Shown here one piece after another: positions 1-64,000 of a DNA stretch of 64,000 bases. Under the pieces are notes generated by a model that saw only the letters and a list, made by a program, of their open reading frames with translations, searched no databases and had not been told where the DNA came from. Both the position numbers and the translations under genes were made by a program. Every line of letters begins with the position of its first letter. Position 1 is the first letter of the stretch. Source of the stretch: Macrosoma leucophasiata (Eukaryota > Arthropoda > Insecta > Lepidoptera > Hedylidae); the NCBI GenBank assembly GCA_036365455.1, contig JAWQUS010000008.1, positions 21,373,501-21,437,500 on the forward strand, in the 5' to 3' direction.

Positions 1-159
1 TTCACTGAGTAGACACATTACATTTTCATAAAATAGGGATAGTTAATAAAAGTGCAATAATGTAACCTTGTATAATAAACTAAACCTGTAAAAAAGTTAG
101 TCACAAAAATATGTCATCTGTCATGTGCGCTGCGGAAACAATAAAATGTTCTACATTAT

Positions 160-215
160 TCAGGTGCCTTTGTTCAGCAGTGGACGTCTTTTGGCTGAAA
201 TGATGACCATGATGA
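160..215 (+). repeat. Lepidopteran-type dispersed repeat fragment
   Basis: Contains tgcctttgttcagcagtgga followed by cgtctttggctgaaatgatg-like sequence, a string I associate with very common moth/butterfly repeats. Abuts element A copy 1. Confidence 0.45.
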
Positions 216-216
216 G

Positions 217-463
217 ATCTCCAGTGCATTACTTAATATTCTTGCCGCTAAACGGTAGTGTTCAGCGCTATAGTTTTCTTGTCAGTTAGTGTATGGTCCG
301 GTTTATTCCGGTAGTTTAGGTTTCAGGAATGGCAACATTTCTAACTTGAAATCTCTGGTTTTATTGCTCATTTTTGTGTAGATGTCTTTAGGCTGCAGTC
401 ATCACTTTAACAATGTTAATGTGAACTGCATGCTTATTTGTTGCCAACTTAATAATATAAAAA
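217..463 (+). repeat. Element A copy 1 (diverged)
   Basis: Recognisable by tgccgctaaacggtagtgtt, ggctgcagtcatcact and gtgaactgcatgctta. The most diverged long copy of the ten in the window. Confidence 0.65.
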
Positions 464-657
464 ATGTAAACTTAATAAAATAAAATATATTTAATTTTAT
501 TGGCAACAGGAATCGCGTACTTCTTTGTTTCTTTCGTGACATAGAAAAAAAGATGTGTGAGGCACATGTATGTACATGTTTTTGCTTAAAATTGTCTGCG
601 CGTCATTAGTCATATTATTGTTAGGGCCATACTCAATTTGTTTTTCTATTTTTACAG

Positions 658-795
658 TTTCATGCAGCGAGTATGAATTCCAGTGTCGCGATGGAACATG
701 TATTGACAAACGATATTATTGCGATAATAGGAGGAATTGCCCTGATAACTCTGATGAAGACAGTTGTCCCCTTGTTACTTCATCTCCTCCGATAA
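658..795 (+). CDS. trol: trol exon 1 in window: LDLa module
   Basis: Acceptor tttacag, donor gtaagt, phase 1-1, 46 codons. Encodes one LDL-receptor class A module: the six-cysteine pattern is complete, with [14 protein letters not shown] and the calcium-binding DNSDEDSC end, followed by a short Thr/Ser/Pro linker (LVTSSPP). An in-frame ATG upstream at 570 lies before a good acceptor and is not needed. Confidence 0.88.
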   Translation, partial: FHAASMNSSVAMEHVLTNDIIAIIGGIALITLMKTVVPLLLHLLR

Positions 796-3700
796 GTAAG
801 TACATGGATACTTACTTTACTTTAGTTTTTACTGTCATGTGACAGTTGAAAATTTTGGAAAAAATAATAATTAACTTGTCTAATTTTGTGTGTTCACCGA
901 CTGCTCCGTTAGTTGTAAACATATTTAGTGAATGCCGAGAATTCATCGTTATGCCAACAATTAATGTTAAAGCCATTGCTTTGTGTTTATTGCGGACAGA
1001 TAGATAGATTGCAGACGCTGCCGGAGGCTTTGTTTTATAACATGTATCGATATATAAACGTAGTGAGCATAGATTGGAAAAGCATTAGATCTGTCATCGA
1101 CTAAGCTACAGTATCTAACGGAGGTTTAATCGGGTTGTAATATATTATGTCATACCTTCGGCAGCAACGCTCTAAATTCAGTTCGCTCTAAGTTTGGTTG
1201 CAAAGGGCCAGTCTATCAAATATCTACCAAAAAGTCCGGGATACCATATGTCCAACTACTACGTTTATGCCACTATAACTACTCTTTTGTATTTGAGAAG
1301 TCGATAAAAATGCCGAAAAATATTAAAAGCTAAATATTTTTTTATTGGAAAAAAAATTGTTACTCTAACTATCCGAAAGTGTTTGAAATTATTATAAATT
1401 TGACTTGCACTTTGAACTTTCGTCTTAAACAACATGTCGGGGATTTATATTCTTTACTTTTGGCGTACCGCAAGCCGAAACGTGCCAACGATACGATACT
1501 AAAATAAACAACTCACCCAATATGGCTGACGAGAGTAGTAGACTGTCACCCTCCATTCAGCCATGCAAGGATGAAGCGCCTAGGATGCTGGAACCGGATG
1601 GGCGGCGGACAGAGATCAATAGAGCAGGTTGGAGGAGGCGTTTGTCCAACATTGGACAATCCTATAGTTCTTAGGAACAAAGGAGAAGAACTCCAACATA
1701 GAACAAACTCAGTGTGGCTCAAAAATAAAATTAAGTCTCATACAAACAGTTATCTACAAATATAGATGATATAAACGCCTATAGCGTGTGAATACATTCC
1801 AATCTTTAGCTATTCGACTTAGATGAAAAAAACATCTCAGTAAACTACTTTTCAAAATAACATAAAAAAAAATTGTCAATTAAAGCGGGTTGCTTCACCT
1901 CCGTTTCATAAGTGTTTTCTGTGTGACTGTAAAGTTGAATTTTCTTTTTCGAAATATATGTATAATAATGGACGAATCCAATCATAATGGTGTCCACATG
2001 TAAGGATAAGTACCCAAGTTTTATGAATGTCGGATATTTATATTTTTAAATGATTGCACATTGTTACATAAAATAATTTACTTTTATGTTTGTTGAAGGT
2101 CACTTAGCAAGTTCACGTGATGACATATGAATACTTTTCAAGTTCATCCCCATGTGCAAGCATATATGTGAAAAATTCTGTAAGATTTACGAAAGCGAAC
2201 GGTTATTGTAAGGCGAGCGTAGATTTTCGAACACACCTTTTGCGATCGCATGGTGTAGTAGACTAGCCGTCTCGAGACGAGCTGCCTATACAGGGTTACC
2301 TGAAATAAAGACATCAACTCTTGCAAGCAGCCTCTGTACATTAATCCCAACGACACTTATGTTCTAAGTCTTTTTTAAAATCTTGATATATAACACAAAA
2401 GAAAAAATGTTTCCAAAAGTTCTTAAGAGCATCGCCGCTGCATAATCCTGCAACCCCGCGCCCCGCACCCCGCGCCCCGCACCCCGTTGCACGTGGCGAT
2501 ATTTGGCCTACGCAAAGTCCGTGGCATACCTTCGCCCAGAGTAAATGCCAGCTCGGTGGCAAAAAATACATTTTGTATGAGAAAACTTCTTTAAAATTAT
2601 TACTTGATTTTAAAAAATCGTAGAACAATAGACACTTTAGATATTCCAGCTGTGTAATATTGTCTATAAAATATACTAAGTGCCTCGCAATCATCAAATC
2701 ACGAAAATAATTTCAATATTCAATGGTTCAAATATTTAAGTTTTTATAAAACTTATTCTGAAGACATATTTATTTTAATAGAACTTGCTATCATCAAAAT
2801 TTGATATATACCTCCGAGGTCATTTATATAACACTTGTATACATTAGCGTTGACAGAGGCCAGAAGTCTGTTAAAAATAGCACTATTTGTATCAAATTTC
2901 ACTCATATTTGCCATACCGCCAACCGATGACCAGAGCGAATATTGCAATTGCCCTTAATCGCATATGTTTTATGTGTCCCTCCATAGCGCTCTTAGCCGA
3001 TTGCCCGGTGAAGCAGACTAGTGCCGTCTTGAGACGAGCCGCCTAAATGAGTCTATTCCAAAAAAAAAACCAACTAACGGGTTGCACACCGGTTGACCCG
3101 GCAGAAGTGAAAACTTGAAATTTAACGTTGTGCATTTACCACGCATTAACCACGCGGTAGAAATATAAAATATATAATAGGATACTTCCTCCCTACTATT
3201 AGACTACTAGACTAGCCTTCCACCTTACGAAATTTCGATCAGGTCACGTGTCCTGACGCGTGTTTAACACTTTTTACCTATCACAAAAAGTGCACAACGC
3301 CGCTAAAGAAGTTTTCAATTATAAATGGAAATAACCTACCCTCTGAGATCGTCGGTTGGCGACGCGTTTACCGGGATATAACACCACATGCGGCATTTTC
3401 AGTATTATTCTTTGGATTTATTTAGAAGGTAAAAACGCTAAAGAAATGTACCTTACGTCTCGTGATCAGCAAACGCAGTGTCACTCGTTTTGTTCCATCT
3501 TTACACAAGTATCCGTGATAGTTATGATAGAGATATTGATGATGATAAGGTTAGTAATATGAATCTGAACTATTTCAGACCTTTAGATTTTTGAATCGCT
3601 TGAACTAAATACCATCGTGACCTAGCTAAGTGGGCTATTCGCCTAGCTTAGGGGTGCCACCCGTATTTTTGTAATATATATAATTAATATTGTAAGTACC

Positions 3701-6700
3701 GGCTATACAATATTTTAATTGACAGTACTAGGTTTTAAAGAAAATGATAATATATGCCACGACAAAAACGTTATTTTCATTGTTGATTCAATAATATATT
3801 TAAATGTTACAGATGTCCACTCAGATAAATAACGCAGTATTGTTTTATACAAAAGTATTGCTTAATATTATGTATAATTTCTATAAAATGTACAATCAAA
3901 GATTTTAAAAGAGTTTTATTGATAATACACACGCCTTTGAATTAAAATCGCTTCAACCATTGTAAGTGGGTGGAGTCAATCGTGGCGCGAAAATTAGGCG
4001 CGAGGCATACACACCTGAATTCACCTGATTAATGTTTGGTCGCGTCACAAAACGTCACAAAAATGGCGTACAAGAGTATAAAGACGTGATTATACTACAA
4101 AATCGAGATGACAGCCGTATTCCGTGCAAATGATTTAACTTAAAAAATGTACAAAATGATGACTGATACTGGTGATAAATAATGCTACTGAGTGATTTAG
4201 TATGCTTAACTGTTCGTTTTTTACACAACAACACTGAGCACTTTAGCATTTTTAATGGTTCTTACTCACTAAGTTTAACTGCAGGGGGGCGAATGCACAA
4301 TGAGTAAATGATTCTTCGGTCACCTGACCGTCCGCGAGTTGAAAAAAACGCTTAGCAGCCAGTGCATATTGTCAATCTTACTCTTCTTAAATCTTTGTGT
4401 ACAATATTCAAACGAAAAAAAGGTGACAACCCTGGTAGTATTGGTTTTTTGGCAGCACACAGCACTATCACGCTTTTAGTGAAGTGAAATTGTACACAAG
4501 TTATTGATCACTAGATAAAAATTGCACATAATATTCGTATGTTACACAAAGCACTAATACTTTATTGCAATATGTGAAGAATCTGCAACGCTTGTCGCAT
4601 TATTATTAATTTGACGCAATGAGGTTAGATGGTACACGTGTCTAACTTTTTTATGTTTAATGGGGTACCCGCTTTTTTTACTTACAATCTTTACTATGTC
4701 TAAAATTGCTAGATGTATAGTTTTGGCCAAATACGCTTGCTAGTCTGACGCTAACAAGCGTTAGGGTTTGCGAGATAGGATTCCCCAAATTTCGAGGAAA
4801 TTGAACTCTGTTGTCGATTTTGTGGGGGACTGAATTTTCTTTGTGAGCGGTTCACTGGGAGCGGTTTGTAGCCTTAAGCATTGCAGATATTTCCAACTTC
4901 ATCTTAGATATACGCTGTCATAATTTAAATTATTCCAATGAAAAGGTAAAAGCACGAAAATAAAAGACGAAAAAAAATGTGTACTGTCAGCATATGCAAC
5001 AAGTGATTAATATCCAATGTTAACTGAATACTAACTACAGCACGATCTATGGCGAAGGCTGCGTCTTCGGCGACGCGGGCGAGCTCGTGCCATCATACAG
5101 AGTTTACTTGCGAAGAAGGTCGCTGCATACCGCTGTTGAGGCGTTGCGACAATTTCTATGACTGCTCAGACTTCTCCGACGAACAAAACTGTCTGAGTTC
5201 CGGTATACACGTTCTTAACAAACACTTTATAATGGAATGCTGAATGCGTGTTGCCAAATTCAAAGTGTGCTATATTCCTCCATATTTTTTTTGTCCATGT
5301 AGATAATTGTATCTTTTACTGTTAAAAGAGATGTTTCAAAAAATGGATGGGGTCAGTGCTCACTCTGTGTACAGTGCCTACAATAATTGTTAAACTTACA
5401 GCTATTTAAAATTACATGTCCAATACATCGAAAAAATAAAATTGGGGGACCATCACTCTTACCACTCAGGGATATACCATAATGATCGGTTCAGCCGTTT
5501 CAGAGGAGTATTGTTACAAACACTGTGACACGAGAATTTTATATATTAGATAGATAGATGTCGTTTTGGTACATCAATAACCCCCCAATCCTAAACTTGG
5601 TATAAGTCATTTTGTAATTATGAAAAATAGTTGGTAAAAAATAACGTTTTGAAATTTGATATATTAGCTTTTCTTTGGCATACTGTACATTGAGTGGGTA
5701 CAGAATCATACAACTCCTTTTCGTTGGGGTTCCCTAATATTATGACAGAAATTTAATACTGCTTAAAAATGTGATGGCCAAGACCATAGTGTTGCTTTAC
5801 AGCCCCTCGAAGTATCCTCCTGTTTACGTATATTTTGTTTTGGTTGCGATTATAAATCTTCTTGGTTATGTCAAATCTATGTCGGAGTTGTTAATTATCA
5901 ATATTAACGGTGGTCTTATACTGGTAGATGTTTTTTAGTAACGTAGACTTAGATTTAAGTAACAATAAATACATTTTTACAACACTTACCTGATTTATAT
6001 CTTTGATCTTGGGTTGCACCAAGATATTTGTTAAAGTAAAAGTTATTGTAACATTTCACACCCTTCTCTAACTTAAAGAAATCTGATAAAGTTAGAGAAG
6101 GATGTGAAATGTTGCAATAACTTTAACAAATATCGTGGTGCAACCTAGGCTTAAAAACCTTGGTTGCCTCTTAAAGTCGGTTTACGGACGATAATTTTAC
6201 GTGATAACGTAAGTCCATCGCTAAGGCCGATCGTGCTATCGCTCGTTCCCCGCTCTCGCTTGCACGCTCGGCTCACGGATTTATAAGAGATTATCACGTC
6301 AAAAAAACATTTTACACCAAAATTTGAATTCTCTACGGCCTCCAGTTATCTATTCGTAAATTGGAGTTTTGCATTACGGTAGAAGATTAACTAACCGACT
6401 TCATTCGCGTCTTCATTGCTTTTAACATAAAAAGTTCGTTATAACATATACGTCTGAAATTTCGTCACAGTTTGGTCGAAAAGCGGAACGTTACTAATAA
6501 AGTATATAGTTATTTCATAGATATAATTATTAGAAGGTATTGATGATAGTTTCATGACACATTCGCCACCAATATAAGAACACCGTTGATCTGTACCTTA
6601 CCTACAAAATGACGTTCATGAAATGGTACGATTTAACAATTTATCAAAGTTAGGTATATCCGATTCACATTGTCTGCTCTGGGAGGGTCTAAAATCTCCC

Positions 6701-9700
6701 TCTCTCCCCTCTCTACCCTTTTCTCTCTTTTTGTCTCTCTGATCACTGTAAAGTAAAGGTAAGGTACAATATTTTTGTACCCTTTTTTAATTGCACTTTT
6801 GCACCTAAGTATTTAAATTTGAAAATTGAAAGTAGAAAAATAATTATTTATATATTATGCCATGTGTCTCTTGTTCTAAACGCTGTAGCTGTCTTTAGAT
6901 TTTTATTTATATTATATTTTAAGTGATATTATAGAAGCAGTTGTTTGGCTTTAATTTCAAACTTAGTACGTTCGGTTTTTCACAATGATTATGATGAGAA
7001 AATATAAAACAAAACATTGTACCTGTTTTACAAAACTGTGCAGTTGTTTACTTATTTTGTTGAATAATTACATTTGCAAAACTTAACCACGAGAGAATAG
7101 AATACTTATCTACTATATAGTATATGAATAAGTCGTATTATAGCTATATATCATAAGATTAATTTTATCTTTATGTTATAATATAAAATAATATTTAACT
7201 ATTGTGAAAAACCGAATGATGTAGTCAAAGTGAAAATGTTTTTATTTTTGTTAAGATAGACGGGTTCGTTCGATATCTTTTTCTCAGAAATTATTAATCA
7301 CTTAAGCTCTTCGGCTCTACCCCCTACTTAATCGCTTTTGTTACATAGTTATATCTATCAATGGGCGGTATGGAAGAAAAAAAATAAGATGATAAATGTA
7401 CTTAGTCATACCTAATTGTCATTGAATCGCTCCCTTGTCTTGCTCTAACCAATGCTCACGCCAATGTTAGAGCAAGACTGCGAAGCGATTCTATCTCGAT
7501 CCAATGACAATTAGGTACTACTAAATATATCACGAGAATTAGGTCCCTGGGCAAAAATGATTAAGTTGGGTGGACGAACCGCTGAGTTGCCAATTTAAAT
7601 AGTTATTTGTTTTCTTTTTATACTGCTAGTGACTGTTGTAGGCATCGTTCTAGTGATCGATGTTTTACATAAAAAATCTTAGTGCAATAATAGCAACGTT
7701 GTCCTTTGCATGATTACATAGTTTTAACTTGCATATATATGTATCAATATATCAGAAAAATACTTTTTAATGGAAACAGATTCTGCAGTAAGTATGGTAT
7801 GAGACTGGTCGTCACATAAGTATCTTTCGTGTGTTATTAGCACTAGTCAAGAATCTGTCAATCAGTAAAATTTAAAAAAAAAATACGTAACGTAACGTCC
7901 TGATTCATAAACGTTGATTTAAAAAGGTATAGTTATTATGTCTGTACCGTCGTACTTTGTCTTAGTAAATTGAATTGTTCATTGGGTTTTAAAAAAAGGT
8001 AATCTACGTTTTTTAAAAATAATGTAAGTATATTTTATGCATTAAATTTTTAAGCGTTGTGAAAACGGTCCGTGCGTAGAATCCTACCGATGCTGTGACC
8101 GACGCGTCCATTGTCCCTATGACAACAGCGAACTCGACCACAGATATAAGTATTGAAATAGATAACGTTACTTCGCGGACCAGTATGAAAACCAAGGTGC
8201 CACCAACCAACCACTTTTCTTTACCTTCAGTGACGTAAGTAGATCGACGCAGTTATGATAAGTTTTTGATCTTTATTCTGTAAAACACAAGAATAGACGA
8301 ACGTAGGTATTATAACATTATTACATGCCTGCAATCTTCAAAAGGGTAAACAGAGGTAAATGCAAGTATTTGCATAGTGCGAACATATACGATATAATAT
8401 TATCTCTATGACACTGTTTGCTTGTTTTGAAAATAAGATTTAACAGTAATACATATTAACCGTAACATGAAGCAAAGTGACGAGTGACGCACTACACAGT
8501 GTCAAGTTTAAATCCTTTGAATGTTATTATATTACTCGAAAAGTAGTTAATAAGAGTTACTACTCTTTGTTGTTACCGGGTTGGTGGAGGCAATGCGGGT
8601 TGGTGGAGATTAAAGGAGATTATTACTTATTATTATTTGCTCATTTACTCTACTGAGTAATAACTCTAATAAGTAATAATCTCCTTTAATCTCTACCAAC
8701 CCGCATTGCCTCCACCAACCCGCATTGGAGCAGCGTGGTGGAGTAAGCTCCAGACCTCCCCCAAGAAGGGGAGAGACTCGTGCCCAGTGGGATGTATCAA
8801 GGGTTGCCATTATTTTTATATAATAGTCTCCCTTGTTATACGCGAAGTACAATGTACTTGCGTTATCTACTTCAATATTATGTCTGACGTACGTAAACTC
8901 AAAAACAATGACATGATCGTACTTTAAAATCTAAAATGTAACTGCTTATTCAAAAAACTAAACCGCGATTTATGATGCGCTCTATAATTTGTTGGTCATA
9001 CACCTCGTACATAATGTTTCTAGTAAATTTATAATCATATTTCACAGAAATGATTCATTGTAGGAATTACAAAAGTCTCAGTTACTATACTGCTACAAAA
9101 GTGTCATCTACTATGTTTTTCGTAGTCGGTATAAACAGAATCAAAATAAGTTTAAGTTAATAAATAACCAACGTCTGTCATTCTTAGCATCATCTATTTT
9201 TCGGTAGTTCCACGGAAAAGTCGACAAATAAGCACATATTTACTTTTAAAATTCCGTTTCGATTTGTTTCATGTTCAATGTCGCAACATCTAGTGTTATT
9301 TATAATGTTCATGATGTTGAACGCAAAAAAAGTAAAGAAAAACTCATTTCAATTGGTTTTCAATTTGTGCTGACTAGTAAACTTATCAACAGTTACAAAA
9401 ACGACAGTTGGTCGAAAAATGTTAGATATTGTCAATATTTGTCCTGCTGAATAAGTTGGATCAATATTTTAAATAGATCTCTCGTTAATAATCTTTGTTT
9501 AACATACGATCTTCTTCACCAAGTTTCAGAAGTATTCTACCTCTAGGAATAACATAGGTGTATTTTATCTAAAGCATATTTTGTTTTTCAGGTACATCAT
9601 TGTTGAGGCTACGTGTGTATCCCGATTCACAAGAGGTCAGATATGGTATGTAGTATTTATTACTTGCTATTGTTTGTTAAGATAATATTTGTAAAAGTAT

Positions 9701-11436
9701 ATGTTATATTTTTTCTGTACATCTTACTTAAGAACATGGAAAGCAGGTAAGCTTTTCGTCTAAGGTGACGGATTGCTTTAATTCATCATAATTTTATGAA
9801 CATCTAATATGACGTGGTCCTGTCCTCGGAGTGCCGGTAGAACGTGGAATAAAATATAACTGCTTGTATTTAATTAAGCTTAAACATTACAGATGCTGAT
9901 ATTATTATGTATGTAACAATGATTAGTTTTTGAATTTGAAATTGTAACAAAAAGTTAGTTTTGATTTTGACTTTGATGATTTTTTAAAATATCGAAACGA
10001 GTTATAATTAAGTTGTGTTTCTTTCATGGTGGCGGTACAGCCAATCCGGGTGAGTCAGTGTGCCTAATATACCGGGTACATACTGGGCGTAACAAAATAT
10101 ATTATATTTATTGTATGGAATGATTTAAAAAATGGGTTGTAATAACACTATTCATTTGGGTTTATCTAACGCATAAAGTATGCAGATGCTATGAACTGCA
10201 TTTTTTATGTAACTGTTCTTATTCTTTTGTCCTGATTTGAATCTTGAGCCATTATAAATGAGATTAAATTGATCTTGTTTTTTATTAAATTGTTTGTAAC
10301 TACTGAAAATGCTGCGTACCTTAATTTTAATTTTGAATGAAAGTATACCTAAATATATTTTTAAACGACGTCTAGTATAATATTGTTGAAATGTCTACTT
10401 ACTGAAACAATAAAATATTTTCAAAGTTGTCAATTGACATTTTTATACACTTTCGATGCGATGGAATAAAATATATACCCCCTTATTCATAAACGTATTT
10501 TAGCTAAACTGTTGCTAATCTCTCCTTTGTCTTTTTCTATCCTGCACATTTGACAATGCAACTGACAAAACGTATCTAAAGTACGTTGATGAATAAGGGG
10601 GATAGTCCAGAAACAATGATATGATGCACAGTGCATTCATATACCAAATTATTACAGTTAGTAAGTTCTTAATGACTATGCAAATACATATAATGACAGT
10701 TCATTAAATTGTAATAAGTGTTGTCATGGACACCTTTATCTCCACATTTTATAAGAACAGTTACTGGTCACATTTAATATGATTTGATAATGGAATACTA
10801 TATAGAGTATACTAAAACAGTACAGATTTTGAGTTACCTTATTTTCCAAACGTTTGATTACCAGTCACCATGCATGAGAATTCGTTGGTTTTGAGTTTTC
10901 ATTTAATTTATACCAATTATTTTTTATCTAATAAAATATTAAATAGGTATACATATATTCTTGTAAACAGATATCATAAATGGCACAGGTAAGTTTACAT
11001 ATCATGGCATACATATCAACATTGGTGTATTATATACATTTATGTTGTAGTAGGTACAAAACTTTTAAAATTTTAACGTAATAAAAACAAGCCGAACTAC
11101 ATGTCATGTTTTTTATAAAATAATAAAATTTGAAAAAATATGAATTATTGAGATTATATCGATTCACTTGGTATAACCCATACACAGCCCATGTATGTAT
11201 AAGACGTCAAAAAAAAAAACAAATCCATCGTGTAATATTTAATTTTATAAGATTTAATAAAATATAGTAGGTACCTATAAACTCTTATGTTTAGTTTAAT
11301 ATCCTCTAAACATATGTTATGCCTTGTCTGAACAGGTAATTGTAGGTAAAACACATACTTTTTAGTTTTAACAGCCACATATCTATGAAAAACAAATATA
11401 TTCAACTGGTTACTTAATAATCTTTGATACACTTTG

Positions 11437-11485
<49 letters not shown>

Positions 11486-14400
11486 TCTCAATCTCTTTTT
11501 AACTAGAATTTGTTTTTTACCTGGACTTCCTCTTTACGAGAAATTCCTCCTTATTAAAGAAAACGTTGAAGCAGTGGGTACATTTATCTCTTTGTTATTA
11601 TAGGAATTTAGTAAACTTGGAATATATAAATAAGAGTAAATATTTTATTGTTATATAAAATATTTACACTTATAATATAATTAAATATAGAAAATCGAAA
11701 AGTACATATTTCTGTATGAAAATATCACTGTTTCCAACTCAAGCATGAGCCATCCAGCATGCTCGGGGAAAATTCGGGCTAATGAGACTACTTACACAAA
11801 GATTTGTACGTCTAAATTTAATTTTAAATAATTGAAATTTGAAAGAAATTACAAAATTAAATGATACAAAAATACGAATCGCAGATAAGTAGTGTCACAA
11901 GAATTAATGTGTCAAGTTTGTTATTACCCACAAACGTACTGAACAAGTTTGCATTAGACGTACATTTTTATACGAAGTAGTCTCGTGTGTGATAGAATTC
12001 TTATTAAATTTAATATATTGTATAGGTGGCGATGTAGTGTTCACTTGTCATGACGAGGGTGATCTTCGCATCCCAGTGCGTTGGACTCGAGAGGACGGAA
12101 GGCCGCTGAGAGCTGGCGTCGACCAGAGAATTGGCCGTTTGGATATAATCGGAGTTACGGTAAAGTTAATTTTTTATTAGTAAATATAGCAAAAAATTAG
12201 ACCCGCACAACTGAATTAACACTAAATCCCCCCCCCCCCCCACACACACACACACACACGAACGCACGCGCGCATAATTGTGACTAGTTATCCAATTAAA
12301 AACTAAATACAGTACCCAACAATAAATATTACAAATCGGGCCCACGAAAGAGACAACTTCGTAGAGCGTTATCCTTGCTGCACACTGTCTACGTAAGCAA
12401 TAATAATAGGTTGGGGAAAAAGTCTTTTCGCATTATAGTATGTATGAACTTGTAATAAAATCTCTTTGGCTGTAGTATTTGTATCTGACTGGTTTTGGTA
12501 TCATTGAAAGTTAAAATTTTAAAGAACATAATTCCAAATTCAAATTAGGCAAATGTGTGATTTTCATTTGTTTTTCGTACTGTCAAGATGAGCGAATCTA
12601 ATGAAGAAAGTCGATACATTTTAAAATTTTACTACAAAAAAAGGTAAAAATGCAACGCAAGCCGCGAAAAAAAACTGCGATGTTTATGGACCTAGTGCAG
12701 TGTCTGTGAGAGTAGCACAAATTTGGTTTAAGCGTTTTCAATCCGGAAATTTTGATGTCAAACATGCACCTCGCTTTGGCGCATTTGAAAAAAGCTGGGT
12801 ACAAAAAAAAGCTCGATATTTGGGTACCTCACGAGCTCACTGAAAGAAACCTAATGAACCGTGTACTCATTCTTTATTACGACGTAATGAAACCGAATCA
12901 TTTTTGAAGAAGCTGATAACTGGTGATGAAAAGTGGATCACGTACGACAAGAACGTGCGAAAAAGGTCGTGGTCAAAGGCCGGTCAGGCTTCACAGACTG
13001 TGGCGAAACCCGGGTTAACTCGCAATAAGGTGATGTTGTGTGTGTGGTGGGATTGGAAGGGCATTATTCATTATGAGCTATTACCACCAGGCAGGACTAT
13101 CGATTCTGAACTCTACTGCGAACAACTGATGAGATTAAAGCAAGAAGTTGAGAGAAAGCGGCCGGAATTGATCAACAGAAGGGGTGTGGTGTTTCATCAT
13201 GATAACGCTAGACCTCACACATCTATAGCCACTCAGCAAAAATTAAGAGAGTTTGCTTGGGAGGTGTTAATGCATCCGCCGTATAGTCCTGACCTTGCAC
13301 CTTCAGATTTCCACCTGTTTCGGTCTCTTCAGAATTCTTTATGCAATGTTAGGTTAACATCACGAGAGGACTGCCAAATCCACTTGTCGCGGTATTTTGA
13401 TGAGAAGTCCCAAAATTTTTATAGGAATGGGATCATGTCCCTACCTACAAGATGGCAAAAGGTTATCGAACAAAATGGTACATACATACTTTAGTTAAAT
13501 TTAAATAAACTATATTAAAAAATGTTTTGAATTATTTTAAAAAATGCGAAAAAACTTTTTCCCCAACCTAATAGTATCGGTCAAAACTTGATCAAAATGG
13601 TCGACAAATATCATTTATGTCAGGTGCGAAAGAGGTAACGCTCTATTAATCCGAAAGAAACCGAAGTGTTCTTCCTAAGGACGATGTGCAATATTTCTTG
13701 TTGGATACTGTAAATCATTATAAAGTGAGTGAAATTGAATCTTGAACTGCCAATTATAAGTATGTTCCATTAAGTTAATCATTATTCTAATTATTCAAAA
13801 AACTAATAAAACAAACATTTAAAAATCGCTAGATATAATCAAATAAGTTTTTATCAATATGACGATCTGTACATTGTGTAAAAATTATATAGATTCCTGC
13901 CCGAAGTCAAATTTTTCTTTCCGTTTTTTCTTTAATTTATTATTATATAGAAATTGTAAATTAAAATCACTATGTTATGTATAAAATAAGACATTTAAAT
14001 ATGACAATGTGTAAAAATGTAATGTGTATGTATTATTTAAAATTTTTATGAAATTTTGCGGTGCCAGAAAATGGCAACTAAGTATTACTACAACCTATTT
14101 TAAGACCTTTATGCATCTACTTAGTTAGCAAATAAATGACTATGACTATGACTATTATTTTTAAGTTTTAATATATGATATTCATAACTTAATGTAAAAT
14201 ATTTAATGCAAAATATTTTAAATACAGAAATCTGACGCCGGTGTATACATTTGTGAACCAACGGGATATCCGGGCTACGAGATAAAAGTGACATTGATAG
14301 TCAGAAATCCCCGTAAGTTTTACATGTAAATATATATAAATAGTATAATGCTATATTTAATTTTTGTTTTTCACAATAATATAAGCGAGTTAAATATATT

Positions 14401-17400
14401 AAAGAGTTTTTTAAGAAGAAATGGAATTGAATGAAAACTTGATCCCGTCACCACTGGGCTGGTCTAGTAATACAGTGGTCACAAGTTCATGTTTTTTATG
14501 TAATGGAAGTGGCAAACAAGCATGCAGTTCACATTGATGTTAAGTGATGACTGCAGCCTATAGACACCCACACAAAGACCAGAGGTCAAAATGCAGATGC
14601 GTTACTACTACTCCTGAGGCCAAATGGGTTAGGCCTCTGTGCCGGAAATTACAGAGTACATTATCATCTGACCGGAACATGATAGTGCTGAACACTACCA
14701 TTTAGCGGCAAGTATATTTGGTAATGCGGTGGTGTCTACGCCCGCGAGCTCCGTCACTGGAGCTCTACCACCAGTAAAATATGTGTGACCGGAATCGTTT
14801 TTTCTTATATTTATAATGAAACAAGTACAATGTTGTTAGAATAATAATATATTTTTTTTTTATTTCTTAGCTGCTACCCCAGGACCATTTCATCCAACGA
14901 TGTGTAAAGCTACTGAGGCGACATGCAATAATGGGCAATGTATATCAAAGTCCAAAGTATGCAATGGAGTAATTGACTGCGATGATGCATCTGACGAAGC
15001 TTGCAGTAAGTACAGCAGATTTTAGGACTCATTTTAGGACCTGGGTTGTACCAAAATATTCTCTAACTTTTACAAGTTTGTTTTGAAAAATTTTACATTT
15101 TACTTAACTGTGACAAATATTTTGGGTGCAACTTAACATAATGCAAGGGAGCTGAATCTCGTAATCATCGTTAGGTTCAGTTCAATCCTAAAATATAGTT
15201 GAATGGTACCCACTATCTAAAGGAAAATAACATAACATTCATTTTTCATCAACATCAAATTGCGTTTATTGTAATGTGAACTATAGAAATAAATTCCGTT
15301 TGAAATATTATGTTAAATACTTCACAGTATAATGCATAAGATCGAAGTTATTCCGTAATGCGGTTTTGAGCAGCATTTTGTCAATATTGTATGTATCTTC
15401 ACGCCAGGTCCCTAACGGGGTAGGCAGAGAGTGTAGAGCGCCAGATATCCCGGTTCAGACAAACCTCTCGTGCCTCGTCTACCTTCATCATTCTCTTCAT
15501 ACATGCACGCCGATTCCTAAGACTTTTGACCCCACCATCAGACAGAACTCGACCTATTTGGTCATGGTAGGTCAACCTTGGTCTTTCTGGGCCTCTGCAA
15601 CCATCCACATTCGCATTGTATATCTGTTTAGTCATTCGCTCATTCGACATTCTTTCTATATGCCCGAACCATCGGAGCATGCCTTTTTTAATTTTTACAC
15701 CGATACTATCATTCACACAAAGTCTCTTTCTTACATCTTCATTGCGATCGGTGAGTGATACACCGCAGATCTTGCGCAAAGATCTCATCTCGACCGCGTT
15801 CAACTTACTTTCATGCTCTTTCCTGCATACCCAGCTCTCGCTTCCATATAAAAGCGTTGGAGTAAGTACAGCATTATGTACGGCTAGTCGAGCCCGCTGG
15901 CTGAGATGTTTAGATTCTAGTAGCTTACCCAACGCTCCATTCACGCGATTCCCAGCAAGCACTCTTCTTTGTATGTCAGTGGTGTACCCACCATCCTTGC
16001 TAAAAGCACATCCAAGATATACAATTTCATCAACCTGTTCTAACACTGCATCATCTACTACTACCCTTGCATTTGTTCTCTGTTCATCTCTTTCAAATAC
16101 TAATACTTTAGTTTTATCCACATTCAATTGAAAGCCTTTCTCCATACAATCCTCTTTCATGACTGTGACTAGTGCTTGTAGCCCAGATGGTGTAGAGCTA
16201 ACAATTACCGCATCATCTGCGTAAAGCAGACAGTTCACCACTAAGTCACCCATACGCACTCCCACATCCATCAACTTCACCCTCTGGAGGCATTTGTCCA
16301 GATATATAATAAACAGCCTAGACGAAAGCACGCAACCCTGTTTGACACCGATGTTAACATCAAACCAGGGTGACATGTTACCATCTACCCGCACACATGC
16401 TTGACAGCCCACATACGTAGACTGTATTGCACGGAGCAGACTGCCATCAATACCATACTCTGGCAAAATGTCCCACAGCTCCTTTCGTAATACCCTATCA
16501 AACGCCTTCTCCAAATCCACAAAACTGCAGAAAACCTTCTGGCTCACAGCCAGATGCTTCTCTACGATGTTGCGGAGGAAGAAAACTTGATCCATACATC
16601 CTCTTCCAGTTCTGAAACCACCCTGTGCATCCCACAACAACCCGTCGGACTTCTCTTTCATTCTTCTTTCTAAGACTTTCCCATACACTTTAGCTGCCAA
16701 ACTGATCAAACTGATCGCTCGATAGCTGGTGCAGTCCATACGTGAACCCTTGCCTTTATACAAAGGCACGATGACCGCACACCGCCAATCCTTTGGGATT
16801 CTTCCGGACCTCCAGCAAAGGTTGCACACATTTATATTGTATACATTTAAAATAAATAGGAAAATTCACAATTTTTTCAAACCTTATGCCTACAAAACGT
16901 CGATTTTATTAATAGTTCTAAGATATCATTACAGTTATAAATGCCTAATATTGTGACATACTTCTCTGTTTTATCAGATCATCGCGTCTGTGAGCCTAAC
17001 GAGTTCCAATGTGGCGACGGATCATGTGTGTTAAAGACTTGGGTCTGCGATTCTGAATCTGATTGTAAAGACGGTTCCGACGAGGAAAACTGCACGTCCG
17101 ACCCCCAACAGCAATGTTTGATTACGGAGTTCGCTTGTAGAAACAAGCAATGCGTGAATAGGAGTTACCATTGCGATGACCTACCAGACTGTATAGATAA
17201 GTCTGATGAACTTGGATGCTGTAAGTTCTAAGAGGAGATATTTCAGATATGGTCACAGATTGTGTCTTTATACCCTAGGGTATATATATATATTATACTT
17301 TCATAAGATAAATAATACAAAGTGGTAATTATTTTTTATGTAAGGATGGTGGCAAACAATCCTGCAGCTCACATTGATGTTAAGTGTTGACTGCAGCCTA

Positions 17401-20400
17401 TTGACATCTACACAAAAACCAGAGGCCAAAATGCAGATGTGTTGCCACGCCTGAGACCAAAGTTTTCATGTCTTTCTGATAGTTATTACGGGGCCATACT
17501 ATATACTTGCAACATTCAATTTTATTTCTTTGAATTATTGTGAACCGTTTTTCACACGAATGTATCACCCAAACAGCACCGATTTTCATCACTCGGCCAC
17601 CTTCGCCGGCAAACGTGAGGCTTAATATCGGGGAAACGCTCACTTTGGTTTGCGAAGCTGTTGGTGTACCAGCGCCTTTGATATCGTGGCGACTTAACTG
17701 GGGACATGTGCCTGATAATTGTGTGGCCACCAACGCCAACAGCACAGTGGGCACGCTCATTTGTCGCAACATGCAGGTATGTTCATTTATTATGGAACAA
17801 GTTCAAGAATGCCTATTTGGCGATTCGCAATTTTTCTTGCATGAACCTTGTCTAAATGTATAGGTTTTTTTGTTATTTGAAAGATTCGATGTGTTATTTG
17901 TATAATAATAAGGAATTACAAGTGCTTAGAGTTTCAAATTTTGCATACGAGTTTTTAGGACGTAGATGCTCACAGGACGAAATTTCGCGAAATCCGGGTG
18001 GGATTTCGCTCTAAGGATGTGTTTTTGGGGTTGATAGGATGTATGTACCGTATAAGTAGTAGTAAGCAACGTGTGCTGACACGGACTGACAGCTGCCAGA
18101 TCGGTATTCTTGAATTTGTTCCATAATATCTTTCTACACTAAAATTATAAGGAGGAAAGGTGTTTTCTTCGTTAGTATCGAATTGACTTCAAAAATACTG
18201 AACCCATCTTTCACAAATAGGCTGCTACGTTATCACTGAGTGAAGTGAAAAGTCTGTTAGAGTAGGACGAGGATAATGTATGGTGGCATTATTTATCAAA
18301 AATAGATCCAAAAAAAGGCCGCGACAGTGTTATCTCTTTCTTTTATACAGGTATATCATTGATCTTAGGAAAAATATTGAACAATCAATTAAAGGAGATG
18401 TTGCAAAAATGTATGGACCTCCGGCCATGTATTGTACACAATATCATTAACAGGCAAAATCAATATAAAAACTTTATTTACTGCATATATTCACTTATTT
18501 AGCTTTGTTTGCAGTTACAAAATATTATTTGCAGTTAGAATTGCAAGTCAAAACCAACATGGCGAATATGGCGGGCAATGTCATTTTGACAAATTCCACT
18601 AATAATCATAATGAAAATGATAAAATCGTTTAAATTAAATGTGGTTGTAACTCTAAAATATATTCTTGAATAAATTAATTGTATTTTTTTCGGATTCTTC
18701 TTCAATTTACCCATTTTTTGAGGTAGTGTACAAACCAGAGCCGAGCTCGCAACATCTCCTTTGATACTGAATTTGCATCGCTTATTTTGCTTATAATGAA
18801 TGAATTCCTACCGAAATAATAACTTTAAAATGTAAACTGAAAATATTTATTATTCTTTACATTGGTAATTGTACCCGTGTGAATCCTGAGGTGGCGGCTT
18901 GTTTTAGGTCGTAGCGTGCAAAGCATAGTGTAGAAGTGGCATCACGGACTTTTCAATTCAGATTGACAGAGTGCGTCGAACTAAATACGACTTTATCACA
19001 ATTTTGATGTTTAATGATACCTAGGTAGCGTCATACGTCAAAGTTTTAGAGACGTTTTATGAGAGAGATTACACTTCTTCTCAATTACTTAATTCAATTC
19101 GTACTGTGCAAGTCTTGACTCCCCAATTTTGATGATTGATTACACTTTTGAAATTAATTACATAATAATATATATTATTCGTTGGTGCGTATATAGGTTT
19201 ACAGATAATTAGTAAATCCTTTTTTGCAGCCTGAACATAGTGGTGCTTATTCCTGTGAAGCCATTAACAATAGAGGCACCATTTTCGCCACAAGAGACTC
19301 CAATGTAACAGTGGACAGAGCGGGAAGCCCATGCCCTCCAGGATATTTCAATAGGTAATCATATATGAACTATTGCTAGCTCTGGTTCTAGGCTTTAGAA
19401 AAACATTCAATTTTTGTCGTGTTGGGAATATCTTTAACGGCATCACCGAAATTCAGAAAATGGTCTTGCTAATATTAATCGTCCTTCTTGTACCTTATAT
19501 ACTTACATAATTGTGTTATAAAATATAAATAATACAGCTTCGGCAAATCGAACAAATTGCAGTCCTGGGGTCACATAGAAAATAAGATAAAGCTGGTATC
19601 CAACTTGCTTAGAGTACTTAACAAACCGCAGCAGTATTTCACATCGGGGCAACTTGATTTGACGAACCTGTTGGTCCAGCGTGTGACGTCCGTTTGAACC
19701 GAGGCTCAAGAGTTTAATCCCCGCACTGGGACAAATATTTGTATGGCCATATTTGTTTCGGGTCATAAGTACACATACTGTTTTTATTTATTTACACACC
19801 AATGTATAGAACTTGCAATGATTGTGTAATAAATAAAGGTAGGTAGGTATTCTGACTCGGCATATTTATTTCTCTATTTTCTATTGCATAGCTGCCGCGA
19901 CGGTGTCGCGTTACTCGGAATATTATCTCATATAATCTCACAGATAATATATGGAGACCAGTAGTGCTGCGGCAGCATTGCTGCGTTGAATTAATTAAAA
20001 TGAGTATTATCATTTCAGTGAGGCCCGATCGGAGAGTGAATGTATACGTTGTTTCTGCTTCGGAGAGTCTACTCAGTGCAAGAGTGCTGATCTGTTCACG
20101 TTCAACATGCCCACCCTTCTCGGCGAAGGTGGCACCAGGCTTGTAGGCGTACGCCAGTCCTACAATGGTGACGTACAGATTGACAAGGAACAAATCACCA
20201 ATCAATACTACTATTTGCCCCAAAGGAACGGCGCTACGGTAGCTAAATGTTTTATTTATATATTATTATATCGACATGACGACTTTATTTTAGGTGATAC
20301 GCAACTTCGCGCCTGTAATTCCCGAAGGGGTTGGCAGATGTGAATGCATTCAAGCATACATGCAAACACCCACGACTCACCGGTTCGGTTTTAGTCCATG

Positions 20401-23400
20401 TAACAGGTGGTGAGCCTGATGACATCACCGGGCACATTACCAAACTTCGAGGTACTGGGATATTCCGGAAAATGCAAGAATCCTAATAGAACCAGTGATT
20501 AAGGATTTTAAATTCGGGAATCGAACCCAGGACCCCGGCGTCGTAGTAGTGTCCTGCTACCACTAGGCTAGTGAGGCAGTTTTGGAGGTGATAATATTGA
20601 TTTATTAAAAATTGTGTCTGATTAGACTTCCTTAGTAGTTTAGTGATAGTAGGCCTTTACAGCTATATTCTAGGGTTCTGTGTTCGATCCCCGAGGTAAG
20701 GGCTATTATAAGTGATTTTTCTTATTACTCAAAGCTTCCTAGTGCCCCTTAGAGTTTGGTAATGTGCCTTGAGATGTCAATGAACTCTCAACATGGGACA
20801 TAAACGTAACTGGCGAATCGTCGATAAACGTATGCCACCTCTACTTACCCCTTCAAGGATTACAGGCGTGAGCTACGTAAACGTAGCTAAATTTATAAAA
20901 AGTTATGTGTGATCAATTTCATTAGTTTCCTTTGTGATATTAAAAGCTAGTTTTTTCTCAGTGCTACTCCAATCACTATGTATGTTTAATAGCCTATAAT
21001 GATTAGATTTTTTAGTCATAAGTATAATATAAATAATTACGTATATGTATATTATATATATAATGTATTACATATTTTTACATTTTAGGTAACAAAAGTA
21101 GAGTACTACAGTCCAACCGTCAGAGGTTCAAATGCATATCCTTATGTGACATTACCCGAGTCATACAACAAAAACCAGTTGACATCTTACGGTGGACACA
21201 TTAAGTACACGCTCACGCCGCATTCACCGATGTATGGGCTTAACGACAACGTTCCAGACATAATCATTGTGGTAAGTTTTTTATTCAAATTTCATATACT
21301 TGCACGGTGAAAGGGCAAACCTAGATTTTTAATTAATTAATTAAATATTTAAAGAACATATTTTCTAAGATAATAATGTTTCTATTTTAAATAATCTTTT
21401 TTAAAAGAAAAATGAATACGCATTGTCCTTGAAACATCTCGTCAATGTCTAATAGATTTTAAGATACAATGATTCAAGTCGTTGGGAGTTGTGAAATGAT
21501 TCAAAACGGCCCATTAAAAGTTGTAGCACGTTATAACGTCAAAGTGTTGTAAAACAACGGTGAATTGTATGGTGAGACCAAAGTATCACAAAATATCTTC
21601 ATAAATTGATTGTGTAATTGATTTTGTATAAAGTATATATATTATATTAGTATAAAAGTTGTTGCCCATTGTATAATGGGCAACAAAGTAGAAAAGTCAG
21701 TTTTGTTATAAAGTAAACTTTTTCTATAATGATTTTTGATATGTATGTATGTACGAGTATGTATCTTCAAAAAAAAAGAAAAATCAAGAAAAGTATATAT
21801 AACGAGGCACGAGAGGTTTGTCAGAACCGGGATATCTGGCGCTCTACACTCTCTGTCTACCCCGTTAGGGACCTGGCGTCTTCACGCCAGGTATATATCA
21901 TACATACATTATTTTTGGTCATGACAAATAATTACTAACCAGCTGATTTTTTTTCTGTTAGTTAGGTTTTTTATATACTTTAACAGTCACATTGTCCTAC
22001 AAATTGCCCACGTGCCCCCCGTTGACCTACGGCGACCCGACTCGCAGCTTTGCCTGCACCCTCTGCCTCTGCCCGCTCACCAACTCGGGCAAATCCTACA
22101 ATACGCCCAAAAGCTGTCAATAAAAATTGCCATCTTTCGATAAATATGTGATTTTTCTTATTGTTAGGGCTAATATAATTTTCCTTAACTCATAATATAC
22201 TAAACCTTATTTGACAGTTAAATCCATTACAAATTTAACTAATCCTCATTGATTAACAATCTAAACTGTTACAAAAATTTACTTTGTATTAGTTTTAATC
22301 CCTTATCAAAGTATTGGCGGGCGCTGCGCATTCACTGAGTGATTAACATGAAATTAAATACATACAATATGCGAACATCATAATAAATATGTTTTATTTT
22401 TGTTAAAGGGTAAATATCGAAAATTAGTGTATTTCCATCGGGGTGAAAAATCAAGAAAAGTATATATAGAAGCACGTTTAACTCCGGGTAATTGGCAAAA
22501 GACAGAATCATCGGGATTGAGTCCGGCTAGCCGAGAGGACATTATGATGGCGTAAGTGTTCAACGAAAGTAACGTCATAGAAAATTGTAGGGAAATATAA
22601 CTGGAGGATGAGAATCGTTGCACTGGTGGTAGAGCTCCAGTGACGGAGCTCGTAGGCGTAGACACCACCGCATTACCTAATATACTTGCCGTTAAATGGT
22701 AGTGTTCAGCACTATCGTGTTCCGGTCAGGTGGTTATGTACGGCCCTGTAATTTCCGGCACAGAGGCATGACACCTTAGGCCTCAGGAGTGGTAACGCAT
22801 CTGCATTTTGACCTTGGTCTTTGTGTGGGTGTCTATAGGCTGCAGTCATCATATAACATCAATGTGAACTGCATGCTTGTTTGCCACTTCCATTACATAA
22901 AAAAAAACACTCAATGCACCAAGCATTAGGAGGTAATTTAATAAAGGTGAGGGAAATTGACAAGAAATATTGATAGCAATAACAACGACGACAACAATTC
23001 AACAACGATGTGAACTTCACTCAACTTGTTTTGTTTTAGTTTGGACGATATCCAGTCGATCTTGCTGCGAGCCGATGTGAATAATGCCGGCGTCAACATA
23101 ACCGACTTTACGATGGAGTCGGCGCACAACATCAACGTTGGTTTGGGCGTGGCCAGTCTTGTTGAAGAGTGCTCCTGTCCGCCAGGCTACGAAGGACTCT
23201 CATGTCAGGTAAAAACATAGAACAATACGGGCCACCGGCCGCGGCGGACTGGAGGAGAGTAGCCATAACGTTTATTTCCGATGCAAAACAGTCATTTTTT
23301 GCGGGGGGAAATGCGTGCGACACACACGCACACTTCAAAAATCGTCTATTACTACGAAACTCACATCTTGATTTTAACAAAATACAGAAACAATTTCACG

Positions 23401-26400
23401 CACACATTTAAACATCTAAGTGACAGGTATAGGCCCATTTGGGGTTGTACTTTGACAGAGGGGAAAGCCTGCATATGGCTACTCCCCTCCAGTGTTGCTC
23501 TATGGATAAAAACCGTTAATGCACCAAAACTGACCGAGCTTTTTTTGGGTTCTGTATCATAAAAGAAAAGTTGTTTGTCTGTATGCGTCCATCACTAACT
23601 AATAAGCTAATTTGCTTGGAAATAATTAAACTGATTTTCAAATGTGTAGTACATAGGTATTTATGATCGTTGATACAGACATATACGTGTAATATAATAT
23701 GTAATTGTATTTTAAATATGAAACAACTTTCGGAATATATCGCTACACAGTATAAAATAAAGTCGCTTCTCGCTGTCTGTCCGATTACTTTGGAGCGAAA
23801 TTGTTTTAATATAGGTATTTAATCAATAATTCGAAAATTTTCTGTCAGTTTAATCCACCTTTCTATCGGTTATGATAACGAAGGACTGAAGACTCCGTAC
23901 CGCGATAAGTAGATCTTTTTAAGTCCTTTTCGGTTCTTAAACAATCCTAGTCAAATGTCATTGAACGGCCTTTTAAGATTGGTCGGCGTCAATAGCGTCC
24001 AGGTGCGCCATGACACACCCACACACAATAATGTGTACCGGGGGTAATAATTAATGCTAAGCTATAATTTTTTTTACGTATCCACTGCATTGAATTGATT
24101 ATTTATTTAATGCACAAAAAAAGTTCATATGATAGACTTAATGCTACTACATTGCATTATCAACCAGCCAACCTTTGGGTTGTGTTGATAACGTAAGATA
24201 AGTGCTGAAATATAATAATACGAAACTACATTTGATAAATTTATATGTACAGCGTGCTATAAATATAAGGATATAACAATCATACAAAACAAACAATAAA
24301 ATAATATACATACATATACGATGATAAATATATAAAATAAATATATAATATACTAGCGGCCCGCCCCGGCTTCGCCCGCGCTGCTCTGCTCCTATTAGTC
24401 ATAGCGTAATGTAAGCTATCCTATCTCTCAAGTTGGATCGAACTGCACATGGTGTGCGAATTTTATTATAATCGGTAAAGTGGTTTAGGAGTCCATTGAG
24501 GACAAACATTGTGACACGAGATTTATATATATTAAGATTTATATGTATATAGTATATAAATAAAATGTACAAGACTTATGAATGAAACGAGAATAAACAA
24601 TACATACGTAAATAATAGGATTTTAAGAAAAAGCTGCGAAGCTTATTTTTGAATGATGATTTACTTAATAACTATCACATTGTTGTCATATTTGTTTGGT
24701 TTTAGAAATGTGCGGCGGGCTACGAGCGCCAGAGTTTCGGCGCCTGGTTGGGCAACTGCGTGCCCAAGCGGCCCACGTGCCCCCCGTTGACCTACGGCGA
24801 CCCGACTCGCGGCTTTGCCTGCACCCCCTGCCCCTGCCCGCTCACCAACTCGGGCAACCAGTTCGCCACCGGCTGCAGCGTCGGTCCCAGGGGTGACGTC
24901 ATCTGCGATTGCCACGTCGGGTCAGTACCTCATACAGCAACGCGGGCCACTAGCCGCCGCGGTGGACCGGAGGGGAGTAGCCATAGCGTTAATAATCGAT
25001 GCAAAACAGTCTGTCATTTTTTGCGGGGGGAAATGCGTGTGACACACACTCATACTACAAAAATCGTCTATTACTACGAAACTCACACCTTGACTTATAT
25101 AAAATACAGTATCCAACAATAAATGAAACGGAACATTTATTACTTATAATGCAATAATTTTTCTTTTATTTTATTAACATAATTCTTATTGATATCGAGT
25201 AGTTTGTTTATATTATTACGCAGGAAATAATTGCTTGTATTTTGTTAAAATGTTGCTAAAATAATTTATTTTAAAAGATGTATTTTTTTTTTAATTATTA
25301 TTTTAGTATTTGTTTTTAAATTTGTTTTATAAGTTTTCTTATTGTTATGTTGTGCTAGTTTGTTAACATTAAGGGAAGGAACTATCATCTGAAGTAGCGT
25401 GAGCTGTATAGGGCAACAATGAATGTGATTTTTTTCTAGTACAATAAACATATTTATCATTTATCATCATCATAAATATTGCACATCGACCTCAGGAAGG
25501 AGACTTCGGATCTGTAGAGCGTTAGCTTTTTCGCACCATACCTACATGACGTTTTTCCACCATTTTTTTTGTTTTGACCAATACCGGACTATCAGTGTTT
25601 TCGAAGACAGTGTGCAGCAGAGATAACTCTCTACGAAGTCGAAACTAGCCAATTGTCACTTTCATAGGCTCGATGTGCAATATTTCTTGATGAGCACTGT
25701 ACATAAACAATTTCACGCACACATTTAAATATCTGGGGACAGGGATATGATTTTTTGGGAGCATTTTTTCTTGTACTTTGACAGAGGAGAAAGCCCGCAT
25801 ATGGCTACTCCTCTCTGGTCCCCCGCGGCCGGTGGCCCGTGTATGCTCCATGGTACCTCATCACTTCAGCCGAACGACGTCCACCGCTGGGTTTCCGATG
25901 CCGGATCAGTATCTATTTAGCATTAAACTAAGAAGTTTATTCTTTACAGTCATTATGTTATGCACAGTGCTCGTCAAATTGGTGTCGAACGATTTGATAC
26001 GAGAAATAATAGCAGCTCAGGAAATATTATAAAGGATCTCAAGAAAGTACATCACAAAAGAAATAGTGTTTTTTAAAATTCCCCTTCAATATCTTCATAT
26101 TTTCTTACCTTTTAAACCTTGCCTGGAGTTCCAAAAATCATTCAAAACCAAAATTAGCCAAAGCGGTCGAGCTGTACTCGAGTTTTAGCGAGACGAACGA
26201 ACAGCAATTGATTTTTATATATATAGATTAATATTTTGCTTGTTTATAGATACGAAGGCTCAGACTGCAGTGTATGCGCTTCAGGCTACGAAGGAAACCC
26301 GATGATACCTGGCGACAGTTGTAAAATAAAACCGACACATTACTGCAACCCTGAAGGCACTAACATAGTTCGTATGCCTGATGAATGCGAATGTAAAAAG

Positions 26401-29400
26401 AACGTGCAAGGACGCTATTGTGACCAGTGCATGGACGGCTCGTTTTATCTGTCAAGGGACTTCAGGTATTTGTTTGCCATTATTGAAAAGAAATGTGAAA
26501 AAAATCCCTTTACATTTATTGATTCACTTTTTACCTTCCTTTGGCTCTATTTTGAGCTTTGAATAATCGTATTAAATATAAAACTATTAGTGATGCTTAA
26601 GTCATTTTAATCCAGGTATTTGTATAAACTGCCATTGGGTGGGCTAGCAATGTAATGCACTACATATATTTAATTTTTAATGTTGATTTACATACTTCAG
26701 ATATGGCTGCGCTTTGTGCTTCTGCTCGGGAGTTTCACAACAGTGTATGAGTAGTAGTTTACGTCGCAAAACGACCACAGTGCGGTTTAATATGCCACAA
26801 ATCGCGGACCAAGTGAAAATATACGAGAGTGAACCAGTCAGCGCAGTCAGATTCAATGCGGCAGTTGAGGCAGACATACAACCAGAATTTGTGGGAGGAG
26901 AAATAGCTCTGAACGAGTTGGCATATCGTCCGTCCATCTATTATTGGAGCTTACCTGTCAGGTACTTTGTCTACAATTATTAGGATTAATTTACTGACTT
27001 TTGAAGACATGTCTTTTTATCGTGCATAACAATTAAACTTTTTACATTTCTGAACAGTTTTGCTGGTGACAAAGTAACATCTTACGGAGGCTTTTTAAGA
27101 TACACTCTTCGTCATGTAGCAGCGTCCGGCGGTCAAGGAACTAGGAACAATGCTGCCGACATTCAACTCATCAGTGTAAGTTGACAATAGAGAGGAATTA
27201 TTTTTAAAACCTCTATAACATTTTGGGCTCTTTAGAATTCCAAGTATCACAACTATTAATCTACCTTCGTCCTGCAACTGTTCGTGTTTGATCGATTTGG
27301 TTGAATTAATTTTCATCCTTTAATTTTGCTTATACTTTATGAAGAATATATAATATTGGTTGGAAAATATATTTATCATATACAAGTATAACTTGGCTCT
27401 CGTAAAAAAAATTAGGCTTTAAAGCAGACAATTATTTACTTAATTGTTTGTATTAAGTGGTCTCTATTAGCAGATCAATTTTATAATATATGCATGTAGA
27501 ATAGAATAGAATAGAAAATATTTTTATTTCGAATAGATCTTTACAGATACTTTTAAAACGTCAATAAATCATAAACTACCTAGAGTGAATAACCATTACA
27601 TATAGTAGAAGAAAAATCGTATATTAATGGTAAATTAAAAATTAGAATTTAAACTACTTGGTTTAAACATAATAATCACAACATTTTTCCATTCCTTCAA
27701 TGATGATAAATGAAGAAAAAGAAAAACTTATGTGTCACATGACTAGCAATTGCCTGATTGGTTATTGTCAAAAAAGATAAATATAAGGAATTATTTGTTT
27801 ACAGAATAATACTCTAACGTTCCACTACTTTGGCAACTTTGCGCCGAGCAGCGATGGATATGTGAATGCCAGTGTACAGCTTTTGGAGACAGGATGGCAG
27901 AGGTAAAGGATATTACTAGACTATTCTATAAAATGATATGAAATAATGAGTTATAGAAACTTCCATACACTGATTTGTAAAGAAAATACGATAATAAACG
28001 TACGGGGTAAAACCTCTATCTTCTATCTATACTTATTAAAAATCGAAGTATTTTATATGACCCGTTTTATGTTGTTTCCTAACTCATCACTCGCAGCGTT
28101 TTGAATCATTATATCTTAAAAAATATTAGCTATTGACAGAGAATATGTAATAGTACTACGTATAGAATGGACACTTCGACGTCCCGCCCGATTTCCCCGC
28201 CTCACCCAACCTCCTCCCCTCTTATGGGCAACGGTTGGTATTTTCTACATGCTACGCACACAGTTGCACGTGTAAATACACGTCACTGATTGATGTCTAG
28301 GTAATAGACACCAAATTAAGCGTTTGTATGGAATTTTGGCGAAGTGTCCGCGGTGTGCTATTGAGTAGACGTTTGAACGACCGTATTTATAAATACTGTA
28401 CTTTTTAAAATAAGCAATATCGATCAAAATCATTGTAAATTGCAGACACGACGGAAAAGAAATAACCCGTGAGAACTTCCTGCTTGCCTTGGCCGACGTT
28501 AAAACGATTCTGATCAAAGCGACGTACACCGCGAATACGGAGATGGCTTCAATAGTGAGCGCTAGTATCGACACGGCGGAGGCGAACGGTGATGGGCCGC
28601 TGGCGCTACACGTGGAGCAGTGTGTCTGTCCGCGCGGGTACATAGGGACATCTTGTGAAGACTGCGCTGCGGGCTTCACCAGGTAAGTTCATCATTTCAG
28701 CCTAGAGAGCTCCACTGCTGGACAAAATCCTACCCATACGGATATCGCATAGAGCTACACGGGCCACCGGCCGCGGCGGACCGGAGGGGAGTAGCCATAT
28801 ACAGGCTTTCCCCTGTGTTAAAGTACAAATCCAAATGGTCCTATGCCTGTCGCCCAGATACTTAAATGTGTGCGTGAAATTGTTTATGTATTTTGTTAAA
28901 GTCAAGGTGTGAGTTTCGTAGTGATAGACGATTTTTGTAGTGTGAGTGTGTGTCACACGTATTTCCCCCTATATATAAACGCTATGGCTAATTACCCTCT
29001 GGTCCGTCGCGACCGGTGGGCCGAGTTGCTCTATGGGATATCGCCACGCTCGGCGACATGGGGACAGGCGATCGCAACAGCGGTAGTTATTATTGCGGGA
29101 CGATGCTTGCCCATCCCGTCTCATTGTATTTACCACCGCCCTCGTTAGACCGCAATTTTAGGTTGATTGACTGCACTAGCGGTAGAATTCTCCGCTAGAA
29201 GGCGGTGGGGTCATAACCTCTCTTATCTAGGTCTCGAGTTTACTAGGTGAGTTCTGCCATTACATATTTTAAGGATTAAGGCCCTGTACCTCAAAAGGAA
29301 AAAGAGCACCTTGATAAGATCACCCGTGTAACTGTCTGTCAATCAAAAATCTGTTTTAATCAATATTTTTTTAGTGACTACGTTAAGCTCTCAAGTTACG

Positions 29401-32400
29401 AATAAGTGGTAGAGCTCCAGTGACAGAGCTTCATACCGCATCAACTAATCTATGTCTTTCCAGCCAATGTACGTCCCTGTAATATTTCCGCCACAGATAA
29501 CTCTGTTTGCCACTTCTGAGGTAAACCTAACCTAACCGAACCTAACATGTGAGACCTCAGAAGTAGCAAACCATCTACATTGAAATATCTGGTTTGAATG
29601 TAGATGTTTACAGGCAACATTCACTTACCATCAATGTGAACTGTATGCTTGTTTGCCACTTCATGTCATAAAAAGTCTCTTGTTCTACTAGGCTGTAATT
29701 GAGACAAATTTGTAAACGTAAATGTAGTTTAAGTTGCACTAATTGGATTTTCCGTTTAAATTTAATTACCGAAATAAAAACCTTTCTATTTTAGTATTTA
29801 CTTGGAACACTGCGAACCGTGCGATTGTAACGGTCAATCTAACATGTGTCACCCAGAAACAGGTGTTTGTTACGTAAGTATTAAAAATACATGTCATTAA
29901 GTTGTTAGTTTTTCACTTTATTCATCATATTCGGAAACTAACCACTATCGAAAACCGATAACTGCTGAGCGCCGACAAACACCGTCGTTCAAAGTGAAAA
30001 GGAGGGATTAATAGGCTAAGGATCAGATCAAAAATAACTATGATTAGAATCAAACTATGTTAGAAAAAAAATTCGCATTTAAAAAAATACCCATACATTG
30101 CCGATACCCATTTTTTTAAATTTGGAAATATATATTTTATGGTGCAGGTGAATATTGTTTATTTGCCTTAGTTTACAATTATTTTCCAGTAAAAAAAAAA
30201 TGCGTATCGCCCATGTATGGGTATTATTTTAAATTTAGAAAAAAAAATATAACGACTCCCATCTGCGTTCCACGTATACATTTATTGCCATGAAATTTCA
30301 GCCGAACGTCTACTGCTGTACCATAGCTTCCCTATAAGGGGATATGCTATATTCGCCACGCTTGGCATGCGGTAGTCGATCGGAATGGTGGTAGTTTTAC
30401 CACTGGACGCTGCCGGCCATCTTGCGTTATTGCACTTGGAATTGAAACGCCTAGTGGTCGGTGGATCGTCAGGTTCCGACGCTTACAATGCGTATTTACT
30501 AATACCTAATGTGATTTTTTTGTACAGAACTGCAGAGGCAACACCGCAGGAGAAAAATGTGAATTGTGTAGTGAGGGCTATGTGCGGGACCAATACAACA
30601 ATTGCGTGCGCCAGTCACCTGTTTCGTGCAAGTAAATATTGTTCATTTACCTTAGTTTAAAATTATTCTCCAGTAAGTGTTTCAACAATTTTAACAGTTT
30701 TTATAGACAGTAATAATATTTTGATATAAATAGGTTAAGTAATAACCGTGAATAAGTCTGTTACACTTTCTTTTTCTTAACGAGTTTCTTTAACGAGCGC
30801 ACGAAAGTGCTAAGAAATATATTAGTAAGCTAGTTTCAATACTAATATATTATCGGTCGTCGGAAATATTGTTGATTAATTATCATTTGAAACATTCCCT
30901 TTGTCTTCTTTTTCAAACAAAAACCTCGACTGATATATATATTTTTTAAAACAGCTGCGACCCTCGCGGTACCGACGGACCCTGCGATGTCTATGGTCAG
31001 TGCAATTGTAAAGAAAACGTCGAGGGTGAATCGTGCGACCGCTGCAGAGATGGAACATTCGATCTCGACGCCAATAATCCGCAGGGATGTATCCCCTGTT
31101 ATTGCTCCGGAGTTACCTCTGACTGTCACGAAGTAAGAAACCATTTTTGAGTCTTTGTAGTTTATTGGTTAACAGATTGATGCAGTTACCTATGATATGT
31201 TCTTAGGTTTTCGCGAGCTACACTCATTGCGTTTGAACGCTACGCAAGGCGTTTACAAAATCGATGGAGGTAGCTACATATAATATATTTTTTTCAAACT
31301 TCTGTCAGACAAATGTCACCTCAGTCTGCCCGGGACCACGGAAGCTGAAAAGCGACCGAAACGTCGGGTTGATTTTAAAAATCATTTTAGTTTAATATAC
31401 GCGAGATAAATCCGTAAAAATAGTTTTATTTCAAGCAGTTACCTATATTTACTTACCTGTATACACCGCCTTGCCAAGTAGCCATGAACGTAAATACGTT
31501 AGCAATATATCATAGACCTATTTTATTTGTTTAAAACTTTTAGTTAATATAGCTTTTGGATGGCGTAGTACCCGCACAACACAAAAATATTTGCCTCAGT
31601 ACAGTGCGGAACACTAATTTAGCAGCAGATAGATAACGTGGTAACTCCACTCTCAATTTCTGAGATCGAGAAAAGGAGTCTGAAATTGAGAGAATAAGTT
31701 ACATTCTGAGAGACTGGTGAATCATGAGACACACTAAAGGCCAAAATTATACATAAGGACAAGAGAGTTGGCATCGGGACGTGACGACCCCACCGCCCAC
31801 TAGAGGAAGAATTTTCTTCTACTGGAAGATAATTCTTCTACTAGCGCAGTCAGCCCACCGCACAATTACAATGTATGTTCCTCACTTACAACACACACAT
31901 TAAAATATATATGGTAACTCCTTTACATTTGTAGGCTAGTCACTACACCAGAATTCCCATGGCGGCCCCTATATTTGGTGAGAACTATGGTGGATATACA
32001 CTCATGGACTATCTGCGACCCGATGTAATAAAAGATGAATTTGTCCCAGCGCCATACGCAAGTGAACTGTCTTACATTTTCCAATCGCCGACCAGCGACG
32101 AACTGTATTGGTCACTACCAGTATTCCCCGGTAAGTAATCTGCATTGAACTAAAGAGTAGTGTGGAAGTGGAAAGAAAGAGTAACTCTCGTACATAGTAC
32201 CATGTTGACGTTCCTGGTGGTAGAGCTCCAGTGACGGACCTCGTGGGCGTTGGCACCAACGCATTACCTAATATACTTGCCGTTAAATGGTAGTGTTCAG
32301 CACTATCGTGTTCCAGTCAGGTGTATCAATGTACGGCCCTGTAATTTCCCGCACAGAGGCATAACACCTTAGGCTTCAGGAGTGGTAACGCATCTGCATT

Positions 32401-35400
32401 TTGACCTTGGTCTTTGTGTGGATGTCTATAGGCTGCAGTCATCACTTAACACCAATGTGAACTGCAAGCTTGTTTGCCACTTCCATTACATAAAAAATCA
32501 TAAAAATGGCAACTGATTTGAGTTGTCAGTTCGATTTCGTTTACAGCATGGAGAATAAAGGGAACGAGTACTAACTGATATGTAAGAGAAATTGAAAAAG
32601 TGTCCAGCGTGCCGCTGTAAATAAAGTTTCTAGTATCTGCCACAATAGCCCTAGCGCTCCAAAACACGATTATGAATTTAAGTGTCGTACGCGAGTGAAG
32701 TGTGAATTTTACTACCTCAAATATTTGCGTAATCTTAAACAATCAATAATGACTCTAACCCCTAGTTTGCACTCAAAACATTAAACATGATGATGATTCG
32801 CAACTTGTCGCATAAAGTATGTATTGCGATGAATGTCTTGTTGGTGCTAGCGTTCGCACTGCTGTCAAACCTATCATTTTAACATGTTTTTATGTGAATG
32901 TTTCATCAATGCAAACTCATTGTAACAAAAAAAAACTGAATTGAAAGACTAAATGATATAATCTGTAGTGAACTCTGAATAAAATTTAAAATCTTATGCT
33001 TTCATAGCGCCACCCGTATTTGTTATGTTTTGCTTTTTCAATATAGAGATCTCTTCATTGTCCATTGTTGAAAGACAACACGTGGGGAAAATTTTCAACA
33101 ATTTTGATGTTTCATTTCAAGTTAACAGGATGGGGTTAATGACTACGAATCGTTATCCTGTCGAAGTCGACAGACCCCACTTTTTATGATCGATACTTAT
33201 TCTTATCCTGCAGACGTACATGACCTTTTATGTAAAGGCTATGAAGACGCGAGAAAACTGCGTAGGTATAAAAATTGTCTGACGATTTATTAATGCAAGT
33301 ATTTTTTGACAGGGAACCGGGTTCTGTCTTACGGAGGAACGCTATCATTGAGACAGAAATATGAGACTGGTGGCTATCCTGACCAATCAATGCCAGGAAA
33401 AGATGTGATACTAATCAGTGATGAGATTTCCCTATATTGGTCAAATCCTACACCAATAAAAGCCAATGAGTCTCTGGTAAGATTAAAAAAATATCTATTA
33501 ATTTTTTTAAAGTATTAGTTGTGTACATTATCCCACTTGTACTATAAGAATAGAGCCAATTTTCACGTTTTTTACACGTGTCAGTCCTGCTCAGTGAACA
33601 TGTTCGTGCACAAGTGTGTAGTATTGTGCACATACAAAAGTTACGCACAGTTTTGACAGTAGTGAACATGTTCGTGCACAATTGTGTAGTATTGTGCACA
33701 TACGAAAGTTACGCACAGTTTTGACGGTAGTGAACATGTTCGTGCACAAGTGTATAGTATTGTGCACATACAAAAGTTACGCACATTTTTGACGGTAGTG
33801 AACATGTTCGAGCACAAGTGTATAGTATTGTGCACATACAAAAGTCAGGCACAGTTTTGACGGTAGTGAACATGTTCGTGCACAAGTGTATAGTATTGTG
33901 CACATACAAAAGTTACGCACAGTTTTGACGGTAGAGAACATGTTCGTGCACAAGTGTGTAGTATCGTGCACATACAACGGTTACGCACAGTTTTGCCGGG
34001 AGTGAATATGTTCGGACAAACGTGTGTAGTATTGTGCACAAAATTCTAGCCTTACAGGGCTAACGTTACTCGGATGGTTCAGTATCTCTCCTCTACTACA
34101 GAAGAAGAAACGTAGGCACGTGGCCTGATAATCTGGTGAAGGTCGAAGTAAATCGCTGGATGAGGGCAGCCCACGACCGTTCGTTGTATCAATCTCTTGG
34201 AAGAAGTCAATTTAATTGAATTATATGTTTCAGAGCTATCAAGTACCTCTTGTAGAAAATGGATGGTACATTCTCGATTCAGCTTTACGAGCCAGTCGCC
34301 ATGACTTCATGGGTGTTCTCAGCAACCTTAGACGTGTTCTTGTGAGAGCCACCTTATCGCCATACATCTATTCCACCTCCATCGCTGACGTATCAATGGA
34401 CACCGCCACTGAGAGCAATGACCCCGACTTGCCAGTTGCCAAGGGTGTTGAGGTAAATATTTTTCAAATTTTTCATCATAAATATCATATGACATGTATA
34501 CTTCTGTAATTTAATAAACGCACACACTGAAAATATTTGGTTCAGAATCGATAACCGAATCGATTTCAGGCATTTTAATATAGGTATTTGTTTATCTCAA
34601 AATTATGTACCTTCGTTAAATACTTACACTTATTTAGTGATTAGTCCATATAAATGAGACTTAAGTCCACCTGTTAAAAGCTTTATAATATACAAGTCCA
34701 AATGAGTTCAATTAAAATTAAAAAAAAAAAAAAAACAAAAACTGAAATTTATTCCTAGCGTAACAAAATTTAACAAATTGGTGATCTTCAGGAACGCACA
34801 CAGTAACAAGTATAAGTGACAATAACAGAAGTACACATACAAAATTAGATCACCAATATCCAATATCCAAAAAAAGGCGATTTCTTTCAGACATTCTAAC
34901 GTTCGGTATACCGAGCACTAAAGCCTCGAGAAATTTGTAGTTTTAAAGTATAGTAAGTAGTTTTTGTAGTTTTAAAGTATAGCAAAAAGAGTACACTTCA
35001 ACACTTATAGAACCCTACGTTCTTAAGTTCATATCTCCATCTGCCGCAGATTCGACTGTAATACGTTAAATCGTACCGTATATACTAAAAGCACAGCTAG
35101 TTCATAATTTAATTTAAATGTTATAGGTTAGGATCCCATTGCAAAATAATTTAGTTTATCCAGATATGCTGCAAACCTATTTAATACGCATATTTATAAT
35201 TTAGAGAATATATATTATATCTACTAGGTTGCCTATCAAAAAATGGCCTCAAGTATTTTTTATATTTTTGTTTTGGGAAAGATTTTTATTTATTTGTTCT
35301 TTCAATAAAATATCGTCCACCTCACGGCAATATGTATTAAGATTCTGAGAAATCACGTCTGCCGTGGCGCACTTGGCCGACCCTACGTATTTTCGTTCCG

Positions 35401-38400
35401 TCCCGATAACTTGTTACGTCCATGGCGTACATGTATTATTTATATATCAAATTAAAGGTAATTTTTTCTCATTATTATGGTATACGGGAGCCAAATTAAA
35501 TCGGCCACAAATAAGAGTTGCTGGCTGTTAAAGATAAAATAAATAATTAAAAACTTGCGTCCAAAGTTGATAGGCAACCTAGTAAATATATATTCTCTAG
35601 ATTATAAAGTTGCGTAAAAATTAGGTTTGCACCATATCTGGATGAACGAAATGATTCTGCAGTGGGATCTTAACCTATTAGCTTGTTTACTTACTAGGGC
35701 TTTAGTAGGAAACTTCTTTCACGACCAGATCTCGTTCACTTTTATTATTTCTTTTTCTCAATTATCGACGATATGTGCAGATGTGCATATGCCCGCCGGG
35801 CTACACGGGCACGAGTTGCGAGCAATGTTCGAGCGGTTACTACAAGGAGCGGTCGGGCAACTGTGCGCAATGCGAGTGCAACGGCCACGACTGTTCCCTG
35901 TCCAGCAATGACGAAGTGCTCTGTAACTGCCGTCCGCCATACTCGGGGCCCGATTGCTCGACTATTGGTGAGTCTTATTACGTTGTTCTGATTTCAAAAT
36001 TCGTCTCGATATTTTGTTGGAATTCTAAGAATAATGATACGAAAAAAAATGATACGAAAAAAATATGGGAATAAATGCTGTGACTACACATGCCAATTTA
36101 AACGTAATCAAAAAATCTTCTGAAAATTGAACTATGCTCTAAAGTTAAGTATTTTATATTAATAGAATGTGTAATTCCCTCTTTTACAAACTGACAAGAC
36201 AGAGTGAAGGGAAAGGAAAAATACATGCGTTATCATTCAATGGCATAATACCAAAAATGTTTTGAAAAAAAAAAAACATTTTAAAAAACTCAGTAAGCTC
36301 TTATTCAATTAAGTTATTTCTGCCACATAGTAAATCAGTCAGCATGTAACGTCAATTTTATACAAATATATCTTTTTTCTTAAACCTCAAAAGTAGCCGT
36401 GGACCAATTTTTTCATATCACCCCTTATGTATTATACTAACTTTTACGCTGCTTAAATAAATGCGAATACGAAATATCGTTTTACTTTACATTGGCAATA
36501 TGCGTAATAGCGCTGCCATAAAAAAAAAGTTTTATGCTCGGGGATGTCAGTAGTAGTAAACTCAGTAAACTGTCATTGCCTCATTTATTTCAACGAAAAG
36601 TAATTTAGGCCGGTTAAGAGATTTGCTTGTAACTAAACATTATGATATTATCATAGGCAATATTATGGAACTATATCCGACGATATAGAATTATTCATTA
36701 TAGTGCCAAAAACTGTAAAAATATTATGCTCGTCTATATATATTTTTTTAAGTCTAATGTCGGCTACACCACTAACGTTTTAATTGCGCAATTTTAGTCT
36801 TGCACACACCAACAATGACAGTTGTTGTATGACTTTGCGTAAAAGTTGTCGGCTGTGTGTCGACAACTTTTACGCTACGTTTTACTTGTGCAAACCGACC
36901 GGCATAAATTATCTTGAAAATTGTAGGTAACGACATGACCGTGCCTACCGTCTCTATATCACCGTACATGCGCGACTACTATGAGGGAGACAGAATAGAA
37001 CTGATTTGCACCACATCTGGAAACCCGGCGCCGACAGTATCCTGGCAGAGAACGTCCGGCAGACCCCTGCCAAGGACAGCTGAGGTCAACAATTTCTTCC
37101 TCATCATCGACAACGCCAATGTTGATGACTCTGGCGAATACAGGTAAAGTTGTTTATTGTTGTTTAACTGCCTCATTAGTCTAGTGGCTGCTGCTGCTTC
37201 GCTGGGGTCCTGGGTTCGAGCCTTGGGTCGTAGATTAAGTTGGCCAGTCCGTAACGTGTCCGAAAATGTTAATAGACTCTACTTCTACTGGTGGTTGAGC
37301 TCCAGTGACGGAGCTCTCGGGCGTAGGCACCACCGCATTACCTAATATACTTGCCGCTAAATGGTAGTGTTCAGCACTATCGTGGTCAGGTGGTAATATA
37401 CGCCCCTGTAATTTCCGGCACAGAGGCGTAACACCTTAGGTCTCAGCAGTGGTAACGCATCTGCATTTTGACCTCGGTCTCTGTGTAAGTGTCTATAGGC
37501 TGCAGTCATCATTTAACATCAATGTAAACTGTAAGCTTGTTTGCCACCTCCACATAAAAAAAAAAAAGACTCGCCACCTATTACTTGGCACGAAAACGTA
37601 ACGTAAAACGTGAATCACGGGTGTTTGAATACATTCATTCTCTGCTTACACATTAGGGTAATACAGGTGTGAACCCCTGCTGGGCCGATTGAGATGAAAT
37701 TTAGTACACAAATGTAAATGAGAGATTAAGAATTTTATACATGGAGGCCAGTTTCCGGAGATAAATTAGAACTTTTGACGCAAGAAGTTTTGTTGTTATT
37801 TAAGAAAATAGAAGATATTTGATCATATTGATCATCTTTCTCTCTCCCCTACTGATTCTAGTCCTATTACTAAGTTAAAAATATTGATAAAAATATATAT
37901 TCTTAAAAGTTTATTGCCTCTAGATTCCAGAAGGCTTCTAAGGAGTCTATGGTTTTAAAGGTATCATATAAAATTACCTAGTTACGTGGAATTCTGAGCA
38001 CGTGAGTGCGACTCGCGCTTGACCGTTTTTTAATTGTAATGTTTTGTCGACTTATTGTTACAGTTTTTTTGTATGTAGATGCAACATATTTTTTTAATTC
38101 TTTCTTACTAATATGATTTTTTTTTTGCAATAAATATGGTACAGTAATGTTGAAACATTAGAATTAGAGTAGCATGCAAATGTTAACATTTATACATTAA
38201 TAATTTAAAACAATTTTAAATAAAATGTTTAAAACTGTCTAAAAATAACAACATAATTAAAATTTATTAAATTAATATAAATAGTATTTATGTTACGAGT
38301 TTAAACTACGCGTGGATGTCGTTTTATAAATAACTAAGTAGCCTATGTTCTTTCTCAAAGTCAGCTCTATCTCTGTACCAAATTTCATTACAATCGGTCT

Positions 38401-41400
38401 AGTCGTTTGGACGTGAAAAGGTGACAGACAGACAGACAGACAGAGTTACTTTCGCATTTATAATATTAAAGTAGGGATTAGTAAGTTATTCGCAAACGGA
38501 TTTCGGTATTTTATGAACTATTTGAACTTGTAGATGCATAGCTTCGAACCGCGCTGGAAGCAGAGACGTAACAGCAATCGTGAACGTTCAACGCAAGTCG
38601 CCTTGGCAGCCGCGGGAACTAATCACAATATCGCCAACCTCGCCCAGCGTCGCCGAAGGCCAGAGCACAAACGTGATCTGCACCGGGACACCGGACATAC
38701 CTGCTGGCTCCTTGGAATGGATAAGGTGAATTTATTTTAACATGCATGGATGGGCATGGCCCCGCCTCTGGCGTAGGTCGGAAGCGATCTGCTCGGTTAA
38801 GCACTACGGGTGCGGTCGGGTAGTGTGATGGATGACCGCTAGTGGCAAATTAAATGCGCGTTTCCGTGCTTCGGAGGGCACGTTAAGCCGTCGGTCCCGG
38901 TTGCTTTCGACAGATAGCAGTCGTTAAACCTTGTCGGAGGCCTTATTTGAAAGGCGATTTGAAAACATCCGACAGCGGGTTGGCCACTAACCCACCCACC
39001 TCCACCAATTCACATTGGAGCAGCGTGGTGGAGTAAGCTCCAGGTCTCGCCCCCCAAAAAAAGGGGAGAGATTCGTGCCCAGCAGTGGGACGTATAATGG
39101 GTTGCCATTATTATATTATATTATTATTTTAACATTCACGAACGAATTTTATACTAATTTTAGCAAGTGACTTTTACTGGTGGTAGATCTCCAGTGACGG
39201 AGCTCGTAGGCGTAGACATCACCGCATTACCTAATATACTTGCCGCTAAATGGTAGTGTTCAGCACTATCGTGTTTCGGTCAGGTGGTAATGTACGGCCC
39301 TGTAATTTCCGGCACAGAGGCATAAGACATTTTATTTAAAGAAAAATGGAAAGAAAAAATTGACTTCAGGCGAGACTCGAACTCGCGGCCTACTGGGAAT
39401 CTAGTCCAGCCGCTCTTCCAATTGAGCTACTGAAGTCCTGCCCGATTTGTCAAATCTTTCCTTCACATTTATTGCATTGCTTTATGGTAGCAGCAGCGCC
39501 ATTTATTGCCAACTATGCTAGTTAGGCAACCGATATTATAGACTTTGCAGTTTATTGAATATCGTAAAGAAGTCGCTTTTACCCTTAATAATTGTTTTAT
39601 ATTATTTCGCATTAACACATGCTTGTGAAATATATTTTATTTAAAGAAAATGGAAAGAAAAATTTCAAATTTTTCTTTCCATTTTTCTTAATTTCAAATT
39701 TTTTTTAAAGAAAAATTTCAAAATGTTCTTTCCATTTTTTTAAATAAAATATATTTCACAAGCATGTGTTAATGCGAAATAATATAAAACAATTATTAGA
39801 GGCATAACACGTTAGGTCTCAGGAGTGGTAACGCATCTGCATTTTGACCTTCGTCTTCGTGTGGGTGTCTATAGGCTGCAGTCATCACTTAACATCAACG
39901 TGAAGTGCATGCTTGTTTGCCACTTCCATTACACAAAAAATAAGGGAAAATTTTAATTTTCACTTTGGGATTACAACTATTACAAGTTCACGGTGTGTAG
40001 GCAGAGAATATGTAATAATACTACGTATAGAATGGACATTTCGACATCCCGCCCGATTTGCTCGCATCACTCAACCCCTTCCCCTCTTATGGGCGACGGT
40101 TGGTATTTTGTACGTGCTACGCACACAGGTGCGTGTGTAAATACACGTCACTGATTGATGTCTGTTAAAGAAACCAAATTAAGCGTTTGTATGGAATTTT
40201 GGTGGAGTGTTCGCGGTGTGGTGTAGGCATACATTTTATATGTTTTTTATATGAAGAAGACTCAGACTAAAGGAATAAGAATAGACGGACTGCTTACGAA
40301 TACCGATTGACGTCGTCGAATTCAATACCAAATTGGAAGTGGTATTGCAATCGGCTCGCAGTAATTGTGAACCGTCTAAGGTAGCGCACGTCAGACATCC
40401 AAAATCAAAATATTTACTTAGTCCTCAGTGGGTCATGAAAAAATGTAAAAACACATCAGGAAATCTGAAAAAGAGGAGTTTGTCAAGTTATGGCTAAATA
40501 TTACAAAGACAATAAATTTAATATTTAATATTTTATTTCATACTAGCTGTGCCCGCGACTACGTCCGCGTGGAAATTTATGATTCTTCAGTATCTACCCA
40601 GACGAAGTCGTTGGCGAAGCTAATATAAAAGTAGCCTAAGTTACTCCTTATTACATAAGCTATCTGCCAGTGAAAGTCCCGTCAAAATCGGTCCAGCCGT
40701 TCCCGAGATTAGCGGGAACAAACAGACAAATAGACAGACATAAATTATAATAAATGTTGTTTTGGTATATGTACCGTGTATACATTTAGTAAAAAGCGGT
40801 TATTTTTATATTACAAACAGACAATCCAATTTTATTCATTTGTTACTTAATTGACAAATATTTTTTTTTTCACTTTTTTCTAATAATAGGCAGTCGGGGC
40901 CCCAGGTCGCCCTAGGTTTTATTATTAATGGACAATGTAAACTTAAATTAAAACATAAAATTTATAATTTTATAATTTTGACATGTCATCAGCATGCATC
41001 TATGAAATTGTGTATACATTGAGTGGTTTTAATTTCGCACGATTATTTCGCAGACAAGACGGAACCCCGCTGTTACAAAACGTAAAGTCCATCAACGGTG
41101 TGTTGACCATACGAAACGCGGTTCTTGACAACCAAGGCGTATACTTGTGTCAGAGCATATCGGCTTCTTACGTACAACCTGGAGCTGTCACGATAAACGT
41201 CTTTACCACAAGGACATATGATGAGCCCAACGTTACACTGTCCAAAAATTCTCTCTCGATACCTACTGGCGAGATTGGCACCATCGAATGTACGCCGCGT
41301 GGATATCCGCTGCCGCAGATCATATGGAAGAAAGTACGTATTAACTATATATATATTATTATGCTGGTGGTAGAGATCCAGTGACGGAGCGGGCGTAGGC

Positions 41401-42999
41401 ACTACTCCATTTTCTTATCTACTTGCTAAATGTTCAGCACTATCGTGTCCCATTCAGGTGGTGATGTACGGCCCTGTAATTTCCGGCACAGAGGCATAAG
41501 CACCGCCGCATTACCTAATCTATCTGGCGCCAAATTGTAGCTATGGCTCCGTAATAACCATCACAGAGGCAACACATTTTTGTCGTCAGAGGTGGCAACG
41601 CATCTGCATTTTGGAATCTCCAATTTTGCCCAGATGTCTATGGGCTGTAGCTTGCAGACTGCACATTACAGTATTAATTTACCATCCACATTTTTTTGGA
41701 ACTTTGCCTTTTTTGGAAGGATTCCAGTCCACCCTTGGAGTTAAGTCTGGAAATGTTAACAGTTCTACCATCTGTTGGATATCGATTATGGAACATAAAT
41801 GTAACTGGCGAACCATGGCTGTGTTCATATATGCTTGAATAAATGATGAATATGTTTATTTTTATAGCATAATGGCACATTTGGATCTGGTACCACTCAA
41901 CGTGACTACACTCTTATAATATCTAACGCTCAGGATAGCGATAGAGGTTACTACGTTTGCGAAGGCATCGCCAACCAGGCAACTATTTCAATTGCATACG
42001 TATACGTCGACATAGAAAGTAAGTTATTCGTTATACATCGTCTTATACTTTATCCTTAATACGTAAAACGATGAAACTACGAGTATGTTCCTTTATTATG
42101 ATTCCGTATCCAAAGGCTTAAAAACGGGACCCTATTACTAAGATTCCTGTCTGTCTATGAATATAATAGCTAGAGAGTTGATATTTTCAAATACGAGGGT
42201 TTTCTTTGCCGATATCACAACCAATACTTAAAACATATAAGTAAATATTTAAGGGGGCTTCCATACAATAAACGTGATTATATTGCCGTTTTTTTCATAG
42301 AAATTGGTAGGAAGTCTTTCGTACGAGAGCGCGACTTGCACTTGGAGTGTTTTTGTAATTGGGGGACACTTGACTAACGAAAAATGATGTTCGGAAATCC
42401 ATGATATTTTTGAAAGCCCTATCCAACAATACACTATATGGAAATCGAAAATAAAAAAAAAGTCTGCGCATTACATGTAGGGGAGGACCTTAATATTTTT
42501 TTTTTCATGTTTTTATTCTACCACTTTGTCGGCGTGATTAATGTGTATACATGTGCCAAATTTCAAGTCTAGTACCAAAAGTTTTTGCGATAAACCGCGG
42601 ACGGACAGACAGACAGACAGACAGACGGACATGGCGAAACTATAAGGGTTCCTTGTTTACTACGAAACCCTAAAAACTGTCACTACGTTATACCGTTTTA
42701 TTTTTCAGGAAGAGAACCACCGATCGTCGAAATTTATCCCAAAGATGAACAAGCAGTAGGCCTCGGAAGCCTGTTTGACCTGCAGTGTCGTGTGGTCGGG
42801 GGGGTGCCAGAGCCAATTGTCACGTGGAGTAGACCAAGACAGTTGACCCCGACCACAGAAATTCTCAAGAACAATGTTTTGAGGTGATAAACCTTTTCAT
42901 CCAATTCTATTAATTTAAGTGTAAAAAATGTGATAACAGTACATCAAAATAATTGTAAGAATCTCGAGTGTAAGCTTTTCAGTGAACACAGCCTGGGCC

Positions 43000-43072
<73 letters not shown>

Positions 43073-46000
43073 AGCTTATTATTATATATTGGCAACCTAT
43101 TGGATATATATTCTCTAGATTATAAATATGCATAAAAATTAAGTTTGCAGCATATCTGGATGAACGAAATGATTCTGCAGTGAGAACCTAACCTGTAAAA
43201 GTGTAACTGGGCCTCAAACAAGCCATGTCCATTTCACAGGTTCAAGAGCATAGTAGTGAACGACGAAGGTGAATACATTTGCACCGCTCAGAATGTGGCT
43301 GGATCGGCGAGCGCCAGTACAGTGATAAAAGTGAGGTCCTCACCTGAAATCACGCTGATGCCGAGTGATTACATGGAGGCCGAAGTGGGACAACAAGTTC
43401 GTGTAGAATGCAGAGCCGATGGTTATCCAGAACCACAGGTTTCCATCAAGCGTGGTTCGGGTATGTGTTGAATTGGTTCATTATTAATAGAGAAACATTA
43501 TACTACATATTTTTTAAAGTGCGATTATTATGTCTTATGATTCGGTATTGATAGTATAAGATATTTAATCCTAGATCCCTTATCTTAACCCACTTATGAT
43601 ATGTCAGAAATATGTATATGTATATAATAGGTAATGTCAGTTTACACATATCATCTTATTCTATGTTTAAATCTAAGTAGGTACTGTACAATGTAGGTAC
43701 TATACTACTAATTGCACAACACTTCAATGCAGACGTTCGGGCGGTTGACAGTTGGAACCGCAATAGAGAGAATATGCATAAAATTTAAAATTGTCTCAAA
43801 TATTTTTTTCTCGAATACTTATCAACGTCATATTATAATTACAAAGTTCTTTTTTAATTTACTAATTATTTAATGCCATTAAATATTATGTAAATAGTGC
43901 AAAATAAGGGAACGAAATTCAAACTTCCAAAACGCGCCGCCATTGGTCGAGACGAAATAACACTTTGTCTGGTGTTTTCCTAATACTATTTTTGCACTTA
44001 GGTACTATACAATACTTGTAAGATGGCTTTTTCCTTCTTCTTTCTTTTTTTGCTTCTTCCATGATTTGTAGAGCAATTAAAATTGAAAATACGTATGAAG
44101 TAACACAAAAGTTTAGAGTAAAAAACACTCGACGTGTGTTGTGACGTCACAACACACGTCGTCAAAATGACGGCGTTTGAAGAGCTCAAATTTACTCAAT
44201 GTTTTAAATTTCACTTTGAAAAATAACTATAAATATTTTCAGGCCTATTTATAATTTTTCTACGATATACATATACAAGGAAATGATTAATTTAAGACGA
44301 AAAAAAATTTCATGAATATTCCCTATTGTCAAAGTGCCGCGTTTTCGAGGGCCGGTACAAATAATTATATGGAAAACATCTCGTCGCACCCGCCCACTGC
44401 CCGCTAAATTCGAGGCAGCGGCCAAAGTGCTTTAATAATGACATTTGACTCTTTATTTCCAGATTATAATGACCGCGTCGTAGTAGTACAACCATCACCG
44501 AGATCAGCAATTTTAATGATACGCTCCGTAAGTGAAAGCGACGCCGGTGATTACACCTGCATCGCTTCATCAGGAGCAGACACCATTGAAAACCAGTTCG
44601 TTATACGAGTAGAAAGCAGAATAGGTTCGTATGTAGTTCGTAGTATCACTCTACCCAAAAGACGTCTACTGCTAGCGTACAACACTGTCGTGGACGTTTC
44701 TATAGAACAAAAACGCCCAAGACAGTGTATTTTTTTAGTTTAGTTTATAATCTTTATTTTATTGAATGATTATGGCAAATCAATGTGCATTTTTTCCTCT
44801 AACTCTGATACTGGATTCTCATTTAATAATACGTAATGTAAATGCCCGTATGCAGAAGGCAGTGGTGATCCAGAACCGTTCTCACCGGAGCCCAGACCTA
44901 ACAACATGATCGCAATTGAAGGCCAGAATAGTCGAATCAGGTAAGTCTTCAGATATATCTAATTTACAAAAATCTCGTCTCACAGTAATTATTATCATAC
45001 TCTTTAATATCAAAATATTTCCAGACAAGTTAAATTATTGGTCTAATAATGATATTATTATTTATGTATTGAATAAAGAATGAATAGTAAAAAATATTGT
45101 TCTTCAATAATCAAATGTTATATTAAAATAACAATATAATATGTTTACTACCGTTAATTATATATATGTATTTATAATAAAGTAAAGGCTATTTTAATAT
45201 TGTACTGTATTGCAGCTGTCAAACATCAGACGAATTCGAAGTGATGTGGACCAGACGTGACCGCCAACCTCTGCAATATAACGCGAGACAGGAAGGAACA
45301 GAATTAATCATCTACAATGTAAGTTTGTTTAATAAATTTGTATAAAAAATTATATATGCCTCAATAGGTACCCCCTTATTCATAAACGTTCATTAGATAT
45401 GTTTTAGCTATAGAATGCTTTGTCTTTGTCAGTTGCATTGTCAAATGTGCAGGATAGAAAAAAGACAAAGGAGAAATTAGCAACACTTTAGCTAAAATAC
45501 GTTTATGAATAAGTGGGTTAGTATTCAGTAGTTATAATTCTTTGTTAACTTTAAAAACTTTAGTAAACATTTCATGCACTTGATTAAAGTAATTTAGGTA
45601 CCTAATTTTAAATTAAATATCAACGTAATTTAATTTTAAATAAATTAAAAAGAAATCGGTGCGTAAAAACTTTTGTAAGCATTTTATTTGGAACTAAAAT
45701 TAATGAAGTGTTCTTTTTTAATTTTAGTCTTCAAAAAGTGACAACGGACAGTACGAGTGTATTCTTATCAACCGAATGACTAAGGAAACAGAAAAATCTG
45801 CCTACACCAGCCTCCTCGTGATGGCTCCTCCTACTATCAGCCTGCGACCAAAGTCCCAGACCGTCCAACCTGGTCAATCCACTGTAGTGGAATGTGTCGT
45901 GAGCGGAGACGATATTATGAGCATCTTATGGAGGCCTCTCTCTAAAACACCTTCCAGGTAAGTATTTAAGGATACCAGATAGCGTTTTTATAATGTATGT

Positions 46001-48759
46001 ATGTATGTATGTATCTTCACGCCAGGTCCCTAACGGGGTAGGCAGAGAGTGTAGAGCGCCAGATATCCCGGTTCAGACAAACCTCTCGTGCCTCGTCTAC
46101 CTTCGTTTTTATAATGTAATTAATAGTATCGTTTGAATCTTGGTCAGATTGTAAAACGAAAGCGAACCGATGCGTGCCGATATCGAGGCGAACCAGCAGG
46201 CGTGCGACGCCAAGACAAACTGAAATTAAGAAAAAGGGGCGCGCGCTTTTAAAAAAAGCAAGTTATACGAGGTGTAGCCAAAAATGTCCAACAATATTAA
46301 AAGCTGTCAAATATCGTAAAAAAAACTGCAGTACGTCACGCGTATTTATTAAAAAAAATACAAAAATCACTAAAAAAAAAAACAAAGTCGGGAAGTCCCA
46401 TATATGTAAGAGTAATTATCCCTAATTATGTACAAATATTCGAAAAACGCCGGGCGGTCACTTTTCCCTGACACATTGTATATTAGTGTCTCTCGAATCT
46501 TTTTCACTACACATTTTCTCAGACAGGAGTCACAAGAGTGAAGTGACATTCCGCCGCGCTTCGCTTTCGCCACGTGTTCGGTTTGTTGGCCCTAATTTGA
46601 CGTCTCCACTTCGCTTCGCAATCTTCACGTTATCGGTTCGATTCGCAGTTATGTGGCTTAAGGGAAATGAAACATAACTTTTTAGTTACTGAGGTAAATG
46701 CATGTATTACAACATACATGCAAACACCCATGTATCGCCAGTTGTGTTTTTGTCCCATGTAAATAAGTGGGTAGCCTATTGACCTCCCCGAAGACGTTAC
46801 TAAACTCCAGCTGTTTGGCGTATTTTCGCCAGTTTCCCAACCACCTGTTGGGCAACTGGCCAAAATACGCCAAACAGCACTTTCCGCCTCAGGAACCGAA
46901 TTTACTTTTACATCGCTGCAAACTTTTGAAGTTTTTGTTTTTACATTGTATCTACTGTTTCGATCACCACGCGAATCGAACTGGCACTTGTCCGGTTTTT
47001 GAAGATCTGTAATATTATTTTGTATAAAGTTTAATATTATTGTTTTAGACGTGTGGAGATCCGTAACACTACATTAATATTCCATCAAATCGAGATAGAC
47101 GATGCTGGTGAATACGAATGCTTTGCGATGAACAGAGTGGCCAACGAAAGCGCCGTCGCCGAAGTCTACGTGAGCGGTACGTCCTATTTGATCCATTAGC
47201 ATTACAATATTAACTGTATCGTTAAGGCACGTAGACATCAAAGTACATCTAGCACTCACATAACCCATAAATGTGACTCAGCACCATTTAGCCATTATGT
47301 ACAGGATGCACTTACATAGATTCGTTGTAAAGGCACCTGTTTATTTGCAATTTTAATTTGAGAGTTCAAGTTAACATTCAGATCGTTGCCTCATACCACT
47401 TAACCATAAGTGATACACTATGCTTAATTGATTATATTTTTAATTTGATTGCGAATGGTCGAACTAGGAGCGGATGACTGCATGTGACAATAACCGTTCA
47501 TAGAGGATAACGATCGCGTGCCGTGGGAGTCGCATGATAACGAGCAGAAGGCGCACGTGGGGGCCGACGTGCGACTGAGCTGCAACGTGACGCAGCCCGG
47601 CCTCACCATCCAGTGGACTAAAGACGATAGGCCTCTGCCCGCCTCCGTCACTCAGAACCGGGACAGCTCCCTGTCGATCAGGCGGGCGCAGAAGTCCGAC
47701 AGCGGTCGATACGTCTGTCTTATCTGGGACCGCAGCGGCAGGCACACTAGCAATTACATCAACCTACACATCGAGGGTCAGTGAGAGTCCCAGTAGCAAA
47801 CAAATTACATTGTGGTTCAGTAGTTGGAGCTTGTTTCGTTACCTACCTATCAAGTGGCCTCACAACTTTCCTTCGTCTATCATCTTATCTCTATGCTTCG
47901 AGTGTTATGCGAATAATTATAGTTTCTTATATTTCTTGGCATGCTTAGTGGAAAACTTAATTTAGTTGTACCTAATAATATCTCTCTTTGCGACTATTGC
48001 AGAATATAAGAAACCAATGGAAATAGCAACTATTAAATTGTAAGTCGACAGATGAGATCATGATGATTTTTTAAATAATAAATAGTATAGGTATTATTGC
48101 TCGATTATTATGAATTTAACGAATACTTTTAGAATACATCCGTTTAAGTTAAATAGTGCAGGTATTCGATAACTGGATCCCTTTGATTCTATTTTAAATA
48201 ATAATATTCTTTTTCTATTAAGAAGTTCAAGACTTAAAGGGATTTTTGAAGACTTTGCAATATACTGATCCATATGATTAACGTCGACAGTAGAGTAGAA
48301 TGAGATCTACCTTCATATCGATTTTCATTGTTACCAAAAAGATTGCCGGTATAAAATAATGAAAATAAATGTTACCGGACTTCACTCAAACTTGGTGAAA
48401 TCTACAACGATTTGACGTATTTTTATCAGTGATTGGCATAATGTAGAAAATATTGCTATTTCCATTGGATTCTTTTTTTTTCTCTAAAGATAACAATATT
48501 AAGTGGTGGTTGGTCAGTGAATAATACTTTTTACAGGATGTAGTTGTGTTTTAATACTTCAAATGTTTTTGTTTCACTCACAAAGGTTATGTTGAATGTC
48601 CGGATATGCGCTTTCGTTGTTACGATGACAGCGACTGTATAGAGGAAGAATTATTGTGCAACGGTTACGACGATTGTCAGGACTCTAGTGACGAAAATAA
48701 TTGTCTAATGAGGAGAATCAAGCGGTTTTCGAATTCGCTCTGGCAACCTTACTTATTCG
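658..48759 (+). CDS. trol: Perlecan core protein (39 internal exons, both gene ends outside window)
   Basis: Secreted basement-membrane heparan sulfate proteoglycan that cross-links laminin and collagen IV networks and binds growth factors. Joining 39 exons with compatible phases gives 2,218 codons with the perlecan module order: LDLa repeats, Ig, three laminin-IV modules alternating with laminin-EGF repeats, then an Ig array. Only perlecan combines these modules in this order. The N-terminal signal peptide and first exons lie left of the window; the C-terminal laminin-G/EGF part is not seen and should lie right of 64000. Most Ig modules are split by an intron, and LDLa exons are phase 1-1, which suits exon shuffling or skipping. 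Oddities are an extra LDLa after the Ig array, a Trp-less Ig, and a satellite palindrome in the last intron. Family assignment is secure; exact isoforms need RNA. Confidence 0.93.
796..5040 (+). other. Intron 1, no gene seen
   Basis: AT-rich. Two weakly similar pieces (2250-2310 and 2990-3055, sharing gtct(c/t)gagacgagc.gcct) suggest a dispersed repeat; a short GC-rich tandem repeat lies at 2455. Small ORFs lack recognisable domains. Confidence 0.6.
2455..2486 (+). repeat. GC-rich short tandem repeat
   Basis: cgcgccccgcacc twice in tandem in an otherwise AT-rich intron. Confidence 0.8.
5041..5202 (+). CDS. trol: trol exon 2: LDLa module
   Basis: Acceptor ctacag, donor gtatac, phase 1-1. A Ser/Ala-rich lead is followed by a full LDLa module ([16 protein letters not shown] and [11 protein letters not shown]). 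The Asp/Glu residues of the calcium cage are all present. Confidence 0.88.
6012..6145. repeat. Fold-back MITE
   Basis: ggttgcaccaagatatttgt and its inverse acaaatatcgtggtgcaacc bound a 134-bp hairpin; inner arms also pair (tctaacttaaag versus taaagttagaga). A related degraded sequence lies at 15045-15135. Confidence 0.85.
7410..7516. repeat. Fold-back MITE
   Basis: Arms acctaattgtcattgaatcg / ccaatgacaattaggt with inner pairing gtcttgctctaac / gttagagcaagac. Confidence 0.85.
8055..8234 (+). pseudogene. Decayed LDLa exon of trol
   Basis: One frame reads an LDLa-like string, [14 protein letters not shown] then [10 protein letters not shown], resembling exon 1 (CPDNSDED), and stops at TGA 8154-8156. 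A second frame, open from 8080 to 8234, is Thr/Ser-rich ([14 protein letters not shown]), like the linker after exon 1. A possible acceptor (tttttaag) and a consensus donor (gtaagt at 8235) bound 180 bp, yet no single frame is open through it and neither frame fits the phase-1 neighbours. I infer a relic exon broken by a frameshift; an assembly indel is the alternative. Confidence 0.5.
8578..8822. repeat. Fold-back plus SINE 3' end
   Basis: Inverted arms 8578-8630 and 8667-8721 (gggttggtggaggcaatgcg and its inverse; ggagattaaaggagattatt likewise). The right arm runs into cattggagcagcgtggtgga and gggttgccattattttt, the 3' end of the 5S-like SINE at 38738. Confidence 0.75.
9592..9645 (+). CDS. 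trol: trol exon 3: start of Ig domain 1
   Basis: 54-bp exon, acceptor tttttcag, donor gtatgt, phase 1-1. Encodes [18 protein letters not shown], the first beta strand of an Ig module. It joins exon 4 in frame (..[10 protein letters not shown]), which is the main support for so small an exon. Confidence 0.82.
10478..10601. repeat. Fold-back MITE, cccccttattcataaacg family
   Basis: Ends ccccttattcataaacgtat and acgttgatgaataagggg. Related copy in opposite orientation at 45371-45517 (shared tttgtctttttctatcctgc inverse). Confidence 0.85.
11440..11490 (+). repeat. (CT)n microsatellite
   Basis: About 50 bp of CT dinucleotides with one G interruption. Confidence 0.95.
12026..12159 (+). CDS. trol: trol exon 4: Ig domain 1, middle
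   Basis: Acceptor gtatag, donor gtaaag, phase 1 in and 0 out. Carries the first Ig cysteine (VVFTCHDEG) and the core Trp ([12 protein letters not shown]). Confidence 0.88.
12227..12273 (+). repeat. C tract, (CA)n and (CG)n simple repeat
   Basis: About 14 C, then a CA run, then gcacgcgcgc. Ordinary intronic simple sequence 70 bp after exon 4. Confidence 0.93.
12409..13568 (+). mobile_element. Mariner element, internally deleted and frameshifted
   Basis: Near-identical inverted ends (ggttggggaaaaagtcttt at 12409 and its inverse at 13550-13568) flanked by TA at 12407 and 13569. The transposase starts at ATG 12588 ([20 protein letters not shown]), loses part of its middle and shifts frame at least twice before 12904. 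About 1.16 kb, shorter than an intact ~1.3 kb mariner, so non-autonomous. Confidence 0.9.
12904..13494 (+). pseudogene. Mariner transposase, C-terminal 196 residues
   Basis: Carries the whole DD34D catalytic part of a Tc1/mariner transposase: GDEKW (D8), HHDNARPH (D100) and [13 protein letters not shown] (D135), with exactly 34 residues between the last two Asp. The DNA-binding half (12588-12903) is in other frames with a deletion. The listed start is not the true start; the protein is a remnant inside the mariner copy. Confidence 0.9.
14228..14312 (+). CDS. trol: trol exon 5: Ig domain 1, end
   Basis: Acceptor aatacag, donor gtaagt, phase 0 in and 1 out. Contains the Ig signature [16 protein letters not shown] with the second cysteine and the final beta strand. 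Confidence 0.88.
14491..14774 (-). repeat. Element A copy 2, full length
   Basis: Inverted copy of the ~285-bp family: begins at its A-rich tail (ttttttatgtaatggaagtg) and ends with gagctctaccaccag. Fills much of intron 5. Confidence 0.85.
14871..15005 (+). CDS. trol: trol exon 6: LDLa module
   Basis: Acceptor tttcttag, donor gtaagt, phase 1-1, 45 codons. LDLa with [15 protein letters not shown] and [10 protein letters not shown]; all six cysteines present. Confidence 0.88.
15399..16829 (-). mobile_element. RTE-like non-LTR retrotransposon, 5'-truncated reverse transcriptase
   Basis: A 476-residue open frame with reverse transcriptase motifs in order: AFDRVLR (109-115), KQGCVLSS (163-170), catalytic YADD (203-206) and the thumb/C-terminal region ([20 protein letters not shown]). 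The endonuclease domain and 5' end are missing. The 3' end carries a TATG-type tail (tgtatgta) and a 9-bp candidate target duplication atattgtat (15384 and 16834). The frame is intact, suggesting a fairly recent dead-on-arrival copy, antisense to trol in intron 6. Clade assignment is tentative. Confidence 0.85.
16978..17220 (+). CDS. trol: trol exon 7: two LDLa modules
   Basis: Acceptor ttatcag, donor gtaagt, phase 1-1, 81 codons. Two consecutive complete LDLa modules: [22 protein letters not shown] and [23 protein letters not shown]. The acceptor lies about 150 bp past an RTE-like LINE inserted in the preceding intron. Confidence 0.9.
17345..17455 (-). repeat. Element A copy 3, 3' part
   Basis: ggtggcaaacaa, ttgactgcagcctattgaca and ccaaaatgcagatgtgttgc match the tail half of element A in inverse orientation, just upstream of exon 8. 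Confidence 0.75.
17577..17776 (+). CDS. trol: trol exon 8: Ig domain 2, first part
   Basis: Acceptor caaacag, donor gtatgt, phase 1 in and 0 out. Ig start [18 protein letters not shown], first cysteine [12 protein letters not shown] and core Trp LISWRL, typical of perlecan Ig modules. Confidence 0.88.
17777..19229 (+). other. Intron 8, nothing recognised
   Basis: AT-rich unique-looking sequence on both strands; no ORF, hairpin or family match I could support. Confidence 0.55.
19230..19354 (+). CDS. trol: trol exon 9: Ig domain 2 end, entry to laminin region
   Basis: Acceptor tttgcag, donor gtaatc, phase 0 in and 2 out. Second Ig cysteine in [14 protein letters not shown], then CPPGYFN, the first half of a split laminin-EGF repeat. 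Confidence 0.87.
20019..20238 (+). CDS. trol: trol exon 10: laminin-EGF half and start of laminin-IV module 1
   Basis: Acceptor atttcag, phase 2 in and 0 out. [14 protein letters not shown] is the end of a split laminin-[17 protein letters not shown] onward is laminin domain IV. The donor is the weak gtagct, and a SINE pair begins close behind it. Confidence 0.88.
20270..20580 (-). mobile_element. tRNA-derived SINE, minus orientation
   Basis: Minus strand starts actgcctcactagcctagtg with box A-like tagcctagtgg and box B gggttcgattccc, then a ~230-bp body. Pairs head-to-head with the next SINE. Confidence 0.7.
20624..20880 (+). mobile_element. tRNA-derived SINE, plus orientation
   Basis: Box A-like tagtagtttagtgatag and box B-like gtgttcgatcccc, body with gggacataaacgtaactggc and tail cttcaaggattacaggcgtg that matches the tail of the neighbouring minus copy. 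Confidence 0.68.
21089..21271 (+). CDS. trol: trol exon 11: laminin-IV module 1
   Basis: 61 codons, phase 0-0, acceptor attttag, donor gtaagt. Core laminin-IV motif [18 protein letters not shown] followed by [11 protein letters not shown]. Confidence 0.9.
21738..21895. mobile_element. Rearranged RTE 3'-end fragments around an exon-12 fragment
   Basis: 21803-21880 reads the RTE 3' end (cgaggcacgagaggtttg to gttagggacctggcg) on + and then folds back (tcttcacgccagg). 21738-21764 holds the opposite end type (tatgtatgta, gtatcttca). The 24-nt exon-12 match lies between the two. Confidence 0.65.
21779..22092 (+). pseudogene. Displaced fragments of trol exons 12 and 14
   Basis: 21779-21802 equals 22445-22468 of exon 12 (24/24 nt). 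22006-22092 matches 24771-24857 of exon 14 with three differences in 87 nt, no gaps; two of them turn CPC into CLC. The fragments are in gene order but the second lies in a frame incompatible with exon 11 and has no donor, so I call it a non-coding relic. Confidence 0.8.
22409..22551 (+). CDS. trol: trol exon 12: laminin-IV module 1
   Basis: Acceptor gttaaag, donor gtaagt, phase 0 in and 2 out. Encodes [20 protein letters not shown] and [17 protein letters not shown] 24-nt stretch of this exon (22445-22468) also occurs in the preceding intron at 21779. Confidence 0.88.
22622..22906 (+). repeat. Element A copy 4, full length
   Basis: Reference-quality copy: starts actggtggtagagctccagt, ends ttgccacttccattacataa plus A tract. 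No clear internal Pol III box A/B was found, so its SINE status is inferred from size, A-rich tail and copy number. Confidence 0.85.
23040..23208 (+). CDS. trol: trol exon 13: laminin-IV module 1 end and laminin-EGF start
   Basis: Acceptor gttttag, donor gtaaaa, phase 2 in and 0 out. Laminin-IV end ([13 protein letters not shown], then [19 protein letters not shown]), passing into the next laminin-EGF. Confidence 0.9.
23224..23500 (+). mobile_element. Element B copy 1 (inverted-terminus element)
   Basis: Begins cgggccaccggccgcggcgg, contains aaatcgtctattactacgaa and ttgtactttgacagagggga, ends ggctactcccctcc. Copies at 24941 and 28735 define the family. Confidence 0.75.
24353..24540 (+). repeat. 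LINE/SINE 3'-end fragment
   Basis: actagcggcccgccccggct, then ataatcggtaaagtggttta and tgtgacacgaga; this type of 3' end is widespread in moths. A partial relative lies at 5487-5562. Confidence 0.6.
24706..24920 (+). CDS. trol: trol exon 14: laminin-EGF repeats
   Basis: Acceptor ggttttag, donor gtcagt, phase 0 in and 2 out. Cys-rich laminin-EGF sequence ([34 protein letters not shown]). GC-rich relative to its flanks. An 87-bp piece (24771-24857) is duplicated in intron 11 at 22006-22092. Confidence 0.9.
24941..25860 (+). mobile_element. Element B copy 2, interrupted by MITE C
   Basis: Left half 24941-25106 and right half 25700-25860 (caatttcacgcacacattta to gcggccggtggcccgtgtat). Terminal inverted repeats match; the break is the TA-flanked MITE C. 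Starts about 20 bp after exon 14. Confidence 0.78.
25107..25699 (-). mobile_element. MITE C copy 2, nested in element B
   Basis: Ends cagtatccaacaataaat and atttcttgatgagcactg with TA duplication (25105-25106, 25700-25701). It splits element B between aaaata and cataaacaattt, which are contiguous in the third B copy. The inner part 25483-25690 is the reverse complement of C copy 1; the AT-rich part 25132-25477 is extra and looks like a further insertion. Confidence 0.72.
26250..26465 (+). CDS. trol: trol exon 15: laminin-EGF repeats
   Basis: Acceptor gtttatag, donor gtattt, phase 2-2. [33 protein letters not shown] and SFYLSRDFR are classic laminin-EGF strings. Confidence 0.9.
26701..26961 (+). 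CDS. trol: trol exon 16: laminin-EGF end and start of laminin-IV module 2
   Basis: Acceptor acttcag, donor gtactt, phase 2-2. [15 protein letters not shown], then the domain IV start ending IYYWSLPV, equivalent to the LYWSLPV of module 3. Confidence 0.9.
27058..27175 (+). CDS. trol: trol exon 17: laminin-IV module 2
   Basis: Acceptor gaacag, donor gtaagt, phase 2 in and 0 out. Conserved [19 protein letters not shown]. Confidence 0.9.
27176..27804 (+). other. Intron 17, nothing recognised
   Basis: AT-rich sequence with a short taga-type run at 27497-27512; no feature supported. Confidence 0.55.
27805..27902 (+). CDS. trol: trol exon 18: laminin-IV module 2
   Basis: Acceptor tttacag, donor gtaaag, phase 0 in and 2 out. 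[16 protein letters not shown] and [12 protein letters not shown], the central strands of domain IV. Confidence 0.88.
28132..28358 (+). repeat. Dispersed repeat D copy 1
   Basis: agagaatatgtaatagtact to gtccgcggtgtg; about 225 bp shared with 39999-40226 at roughly 88% by eye. Contains acgtgtaaatacacgt, a near-palindrome. Confidence 0.75.
28446..28682 (+). CDS. trol: trol exon 19: laminin-IV module 2 end and laminin-EGF start
   Basis: Acceptor ttgcag, donor gtaagt, phase 2-2. [18 protein letters not shown], then [18 protein letters not shown]. The intron in front carries dispersed repeat D (28132-28358). Confidence 0.9.
28735..29047 (-). mobile_element. Element B copy 3, complete fold-back ends
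   Basis: Termini ggatatcgcatagagctaca plus cgggccaccggccgcggcgg, and the inverse at 28985-29047 (ggtccgtcgcgaccggtggg, ttgctctatgggatatc). Inverted repeats of roughly 60 bp around a ~190-bp core. Looks like a non-autonomous DNA transposon. Confidence 0.75.
29404..29668 (+). repeat. Element A copy 5 with telomere-like tract
   Basis: Diverged copy; centre replaced by a small hairpin (cttctgaggt / acctcagaag) around four CCTAA-type units at 29526-29545. Confidence 0.65.
29795..29873 (+). CDS. trol: trol exon 20: laminin-EGF
   Basis: 79 bp, acceptor attttag, donor gtaagt, phase 2 in and 0 out. [18 protein letters not shown] with CHPETGVC, a standard laminin-EGF half. Confidence 0.88.
30079..30235. 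repeat. Inverted repeat in intron 20
   Basis: Arms 30079-30108 (aatacccatacattgccgat) and 30203-30235 (atcgcccatgtatgggtatt) enclose the upstream member of a 51-bp direct repeat. Confidence 0.75.
30142..30192 (+). repeat. Displaced copy of the exon 21 donor region
   Basis: 51 bp matching 30626-30676 with six mismatches and no gaps, including the last 6 nt of exon 21 and its donor. Confidence 0.8.
30528..30631 (+). CDS. trol: trol exon 21: laminin-EGF
   Basis: Acceptor tgtacag, donor gtaaat, phase 0 in and 2 out. [18 protein letters not shown]. The last 6 nt and the donor region recur as part of a 51-bp direct repeat at 30142-30192. Confidence 0.88.
30955..31132 (+). CDS. trol: trol exon 22: laminin-EGF repeats
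   Basis: Acceptor aaacag, donor gtaaga, phase 2 in and 0 out. [20 protein letters not shown], then [15 protein letters not shown] leading into domain IV module 3. Confidence 0.9.
31194..31434 (+). mobile_element. 241-bp insertion with 12-bp target duplication
   Basis: Flanked by gcagttacctat (31182-31193 and 31435-31446). Contains cccgggaccacggaagctga and gcgaccgaaacgtcgggttg. The uninterrupted target (gcagttacttatatttac) is present at about 57085. Confidence 0.82.
31935..32130 (+). CDS. trol: trol exon 23: laminin-IV module 3
   Basis: Acceptor ttgtag, donor gtaagt, phase 0 in and 1 out. [20 protein letters not shown] to [12 protein letters not shown], the N-terminal half of domain IV. Confidence 0.9.
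32213..32496 (+). repeat. Element A copy 6, full length
   Basis: Starts tggtggtagagctccagtga and ends with the tail cttccattacataaaaa; about 285 bp, close to copy 4. Confidence 0.85.
33313..33476 (+). CDS. trol: trol exon 24: laminin-IV module 3
   Basis: Acceptor tgacag, donor gtaaga, phase 1 in and 0 out. [20 protein letters not shown] and [18 protein letters not shown]. Confidence 0.9.
33594..34042 (+). repeat. 68-bp minisatellite, ~6.6 copies
   Basis: Starts of gtgaacatgttcgtgcacaa recur at 33594, 33662, 33730, 33798, 33866, 33934 and 34002. The period is not a multiple of three and no strand is plausibly coding. Each unit has two GTGCAC palindromes. Lies in intron 24, inside the laminin-IV module 3 coding region. 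Confidence 0.93.
34234..34452 (+). CDS. trol: trol exon 25: laminin-IV module 3 end
   Basis: 73 codons, phase 0-0, acceptor gtttcag, donor gtaaat. [20 protein letters not shown] and [20 protein letters not shown], ending VAKGVE, which joins [10 protein letters not shown] of exon 26. Confidence 0.9.
34453..35124 (+). other. Intron 25 left part, no gene seen
   Basis: AT-rich, with an A tract at 34720 and a short direct repeat (gtagttttaaagtatag at 34940 and 34966). Confidence 0.55.
35125..35676. mobile_element. DNA element with ~115-bp terminal inverted repeats
   Basis: Left arm 35125-35240 (aggttaggatcccattgcaa .. aggttgcctatcaa) and right arm 35562-35676 are inverted copies; core ~320 bp without a long ORF. 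A solo arm occurs at 43091-43194. TA-like flanks. Confidence 0.85.
35781..35967 (+). CDS. trol: trol exon 26: last laminin-EGF repeats
   Basis: Acceptor tgtgcag, donor gtgagt, phase 0 in and 1 out. [31 protein letters not shown] and [14 protein letters not shown]-rich island in AT-rich surroundings. Marks the end of the domain III-like region. Confidence 0.9.
36436..36522 (+). repeat. Dispersed repeat, pair with 49378-49452
   Basis: cttttacgctgctta, tatcgttttacttt and ggcaatatgcgtaatagcg recur at 49378-49452 with small gaps. Confidence 0.6.
36837..36875. repeat. Perfect 15-bp stem hairpin
   Basis: gcgtaaaagttgtcg and its exact inverse cgacaacttttacgc around a 9-nt GT-rich loop, 50 bp before the exon 27 acceptor. 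Confidence 0.8.
36927..37143 (+). CDS. trol: trol exon 27: Ig domain 3
   Basis: Acceptor ttgtag, donor gtaaag, phase 1 in and 2 out. First Ig of the C-terminal array: [19 protein letters not shown] and [11 protein letters not shown], with the second Cys at the start of exon 28. Confidence 0.9.
37166..37288 (+). repeat. tRNA-derived SINE head
   Basis: Box A-like tagtctagtggct and box B-like gggttcgagcc spaced as in a tRNA, then tail sequence gtccgaaaatgttaatagac. Directly abuts element A copy 7. Confidence 0.6.
37289..37560 (+). repeat. Element A copy 7
   Basis: Starts ctggtggttgagctccagtg, ends cacctccacataaaaaaaa. Near full length, following the tRNA-derived SINE head. Confidence 0.83.
38336..38475 (+). 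repeat. LINE 3'-end fragment
   Basis: tagcctatgttctttctcaa, aaatttcattacaatcggtc and a (gaca)n run before exon 28. Confidence 0.6.
38534..38725 (+). CDS. trol: trol exon 28: Ig 3 end and Ig 4 start
   Basis: Acceptor cttgtag, donor gtgaat, phase 2-2. [18 protein letters not shown] closes Ig 3; [20 protein letters not shown] with SLEWIR opens Ig 4. Followed at once by a 5S-like SINE. Confidence 0.88.
38738..39125 (+). mobile_element. 5S rRNA-derived SINE
   Basis: The head 38775-38850 (ctcggttaagcactacgggt, gcggtcgggtagtgtgatgg, atgaccgc) follows the 5S rRNA internal control region order. The 3' body (attggagcagcgtggtggag, taagctccag, gggttgccattatta) is shared with 8690-8822. Starts 12 bp after exon 28. 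Confidence 0.6.
39326..39797 (-). mobile_element. 472-bp insertion with tRNA-like region and fold-back arms
   Basis: Inserted in element A copy 8 with a 10-bp target duplication. Holds a tRNA-like segment (39363-39437, minus) and inverted arms (39587-39660 versus 39730-39797: ttgttttatattatttcgca and its inverse; tttattaaag-type spacer). Repeated aaatggaaagaaaa motifs occur in both orientations. Not a type I can name. Confidence 0.7.
39363..39437 (-). tRNA. tRNA-like segment (pseudogene or SINE head)
   Basis: Minus strand gives a 7-bp acceptor stem (acttcag/ctgaagt), D arm tagctcaattggaagagc and T arm gagttcgagtctc. The anticodon stem has a mismatch and the anticodon cannot be placed firmly. 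The same unit, with the same flanks aaatcgggcagg and tttccatttttct, recurs at 58235, so this is probably a SINE rather than a working tRNA gene. Confidence 0.5.
39999..40226 (+). repeat. Dispersed repeat D copy 2
   Basis: Same orientation and extent as the copy at 28132; shared cacgtcactgattgatgtct and aattaagcgtttgtatggaa. Confidence 0.75.
40544..40760 (+). repeat. LINE 3'-end fragment
   Basis: actagctgtgcccgcgacta, gtcccgtcaaaatcggtcca and aacagacaaatagacagaca, a typical insect non-LTR 3' end with a short-repeat tail. Confidence 0.6.
41054..41333 (+). CDS. trol: trol exon 29: Ig 4 end and Ig 5 start
   Basis: Acceptor ttcgcag, donor gtacgt, phase 2 in and 0 out. [14 protein letters not shown] closes Ig 4; [20 protein letters not shown] opens Ig 5. 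Confidence 0.9.
41362..41673 (+). repeat. Element A copy 9, composite
   Basis: 5' half (ctggtggtagagatccagtg to cacagaggcataa) followed by a second partial start (caccgccgcattacctaatc) and a diverged 3' half. Two overlapping copies or an internal duplication. Confidence 0.7.
41868..42018 (+). CDS. trol: trol exon 30: Ig 5 end
   Basis: Acceptor tttatag, donor gtaagt, phase 0 in and 1 out. [20 protein letters not shown] contains the second Ig cysteine. Confidence 0.88.
42235..42676. repeat. Dispersed repeat with (gaca)n and ggttcc end
   Basis: aagggggcttccatacaata at one end, gacagacagacagacaga then taagggttccttgtttacta and cgaaaccctaaaa at the other; common insect repeat signature. Fills most of intron 30. 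Confidence 0.6.
42709..42883 (+). CDS. trol: trol exon 31: Ig 6 first part
   Basis: Acceptor ttttcag, donor gtgata, phase 1 in and 2 out. [20 protein letters not shown] carries the Ig Cys and Trp. Confidence 0.88.
42999..43075 (+). repeat. (TA)n microsatellite
   Basis: About 70 bp of nearly pure TA beside the solo terminal repeat at 43091. Confidence 0.95.
43091..43194. repeat. Solo terminal repeat of the 35125 element
   Basis: ggcaacctattggatatata, tatctggatgaacgaaatga and ttctgcagtgagaacctaac match the right arm of 35125-35676. Adjoins a long TA microsatellite. Confidence 0.8.
43240..43460 (+). CDS. trol: trol exon 32: Ig 6 end and Ig 7 start
   Basis: Acceptor ttcacag, donor gtatgt, phase 2 in and 1 out. 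[20 protein letters not shown] closes Ig 6. Ig 7 starts [18 protein letters not shown], but the next residues are VSIKRG where VSWKR would be expected, so the core Trp is missing. Confidence 0.88.
43919..44128 (-). pseudogene. THAP zinc-finger fragment
   Basis: A 69-codon minus-strand frame; from its second Met ([12 protein letters not shown]) it reads [20 protein letters not shown], the start of a THAP DNA-binding domain (C-x4-C followed by T-P-x-K). After KVLFRL the sequence leaves the family, so it is a truncated first exon or a decayed copy, perhaps from a P-like transposon. Antisense to trol in intron 32. Confidence 0.6.
44130..44161. promoter_or_regulatory. Perfect 32-bp palindrome centred on TGACGTCA
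   Basis: Both halves (cgacgtgtgttgtgac) pair exactly; the centre is the consensus CRE/ATF octamer. It sits 2 bp before the minus-strand THAP frame, so it may be that element's promoter or a terminal structure. Palindrome is seen; function is inferred. Confidence 0.55.
44463..44624 (+). CDS. trol: trol exon 33: Ig 7 end
   Basis: Acceptor atttccag, unusual donor gttcgt, phase 1-1. [20 protein letters not shown] holds the second Ig cysteine. Confidence 0.85.
44856..44940 (+). CDS. trol: trol exon 34: acidic Ser-Gly-Asp hinge, Ig 8 start
   Basis: 85 bp, acceptor tatgcag, donor gtaagt, phase 1 in and 2 out. Encodes [18 protein letters not shown] and then the first Ig strand. Ser-Gly-Asp in an acidic stretch is the type of site that carries heparan sulfate in vertebrate perlecan. 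Confidence 0.84.
45216..45318 (+). CDS. trol: trol exon 35: Ig 8 middle
   Basis: Acceptor attgcag, donor gtaagt, phase 2 in and 0 out. First Ig Cys (ISCQTSDEF across the junction) and core Trp ([11 protein letters not shown]). Confidence 0.87.
45371..45517. repeat. Fold-back MITE, second copy of the 10478 family
   Basis: Ends ccccttattcataaacgttc and acgtttatgaataagtggg. The centre carries gtcagttgcattgtcaaatg, the inverse of the first copy. Confidence 0.85.
45728..45957 (+). CDS. trol: trol exon 36: Ig 8 end and Ig 9 start
   Basis: Acceptor aattttag, donor gtaagt, phase 0 in and 2 out. [13 protein letters not shown] closes Ig 8; [17 protein letters not shown] with SILWRP opens Ig 9. Confidence 0.89.
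45983..46118 (-). mobile_element. RTE 3'-end insertion with 15-bp target duplication
   Basis: A ~105-bp 3' end of the 15399-16829 family (cttcacgccaggtccctaac onward) with a (tatg)n tail, bracketed by cgtttttataatgta at 45983 and again at 46104. A clean truncated retrotransposition event in intron 36. Confidence 0.82.
46119..46680 (+). other. Intron 36 middle, unassigned
   Basis: More GC-rich than its surroundings; contains no domain-bearing ORF. 46681-46830 resembles a minus-strand tail of the tRNA-derived SINE family (caaacacccatgtatcgcca, gtcccatgt). Confidence 0.5.
46808..46885. repeat. Hairpin with ~30-bp arms
   Basis: gctgtttggcgtattttcgc and its inverse (ggccaaaatacgccaaacag) pair around cccaaccacctgttggg. 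Confidence 0.75.
47049..47176 (+). CDS. trol: trol exon 37: Ig 9 end
   Basis: Acceptor gttttag, donor gtacgt, phase 2 in and 1 out. [20 protein letters not shown] is the Ig C-terminal signature. Confidence 0.89.
47504..47776 (+). CDS. trol: trol exon 38: Ig domain 10, complete
   Basis: Acceptor ttcatag, donor gtcagt, phase 1-1, 91 codons: unlike most Igs in this gene it sits in a single exon. [18 protein letters not shown] and [16 protein letters not shown] show both Cys and the Trp. Strongly GC-rich. The frame runs only two codons past the donor before TGA, but a phase-matched exon follows. Confidence 0.89.
48586..48759 (+). CDS. trol: trol exon 39: LDLa module after the Ig array, with RIKR
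   Basis: Acceptor cacaaag, donor gtaaat, phase 1-1. Complete LDLa ([18 protein letters not shown] and [11 protein letters not shown]) followed by [19 protein letters not shown], with a furin-type R-x-K-R. If the donor is not used, the frame stays open to a stop at 48888-48890, giving an alternative terminal exon. No laminin-G exon was found downstream in the window. Confidence 0.8.
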
Positions 48760-51104
48760 GTAAATCAGTTGTCGGGTGTAACTGGTTGTGTGGTTCTGTC
48801 TGTTTGTCCAGGTTCATAATGTATGTGCCACAGGTTATATTAGAACAGAAATTGTTGTTGGAACGGTTTTATATGTCTGTCAATAACTAGCTATTTTACC
48901 CAAATTGTTTTCTATAGTTAAATATGGGTCGGTTAAACCTGATCATTTTATATTGCGAAATCAGTAAGGTAAAACTACGGAACGATAGTGTTTTTAGTGA
49001 TTAATCCTCCATTTCTGAGACAAAAATTATAGTATAGATCAAAATTTTAATCTGTATTGTTCTATAAAAAAGGAGATGTAGAAATTACGTCTGGGAGTTT
49101 TGGCGCAAACCTTGAAAGAGGCGTGTGGTGCTCTTATTTTATTTCATTTTCTTCGTGTATTTTTAAGTTATATTAAATAGAGTTGGTGGCATTTTGTTTG
49201 ATATAGGCTTATAACAGTGCCCGTGTATAGTGAGATATAGTGAATAATAGTGCGAAAACACGTCCTTTCGGGTTGCCGCCAGAACTTCATTGTTAATGTT
49301 GTGGTAAAGTAGCCATCGCTTTACTTGAATTACCTACTGTGACTGACTGACGGACTGATAAATTGACTGACTGACTCTGACTTTTACGCTGCTTATTACG
49401 AATACGGAATATCGTTTTACTTGGCAATATGCGTTATAGCGATGCCATAATAATAATAAAAAAATCACGTCTGAAAGTACTTGTCCGGCTCCAAAATAGG
49501 GAAGAATAACTATTCATGACTATTTTTTTTCTTTTTTGAGACTTTTTCATAAATATTCATTGGTGTGAAAATAGAAAACACGACAGGATATCTAAGCATA
49601 CTATAATTTTTATTATGATGGTTACTGTTTTTTTTATTTGTATTCAGATCTTTTTATATTTAAGCTTAAAATGCATATGCGCAATTGGTGATTTTAAACA
49701 GACTTCTATCCAAACTGTGAATCTTTTTATCAGCGATCTATTACTTAACTGGACTTTATTTAGCCTTTCTGATATCTTTTCCTGTTCTATGGGCAATATT
49801 TCGTGTTTCTGTGTCTGTGATGTGTCTATATAAAATAATATTGTGGGTTTATAAAAGATGATACTTTAGCTTTAGAGTGATAAATCAACAAATTCAACAA
49901 GCATTTATAGTTATGCGATATTTTAGGCGAATAATACGATCCTTGTTGATTTCTTTTGCAAGCTTAGGTAGCGTAAGCGTGTGATAGGTAAGTATGTTTT
50001 GTTTTGTAAATAAATGGTACAGGCATTCAAAAAAACTTATCCCTTTAAGCACTGTTAACTGGAGTCCCTACTACAATCAATGTATGGCGTGTGAAACATT
50101 GCGAAATGTAATATTTATATTTATTTATAAATTCCGTATTAGTTCGACATATTGTTTCAATGTACTCGTCTGTATATCAAAATTTGCATGCTCCAATGTT
50201 CCATGCACGTACGGTATACATTTGGGTAACAGATTTATGGTACAAGGTATAAAATACAAGGTAATACCGAAATATAACAATCACTTGAATGTACTTGATA
50301 GATTAAAATACATTTTCATATTTTTAACCGACTCCAAAAAAAGGAGGCGGTTCTCAATCAGTCCGAATCTTTTTTCTTTTTTTTATGTTTGTTCATAGTA
50401 ATAAATATCATCATCAATCAATTTTGTTACCACTTATATCACAAGATTTAATAATACACTCGACGGAGTACAATATATACCATCGTCACTGCGATTAGTA
50501 TATATACACACCAAGCGTATAGATATCGATGATATCGATACCATCAATATATTCTTTATAACGTGAACAGTATCGATACTGTTGATACCTTAAATCGTTA
50601 TTTCCAATTCCTTGGTCGTATTATCAAGTTTCTAGCGATCGATAGTATCCAAATGTTGACTTTATCATGAGGTGAATCGATGTTAAGCGGTTTTATTAGA
50701 ATCGTTCCGTAGACTGTGGTCGATATAAGTTATATAGTCAAATATCCATCAATATACTAGTAGAGTATGTGTCTATTACCGAGGCATGTTGATAAGTAGC
50801 CAATTTAAAAGTCCTGTCCTAATCTCACAATCTTTTACATAGGCTTCTTATCAATATGCCTCTGTAATAGATTATATGCCTCGGTCATTTCCATAACCTT
50901 TTAAAGGATCGGAGCCGTAACGTAAGAATTGATACCTTTCTTCTACACGTTAGGGAACGTAGCCATACTACGTGACGCGTTCATATGGGAAAGAGGTCTT
51001 TAAAAATACCACGCTTGGTCACAGGAGCGGGGTCGCGGGGAGGCTCTGTGAACTTGGCATCCGACCTTGATTTTTTTTTTCTTTTTTTGGCTTAAATGAT
51101 AGAT
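48760..51104 (+). other. Start of the last visible intron
   Basis: Repeat pair member at 49378, a cluster of TATCGAT motifs at 50518-50590 and a MITE at 50770. No laminin-G or EGF exon found. Long minus/plus ORFs here (for example 49994-50398) show no known domain. Confidence 0.6.
50770..50872. repeat. Fold-back MITE
   Basis: ctattaccgaggcatgttga and its near inverse tcaatatgcctctgtaatag, with inner pairing taagtagcc / ggcttctta. Confidence 0.8.
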
Positions 51105-51339
51105 TAGGGTATGTAGTAGATAGTAGTGAACGTAATTTCGTTTGTAGTAGTACCAAAAAAAAAATAAAAAAATTTAAAAAAATGTCATCCCCCGACATGA
51201 AAAAAATAATTTTTTTTTGGCTGTTTCTAATAGGTATGCGTAAGTAGTTGTTTGTAGTAAAAGAATTTTCGTTTGTAGTTAAACAGTTTTTTTTTTACAA
51301 ATTTTTTTTTTTTTAGAGTTTTTAAAAAGCGTTTTCTTA
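51105..51339 (+). repeat. Degenerate satellite border
   Basis: Scattered pieces of the satellite (gtttgtagtaaaagaatttt, cgtttgtagttaaac) among long T and A runs; marks the decayed left edge of the array. Confidence 0.75.
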
Positions 51340-54300
51340 TTACTACAATCGCTAAATACGACAGAAGGCAGTCCGTAGAGGTTTGTAGTGAAAGAGTTTT
51401 CGTTTGTAGTAAGCCCGAAGTTGTAAAAAAGTGACCTGATTATGTAAATCTGGTATGGGAGGTATGTTGACTGAACTACTTATGTATGACGGACTTGTCG
51501 ATTACTACAAACGTCTAAAATGATAGAAGGAGGTCCCTAGAGGTTTGTAGTGAAAGAATTTTCGTTTGTAGTAAGCTCGAAGTTGTAAAAAAAGTGACCT
51601 GATTATGAAAATCCGGTATGGGAGGTATGTCGACGGTATAACTTACGGTTGATGTACTTGACGACTACAACAAACGTCTGAAATGATAGAGGAAGGTCCG
51701 TAGAGGTTTGTAGTGAAAGAATTTTCGTTTGTAGTAAGCTCGAAGTTGTAAAAAAAGTAACGTGATTATGTAAATCCGGTATGGGAGGTATGTTGACCGA
51801 ACTGCTTATGTTTGATGGACTTGGCGATTACTACAAACGTCGAAAATGATAGAGGGAGGTCCCTAGAGGTTTGTAGTGAAAGAATTTTCGTTTGTAGTAA
51901 GCTCGAAGTTGTAAAAAAAGTGACGTGATTATGTAAATCTGGTATGGGAGGTATGTTGACTGAACTGCTTATGTTTGATGGACTTGGCGATTACTACAAA
52001 CGTCGAAAATGATAGAGGGAGGTCCCTAGAGGTTTGTAGTGAAAGAATTTTCGTTTGTAGTAAGCTCGAAGTTGTAAAAAAAGTAACCTGATTATGTAAA
52101 TCTGGTATGGGAGGTATGTTGACGGAACTACTTATGTTTGACGGACTTGGCGATTACTACAAACGTCTGAAATGATAGAGGGAGGTCCGTAGAGGTTTGT
52201 AGTGAAAGAATTTTCGTTTGTAGTAAGCTCAAAGTTGTAAAAAAAGTGACCTGATTATTAAAAATCCGATATGGGAGGTATGTCGACAGAATAATTTACG
52301 GTTGATGGACTTGTCGACTACTACAAACGTCTGAAATGATAGAGGGAGGTGCGTAGAGGTTTGTAGTGAAAGAATTTTCGTTTGTAGTAAGCTCGAAGTT
52401 GTAAAAAAAGTGACGTGATTATGTAAATCTGGTATGGGAGGTATGTTGACTGAACTACTTTTGTTTGACGGACTTGTCGATTACTACAAACGTCTAATAT
52501 GATAGAAGGAAGTCCCTAGAGGTTTGTAGTGAAAGAATTTTCGTTTGTAGTAAGCTCGAAGTTGTAAAAAAAGTGACCTGATTATGTAAATCTGGTATGG
52601 GAGGTATGTCGACGCAATAACTTACGGTTGATGGACTTGTCGACTACTACAAACGTCTGAAATGATGAAGGGAGGTGCGTAGAGGTTTGTAGTGAAAAAA
52701 ATTTTCGTTTGTAGTAAGCTCGAAGTTGTAAAAAAAGTAACCTGATTATGTAAATCTGGTATGGGAGGTATGTTGACTGAACTGCTCATGTTTGATGGAC
52801 TTGGCGATTACTACAAACGTCTGAAATGATAGAGGCAGGTTCATAGAGGTTTGTAGTGAAAGAATTTTTGTTTGTAGTAAGCTCGAAGTTGTAAAAAAAG
52901 TGACCTGATTATGTAAATCTGGTATGGGAGGTATGTTGACTGAACTACTTATGTTTGACGGACTTGTCGATTACTACAAACGTCCAAAATGATAGAAGGA
53001 GGTCCCTAGAGGTTTGTAGTGAAAGAATTTTCGTTTGTAGTAAGCTCGAAGTTGTAAAAAAAGGGACGTGATTATGTAAATCTGGTATGGGAGGTATGTT
53101 GACTGAACTACTTATGTTTGACGGACTTGTCGATTACTACAAACGTCTAAAATGATAGAGGGAGGTGCGTAGAGGTTTGTAGTGAAAGAATTTTCGTTTG
53201 TAGTAAGCTCGAAGTTGTAAAAAAAGGGACGTGATTATGTATATCTGGTATGGGAGGTATGTTGACTGAACTGCTCATGTTTGATGGACTTGGCGATTAC
53301 TACAAACGTCTGAAATGATAGAGGCAGGTTCATAGAGGTTTGTAGTGAAAGAATTTTTGTTTGTAGTAAGCTCGAAGTTGTAAAAAAAGTGACCTGATTA
53401 TGTAAATCTGGTATGGGAGGTATGTTGACTGAACTACTTATGTTTGACGGACTTGTCGATTAGTACAAACGTCTAAACTGATAGAGGGAGGTCCCTAGAG
53501 GTTTGTAGTGAAAGAATTTTCGTGTGTAGTAAGCTCGAAGTTGTAAAAAAGGTGACCTGATTATGAAAATCCGATATAGGAGGTATGTCGACGGAATAAT
53601 TTACGGTTGATGGACTTGTCGACTACTACAAACGTCTGAAATGATAGAGGGAGGTCCGTAGAGGTTTGTAGTGAAAGAATTTTCGTTTGTAGTAAGCTCG
53701 AAGTTGTAAAAAAAGTGACGTGATTATGTAAACCTGGTATGGGAGGTATGTTGACTGAACTGCTTATGTTTGATGGACTTGGCGATTACTACAAACGTCG
53801 AAAATGATAGAGGGAGGTGCGTAGAGGTTTGTAGTGAAAGAATTTTCGTTTGTAGTAAGCTCGAAGTTGTAAAAAAAGGGACGTGATTATGTAAATCTGG
53901 TATGGGAGGTATGTTGACTGAACTACTTATGTTTGACGGACTTGTCGATTACTACAAACGTCTAAAATGATAGAGGGAGGTGCGTAGAGGTTTGTAGTGA
54001 AAGAATTTTCGTTTGTAGTAAGCTCGAAGTTGTAAAAAAAGTGACCTGATTATGAAAATCCGGTATGGGAGGTATGTCGACGGTATAAGTTACGGTTGAT
54101 GTACTTGACGACTACTACAAACGTCTAAAATGATAGAAGGAGGTCCCTAGAGGTTTGTAGTGAAAGAATTTTCGTTTGTAGTAAGCTCGAAGTTGTAAAA
54201 GAAGTAACCTGATTATGTACATCTGGTATGGGAGGTATGTCGACGCAATAACTTACGGTTGATGGACTTGTCGACTACTACAAACGTCTGAAATGATAGA

Positions 54301-57000
54301 GGGAGGTGCGTAGAGGTTTGTAGTGAAAGAATTTTCGTTTGTAGTAAGCTCGAAGTTGTAAAAAAAGTAACCTGATTATGTAAATCTGGTATGGGAGGTA
54401 TGTTGACTGAACTGCTCATGTTTGATGGACTTGGCGATTACTACAAACGTCTGAAATGATAGAGGGAGGTGCGTAGAGGTTTGTAGTGAAAGAATTTTCG
54501 TTTGTAGTAAGCTCGAAGTTGTAAAAAAAGTGACCTGATTATCAAAATCCGATATGGGAGGTATGTCGACGGAATAATTTACGGTTGATGGACTTGTCGA
54601 CTACTACAAACTTCTGAAATGATAGAGGGAGGTGCGTAGAGGTTTGTAGTGAAAGAATTTTCGTTTGTAGTAAGCTCGAAGTTGTAAAAAAAGTGACCTG
54701 ATTATCAAAATCCGGTATGGGAGGTATGTCGACGGAATAATTTACGGTTGATGGACTTGTCGACTACTACAAACGTCTGAAATGATAGAGGGAGGTGCGT
54801 AGAGGTTTGTATTGAAAGAATTTTCGTTTGTAGTAACCTCGAAGTTGTAAAAAAAGTGACCTGATTATGAAAATCCGGTATGGGAGGTATGTCGACGGTA
54901 TAACTTACGGTTGATGTACTTGACGACTACAACAAACGTCTGAAATGATAGAGGAAGGTCCGTAGAGGTTTGTAGTGAAAGAATTTTCGTTTGTAGTAAG
55001 CTCGAAGTTGTAAAAAAAGTGACCTGATTATGTAAATCTGGTATGGGAGGTATGTTGACTGAACTACTTATGTTTGACGGACTTGGCGATTACTACAAAC
55101 GTCTGAAATGATAGAGGGAGGTCCGTAGAGGTTTGTAGTGAAAGAATTTTCGTTTGTAGTAAGCTCGAAGTTGTAAAAAAAGTGACGTGATTATGTAAAT
55201 CTGGTATGGGAGGTATGTTGACTGAACTGCTTATGTTTGATGGACTTGGCGATTACTACAAACGTCGAAAATGATAGAGGGAGGTGCGTAGAGGTTTGTA
55301 GTGAAAGAATTTTCGTTTGTAGTGAGCTCGAAGTTGTAAAAAAAGTGACCTGATTATGAAAATCCGGTATGGGAGGTATGTCGACGGTATAAGTTACGGT
55401 TGATGTACTTGACGACTACTACAAACGTCTAAAATGATAGAAGGAGGTTCCTAGAGGTTTGTAGTGAAAGAATTTTCGTTTGTAGTAAGCTCGAAGTTGT
55501 AAAAAAGTGACCTGATTATGTAAATCTGGTATGGGAGGTATGTTGACTGAACTACTTATGTTTGACGGACTTGGCGATTACTACAAACGTCTAAAATGAT
55601 AGAGGGAGGTGCGTAGAGGTTTGTAGTGAAAGAATTTTCGTTTGTAGTAAGCTCGAAGTTGTAAAAAAAGTGACCTGATTATGTAAATCTGGTATGGGAG
55701 GTATGTTGACTGAACTGCTTATGTTTGATGGACTTGGCGATTACTACAAACGTCTGAAATGATAAAGAGAGTTGCGTAGAGGTTTGTAGTGAAATAATTT
55801 TCGTTTGTAGTAAGCTCGAAGTTGTAAAAAAAGTGACCTGATTATGAAAATCCGGTATGGGAGGTATGTCGACGGTATAACTTACGATTGATGTACTTGA
55901 CGACTACTACAAACGTCTGAAATGATAGAGGGAGGTGCGTAGAGGTTTGTAGTGAAAGAATTTTCGTTTGTAGTAAGCTCGAAGTTGTAAAAGAAGTAAC
56001 CTGATTATGTAAATCTGGTATGGGAGGTATGTCGACGCAATAACTTACGGTTGATGGACTTGTCGACTACTACAAACGTCTGAAATGATAGAGGGAGGTG
56101 CGTAGAGGTTTGTAGTGAAAGAATTTTCGTTTGTAGTAAGCTCGAAGTTGTAAAAAAAGTAACCTGATTATGTAAATCTGGTATGGGAGGTATGTTGACT
56201 GAACTGCTCATGTTTGATGGACTTGGCGATTACTACAAACGTCTGAAATGATAGAGAGAGGTGCGTAGAGGTTTGTAGTGAAAGAATTTTCTTTTGTAGT
56301 AAGCTCGAAGTTGTAAAAAAAGTGACCTGATTATGAAAATCCGATATGGGAGGTATGTCGACGGAATAATTTACGGTTGATGGACTTGTCGACTACTACA
56401 AACGTCTGAAATGATAGAGGGAGGTCCCTAGAGGTTTGTAGTGAAAGAGTTTTCGTTTGTAGTAGGCTCAAAGTTGTAAAAAAGTGACCTGATTATGTAA
56501 ATCTGGTATGGGAGGTATGTTGACTGAACTGCTTATGTTTGATGGACTTGGCGATTACTACAAACGTCTGAAATGATAGAGGGAGGTGCGTAGAGGTTTG
56601 TAGTGAAAGAATTTTCGTTAGTAGTAAGCTCGAAGTTGTAAAAAAAGTGACCTGATTATGTAAATTTGAATATTGAATAGTTGAATATTAGTTGATATAT
56701 TGAATATTTGATAGAATAACTTACGGTTGATGGACTTGTCGACTACTACCAACGTCTGAAATGATAGAGGGAGGTCTGTAGTTGTTTGTAGTGAAAGAAT
56801 TTTCGTTTGTAGTAAGTTCGAAGTTGAAAAAAAAGTGACCTGATTATGAAAATCTTGTATGAGAGGTATGTTGACTGAACTACTTATGTTTGATGGACAT
56901 GGCGATTACTACAAATGTCTAAAATGATGAACGGAGGACCGTAGAGGTTTGTAGTGAAAGAATTTTCGTTTGTAGTAAGCTCGAAGTTGTAAAAAAAGTG
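51340..57000 (+). repeat. 163-bp satellite array, left arm (~35 units)
   Basis: Unit starts (gtttgtagtgaaagaatttt) recur every 162-164 bp. Two main unit classes differ in the middle third: gttgactgaactacttatgt versus gtcgacggtataacttacgg, with subclasses. Near-identical higher-order segments occur 1,792 bp (11 units) apart (54213 and 56005). One unit at 56665-56735 carries an AT-rich replacement. No gene inside. Confidence 0.97.
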
Positions 57001-57662
57001 AGTTAACCAACCAAATGTATTTGAAACCAAAAGTTTTAAACATATAAAATAGGTGTTTGAGGTTTATTGGTAACAGATAGGTGCAGTTACTTATATTTAC
57101 TTACCTGTTTACACCCCCTTGCCAGGTACCTAGTCATGAACATTAATACTAAGGCAATACCTTACAGACGTATTTTATATGTCTTAAACTTTAAGTTTCA
57201 AACACATTTAATTGGAAATTAACAAATAGAAGAATTTTTTTTTCTTTATAATTATACCTATGAACATAATTATATAGGCAATACTAGCAAGACGTGTCCG
57301 TTCATGTATGAAATGTGTTAAAAAAAAATGGTTAATTCGGTAAACAGATAGGTGAAGGTCGACCTAGGTTCGGCTCATAGACTATTCCGATTGTCGGTGA
57401 GTCGGTGAGTAGTGTGCGTTGACGCATACATTTCCGAACGTTCCATTTTTCACCGATTATCGGTCGGGATATACCGATTTTATTTTTCACCGACTTTTTG
57501 TAGGACGTGGGCGTTGCACTATGGCTATTAGTACATTCTATTTTCCTCCTAATACCTGTGTAGTTTGTACTTTAAAAGTATACTTAAATGGCGCACGTGA
57601 TATCTCGTACTGAACTTGTCTTGTTGTGTAAAATATGCGAAATTTCGTAAATGTGGAAATTA

Positions 57663-57757
57663 GTGGTAGAGCTCGCTCAGCACCACCGCATTACATTTAC
57701 CTGTTGTTCAAAGATAGTGGAAATGTACGGTGGTAGAGCTTTAATGATAGAGCTCGA
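57663..57757 (+). repeat. Element A fragments in the palindrome spacer
   Basis: Two short pieces (agtggtagagctcgctcagc, caccaccgcattac, then cggtggtagagctttaatga). They lie at the geometric centre of the satellite palindrome. Confidence 0.5.
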
Positions 57758-57835
57758 AGGAATGCAAATATTAATATCAAAATAAATTTGGGTCGGTATG
57801 TAAGGTGATGGATAGCCTTTAATGAAGGTTATAAA

Positions 57836-58217
57836 TTTTGTGGTTTCTTGGGAAAGCGATTAAGAAAATAACAGCCATTTTCAGATCCAATATGGAGGAG
57901 AGATTTTGTTTCAAATTATGATATGGGTGTCTATATTCGAGGTTTTTTGAGGCGTTGATTACGAAAATAATATCTTTTATCAGATACAAGATGGCGGACA
58001 TAATTACTTTTCCAAATTAAGATATGACTGTCAATTTCGTGGTTTCTTGGTGTGCTGATTACGAAAATAGCATCTGTTTTCAGAACCAAAATAGCGGACC
58101 GATTGTTTTTTTTTTTCAAAATATGATATAGGCGTCAATTTTGAGATTTCTTGGGGAGCTGATTACGAAAATGACATCTTTTTGAGATCCAAGTTGGCGG
58201 ACATAATTATTTTCCAA
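57836..58217 (+). repeat. ~100-bp tandem repeat, ~3.8 units
   Basis: Starts ggtttcttgggaaagcgatt, recurring at about 57941, 58041 and 58144 with shared tgattacgaaaat and gatggcggacataatta-type strings. Confidence 0.85.
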
Positions 58218-58234
58218 AAACAACAAATCGGGCA

Positions 58235-58310
58235 GGACTTCAGTAGCTCAGTTGGAAGAGCGGCTGGACTAGATTCCCTGAAGGCCGCGAGTTCGAGTCT
58301 CGCCTGAAGT
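58235..58310 (+). tRNA. tRNA-like segment (pseudogene or SINE head)
   Basis: Acceptor stem acttcag/ctgaagt, perfect box A tagctcagttgg, D stem gctc/gagc, T arm gagttcgagtctc. The anticodon stem pairs poorly (ctggactagattccctg), so no amino acid is assigned. Same unit and flanks as 39363-39437 minus. Ends 35 bp from the right satellite arm. Confidence 0.5.
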
Positions 58311-58344
58311 AAATTTTACTTTCCATTTTTCTTTTAATAAAACA

Positions 58345-61300
58345 GATTTACACAATCAGGTCAGTTTTTTTACAACTTCGAGCTTACTACAAACGAAAAT
58401 TCTTTCACTACAAACCACTACAGACCTCCCTCTATCAGTTTAGACGTTTGTAGTAATCGACAAGTCCGTCAAACGTATTATAAGTAGTTCCGTCAACATA
58501 CCTCTCATACCAGATTTACATAATCAAGTTACTTTCTTTACAACTTCGAGCTTACTACAAACGAAAATTCTTTCACTACAAACCTCTACGGACCTTCCTC
58601 TATCATTTCAGACGTTTGTAGTAGTCGTCAAGTACATCAACCGTAACTTATACCGTCGACATACCTCCCATACCGGATTTTCATAATCAGGTCACTTTTT
58701 TACAACTTTGAGCTTACTACAAACGAAAATTCTTTCACTACAAACCTCTACGCACCTCCCTCTATCATTTCAGACGTTTGTAGTAGTCGACAAGTCCATC
58801 AACCGTAAGTTATTCCGTCGACATACCTCCCATACCAGATTTACATAATCAGGTTACTTTTTTACAACTTCGAGCTTACTACAAACGAAAATTCTTTAAC
58901 TACAGACCTCTAGGGACCTCCCTCTATCAGTTAAGACGTTTGTAGTAATCGACAAGTCCGTCAAACATAAGTAGTTCAGTCAACATACCTCCCATACCAG
59001 ATTTACATAATCAGGTCACTTTTTTTACAACTTCGAGCTTACTACAAACAAAAATTATTTCACTACAAACCTCTATGAACCTGCCTCTATCATTTCAGAC
59101 GTTTGTAGTAATCGCCAAGTCCATCAAACATGAGCAGTTCAGTCAACATACCTCCCATACCAGATTTACATAATCAGGTTACTTTTTTTACAACTTCGAG
59201 CTTACTACAAACGAAAATTTTTTTCACTACAAACCTCTACGCACCTCCCTTCATCATTTCAGACGTTTGTAGTAGTCGACAAGTCCATCAACCGTAAGTT
59301 ATTGCGTCGACATACCTCCCATACCAGATTTACATAATCAGGTCACTTTTTTTACAACTTCGAGCTTACTACAAACGAAAATTCTTTCACTACAAACCTC
59401 TAGGGACCTCCTTCTATCATTTTGGACGTTTGTAGTAATCGACAAGTCCGTCAAACATAAGTAGTTCAGTCAACATACCTCCCATACCAGATTTACATAA
59501 TCAGGTCACTTTTTTTACAACTTCGAGCTTACTACAAACAAAAATTCTTTCTTTACAAACCTCTATGAACCTGCCTCTATCATTTCAGACGTTTGTAGTA
59601 ATCGCCAAGTCCATCAAACATGAGCAGTTCAGTCAACATACCTCCCATACCAGATTTACATAATCACGTCACTTTTTTTACAACTTCGAGCTTACTAAAA
59701 ACGAAAATTCTTTCAATACAAACCTCTACGCACCTCCCTCTATCATTTTCGACGTTTGTAGTAGTCGTCAAGTACATCAACCGTAAGTTTTACCGTCGAC
59801 ATACCTCCCATACCGGATTTTCATAATCAGGTCACTTTTTTTACAACTTCGAGCTTACTACAAACGAAAATTCTTTCACTACAAACCTCTAGGGACCTCC
59901 TTCTATCATTTTAGACGTTTGTAGTAATCGACAAGTCCGTCAAACATAAGTAGTTCAGTCAACATACCTCCCATACCAGATTTACATAATCACGTCACTT
60001 TTTTTACAACTTCGAGCTTACTACAAACGAAAATTCTTTCACTACAAACCTCTACGCACCTCCCTCTATCATTTCAGACGTTTGTAGTAGTCGACAAGTC
60101 CATCAACCGTAAATTATTCTGTCGACATACCTCCCATATCGGATTTTTAATAATCAGGTCACTTTTTTTACAACTTTGAGCTTACTACAAACGAAAATTC
60201 TTTCACTACAAACCTCTACGGACCTCCCTCTATCATTTCAGACGTTTGTAGTAATCGCCAAGTCCGTCAAACATAAGTAGTTCCGTCAATATACCTCCCA
60301 TACCAGATTTACATAATCAGGTTACTTTTTTTACAACTTCGAGCTTACTACAAACGAAAATTCTTTCACTACAAACCTCTAGGAACCTCCTTCTATCATT
60401 TTAGACGTTTGTAGTAGTCGTCAAGTACATCAACCGTAACTTATACCGTCGACATACCTCCCATACCGGATTTTCATAATCAGGTCACTTTTTTTACAAC
60501 TTCGAGCTTACTACAAACGAAAATTCTTTCACTACAAACCTCTAGGGACTTCCCTCTATCATTTTCGACGTTTGTAGTAATCGCCAAGTCCATCAAACAT
60601 AAGCAGTTCAGTCAACATACCTCCCATACCAGATTTACATAATCACGTCACTTTTTTTACAACTTCGAGCTTACTACAAACGAAAATTCTTTCACTACAA
60701 ACCTCTACGCACCTCCCTCTATCATTTCAGACGTTTGTAGTAGTCGACAAGTCCATCAACCGTAAATTATTCCGTCGACATACCTCCCATATCGGATTTT
60801 CATAATCAGGTCACTTTTTTTACAACTTCGAGCTTACTACAAACGAAAATTCTTTCACTACAAACCTCTACGCACCTCCCTCTATCATTTTAGACGTTTG
60901 TAGTAATCGACAAGTCCGTCAAACATAAGTAGTTCAGTCAACATACCTCCCATACCAGATTTACATAATCACGTCCCTTTTTTTACAACTTCGAGCTTAC
61001 TACAAACGAAAATTCTTTCATTTCAAACCTCTAGGGACCTCCCTCTATCATTTTCGACGTTTGTAGTAATCGCCAAGTCCATCAAACATAAGCAGTTCAG
61101 TCAACATACCTCCCATACCGGATTTTCATAATCAGGTCACTTTTTTTACAACTTCGAGCTTACTACAAACGAAAATTCTTTCACTACAAACCTCTACGGA
61201 CCTTCCTCTATCATTTCAGACGTTTGTAGTAATCGACAAGTCCGTCAAACATAAGTAGTTCAGTCAACATACCTCCCATACCAGATTTACATAATCAGGT

Positions 61301-64000
61301 CACTTTTTTACAACTTCGAGCTTACTACAAACGAAAATTCTTTCACTACAAACCTCTAGGGACCTCCCTCTATCATTTTAGACGTTTGTAGTAATCGACA
61401 AGTCCGTCAAACATAAGTAGTTCAGTCAACATACCTCCCATACCAGATTTACATAATCAGGTCACTTTTTTTACAACTTCGAGCTTACTACAAACGAAAA
61501 TTCTTTCACTACAAACCTCTACGCACCTCCCTCTATCATTTCAGACGTTTGTAGTAGTCGACAAGTCCATCAACCGTAAGTTATTGCGTCGACATACCTC
61601 CCATACCAGATTTACATAATCAGGTTACTTCTTTTACAACTTCGAGCTTACTACAAACGAAAATTCTTTCACTACAAACCTCTAGGAACCTCCTTCTATC
61701 ATTTTAGACGTTTGTAGTAGTCGTCAAGTACATCAACCGTAACTTATACCGTCGACATACCTCCCATACCGGATTTTCATAATCAGGTCACTTTTTTTAC
61801 AACTTCGAGCTTACTACAAACGAAAATTCTTTCACTACAAACCTCTACGCACCTTCCTCTATCATTTTCGACGTTTGTAGTAATCGCCAAGTCCATCAAA
61901 CATAAGCAGTTCAGTCAACATACCTCCCATACCAGATTTACATAATCACGTCACTTTTTTTACAACTTCGAGCTTACTACAAACGAAAATTCTTTCACTA
62001 CAAACCTCTACGGACCTCCCTCTATCATTTCAGACGTTTGTAGTAATCGCCAAGTCCGTCAAACATAAGTAGTTCAGTCAACATACCTCCCATACCAGAT
62101 TTACATAATCAGGTCACGTTTTTTACAACTTCGAGCTTATAACAAACAAAAATTCTTTCACTACAAACCTCTATGAACCTGCCTCTATCATTTCAGACGT
62201 TTGTAGTAATCGCCAAGTCCATCAAACATGAGCAGTTCAGTCAACATACCTCCCATACCAGATTTACATAATCACGTCACTTTTTTTACAACTTCGAGCT
62301 TACTACAAACGAAAATTCTTTCAGTACAAACCTCTACGCACCTCCCTCTATCATTTCAGACGTTTGTAGTAATCGCCAAGTCCATCAAACATGAGCAGTT
62401 CAGTCAACATACCTCCCATACCAGATTTACATAATCAGGTTACTTCTTTTACAACTTCGAGCTTACTACAAACGAAAATTCTTTCACTACAAACCTCTAG
62501 GAACCTCCTTCTATCATTTTAGACGTATGTAGTAGTCGTCAAGTACATCAACCGTAACTTATACCGTCGACATACCTCCCATACCTGATTTTCATAATCA
62601 GGTCACTTTTTTTACAACTTCGAGCTTACTACAAACGAAAATTCTTTCACTACAAACCTCTACGCACCTCCCTCTATCATTTTCGACGTTTGTAGTAATC
62701 GCCAAGTCCATCAAACATAAGCAGTTCAGTCAACATACCTCCCATACCAGATTTACATAATCACGTCACTTTTTTTACAACTTCGAGCTTACTACAAACG
62801 AAAATTCTTTCACTACAAACCTCTACGCACCTCCTTCTATCATTTCAGACGTTTGTAGTAGTCGACAAGTCCATCAACCGTAAATTATTCCGTCGACATA
62901 CCTCCCATATCGGATTTTCATAATCAGGTCACTTTTTTTACAACTTCGAGCTTACTACAAACGAAAATTCTTTCACTACAAACCTCTACGCACCTCCCTT
63001 TATCATTTTAGACGTTTGTAGTAATCGACAAGTCCGTCAAACATAAGTAGTTCAGTCAACATACCTCCCATACCAGATTTACATAATCACGTCCCTTTTT
63101 TTACAACTTCGAGCTTACTACAAACGAAAATTCTTTCACTACAAACCTCTACGCACCTCTCTCTATCATTTCAGACGTTTGTAGTAATCGCCAAGTCCAT
63201 CAAACATAAGCAGTTCAGTCAACATACCTCCCATACCAGATTTACATAATCACGTCACTTTTTTACAACTTCGAGCTTATTACAAACGAAAATTCTTTCA
63301 CTAGAAACCTCTAGGGACCTCCCTCTATCATTTTATATGTTTGTAGTAATCGACAAGTCCGTCAAACATAAGTAGTTCAGTCAACATACCTCCCATACCA
63401 GATTTACATAATCAGGTTACTTTTTTTACAACTTCGAGCTTACTACAAATGAAAATTCTTTCACTACAAACCTCTAGGGACCTCCCTCTATCATTTTCGA
63501 CGTTTGTAGTAATCGCCAAGTCCATCAAACATAAGCAGTTCGGTCAACATACCTCCCGTACCGGATTTACATAATCACGTCACTTTTTTTACAACTTCGA
63601 GCTTACTACAAACGAAAATTCTTTCACTACAAACCTCTACGGACCTTCCCCTATCATTTCAGACGTTTGTAGTAGTCGTCAAGTACATCAACCGTAAGTT
63701 ATACCGTCGACATACCTCCCATACCGGATTTTCATAATCAGGTCACTTTTTTTACAACTTCGAGCTTACTACAAACGAAAATTCTTTCACTACAAACCTC
63801 TAGGGACCTCCTTCTATCATTTTAGACGTTTGTAGTAATCGACAAGTCCTTCATACATAAGTAGTTCAGTCAACATACCTCCCATACCAGATTTACATAA
63901 TCAGGTCACTTTTTTACAACTTCGGGCTTACTACAAACGAAAACTCTTTCACTACAAACCTCTACGGACTGCCTTCTGTCGTATTTAGCGATTGTAGTAA
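58345..64000 (-). repeat. 163-bp satellite array, right arm (~35 units, reaches window end)
   Basis: Same unit as the left arm, inverted. Length to the window end (5,656 bp) equals the left arm (5,661 bp). The terminal ~165 bp is the inverse of 51340-51505 with one mismatch. Continuation past 64000 is unknown. Confidence 0.97.

Follow-up and report, generated by a model that had tools for sequence, protein, structure and literature searches.

A 13-kb foldback transposon with satellite-like arms, Mutator-like by the length of its target-site duplication, in Macrosoma leucophasiata

A giant palindrome of 163-bp repeats in Macrosoma leucophasiata proves to be a foldback transposon of the non-autonomous kind, and the length of its target-site duplication is Mutator-like. 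It lies in a 64-kb stretch of contig JAWQUS010000008.1 (C8) of a single assembly, GCA_036365455.1; this whole stretch is referred to as the window. The element spans 13,257 bp (51042-64298 of the window, C8:21424542-21437798), and we are close to certain that a foldback transposon bearing satellite-like arms inserted here at TCGCGGGGA, likely by the cut-and-paste action of a Mutator-type transposase encoded elsewhere. Its long inverted ends consist of tandem repeats with mirrored 298-bp flanking domains, its defined termini are accompanied by a target-site duplication and matched by an empty site, and it belongs to a dispersed family with common ends and variable arms (29 pairs of ends, 1.0-23.7 kb). 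An ordinary satellite does not describe these arrays, which sit between transposon termini with duplications in seven long copies.

The earlier note described two inverted 163-bp arrays of about 35 units each, and this was confirmed using Tandem Repeats Finder, which calls arrays at 51374-56665 and 58343-64000, and by counting a core anchor, which occurs 35 times per arm, with a 36th occurrence at 51245 inside the flanking domain. Anchor spacing is 162-164 bp except at two inner positions, where the step is 188 and 168 bp. The spacer between the arms, estimated in the note at ~1.34 kb, measures 1,341 bp, and the near-equal arm lengths (5,662 bp left, 5,658 bp right) are as it stated. The outer ends are indeed inverse copies: the first 159 aligned bases contain one mismatch and the first 489 five, and both diagnostic variants named there are present in the mirrored outer units. 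Both arms of the palindrome extend 298 bp further out than the earlier view, the left and right flanks being identical at 298 of 300 aligned bases (51040-51339). The coincidence of the window edge with the array edge is fortuitous; the mirror flanking domain begins one base later.

Table 1. Features of the element and its host locus (window positions unless marked C8)
Feature	Position	Strand	Basis
LDL-receptor class A exon, perlecan/trol-like gene	48587..48760	+	PF00057 in open frame 48555-48887
Left target-site duplication TCGCGGGGA, 9-bp direct repeat	51033..51041	.	Terminus reading and empty site
Left flanking domain of terminal inverted repeat, begins GGCTCTGTGAACTTGG	51042..51339	+	Match to right flank
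Diverged partial unit-core copy in flanking domain	51100..51149	+	Local alignment
Second partial unit-core copy in flanking domain, 36 bp, 3 mismatches	51244..51279	+	Local alignment
Left array, 34.7 units of 163 bp, 5,662 bp	51340..57001	+	Tandem Repeats Finder, anchor count
Spacer (middle domain), 1,341 bp, without long reading frame	57002..58342	.	
~3.8 diverged copies of 104-bp repeat in spacer	57834..58218	+	Tandem Repeats Finder
tRNA-Ser(AGA)-like sequence at spacer end, part of dispersed repeat	58237..58311	+	
Right array, 34.7 units of 163 bp, 5,658 bp	58343..64000	-	Tandem Repeats Finder, anchor count
Right flanking domain, mirror image of left (outside window)	64001-64298		
Right target-site duplication TCGCGGGGA (past window end)	64299-64307 = C8:21437799-21437807		

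The same contig carries another copy of the locus in which the site is empty and TCGCGGGGA occurs a single time, at C8:21150765-21150773. Across the 5 kb next to the site the filled and empty loci share 97.8% identity; the two flanks are 97.8% and 98.5% identical, and 60 of their 4,921 ungapped bases (1.2%) are different. The empty copy may represent the other haplotype, retained in the assembly, or a genuine duplication. Insertion at the 9-bp TCGCGGGGA would have left this sequence on both sides of the element.

The terminal pattern is present at 66 sites genome-wide, 33 forward and 33 reverse, and the reversed control pattern at none. These termini fall into 29 inward-facing pairs, 19 spanning 6.3-23.7 kb and 10 spanning 1.0-3.7 kb, and 8 single ends, which gives at least 28 further copies with both ends in the same assembly; the flanking domain has at least 41 near-full matches genome-wide, its own two counted. 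Target-site duplications of 9-10 bp were found in seven of the eight pairs read at both ends, and in all seven long copies among these (9 bp in copies A, D, E and F, 10 bp in B, C and G); a short 3.7-kb copy at C11:4054211 has no matching duplication. The internal open frame of this short copy resembles, by eye, a piece of a retrotransposon nuclease. The arms of the seven measured copies contain 19.7-58.6 units, or 3.2-9.6 kb of array each, and are unequal in six of them, by 1.5 to 24 units. Equality of the arms here is therefore a coincidence.

These data bear on the explanation offered in the earlier note, a single inverted duplication of a local satellite array, and on the related idea that an inversion inside one array made the arms. 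Such an event would account for inverted arms of equal length with matching outer units; we nevertheless regard it as highly improbable, given the termini with a 9-bp target-site duplication, the empty site, the recurrence of these termini, outer units and spacer elsewhere, on other contigs, the unequal arms of the six other measured copies and a unit order that is unmirrored past the first three units. Since the outermost matching units are also present in copies on other contigs, their match is a family feature and no trace of local duplication. Simple inversion of half an array is rejected, as the outermost units of both arms are of the edge type. We likewise give scarcely any weight to an assembly or foldback-read artefact: such repeats are difficult for assemblers, and the precise number of units taken from one assembly may be wrong, but the arms are not co-linear past ~520 bp, a spacer lies between them, and there are 29 inward-facing pairs with matching duplications in seven of the eight copies read at both ends. 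Recurrence of the same structure in other contigs makes a mere assembly joint very unlikely.

Within the arrays of the transposon, unit order is mirrored in the first three units (~520 bp) and different further in, and identity between units of the same rank in the two arms drops towards background by unit 4; interior order also differs between the copies compared. Mean divergence among 67 units is 8.3%, and a 2.2% threshold resolves them into 22 clusters by single linkage to 36 by complete linkage, all 11 multi-member single-linkage clusters mixing units of both arms. A nearest-neighbour test was applied to 58 inner units, leaving out the two truncated last units, L33, L34, R33 and R34, and in each arm the three outermost units. 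The nearest neighbour lay in the other arm for 32 units and in the same arm for 18, with 8 ties, a cross-arm excess that is within the range of shuffled labels (fraction 0.08). Seven adjacent pairs are co-linear between the arms, compared with a shuffled mean of 2.0 and a maximum of 8 in 2,000 shuffles, so blocks, rather than whole arms, are common to both.

Exchange between the arms is plausible in the array interior, in keeping with the gene conversion that the earlier note had offered as the alternative to duplication. Conversion holding the arms identical throughout is rejected, since unit order differs. At the ends, left and right flanking domains are clear mutual closest relatives in only one of seven copies and tied in another, so steady homogenisation between the arms finds no support there. 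The arms may grow and shrink independently through unequal exchange and conversion, which would act on blocks of units and also reach from one arm to the other but leave the two or three outermost units fixed.

The best-conserved 36-bp windows of the unit lie at its core (mean minor frequency 0.013 versus 0.058 overall), and the exact 36-bp window common to the flanking domain, which begins one base before the best-conserved window, ranks 27 of 163 in conservation (0.024). The two partial core copies in the flanking domain give local alignment scores of 40 (51100..51149) and 57 (51244..51279), compared with maxima of 26 and 24, respectively, in 100 base shuffles. Recurring in the flanking domain and lying within the best-conserved part of the unit, the GTTTGTAGT-rich core is a putative transposase-binding site, which would have been multiplied in tandem. 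No match to the repeat core was found in the viral or bacterial/archaeal contigs searched, and 19 arbitrarily chosen 10-kb stretches contained no copy of the 163-bp unit. The spacer is 95-97% identical over its main blocks to copies B, D, E, F and G, with one short block at 90% in copy F; it occurs in either orientation among copies, and copy C is without it. The tRNA-Ser-like repeat at its end has matches at 5 of 20 sampled loci (arbitrary 10-kb sample).

The element probably already bore an array of many units when it jumped to this site. An alternative is that each site first received a short-armed element, whose arrays grew to the length they have now only later, in keeping with the differing interior order and arm lengths of the compared copies and with the existence of short copies. 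We hold this to be the less likely course, though one that deserves real consideration, given that unit divergence (8.3%) far exceeds that of the flanks (1.2%) and that 22-36 clusters remain at the 2.2% threshold. On this comparison much of the array diversity is likely to be older than the insertion, with the caveat that exchange can turn units into mosaics and that satellite sequence may evolve more quickly than the flanks.

The genome contains 14 matches to the MULE domain, 11 on contigs with termini and 3 on contigs without, the closest lying 503 kb from any terminus. No autonomous copy was found among these matches or in the 3.7-kb C11 copy; the element is non-autonomous in that its longest stop-to-stop frame wholly within the spacer is 79 aa and no MULE match lies within 500 kb of a terminus. 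Mutator target-site duplications are ~8-11 bp long, usually 9 bp, and those of P-type elements 7-8 bp. Because no transposase-bearing copy was found, membership of Mutator is assigned here from the duplication length alone, 9-10 bp, and the class of the enzyme supplied from elsewhere in the genome for cut-and-paste movement would follow from that length only. The element could instead belong to another superfamily, for example that of P/Galileo, and have been moved by the corresponding enzyme. Galileo, of the P superfamily, likewise has long, internally repetitive ends (PMC3573991, PMC3688188, in part), and neither the MULE matches nor the 3.7-kb C11 copy yielded a transposase of the present family. 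We judge this unlikely, since the duplications are 9-10 bp in seven of seven long copies, outside the P-type range, and since of Tm1 and Tetris, with printed duplication lengths of 8-10 bp, Tm1, commonly with 9 bp, is assigned to Mutator (PMC3169594) and Tetris is suggested to belong to it (PMC4079207).

In its build the element resembles Drosophila Tetris, with longer arms. Drosophila FB/foldback elements have, in a likeness of architecture, inverted ends of tandem repeats around a variable loop. Galileo duplicates 7 bp of target, unlike the 9-10 bp here. Compared by architecture, Tetris of Drosophila virilis also combines a flanking domain, tandem repeats (~220 bp), a non-coding middle and target-site duplications (8-10 bp); its flanking domain and unit share a short stretch (37 bp, compared with 36 bp here), and no transposase was found (PMC4079207). 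Its repeats also build satellite-size arrays of up to 66 copies, some seen between two flanking domains by fiber-FISH. However, its inverted repeats reach 1,735 bp, compared with 3.2-9.6 kb of array per arm here, and its authors propose that larger arrays may have disrupted transposition, whereas the long-armed copies here keep their ends and duplications (PMC4079207). Galileo, likened here by description, can differ in repeat number between the arms of one copy, and tandem repeats in its ends carry additional transposase-binding sites; unlike here, its longest named ends in D. mojavensis are ~1.26 kb with two or three repeats (PMC3573991, PMC3688188, in part). Tm1 of Meloidogyne (Mutator/foldback) and Phantom likewise have composite inverted repeats that vary in length, with duplications commonly of 9 bp, but among Tm1 copies there are some that code for a putative Phantom-type transposase, of which none was found here, and one Tm1 element is 1,080 bp long, compared with 6.3-23.7 kb for 19 of the 29 pairs here (PMC3169594, in part). 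The titles and opening abstracts listed in literature searches contained no description of this repeat or of a lepidopteran foldback element, though a paper on either may exist.

The earlier note placed the palindrome in a trol intron, and domain order on both sides of the element makes the intron of a perlecan/trol-like gene its likely setting. If transcribed there, the arms might form double-stranded RNA, as that note proposed. Upstream, on the + strand, seven of eight scanned open frames match laminin-EGF, Ig or LDLa domains (Pfam), one giving no Pfam match; the LDLa exon, with borders placed by eye, is the last exon seen before the element. Downstream, a laminin-G match lies on the + strand at C8:21451704. 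Two short downstream open frames taken for Ig exons gave no Pfam domain, so these exons are a reading by eye.

What appeared to be an odd palindrome is thus a member of a transposon family with clear boundaries, 29 pairs of ends and an empty site, whose arms are far longer than the inverted repeats of the foldback elements compared here. We lean towards the view that foldback elements can jump with satellite-sized arms, so that elements of 6-24 kb bring dozens of units, as ready-made inverted arrays, into gene-bearing DNA in one step, that block exchange inside each arm and between the two renews the arrays but leaves the outermost units unchanged, and that transposition, and not only local amplification, would thereby spread a satellite. 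With copies of different age and independent arms in one genome, the family offers a test of satellite origin and spread, and a 13-kb self-complementary insertion, likely in a perlecan-like intron, is a natural case for questions of splicing, replication and silencing.

The giant palindrome described in the earlier note stands: two 163-bp satellite arrays lie in inverted orientation, 1,341 bp apart, and the outer ends of the arms are inverse copies, as it had claimed, with 5 differences in 489 aligned bases. In a 34 x 34 unit matrix, units 1-3 are co-linear between the arms (1, 2 and 2 differences) and, past unit 3, near-identical units of the two arms occur at scattered offsets; the longest exact inter-arm match (350 bp) is between left unit 8 and right unit 29. 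The palindrome extends past the end of the window, where, in the next 2.5 kb examined, 298 of 300 bases mirror 51040-51339. This element, whose family we file as foldback, consists of two arms, each an outer flanking domain of 298 bp and an array, around a middle spacer, and is bordered on both sides by TCGCGGGGA.

Features of the element and its surroundings (window coordinates) and array units in the seven long copies
Feature	Position	Strand	Detail
Element start	51042		begins GGCTCTGTGAACTTGG
Element end	64298		complement of GGCTCTGTGAACTTGG; total 13,257 bp
Left array	51340-57001	+
Right array	58343-64000	-
57-bp inverted-repeat pair	57007-57215
tRNA-Ser(AGA)-like sequences	58237-58311; 39361-39437
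Mariner-type transposase frame	12844-13494
Reverse-transcriptase frame	15399-16865
68-bp tandem repeat	33593-34040		6.6 copies
LTR retrotransposon	~64568-71158		BEL/Pao-like by eye
Copy A (window), units left/right			34.7/34.7
Copy B, units left/right			58.6/37.4
Copy C, units left/right			23.9/22.4
Copy D, units left/right			20.6/44.6
Copy E, units left/right			26.6/45.4
Copy F, units left/right			50.4/33.5
Copy G, units left/right			19.7/30.4

A laminin-G search returned two nearly equal matches 294 kb apart on C8, the contig containing the window (C8:21373501-21437500), indicating that the gene region occurs twice there. Over the 9-kb stretch compared (C8:21142801-21151800), the second copy is 95-98.5% identical by block to window 43001-51041 and beyond (97.8% to 46104-51041 and 96.8% to 43001-45997, further left). 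With no element in between, it passes directly to the sequence found on the element's right (98.5% identity), and it holds one TCGCGGGGA (C8:21150765-21150773). The second locus copy thus shows the site lacking the insertion; the second perlecan-like region would be a haplotype retained in the assembly or else the product of recent duplication. The alignment blocks suggest that the LTR retrotransposon near the element's right end is absent from the second copy.

Upstream of the element, eight open frames on the + strand give three laminin-EGF, then three Ig and then one LDLa match, one frame having no domain match, and a laminin-G match lies on the + strand about 14 kb to the right. This order fits the domain layout of perlecan/trol, making an intron of a perlecan/trol-like gene the most likely position of the element. 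Domain order favours the trol intron considered in the earlier note, but two small open frames read as Ig exons have no Pfam match. Elsewhere in the window are mariner-type transposase and reverse-transcriptase frames, with relatives 97-99% identical in sampled stretches, and a separate tandem repeat.

The element belongs to a dispersed family. Chromosome number, chromosome size and the style of the repeats suggest a lepidopteran genome. Searches of the 616-Mb assembly (61 contigs) gave at least 668 matches to the unit (several contigs among the matches listed, most with + then - order) and at least 48 to the flanking domain, at least 41 of them near full length. The terminal 25-mer, allowing up to three mismatches, has 66 sites, 33 per strand, and the reversed pattern, used as control, has none. 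Pairing neighbouring termini on opposite strands within 30 kb yields 29 inward-facing pairs, 19 spanning 6.3-23.7 kb and 10 spanning 1.0-3.7 kb, and leaves 8 ends unpaired; the only neighbours within 30 kb that face outward are ends of two adjacent elements on contig C26. Both ends were read in eight copies, the long copies A-G and a 3.7-kb copy on contig C11. Target-site duplications flank all seven long copies (9 bp in A, D, E and F; 10 bp in B, C and G) and are absent from both ends of the C11 copy. A copy on C21 (1.2 kb read) has lost its right terminus.

A, B, D, E, F and G share one spacer sequence. Identity is 95-99% over the main aligned blocks except in two short blocks with F (90% and 94%), and the spacer reads + in A and D and - in B, E, F and G; in C the arrays adjoin directly. 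A 521-bp spacer query has at least 11 full-length matches including the window's and is in pieces in F; among the matches listed, its first half is also part of an abundant dispersed repeat. One full match is an older copy (C8:310471-316768, of which the 5 kb at C8:309501-314500 were read), and a copy on C24 holds a piece of the spacer. The 57-bp inverted repeats at the spacer's left end fall within about 210 bp that are found in the A and D spacers and missing from those of B, E, F and G. The tRNA-Ser(AGA)-like sequences are part of a dispersed repeat that was matched in 5 of the 20 loci sampled.

Unit counts are unequal between the arms within copies B to G (see table), so that the two arms of a copy likely change length independently. 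Among five outer arms (A left, A right, B left, C right and D right; all ten pairs), same-rank units are 95-99% identical at the first position and 94-100% at the second, but by about units 4 to 6 they are no more alike than off-rank units (90-92%), and the inner array edges of A and D share no common unit order. All 11 multi-member unit clusters of A contain units from both arms. Left and right flanking domains are clearly each other's closest relatives in D and tie in A, but in the other five copies they are not closest; in a tree where no fork meets the strict support mark, those of B and E group by side, the two left domains together and the two right domains together, with modest support.

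Units of copy A diverge by a mean of 8.3%, as against 1.2% between filled and empty flanks (60 differences in 4,921 ungapped positions), and its 67 units form 22 to 36 clusters at a 2.2% threshold, making it likely that the element already carried a many-unit array on arrival. Mosaic units and faster satellite change could inflate the cluster count.

The flanking domain contains two partial copies of the unit core, 36 and 50 bp long, both scoring well above 100 base shuffles. Across the 67 units, the best-conserved 36-bp windows begin at the core; the 36-bp window exactly matching the stretch shared with the flanking domain ranks 27 of 163 because its first base varies. Tetris of Drosophila virilis has a similar relation, with 37 bp common to flanking domain and repeat (PMC4079207), and such repeats in Galileo were found to contain sites bound by the transposase DNA-binding domain (PMC3688188). 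The unit core is a putative transposase-binding site. No transposase was found for the family: the genome has 14 MULE-domain places, none of them closer than 500 kb to a terminus. For Tm1, the Mutator assignment is argued from a transposase (PMC3169594); for Tetris, a Mutator-like assignment has been suggested in print. The present family is Mutator-like in the length of its duplications and likely, though not provenly, belongs to Mutator.
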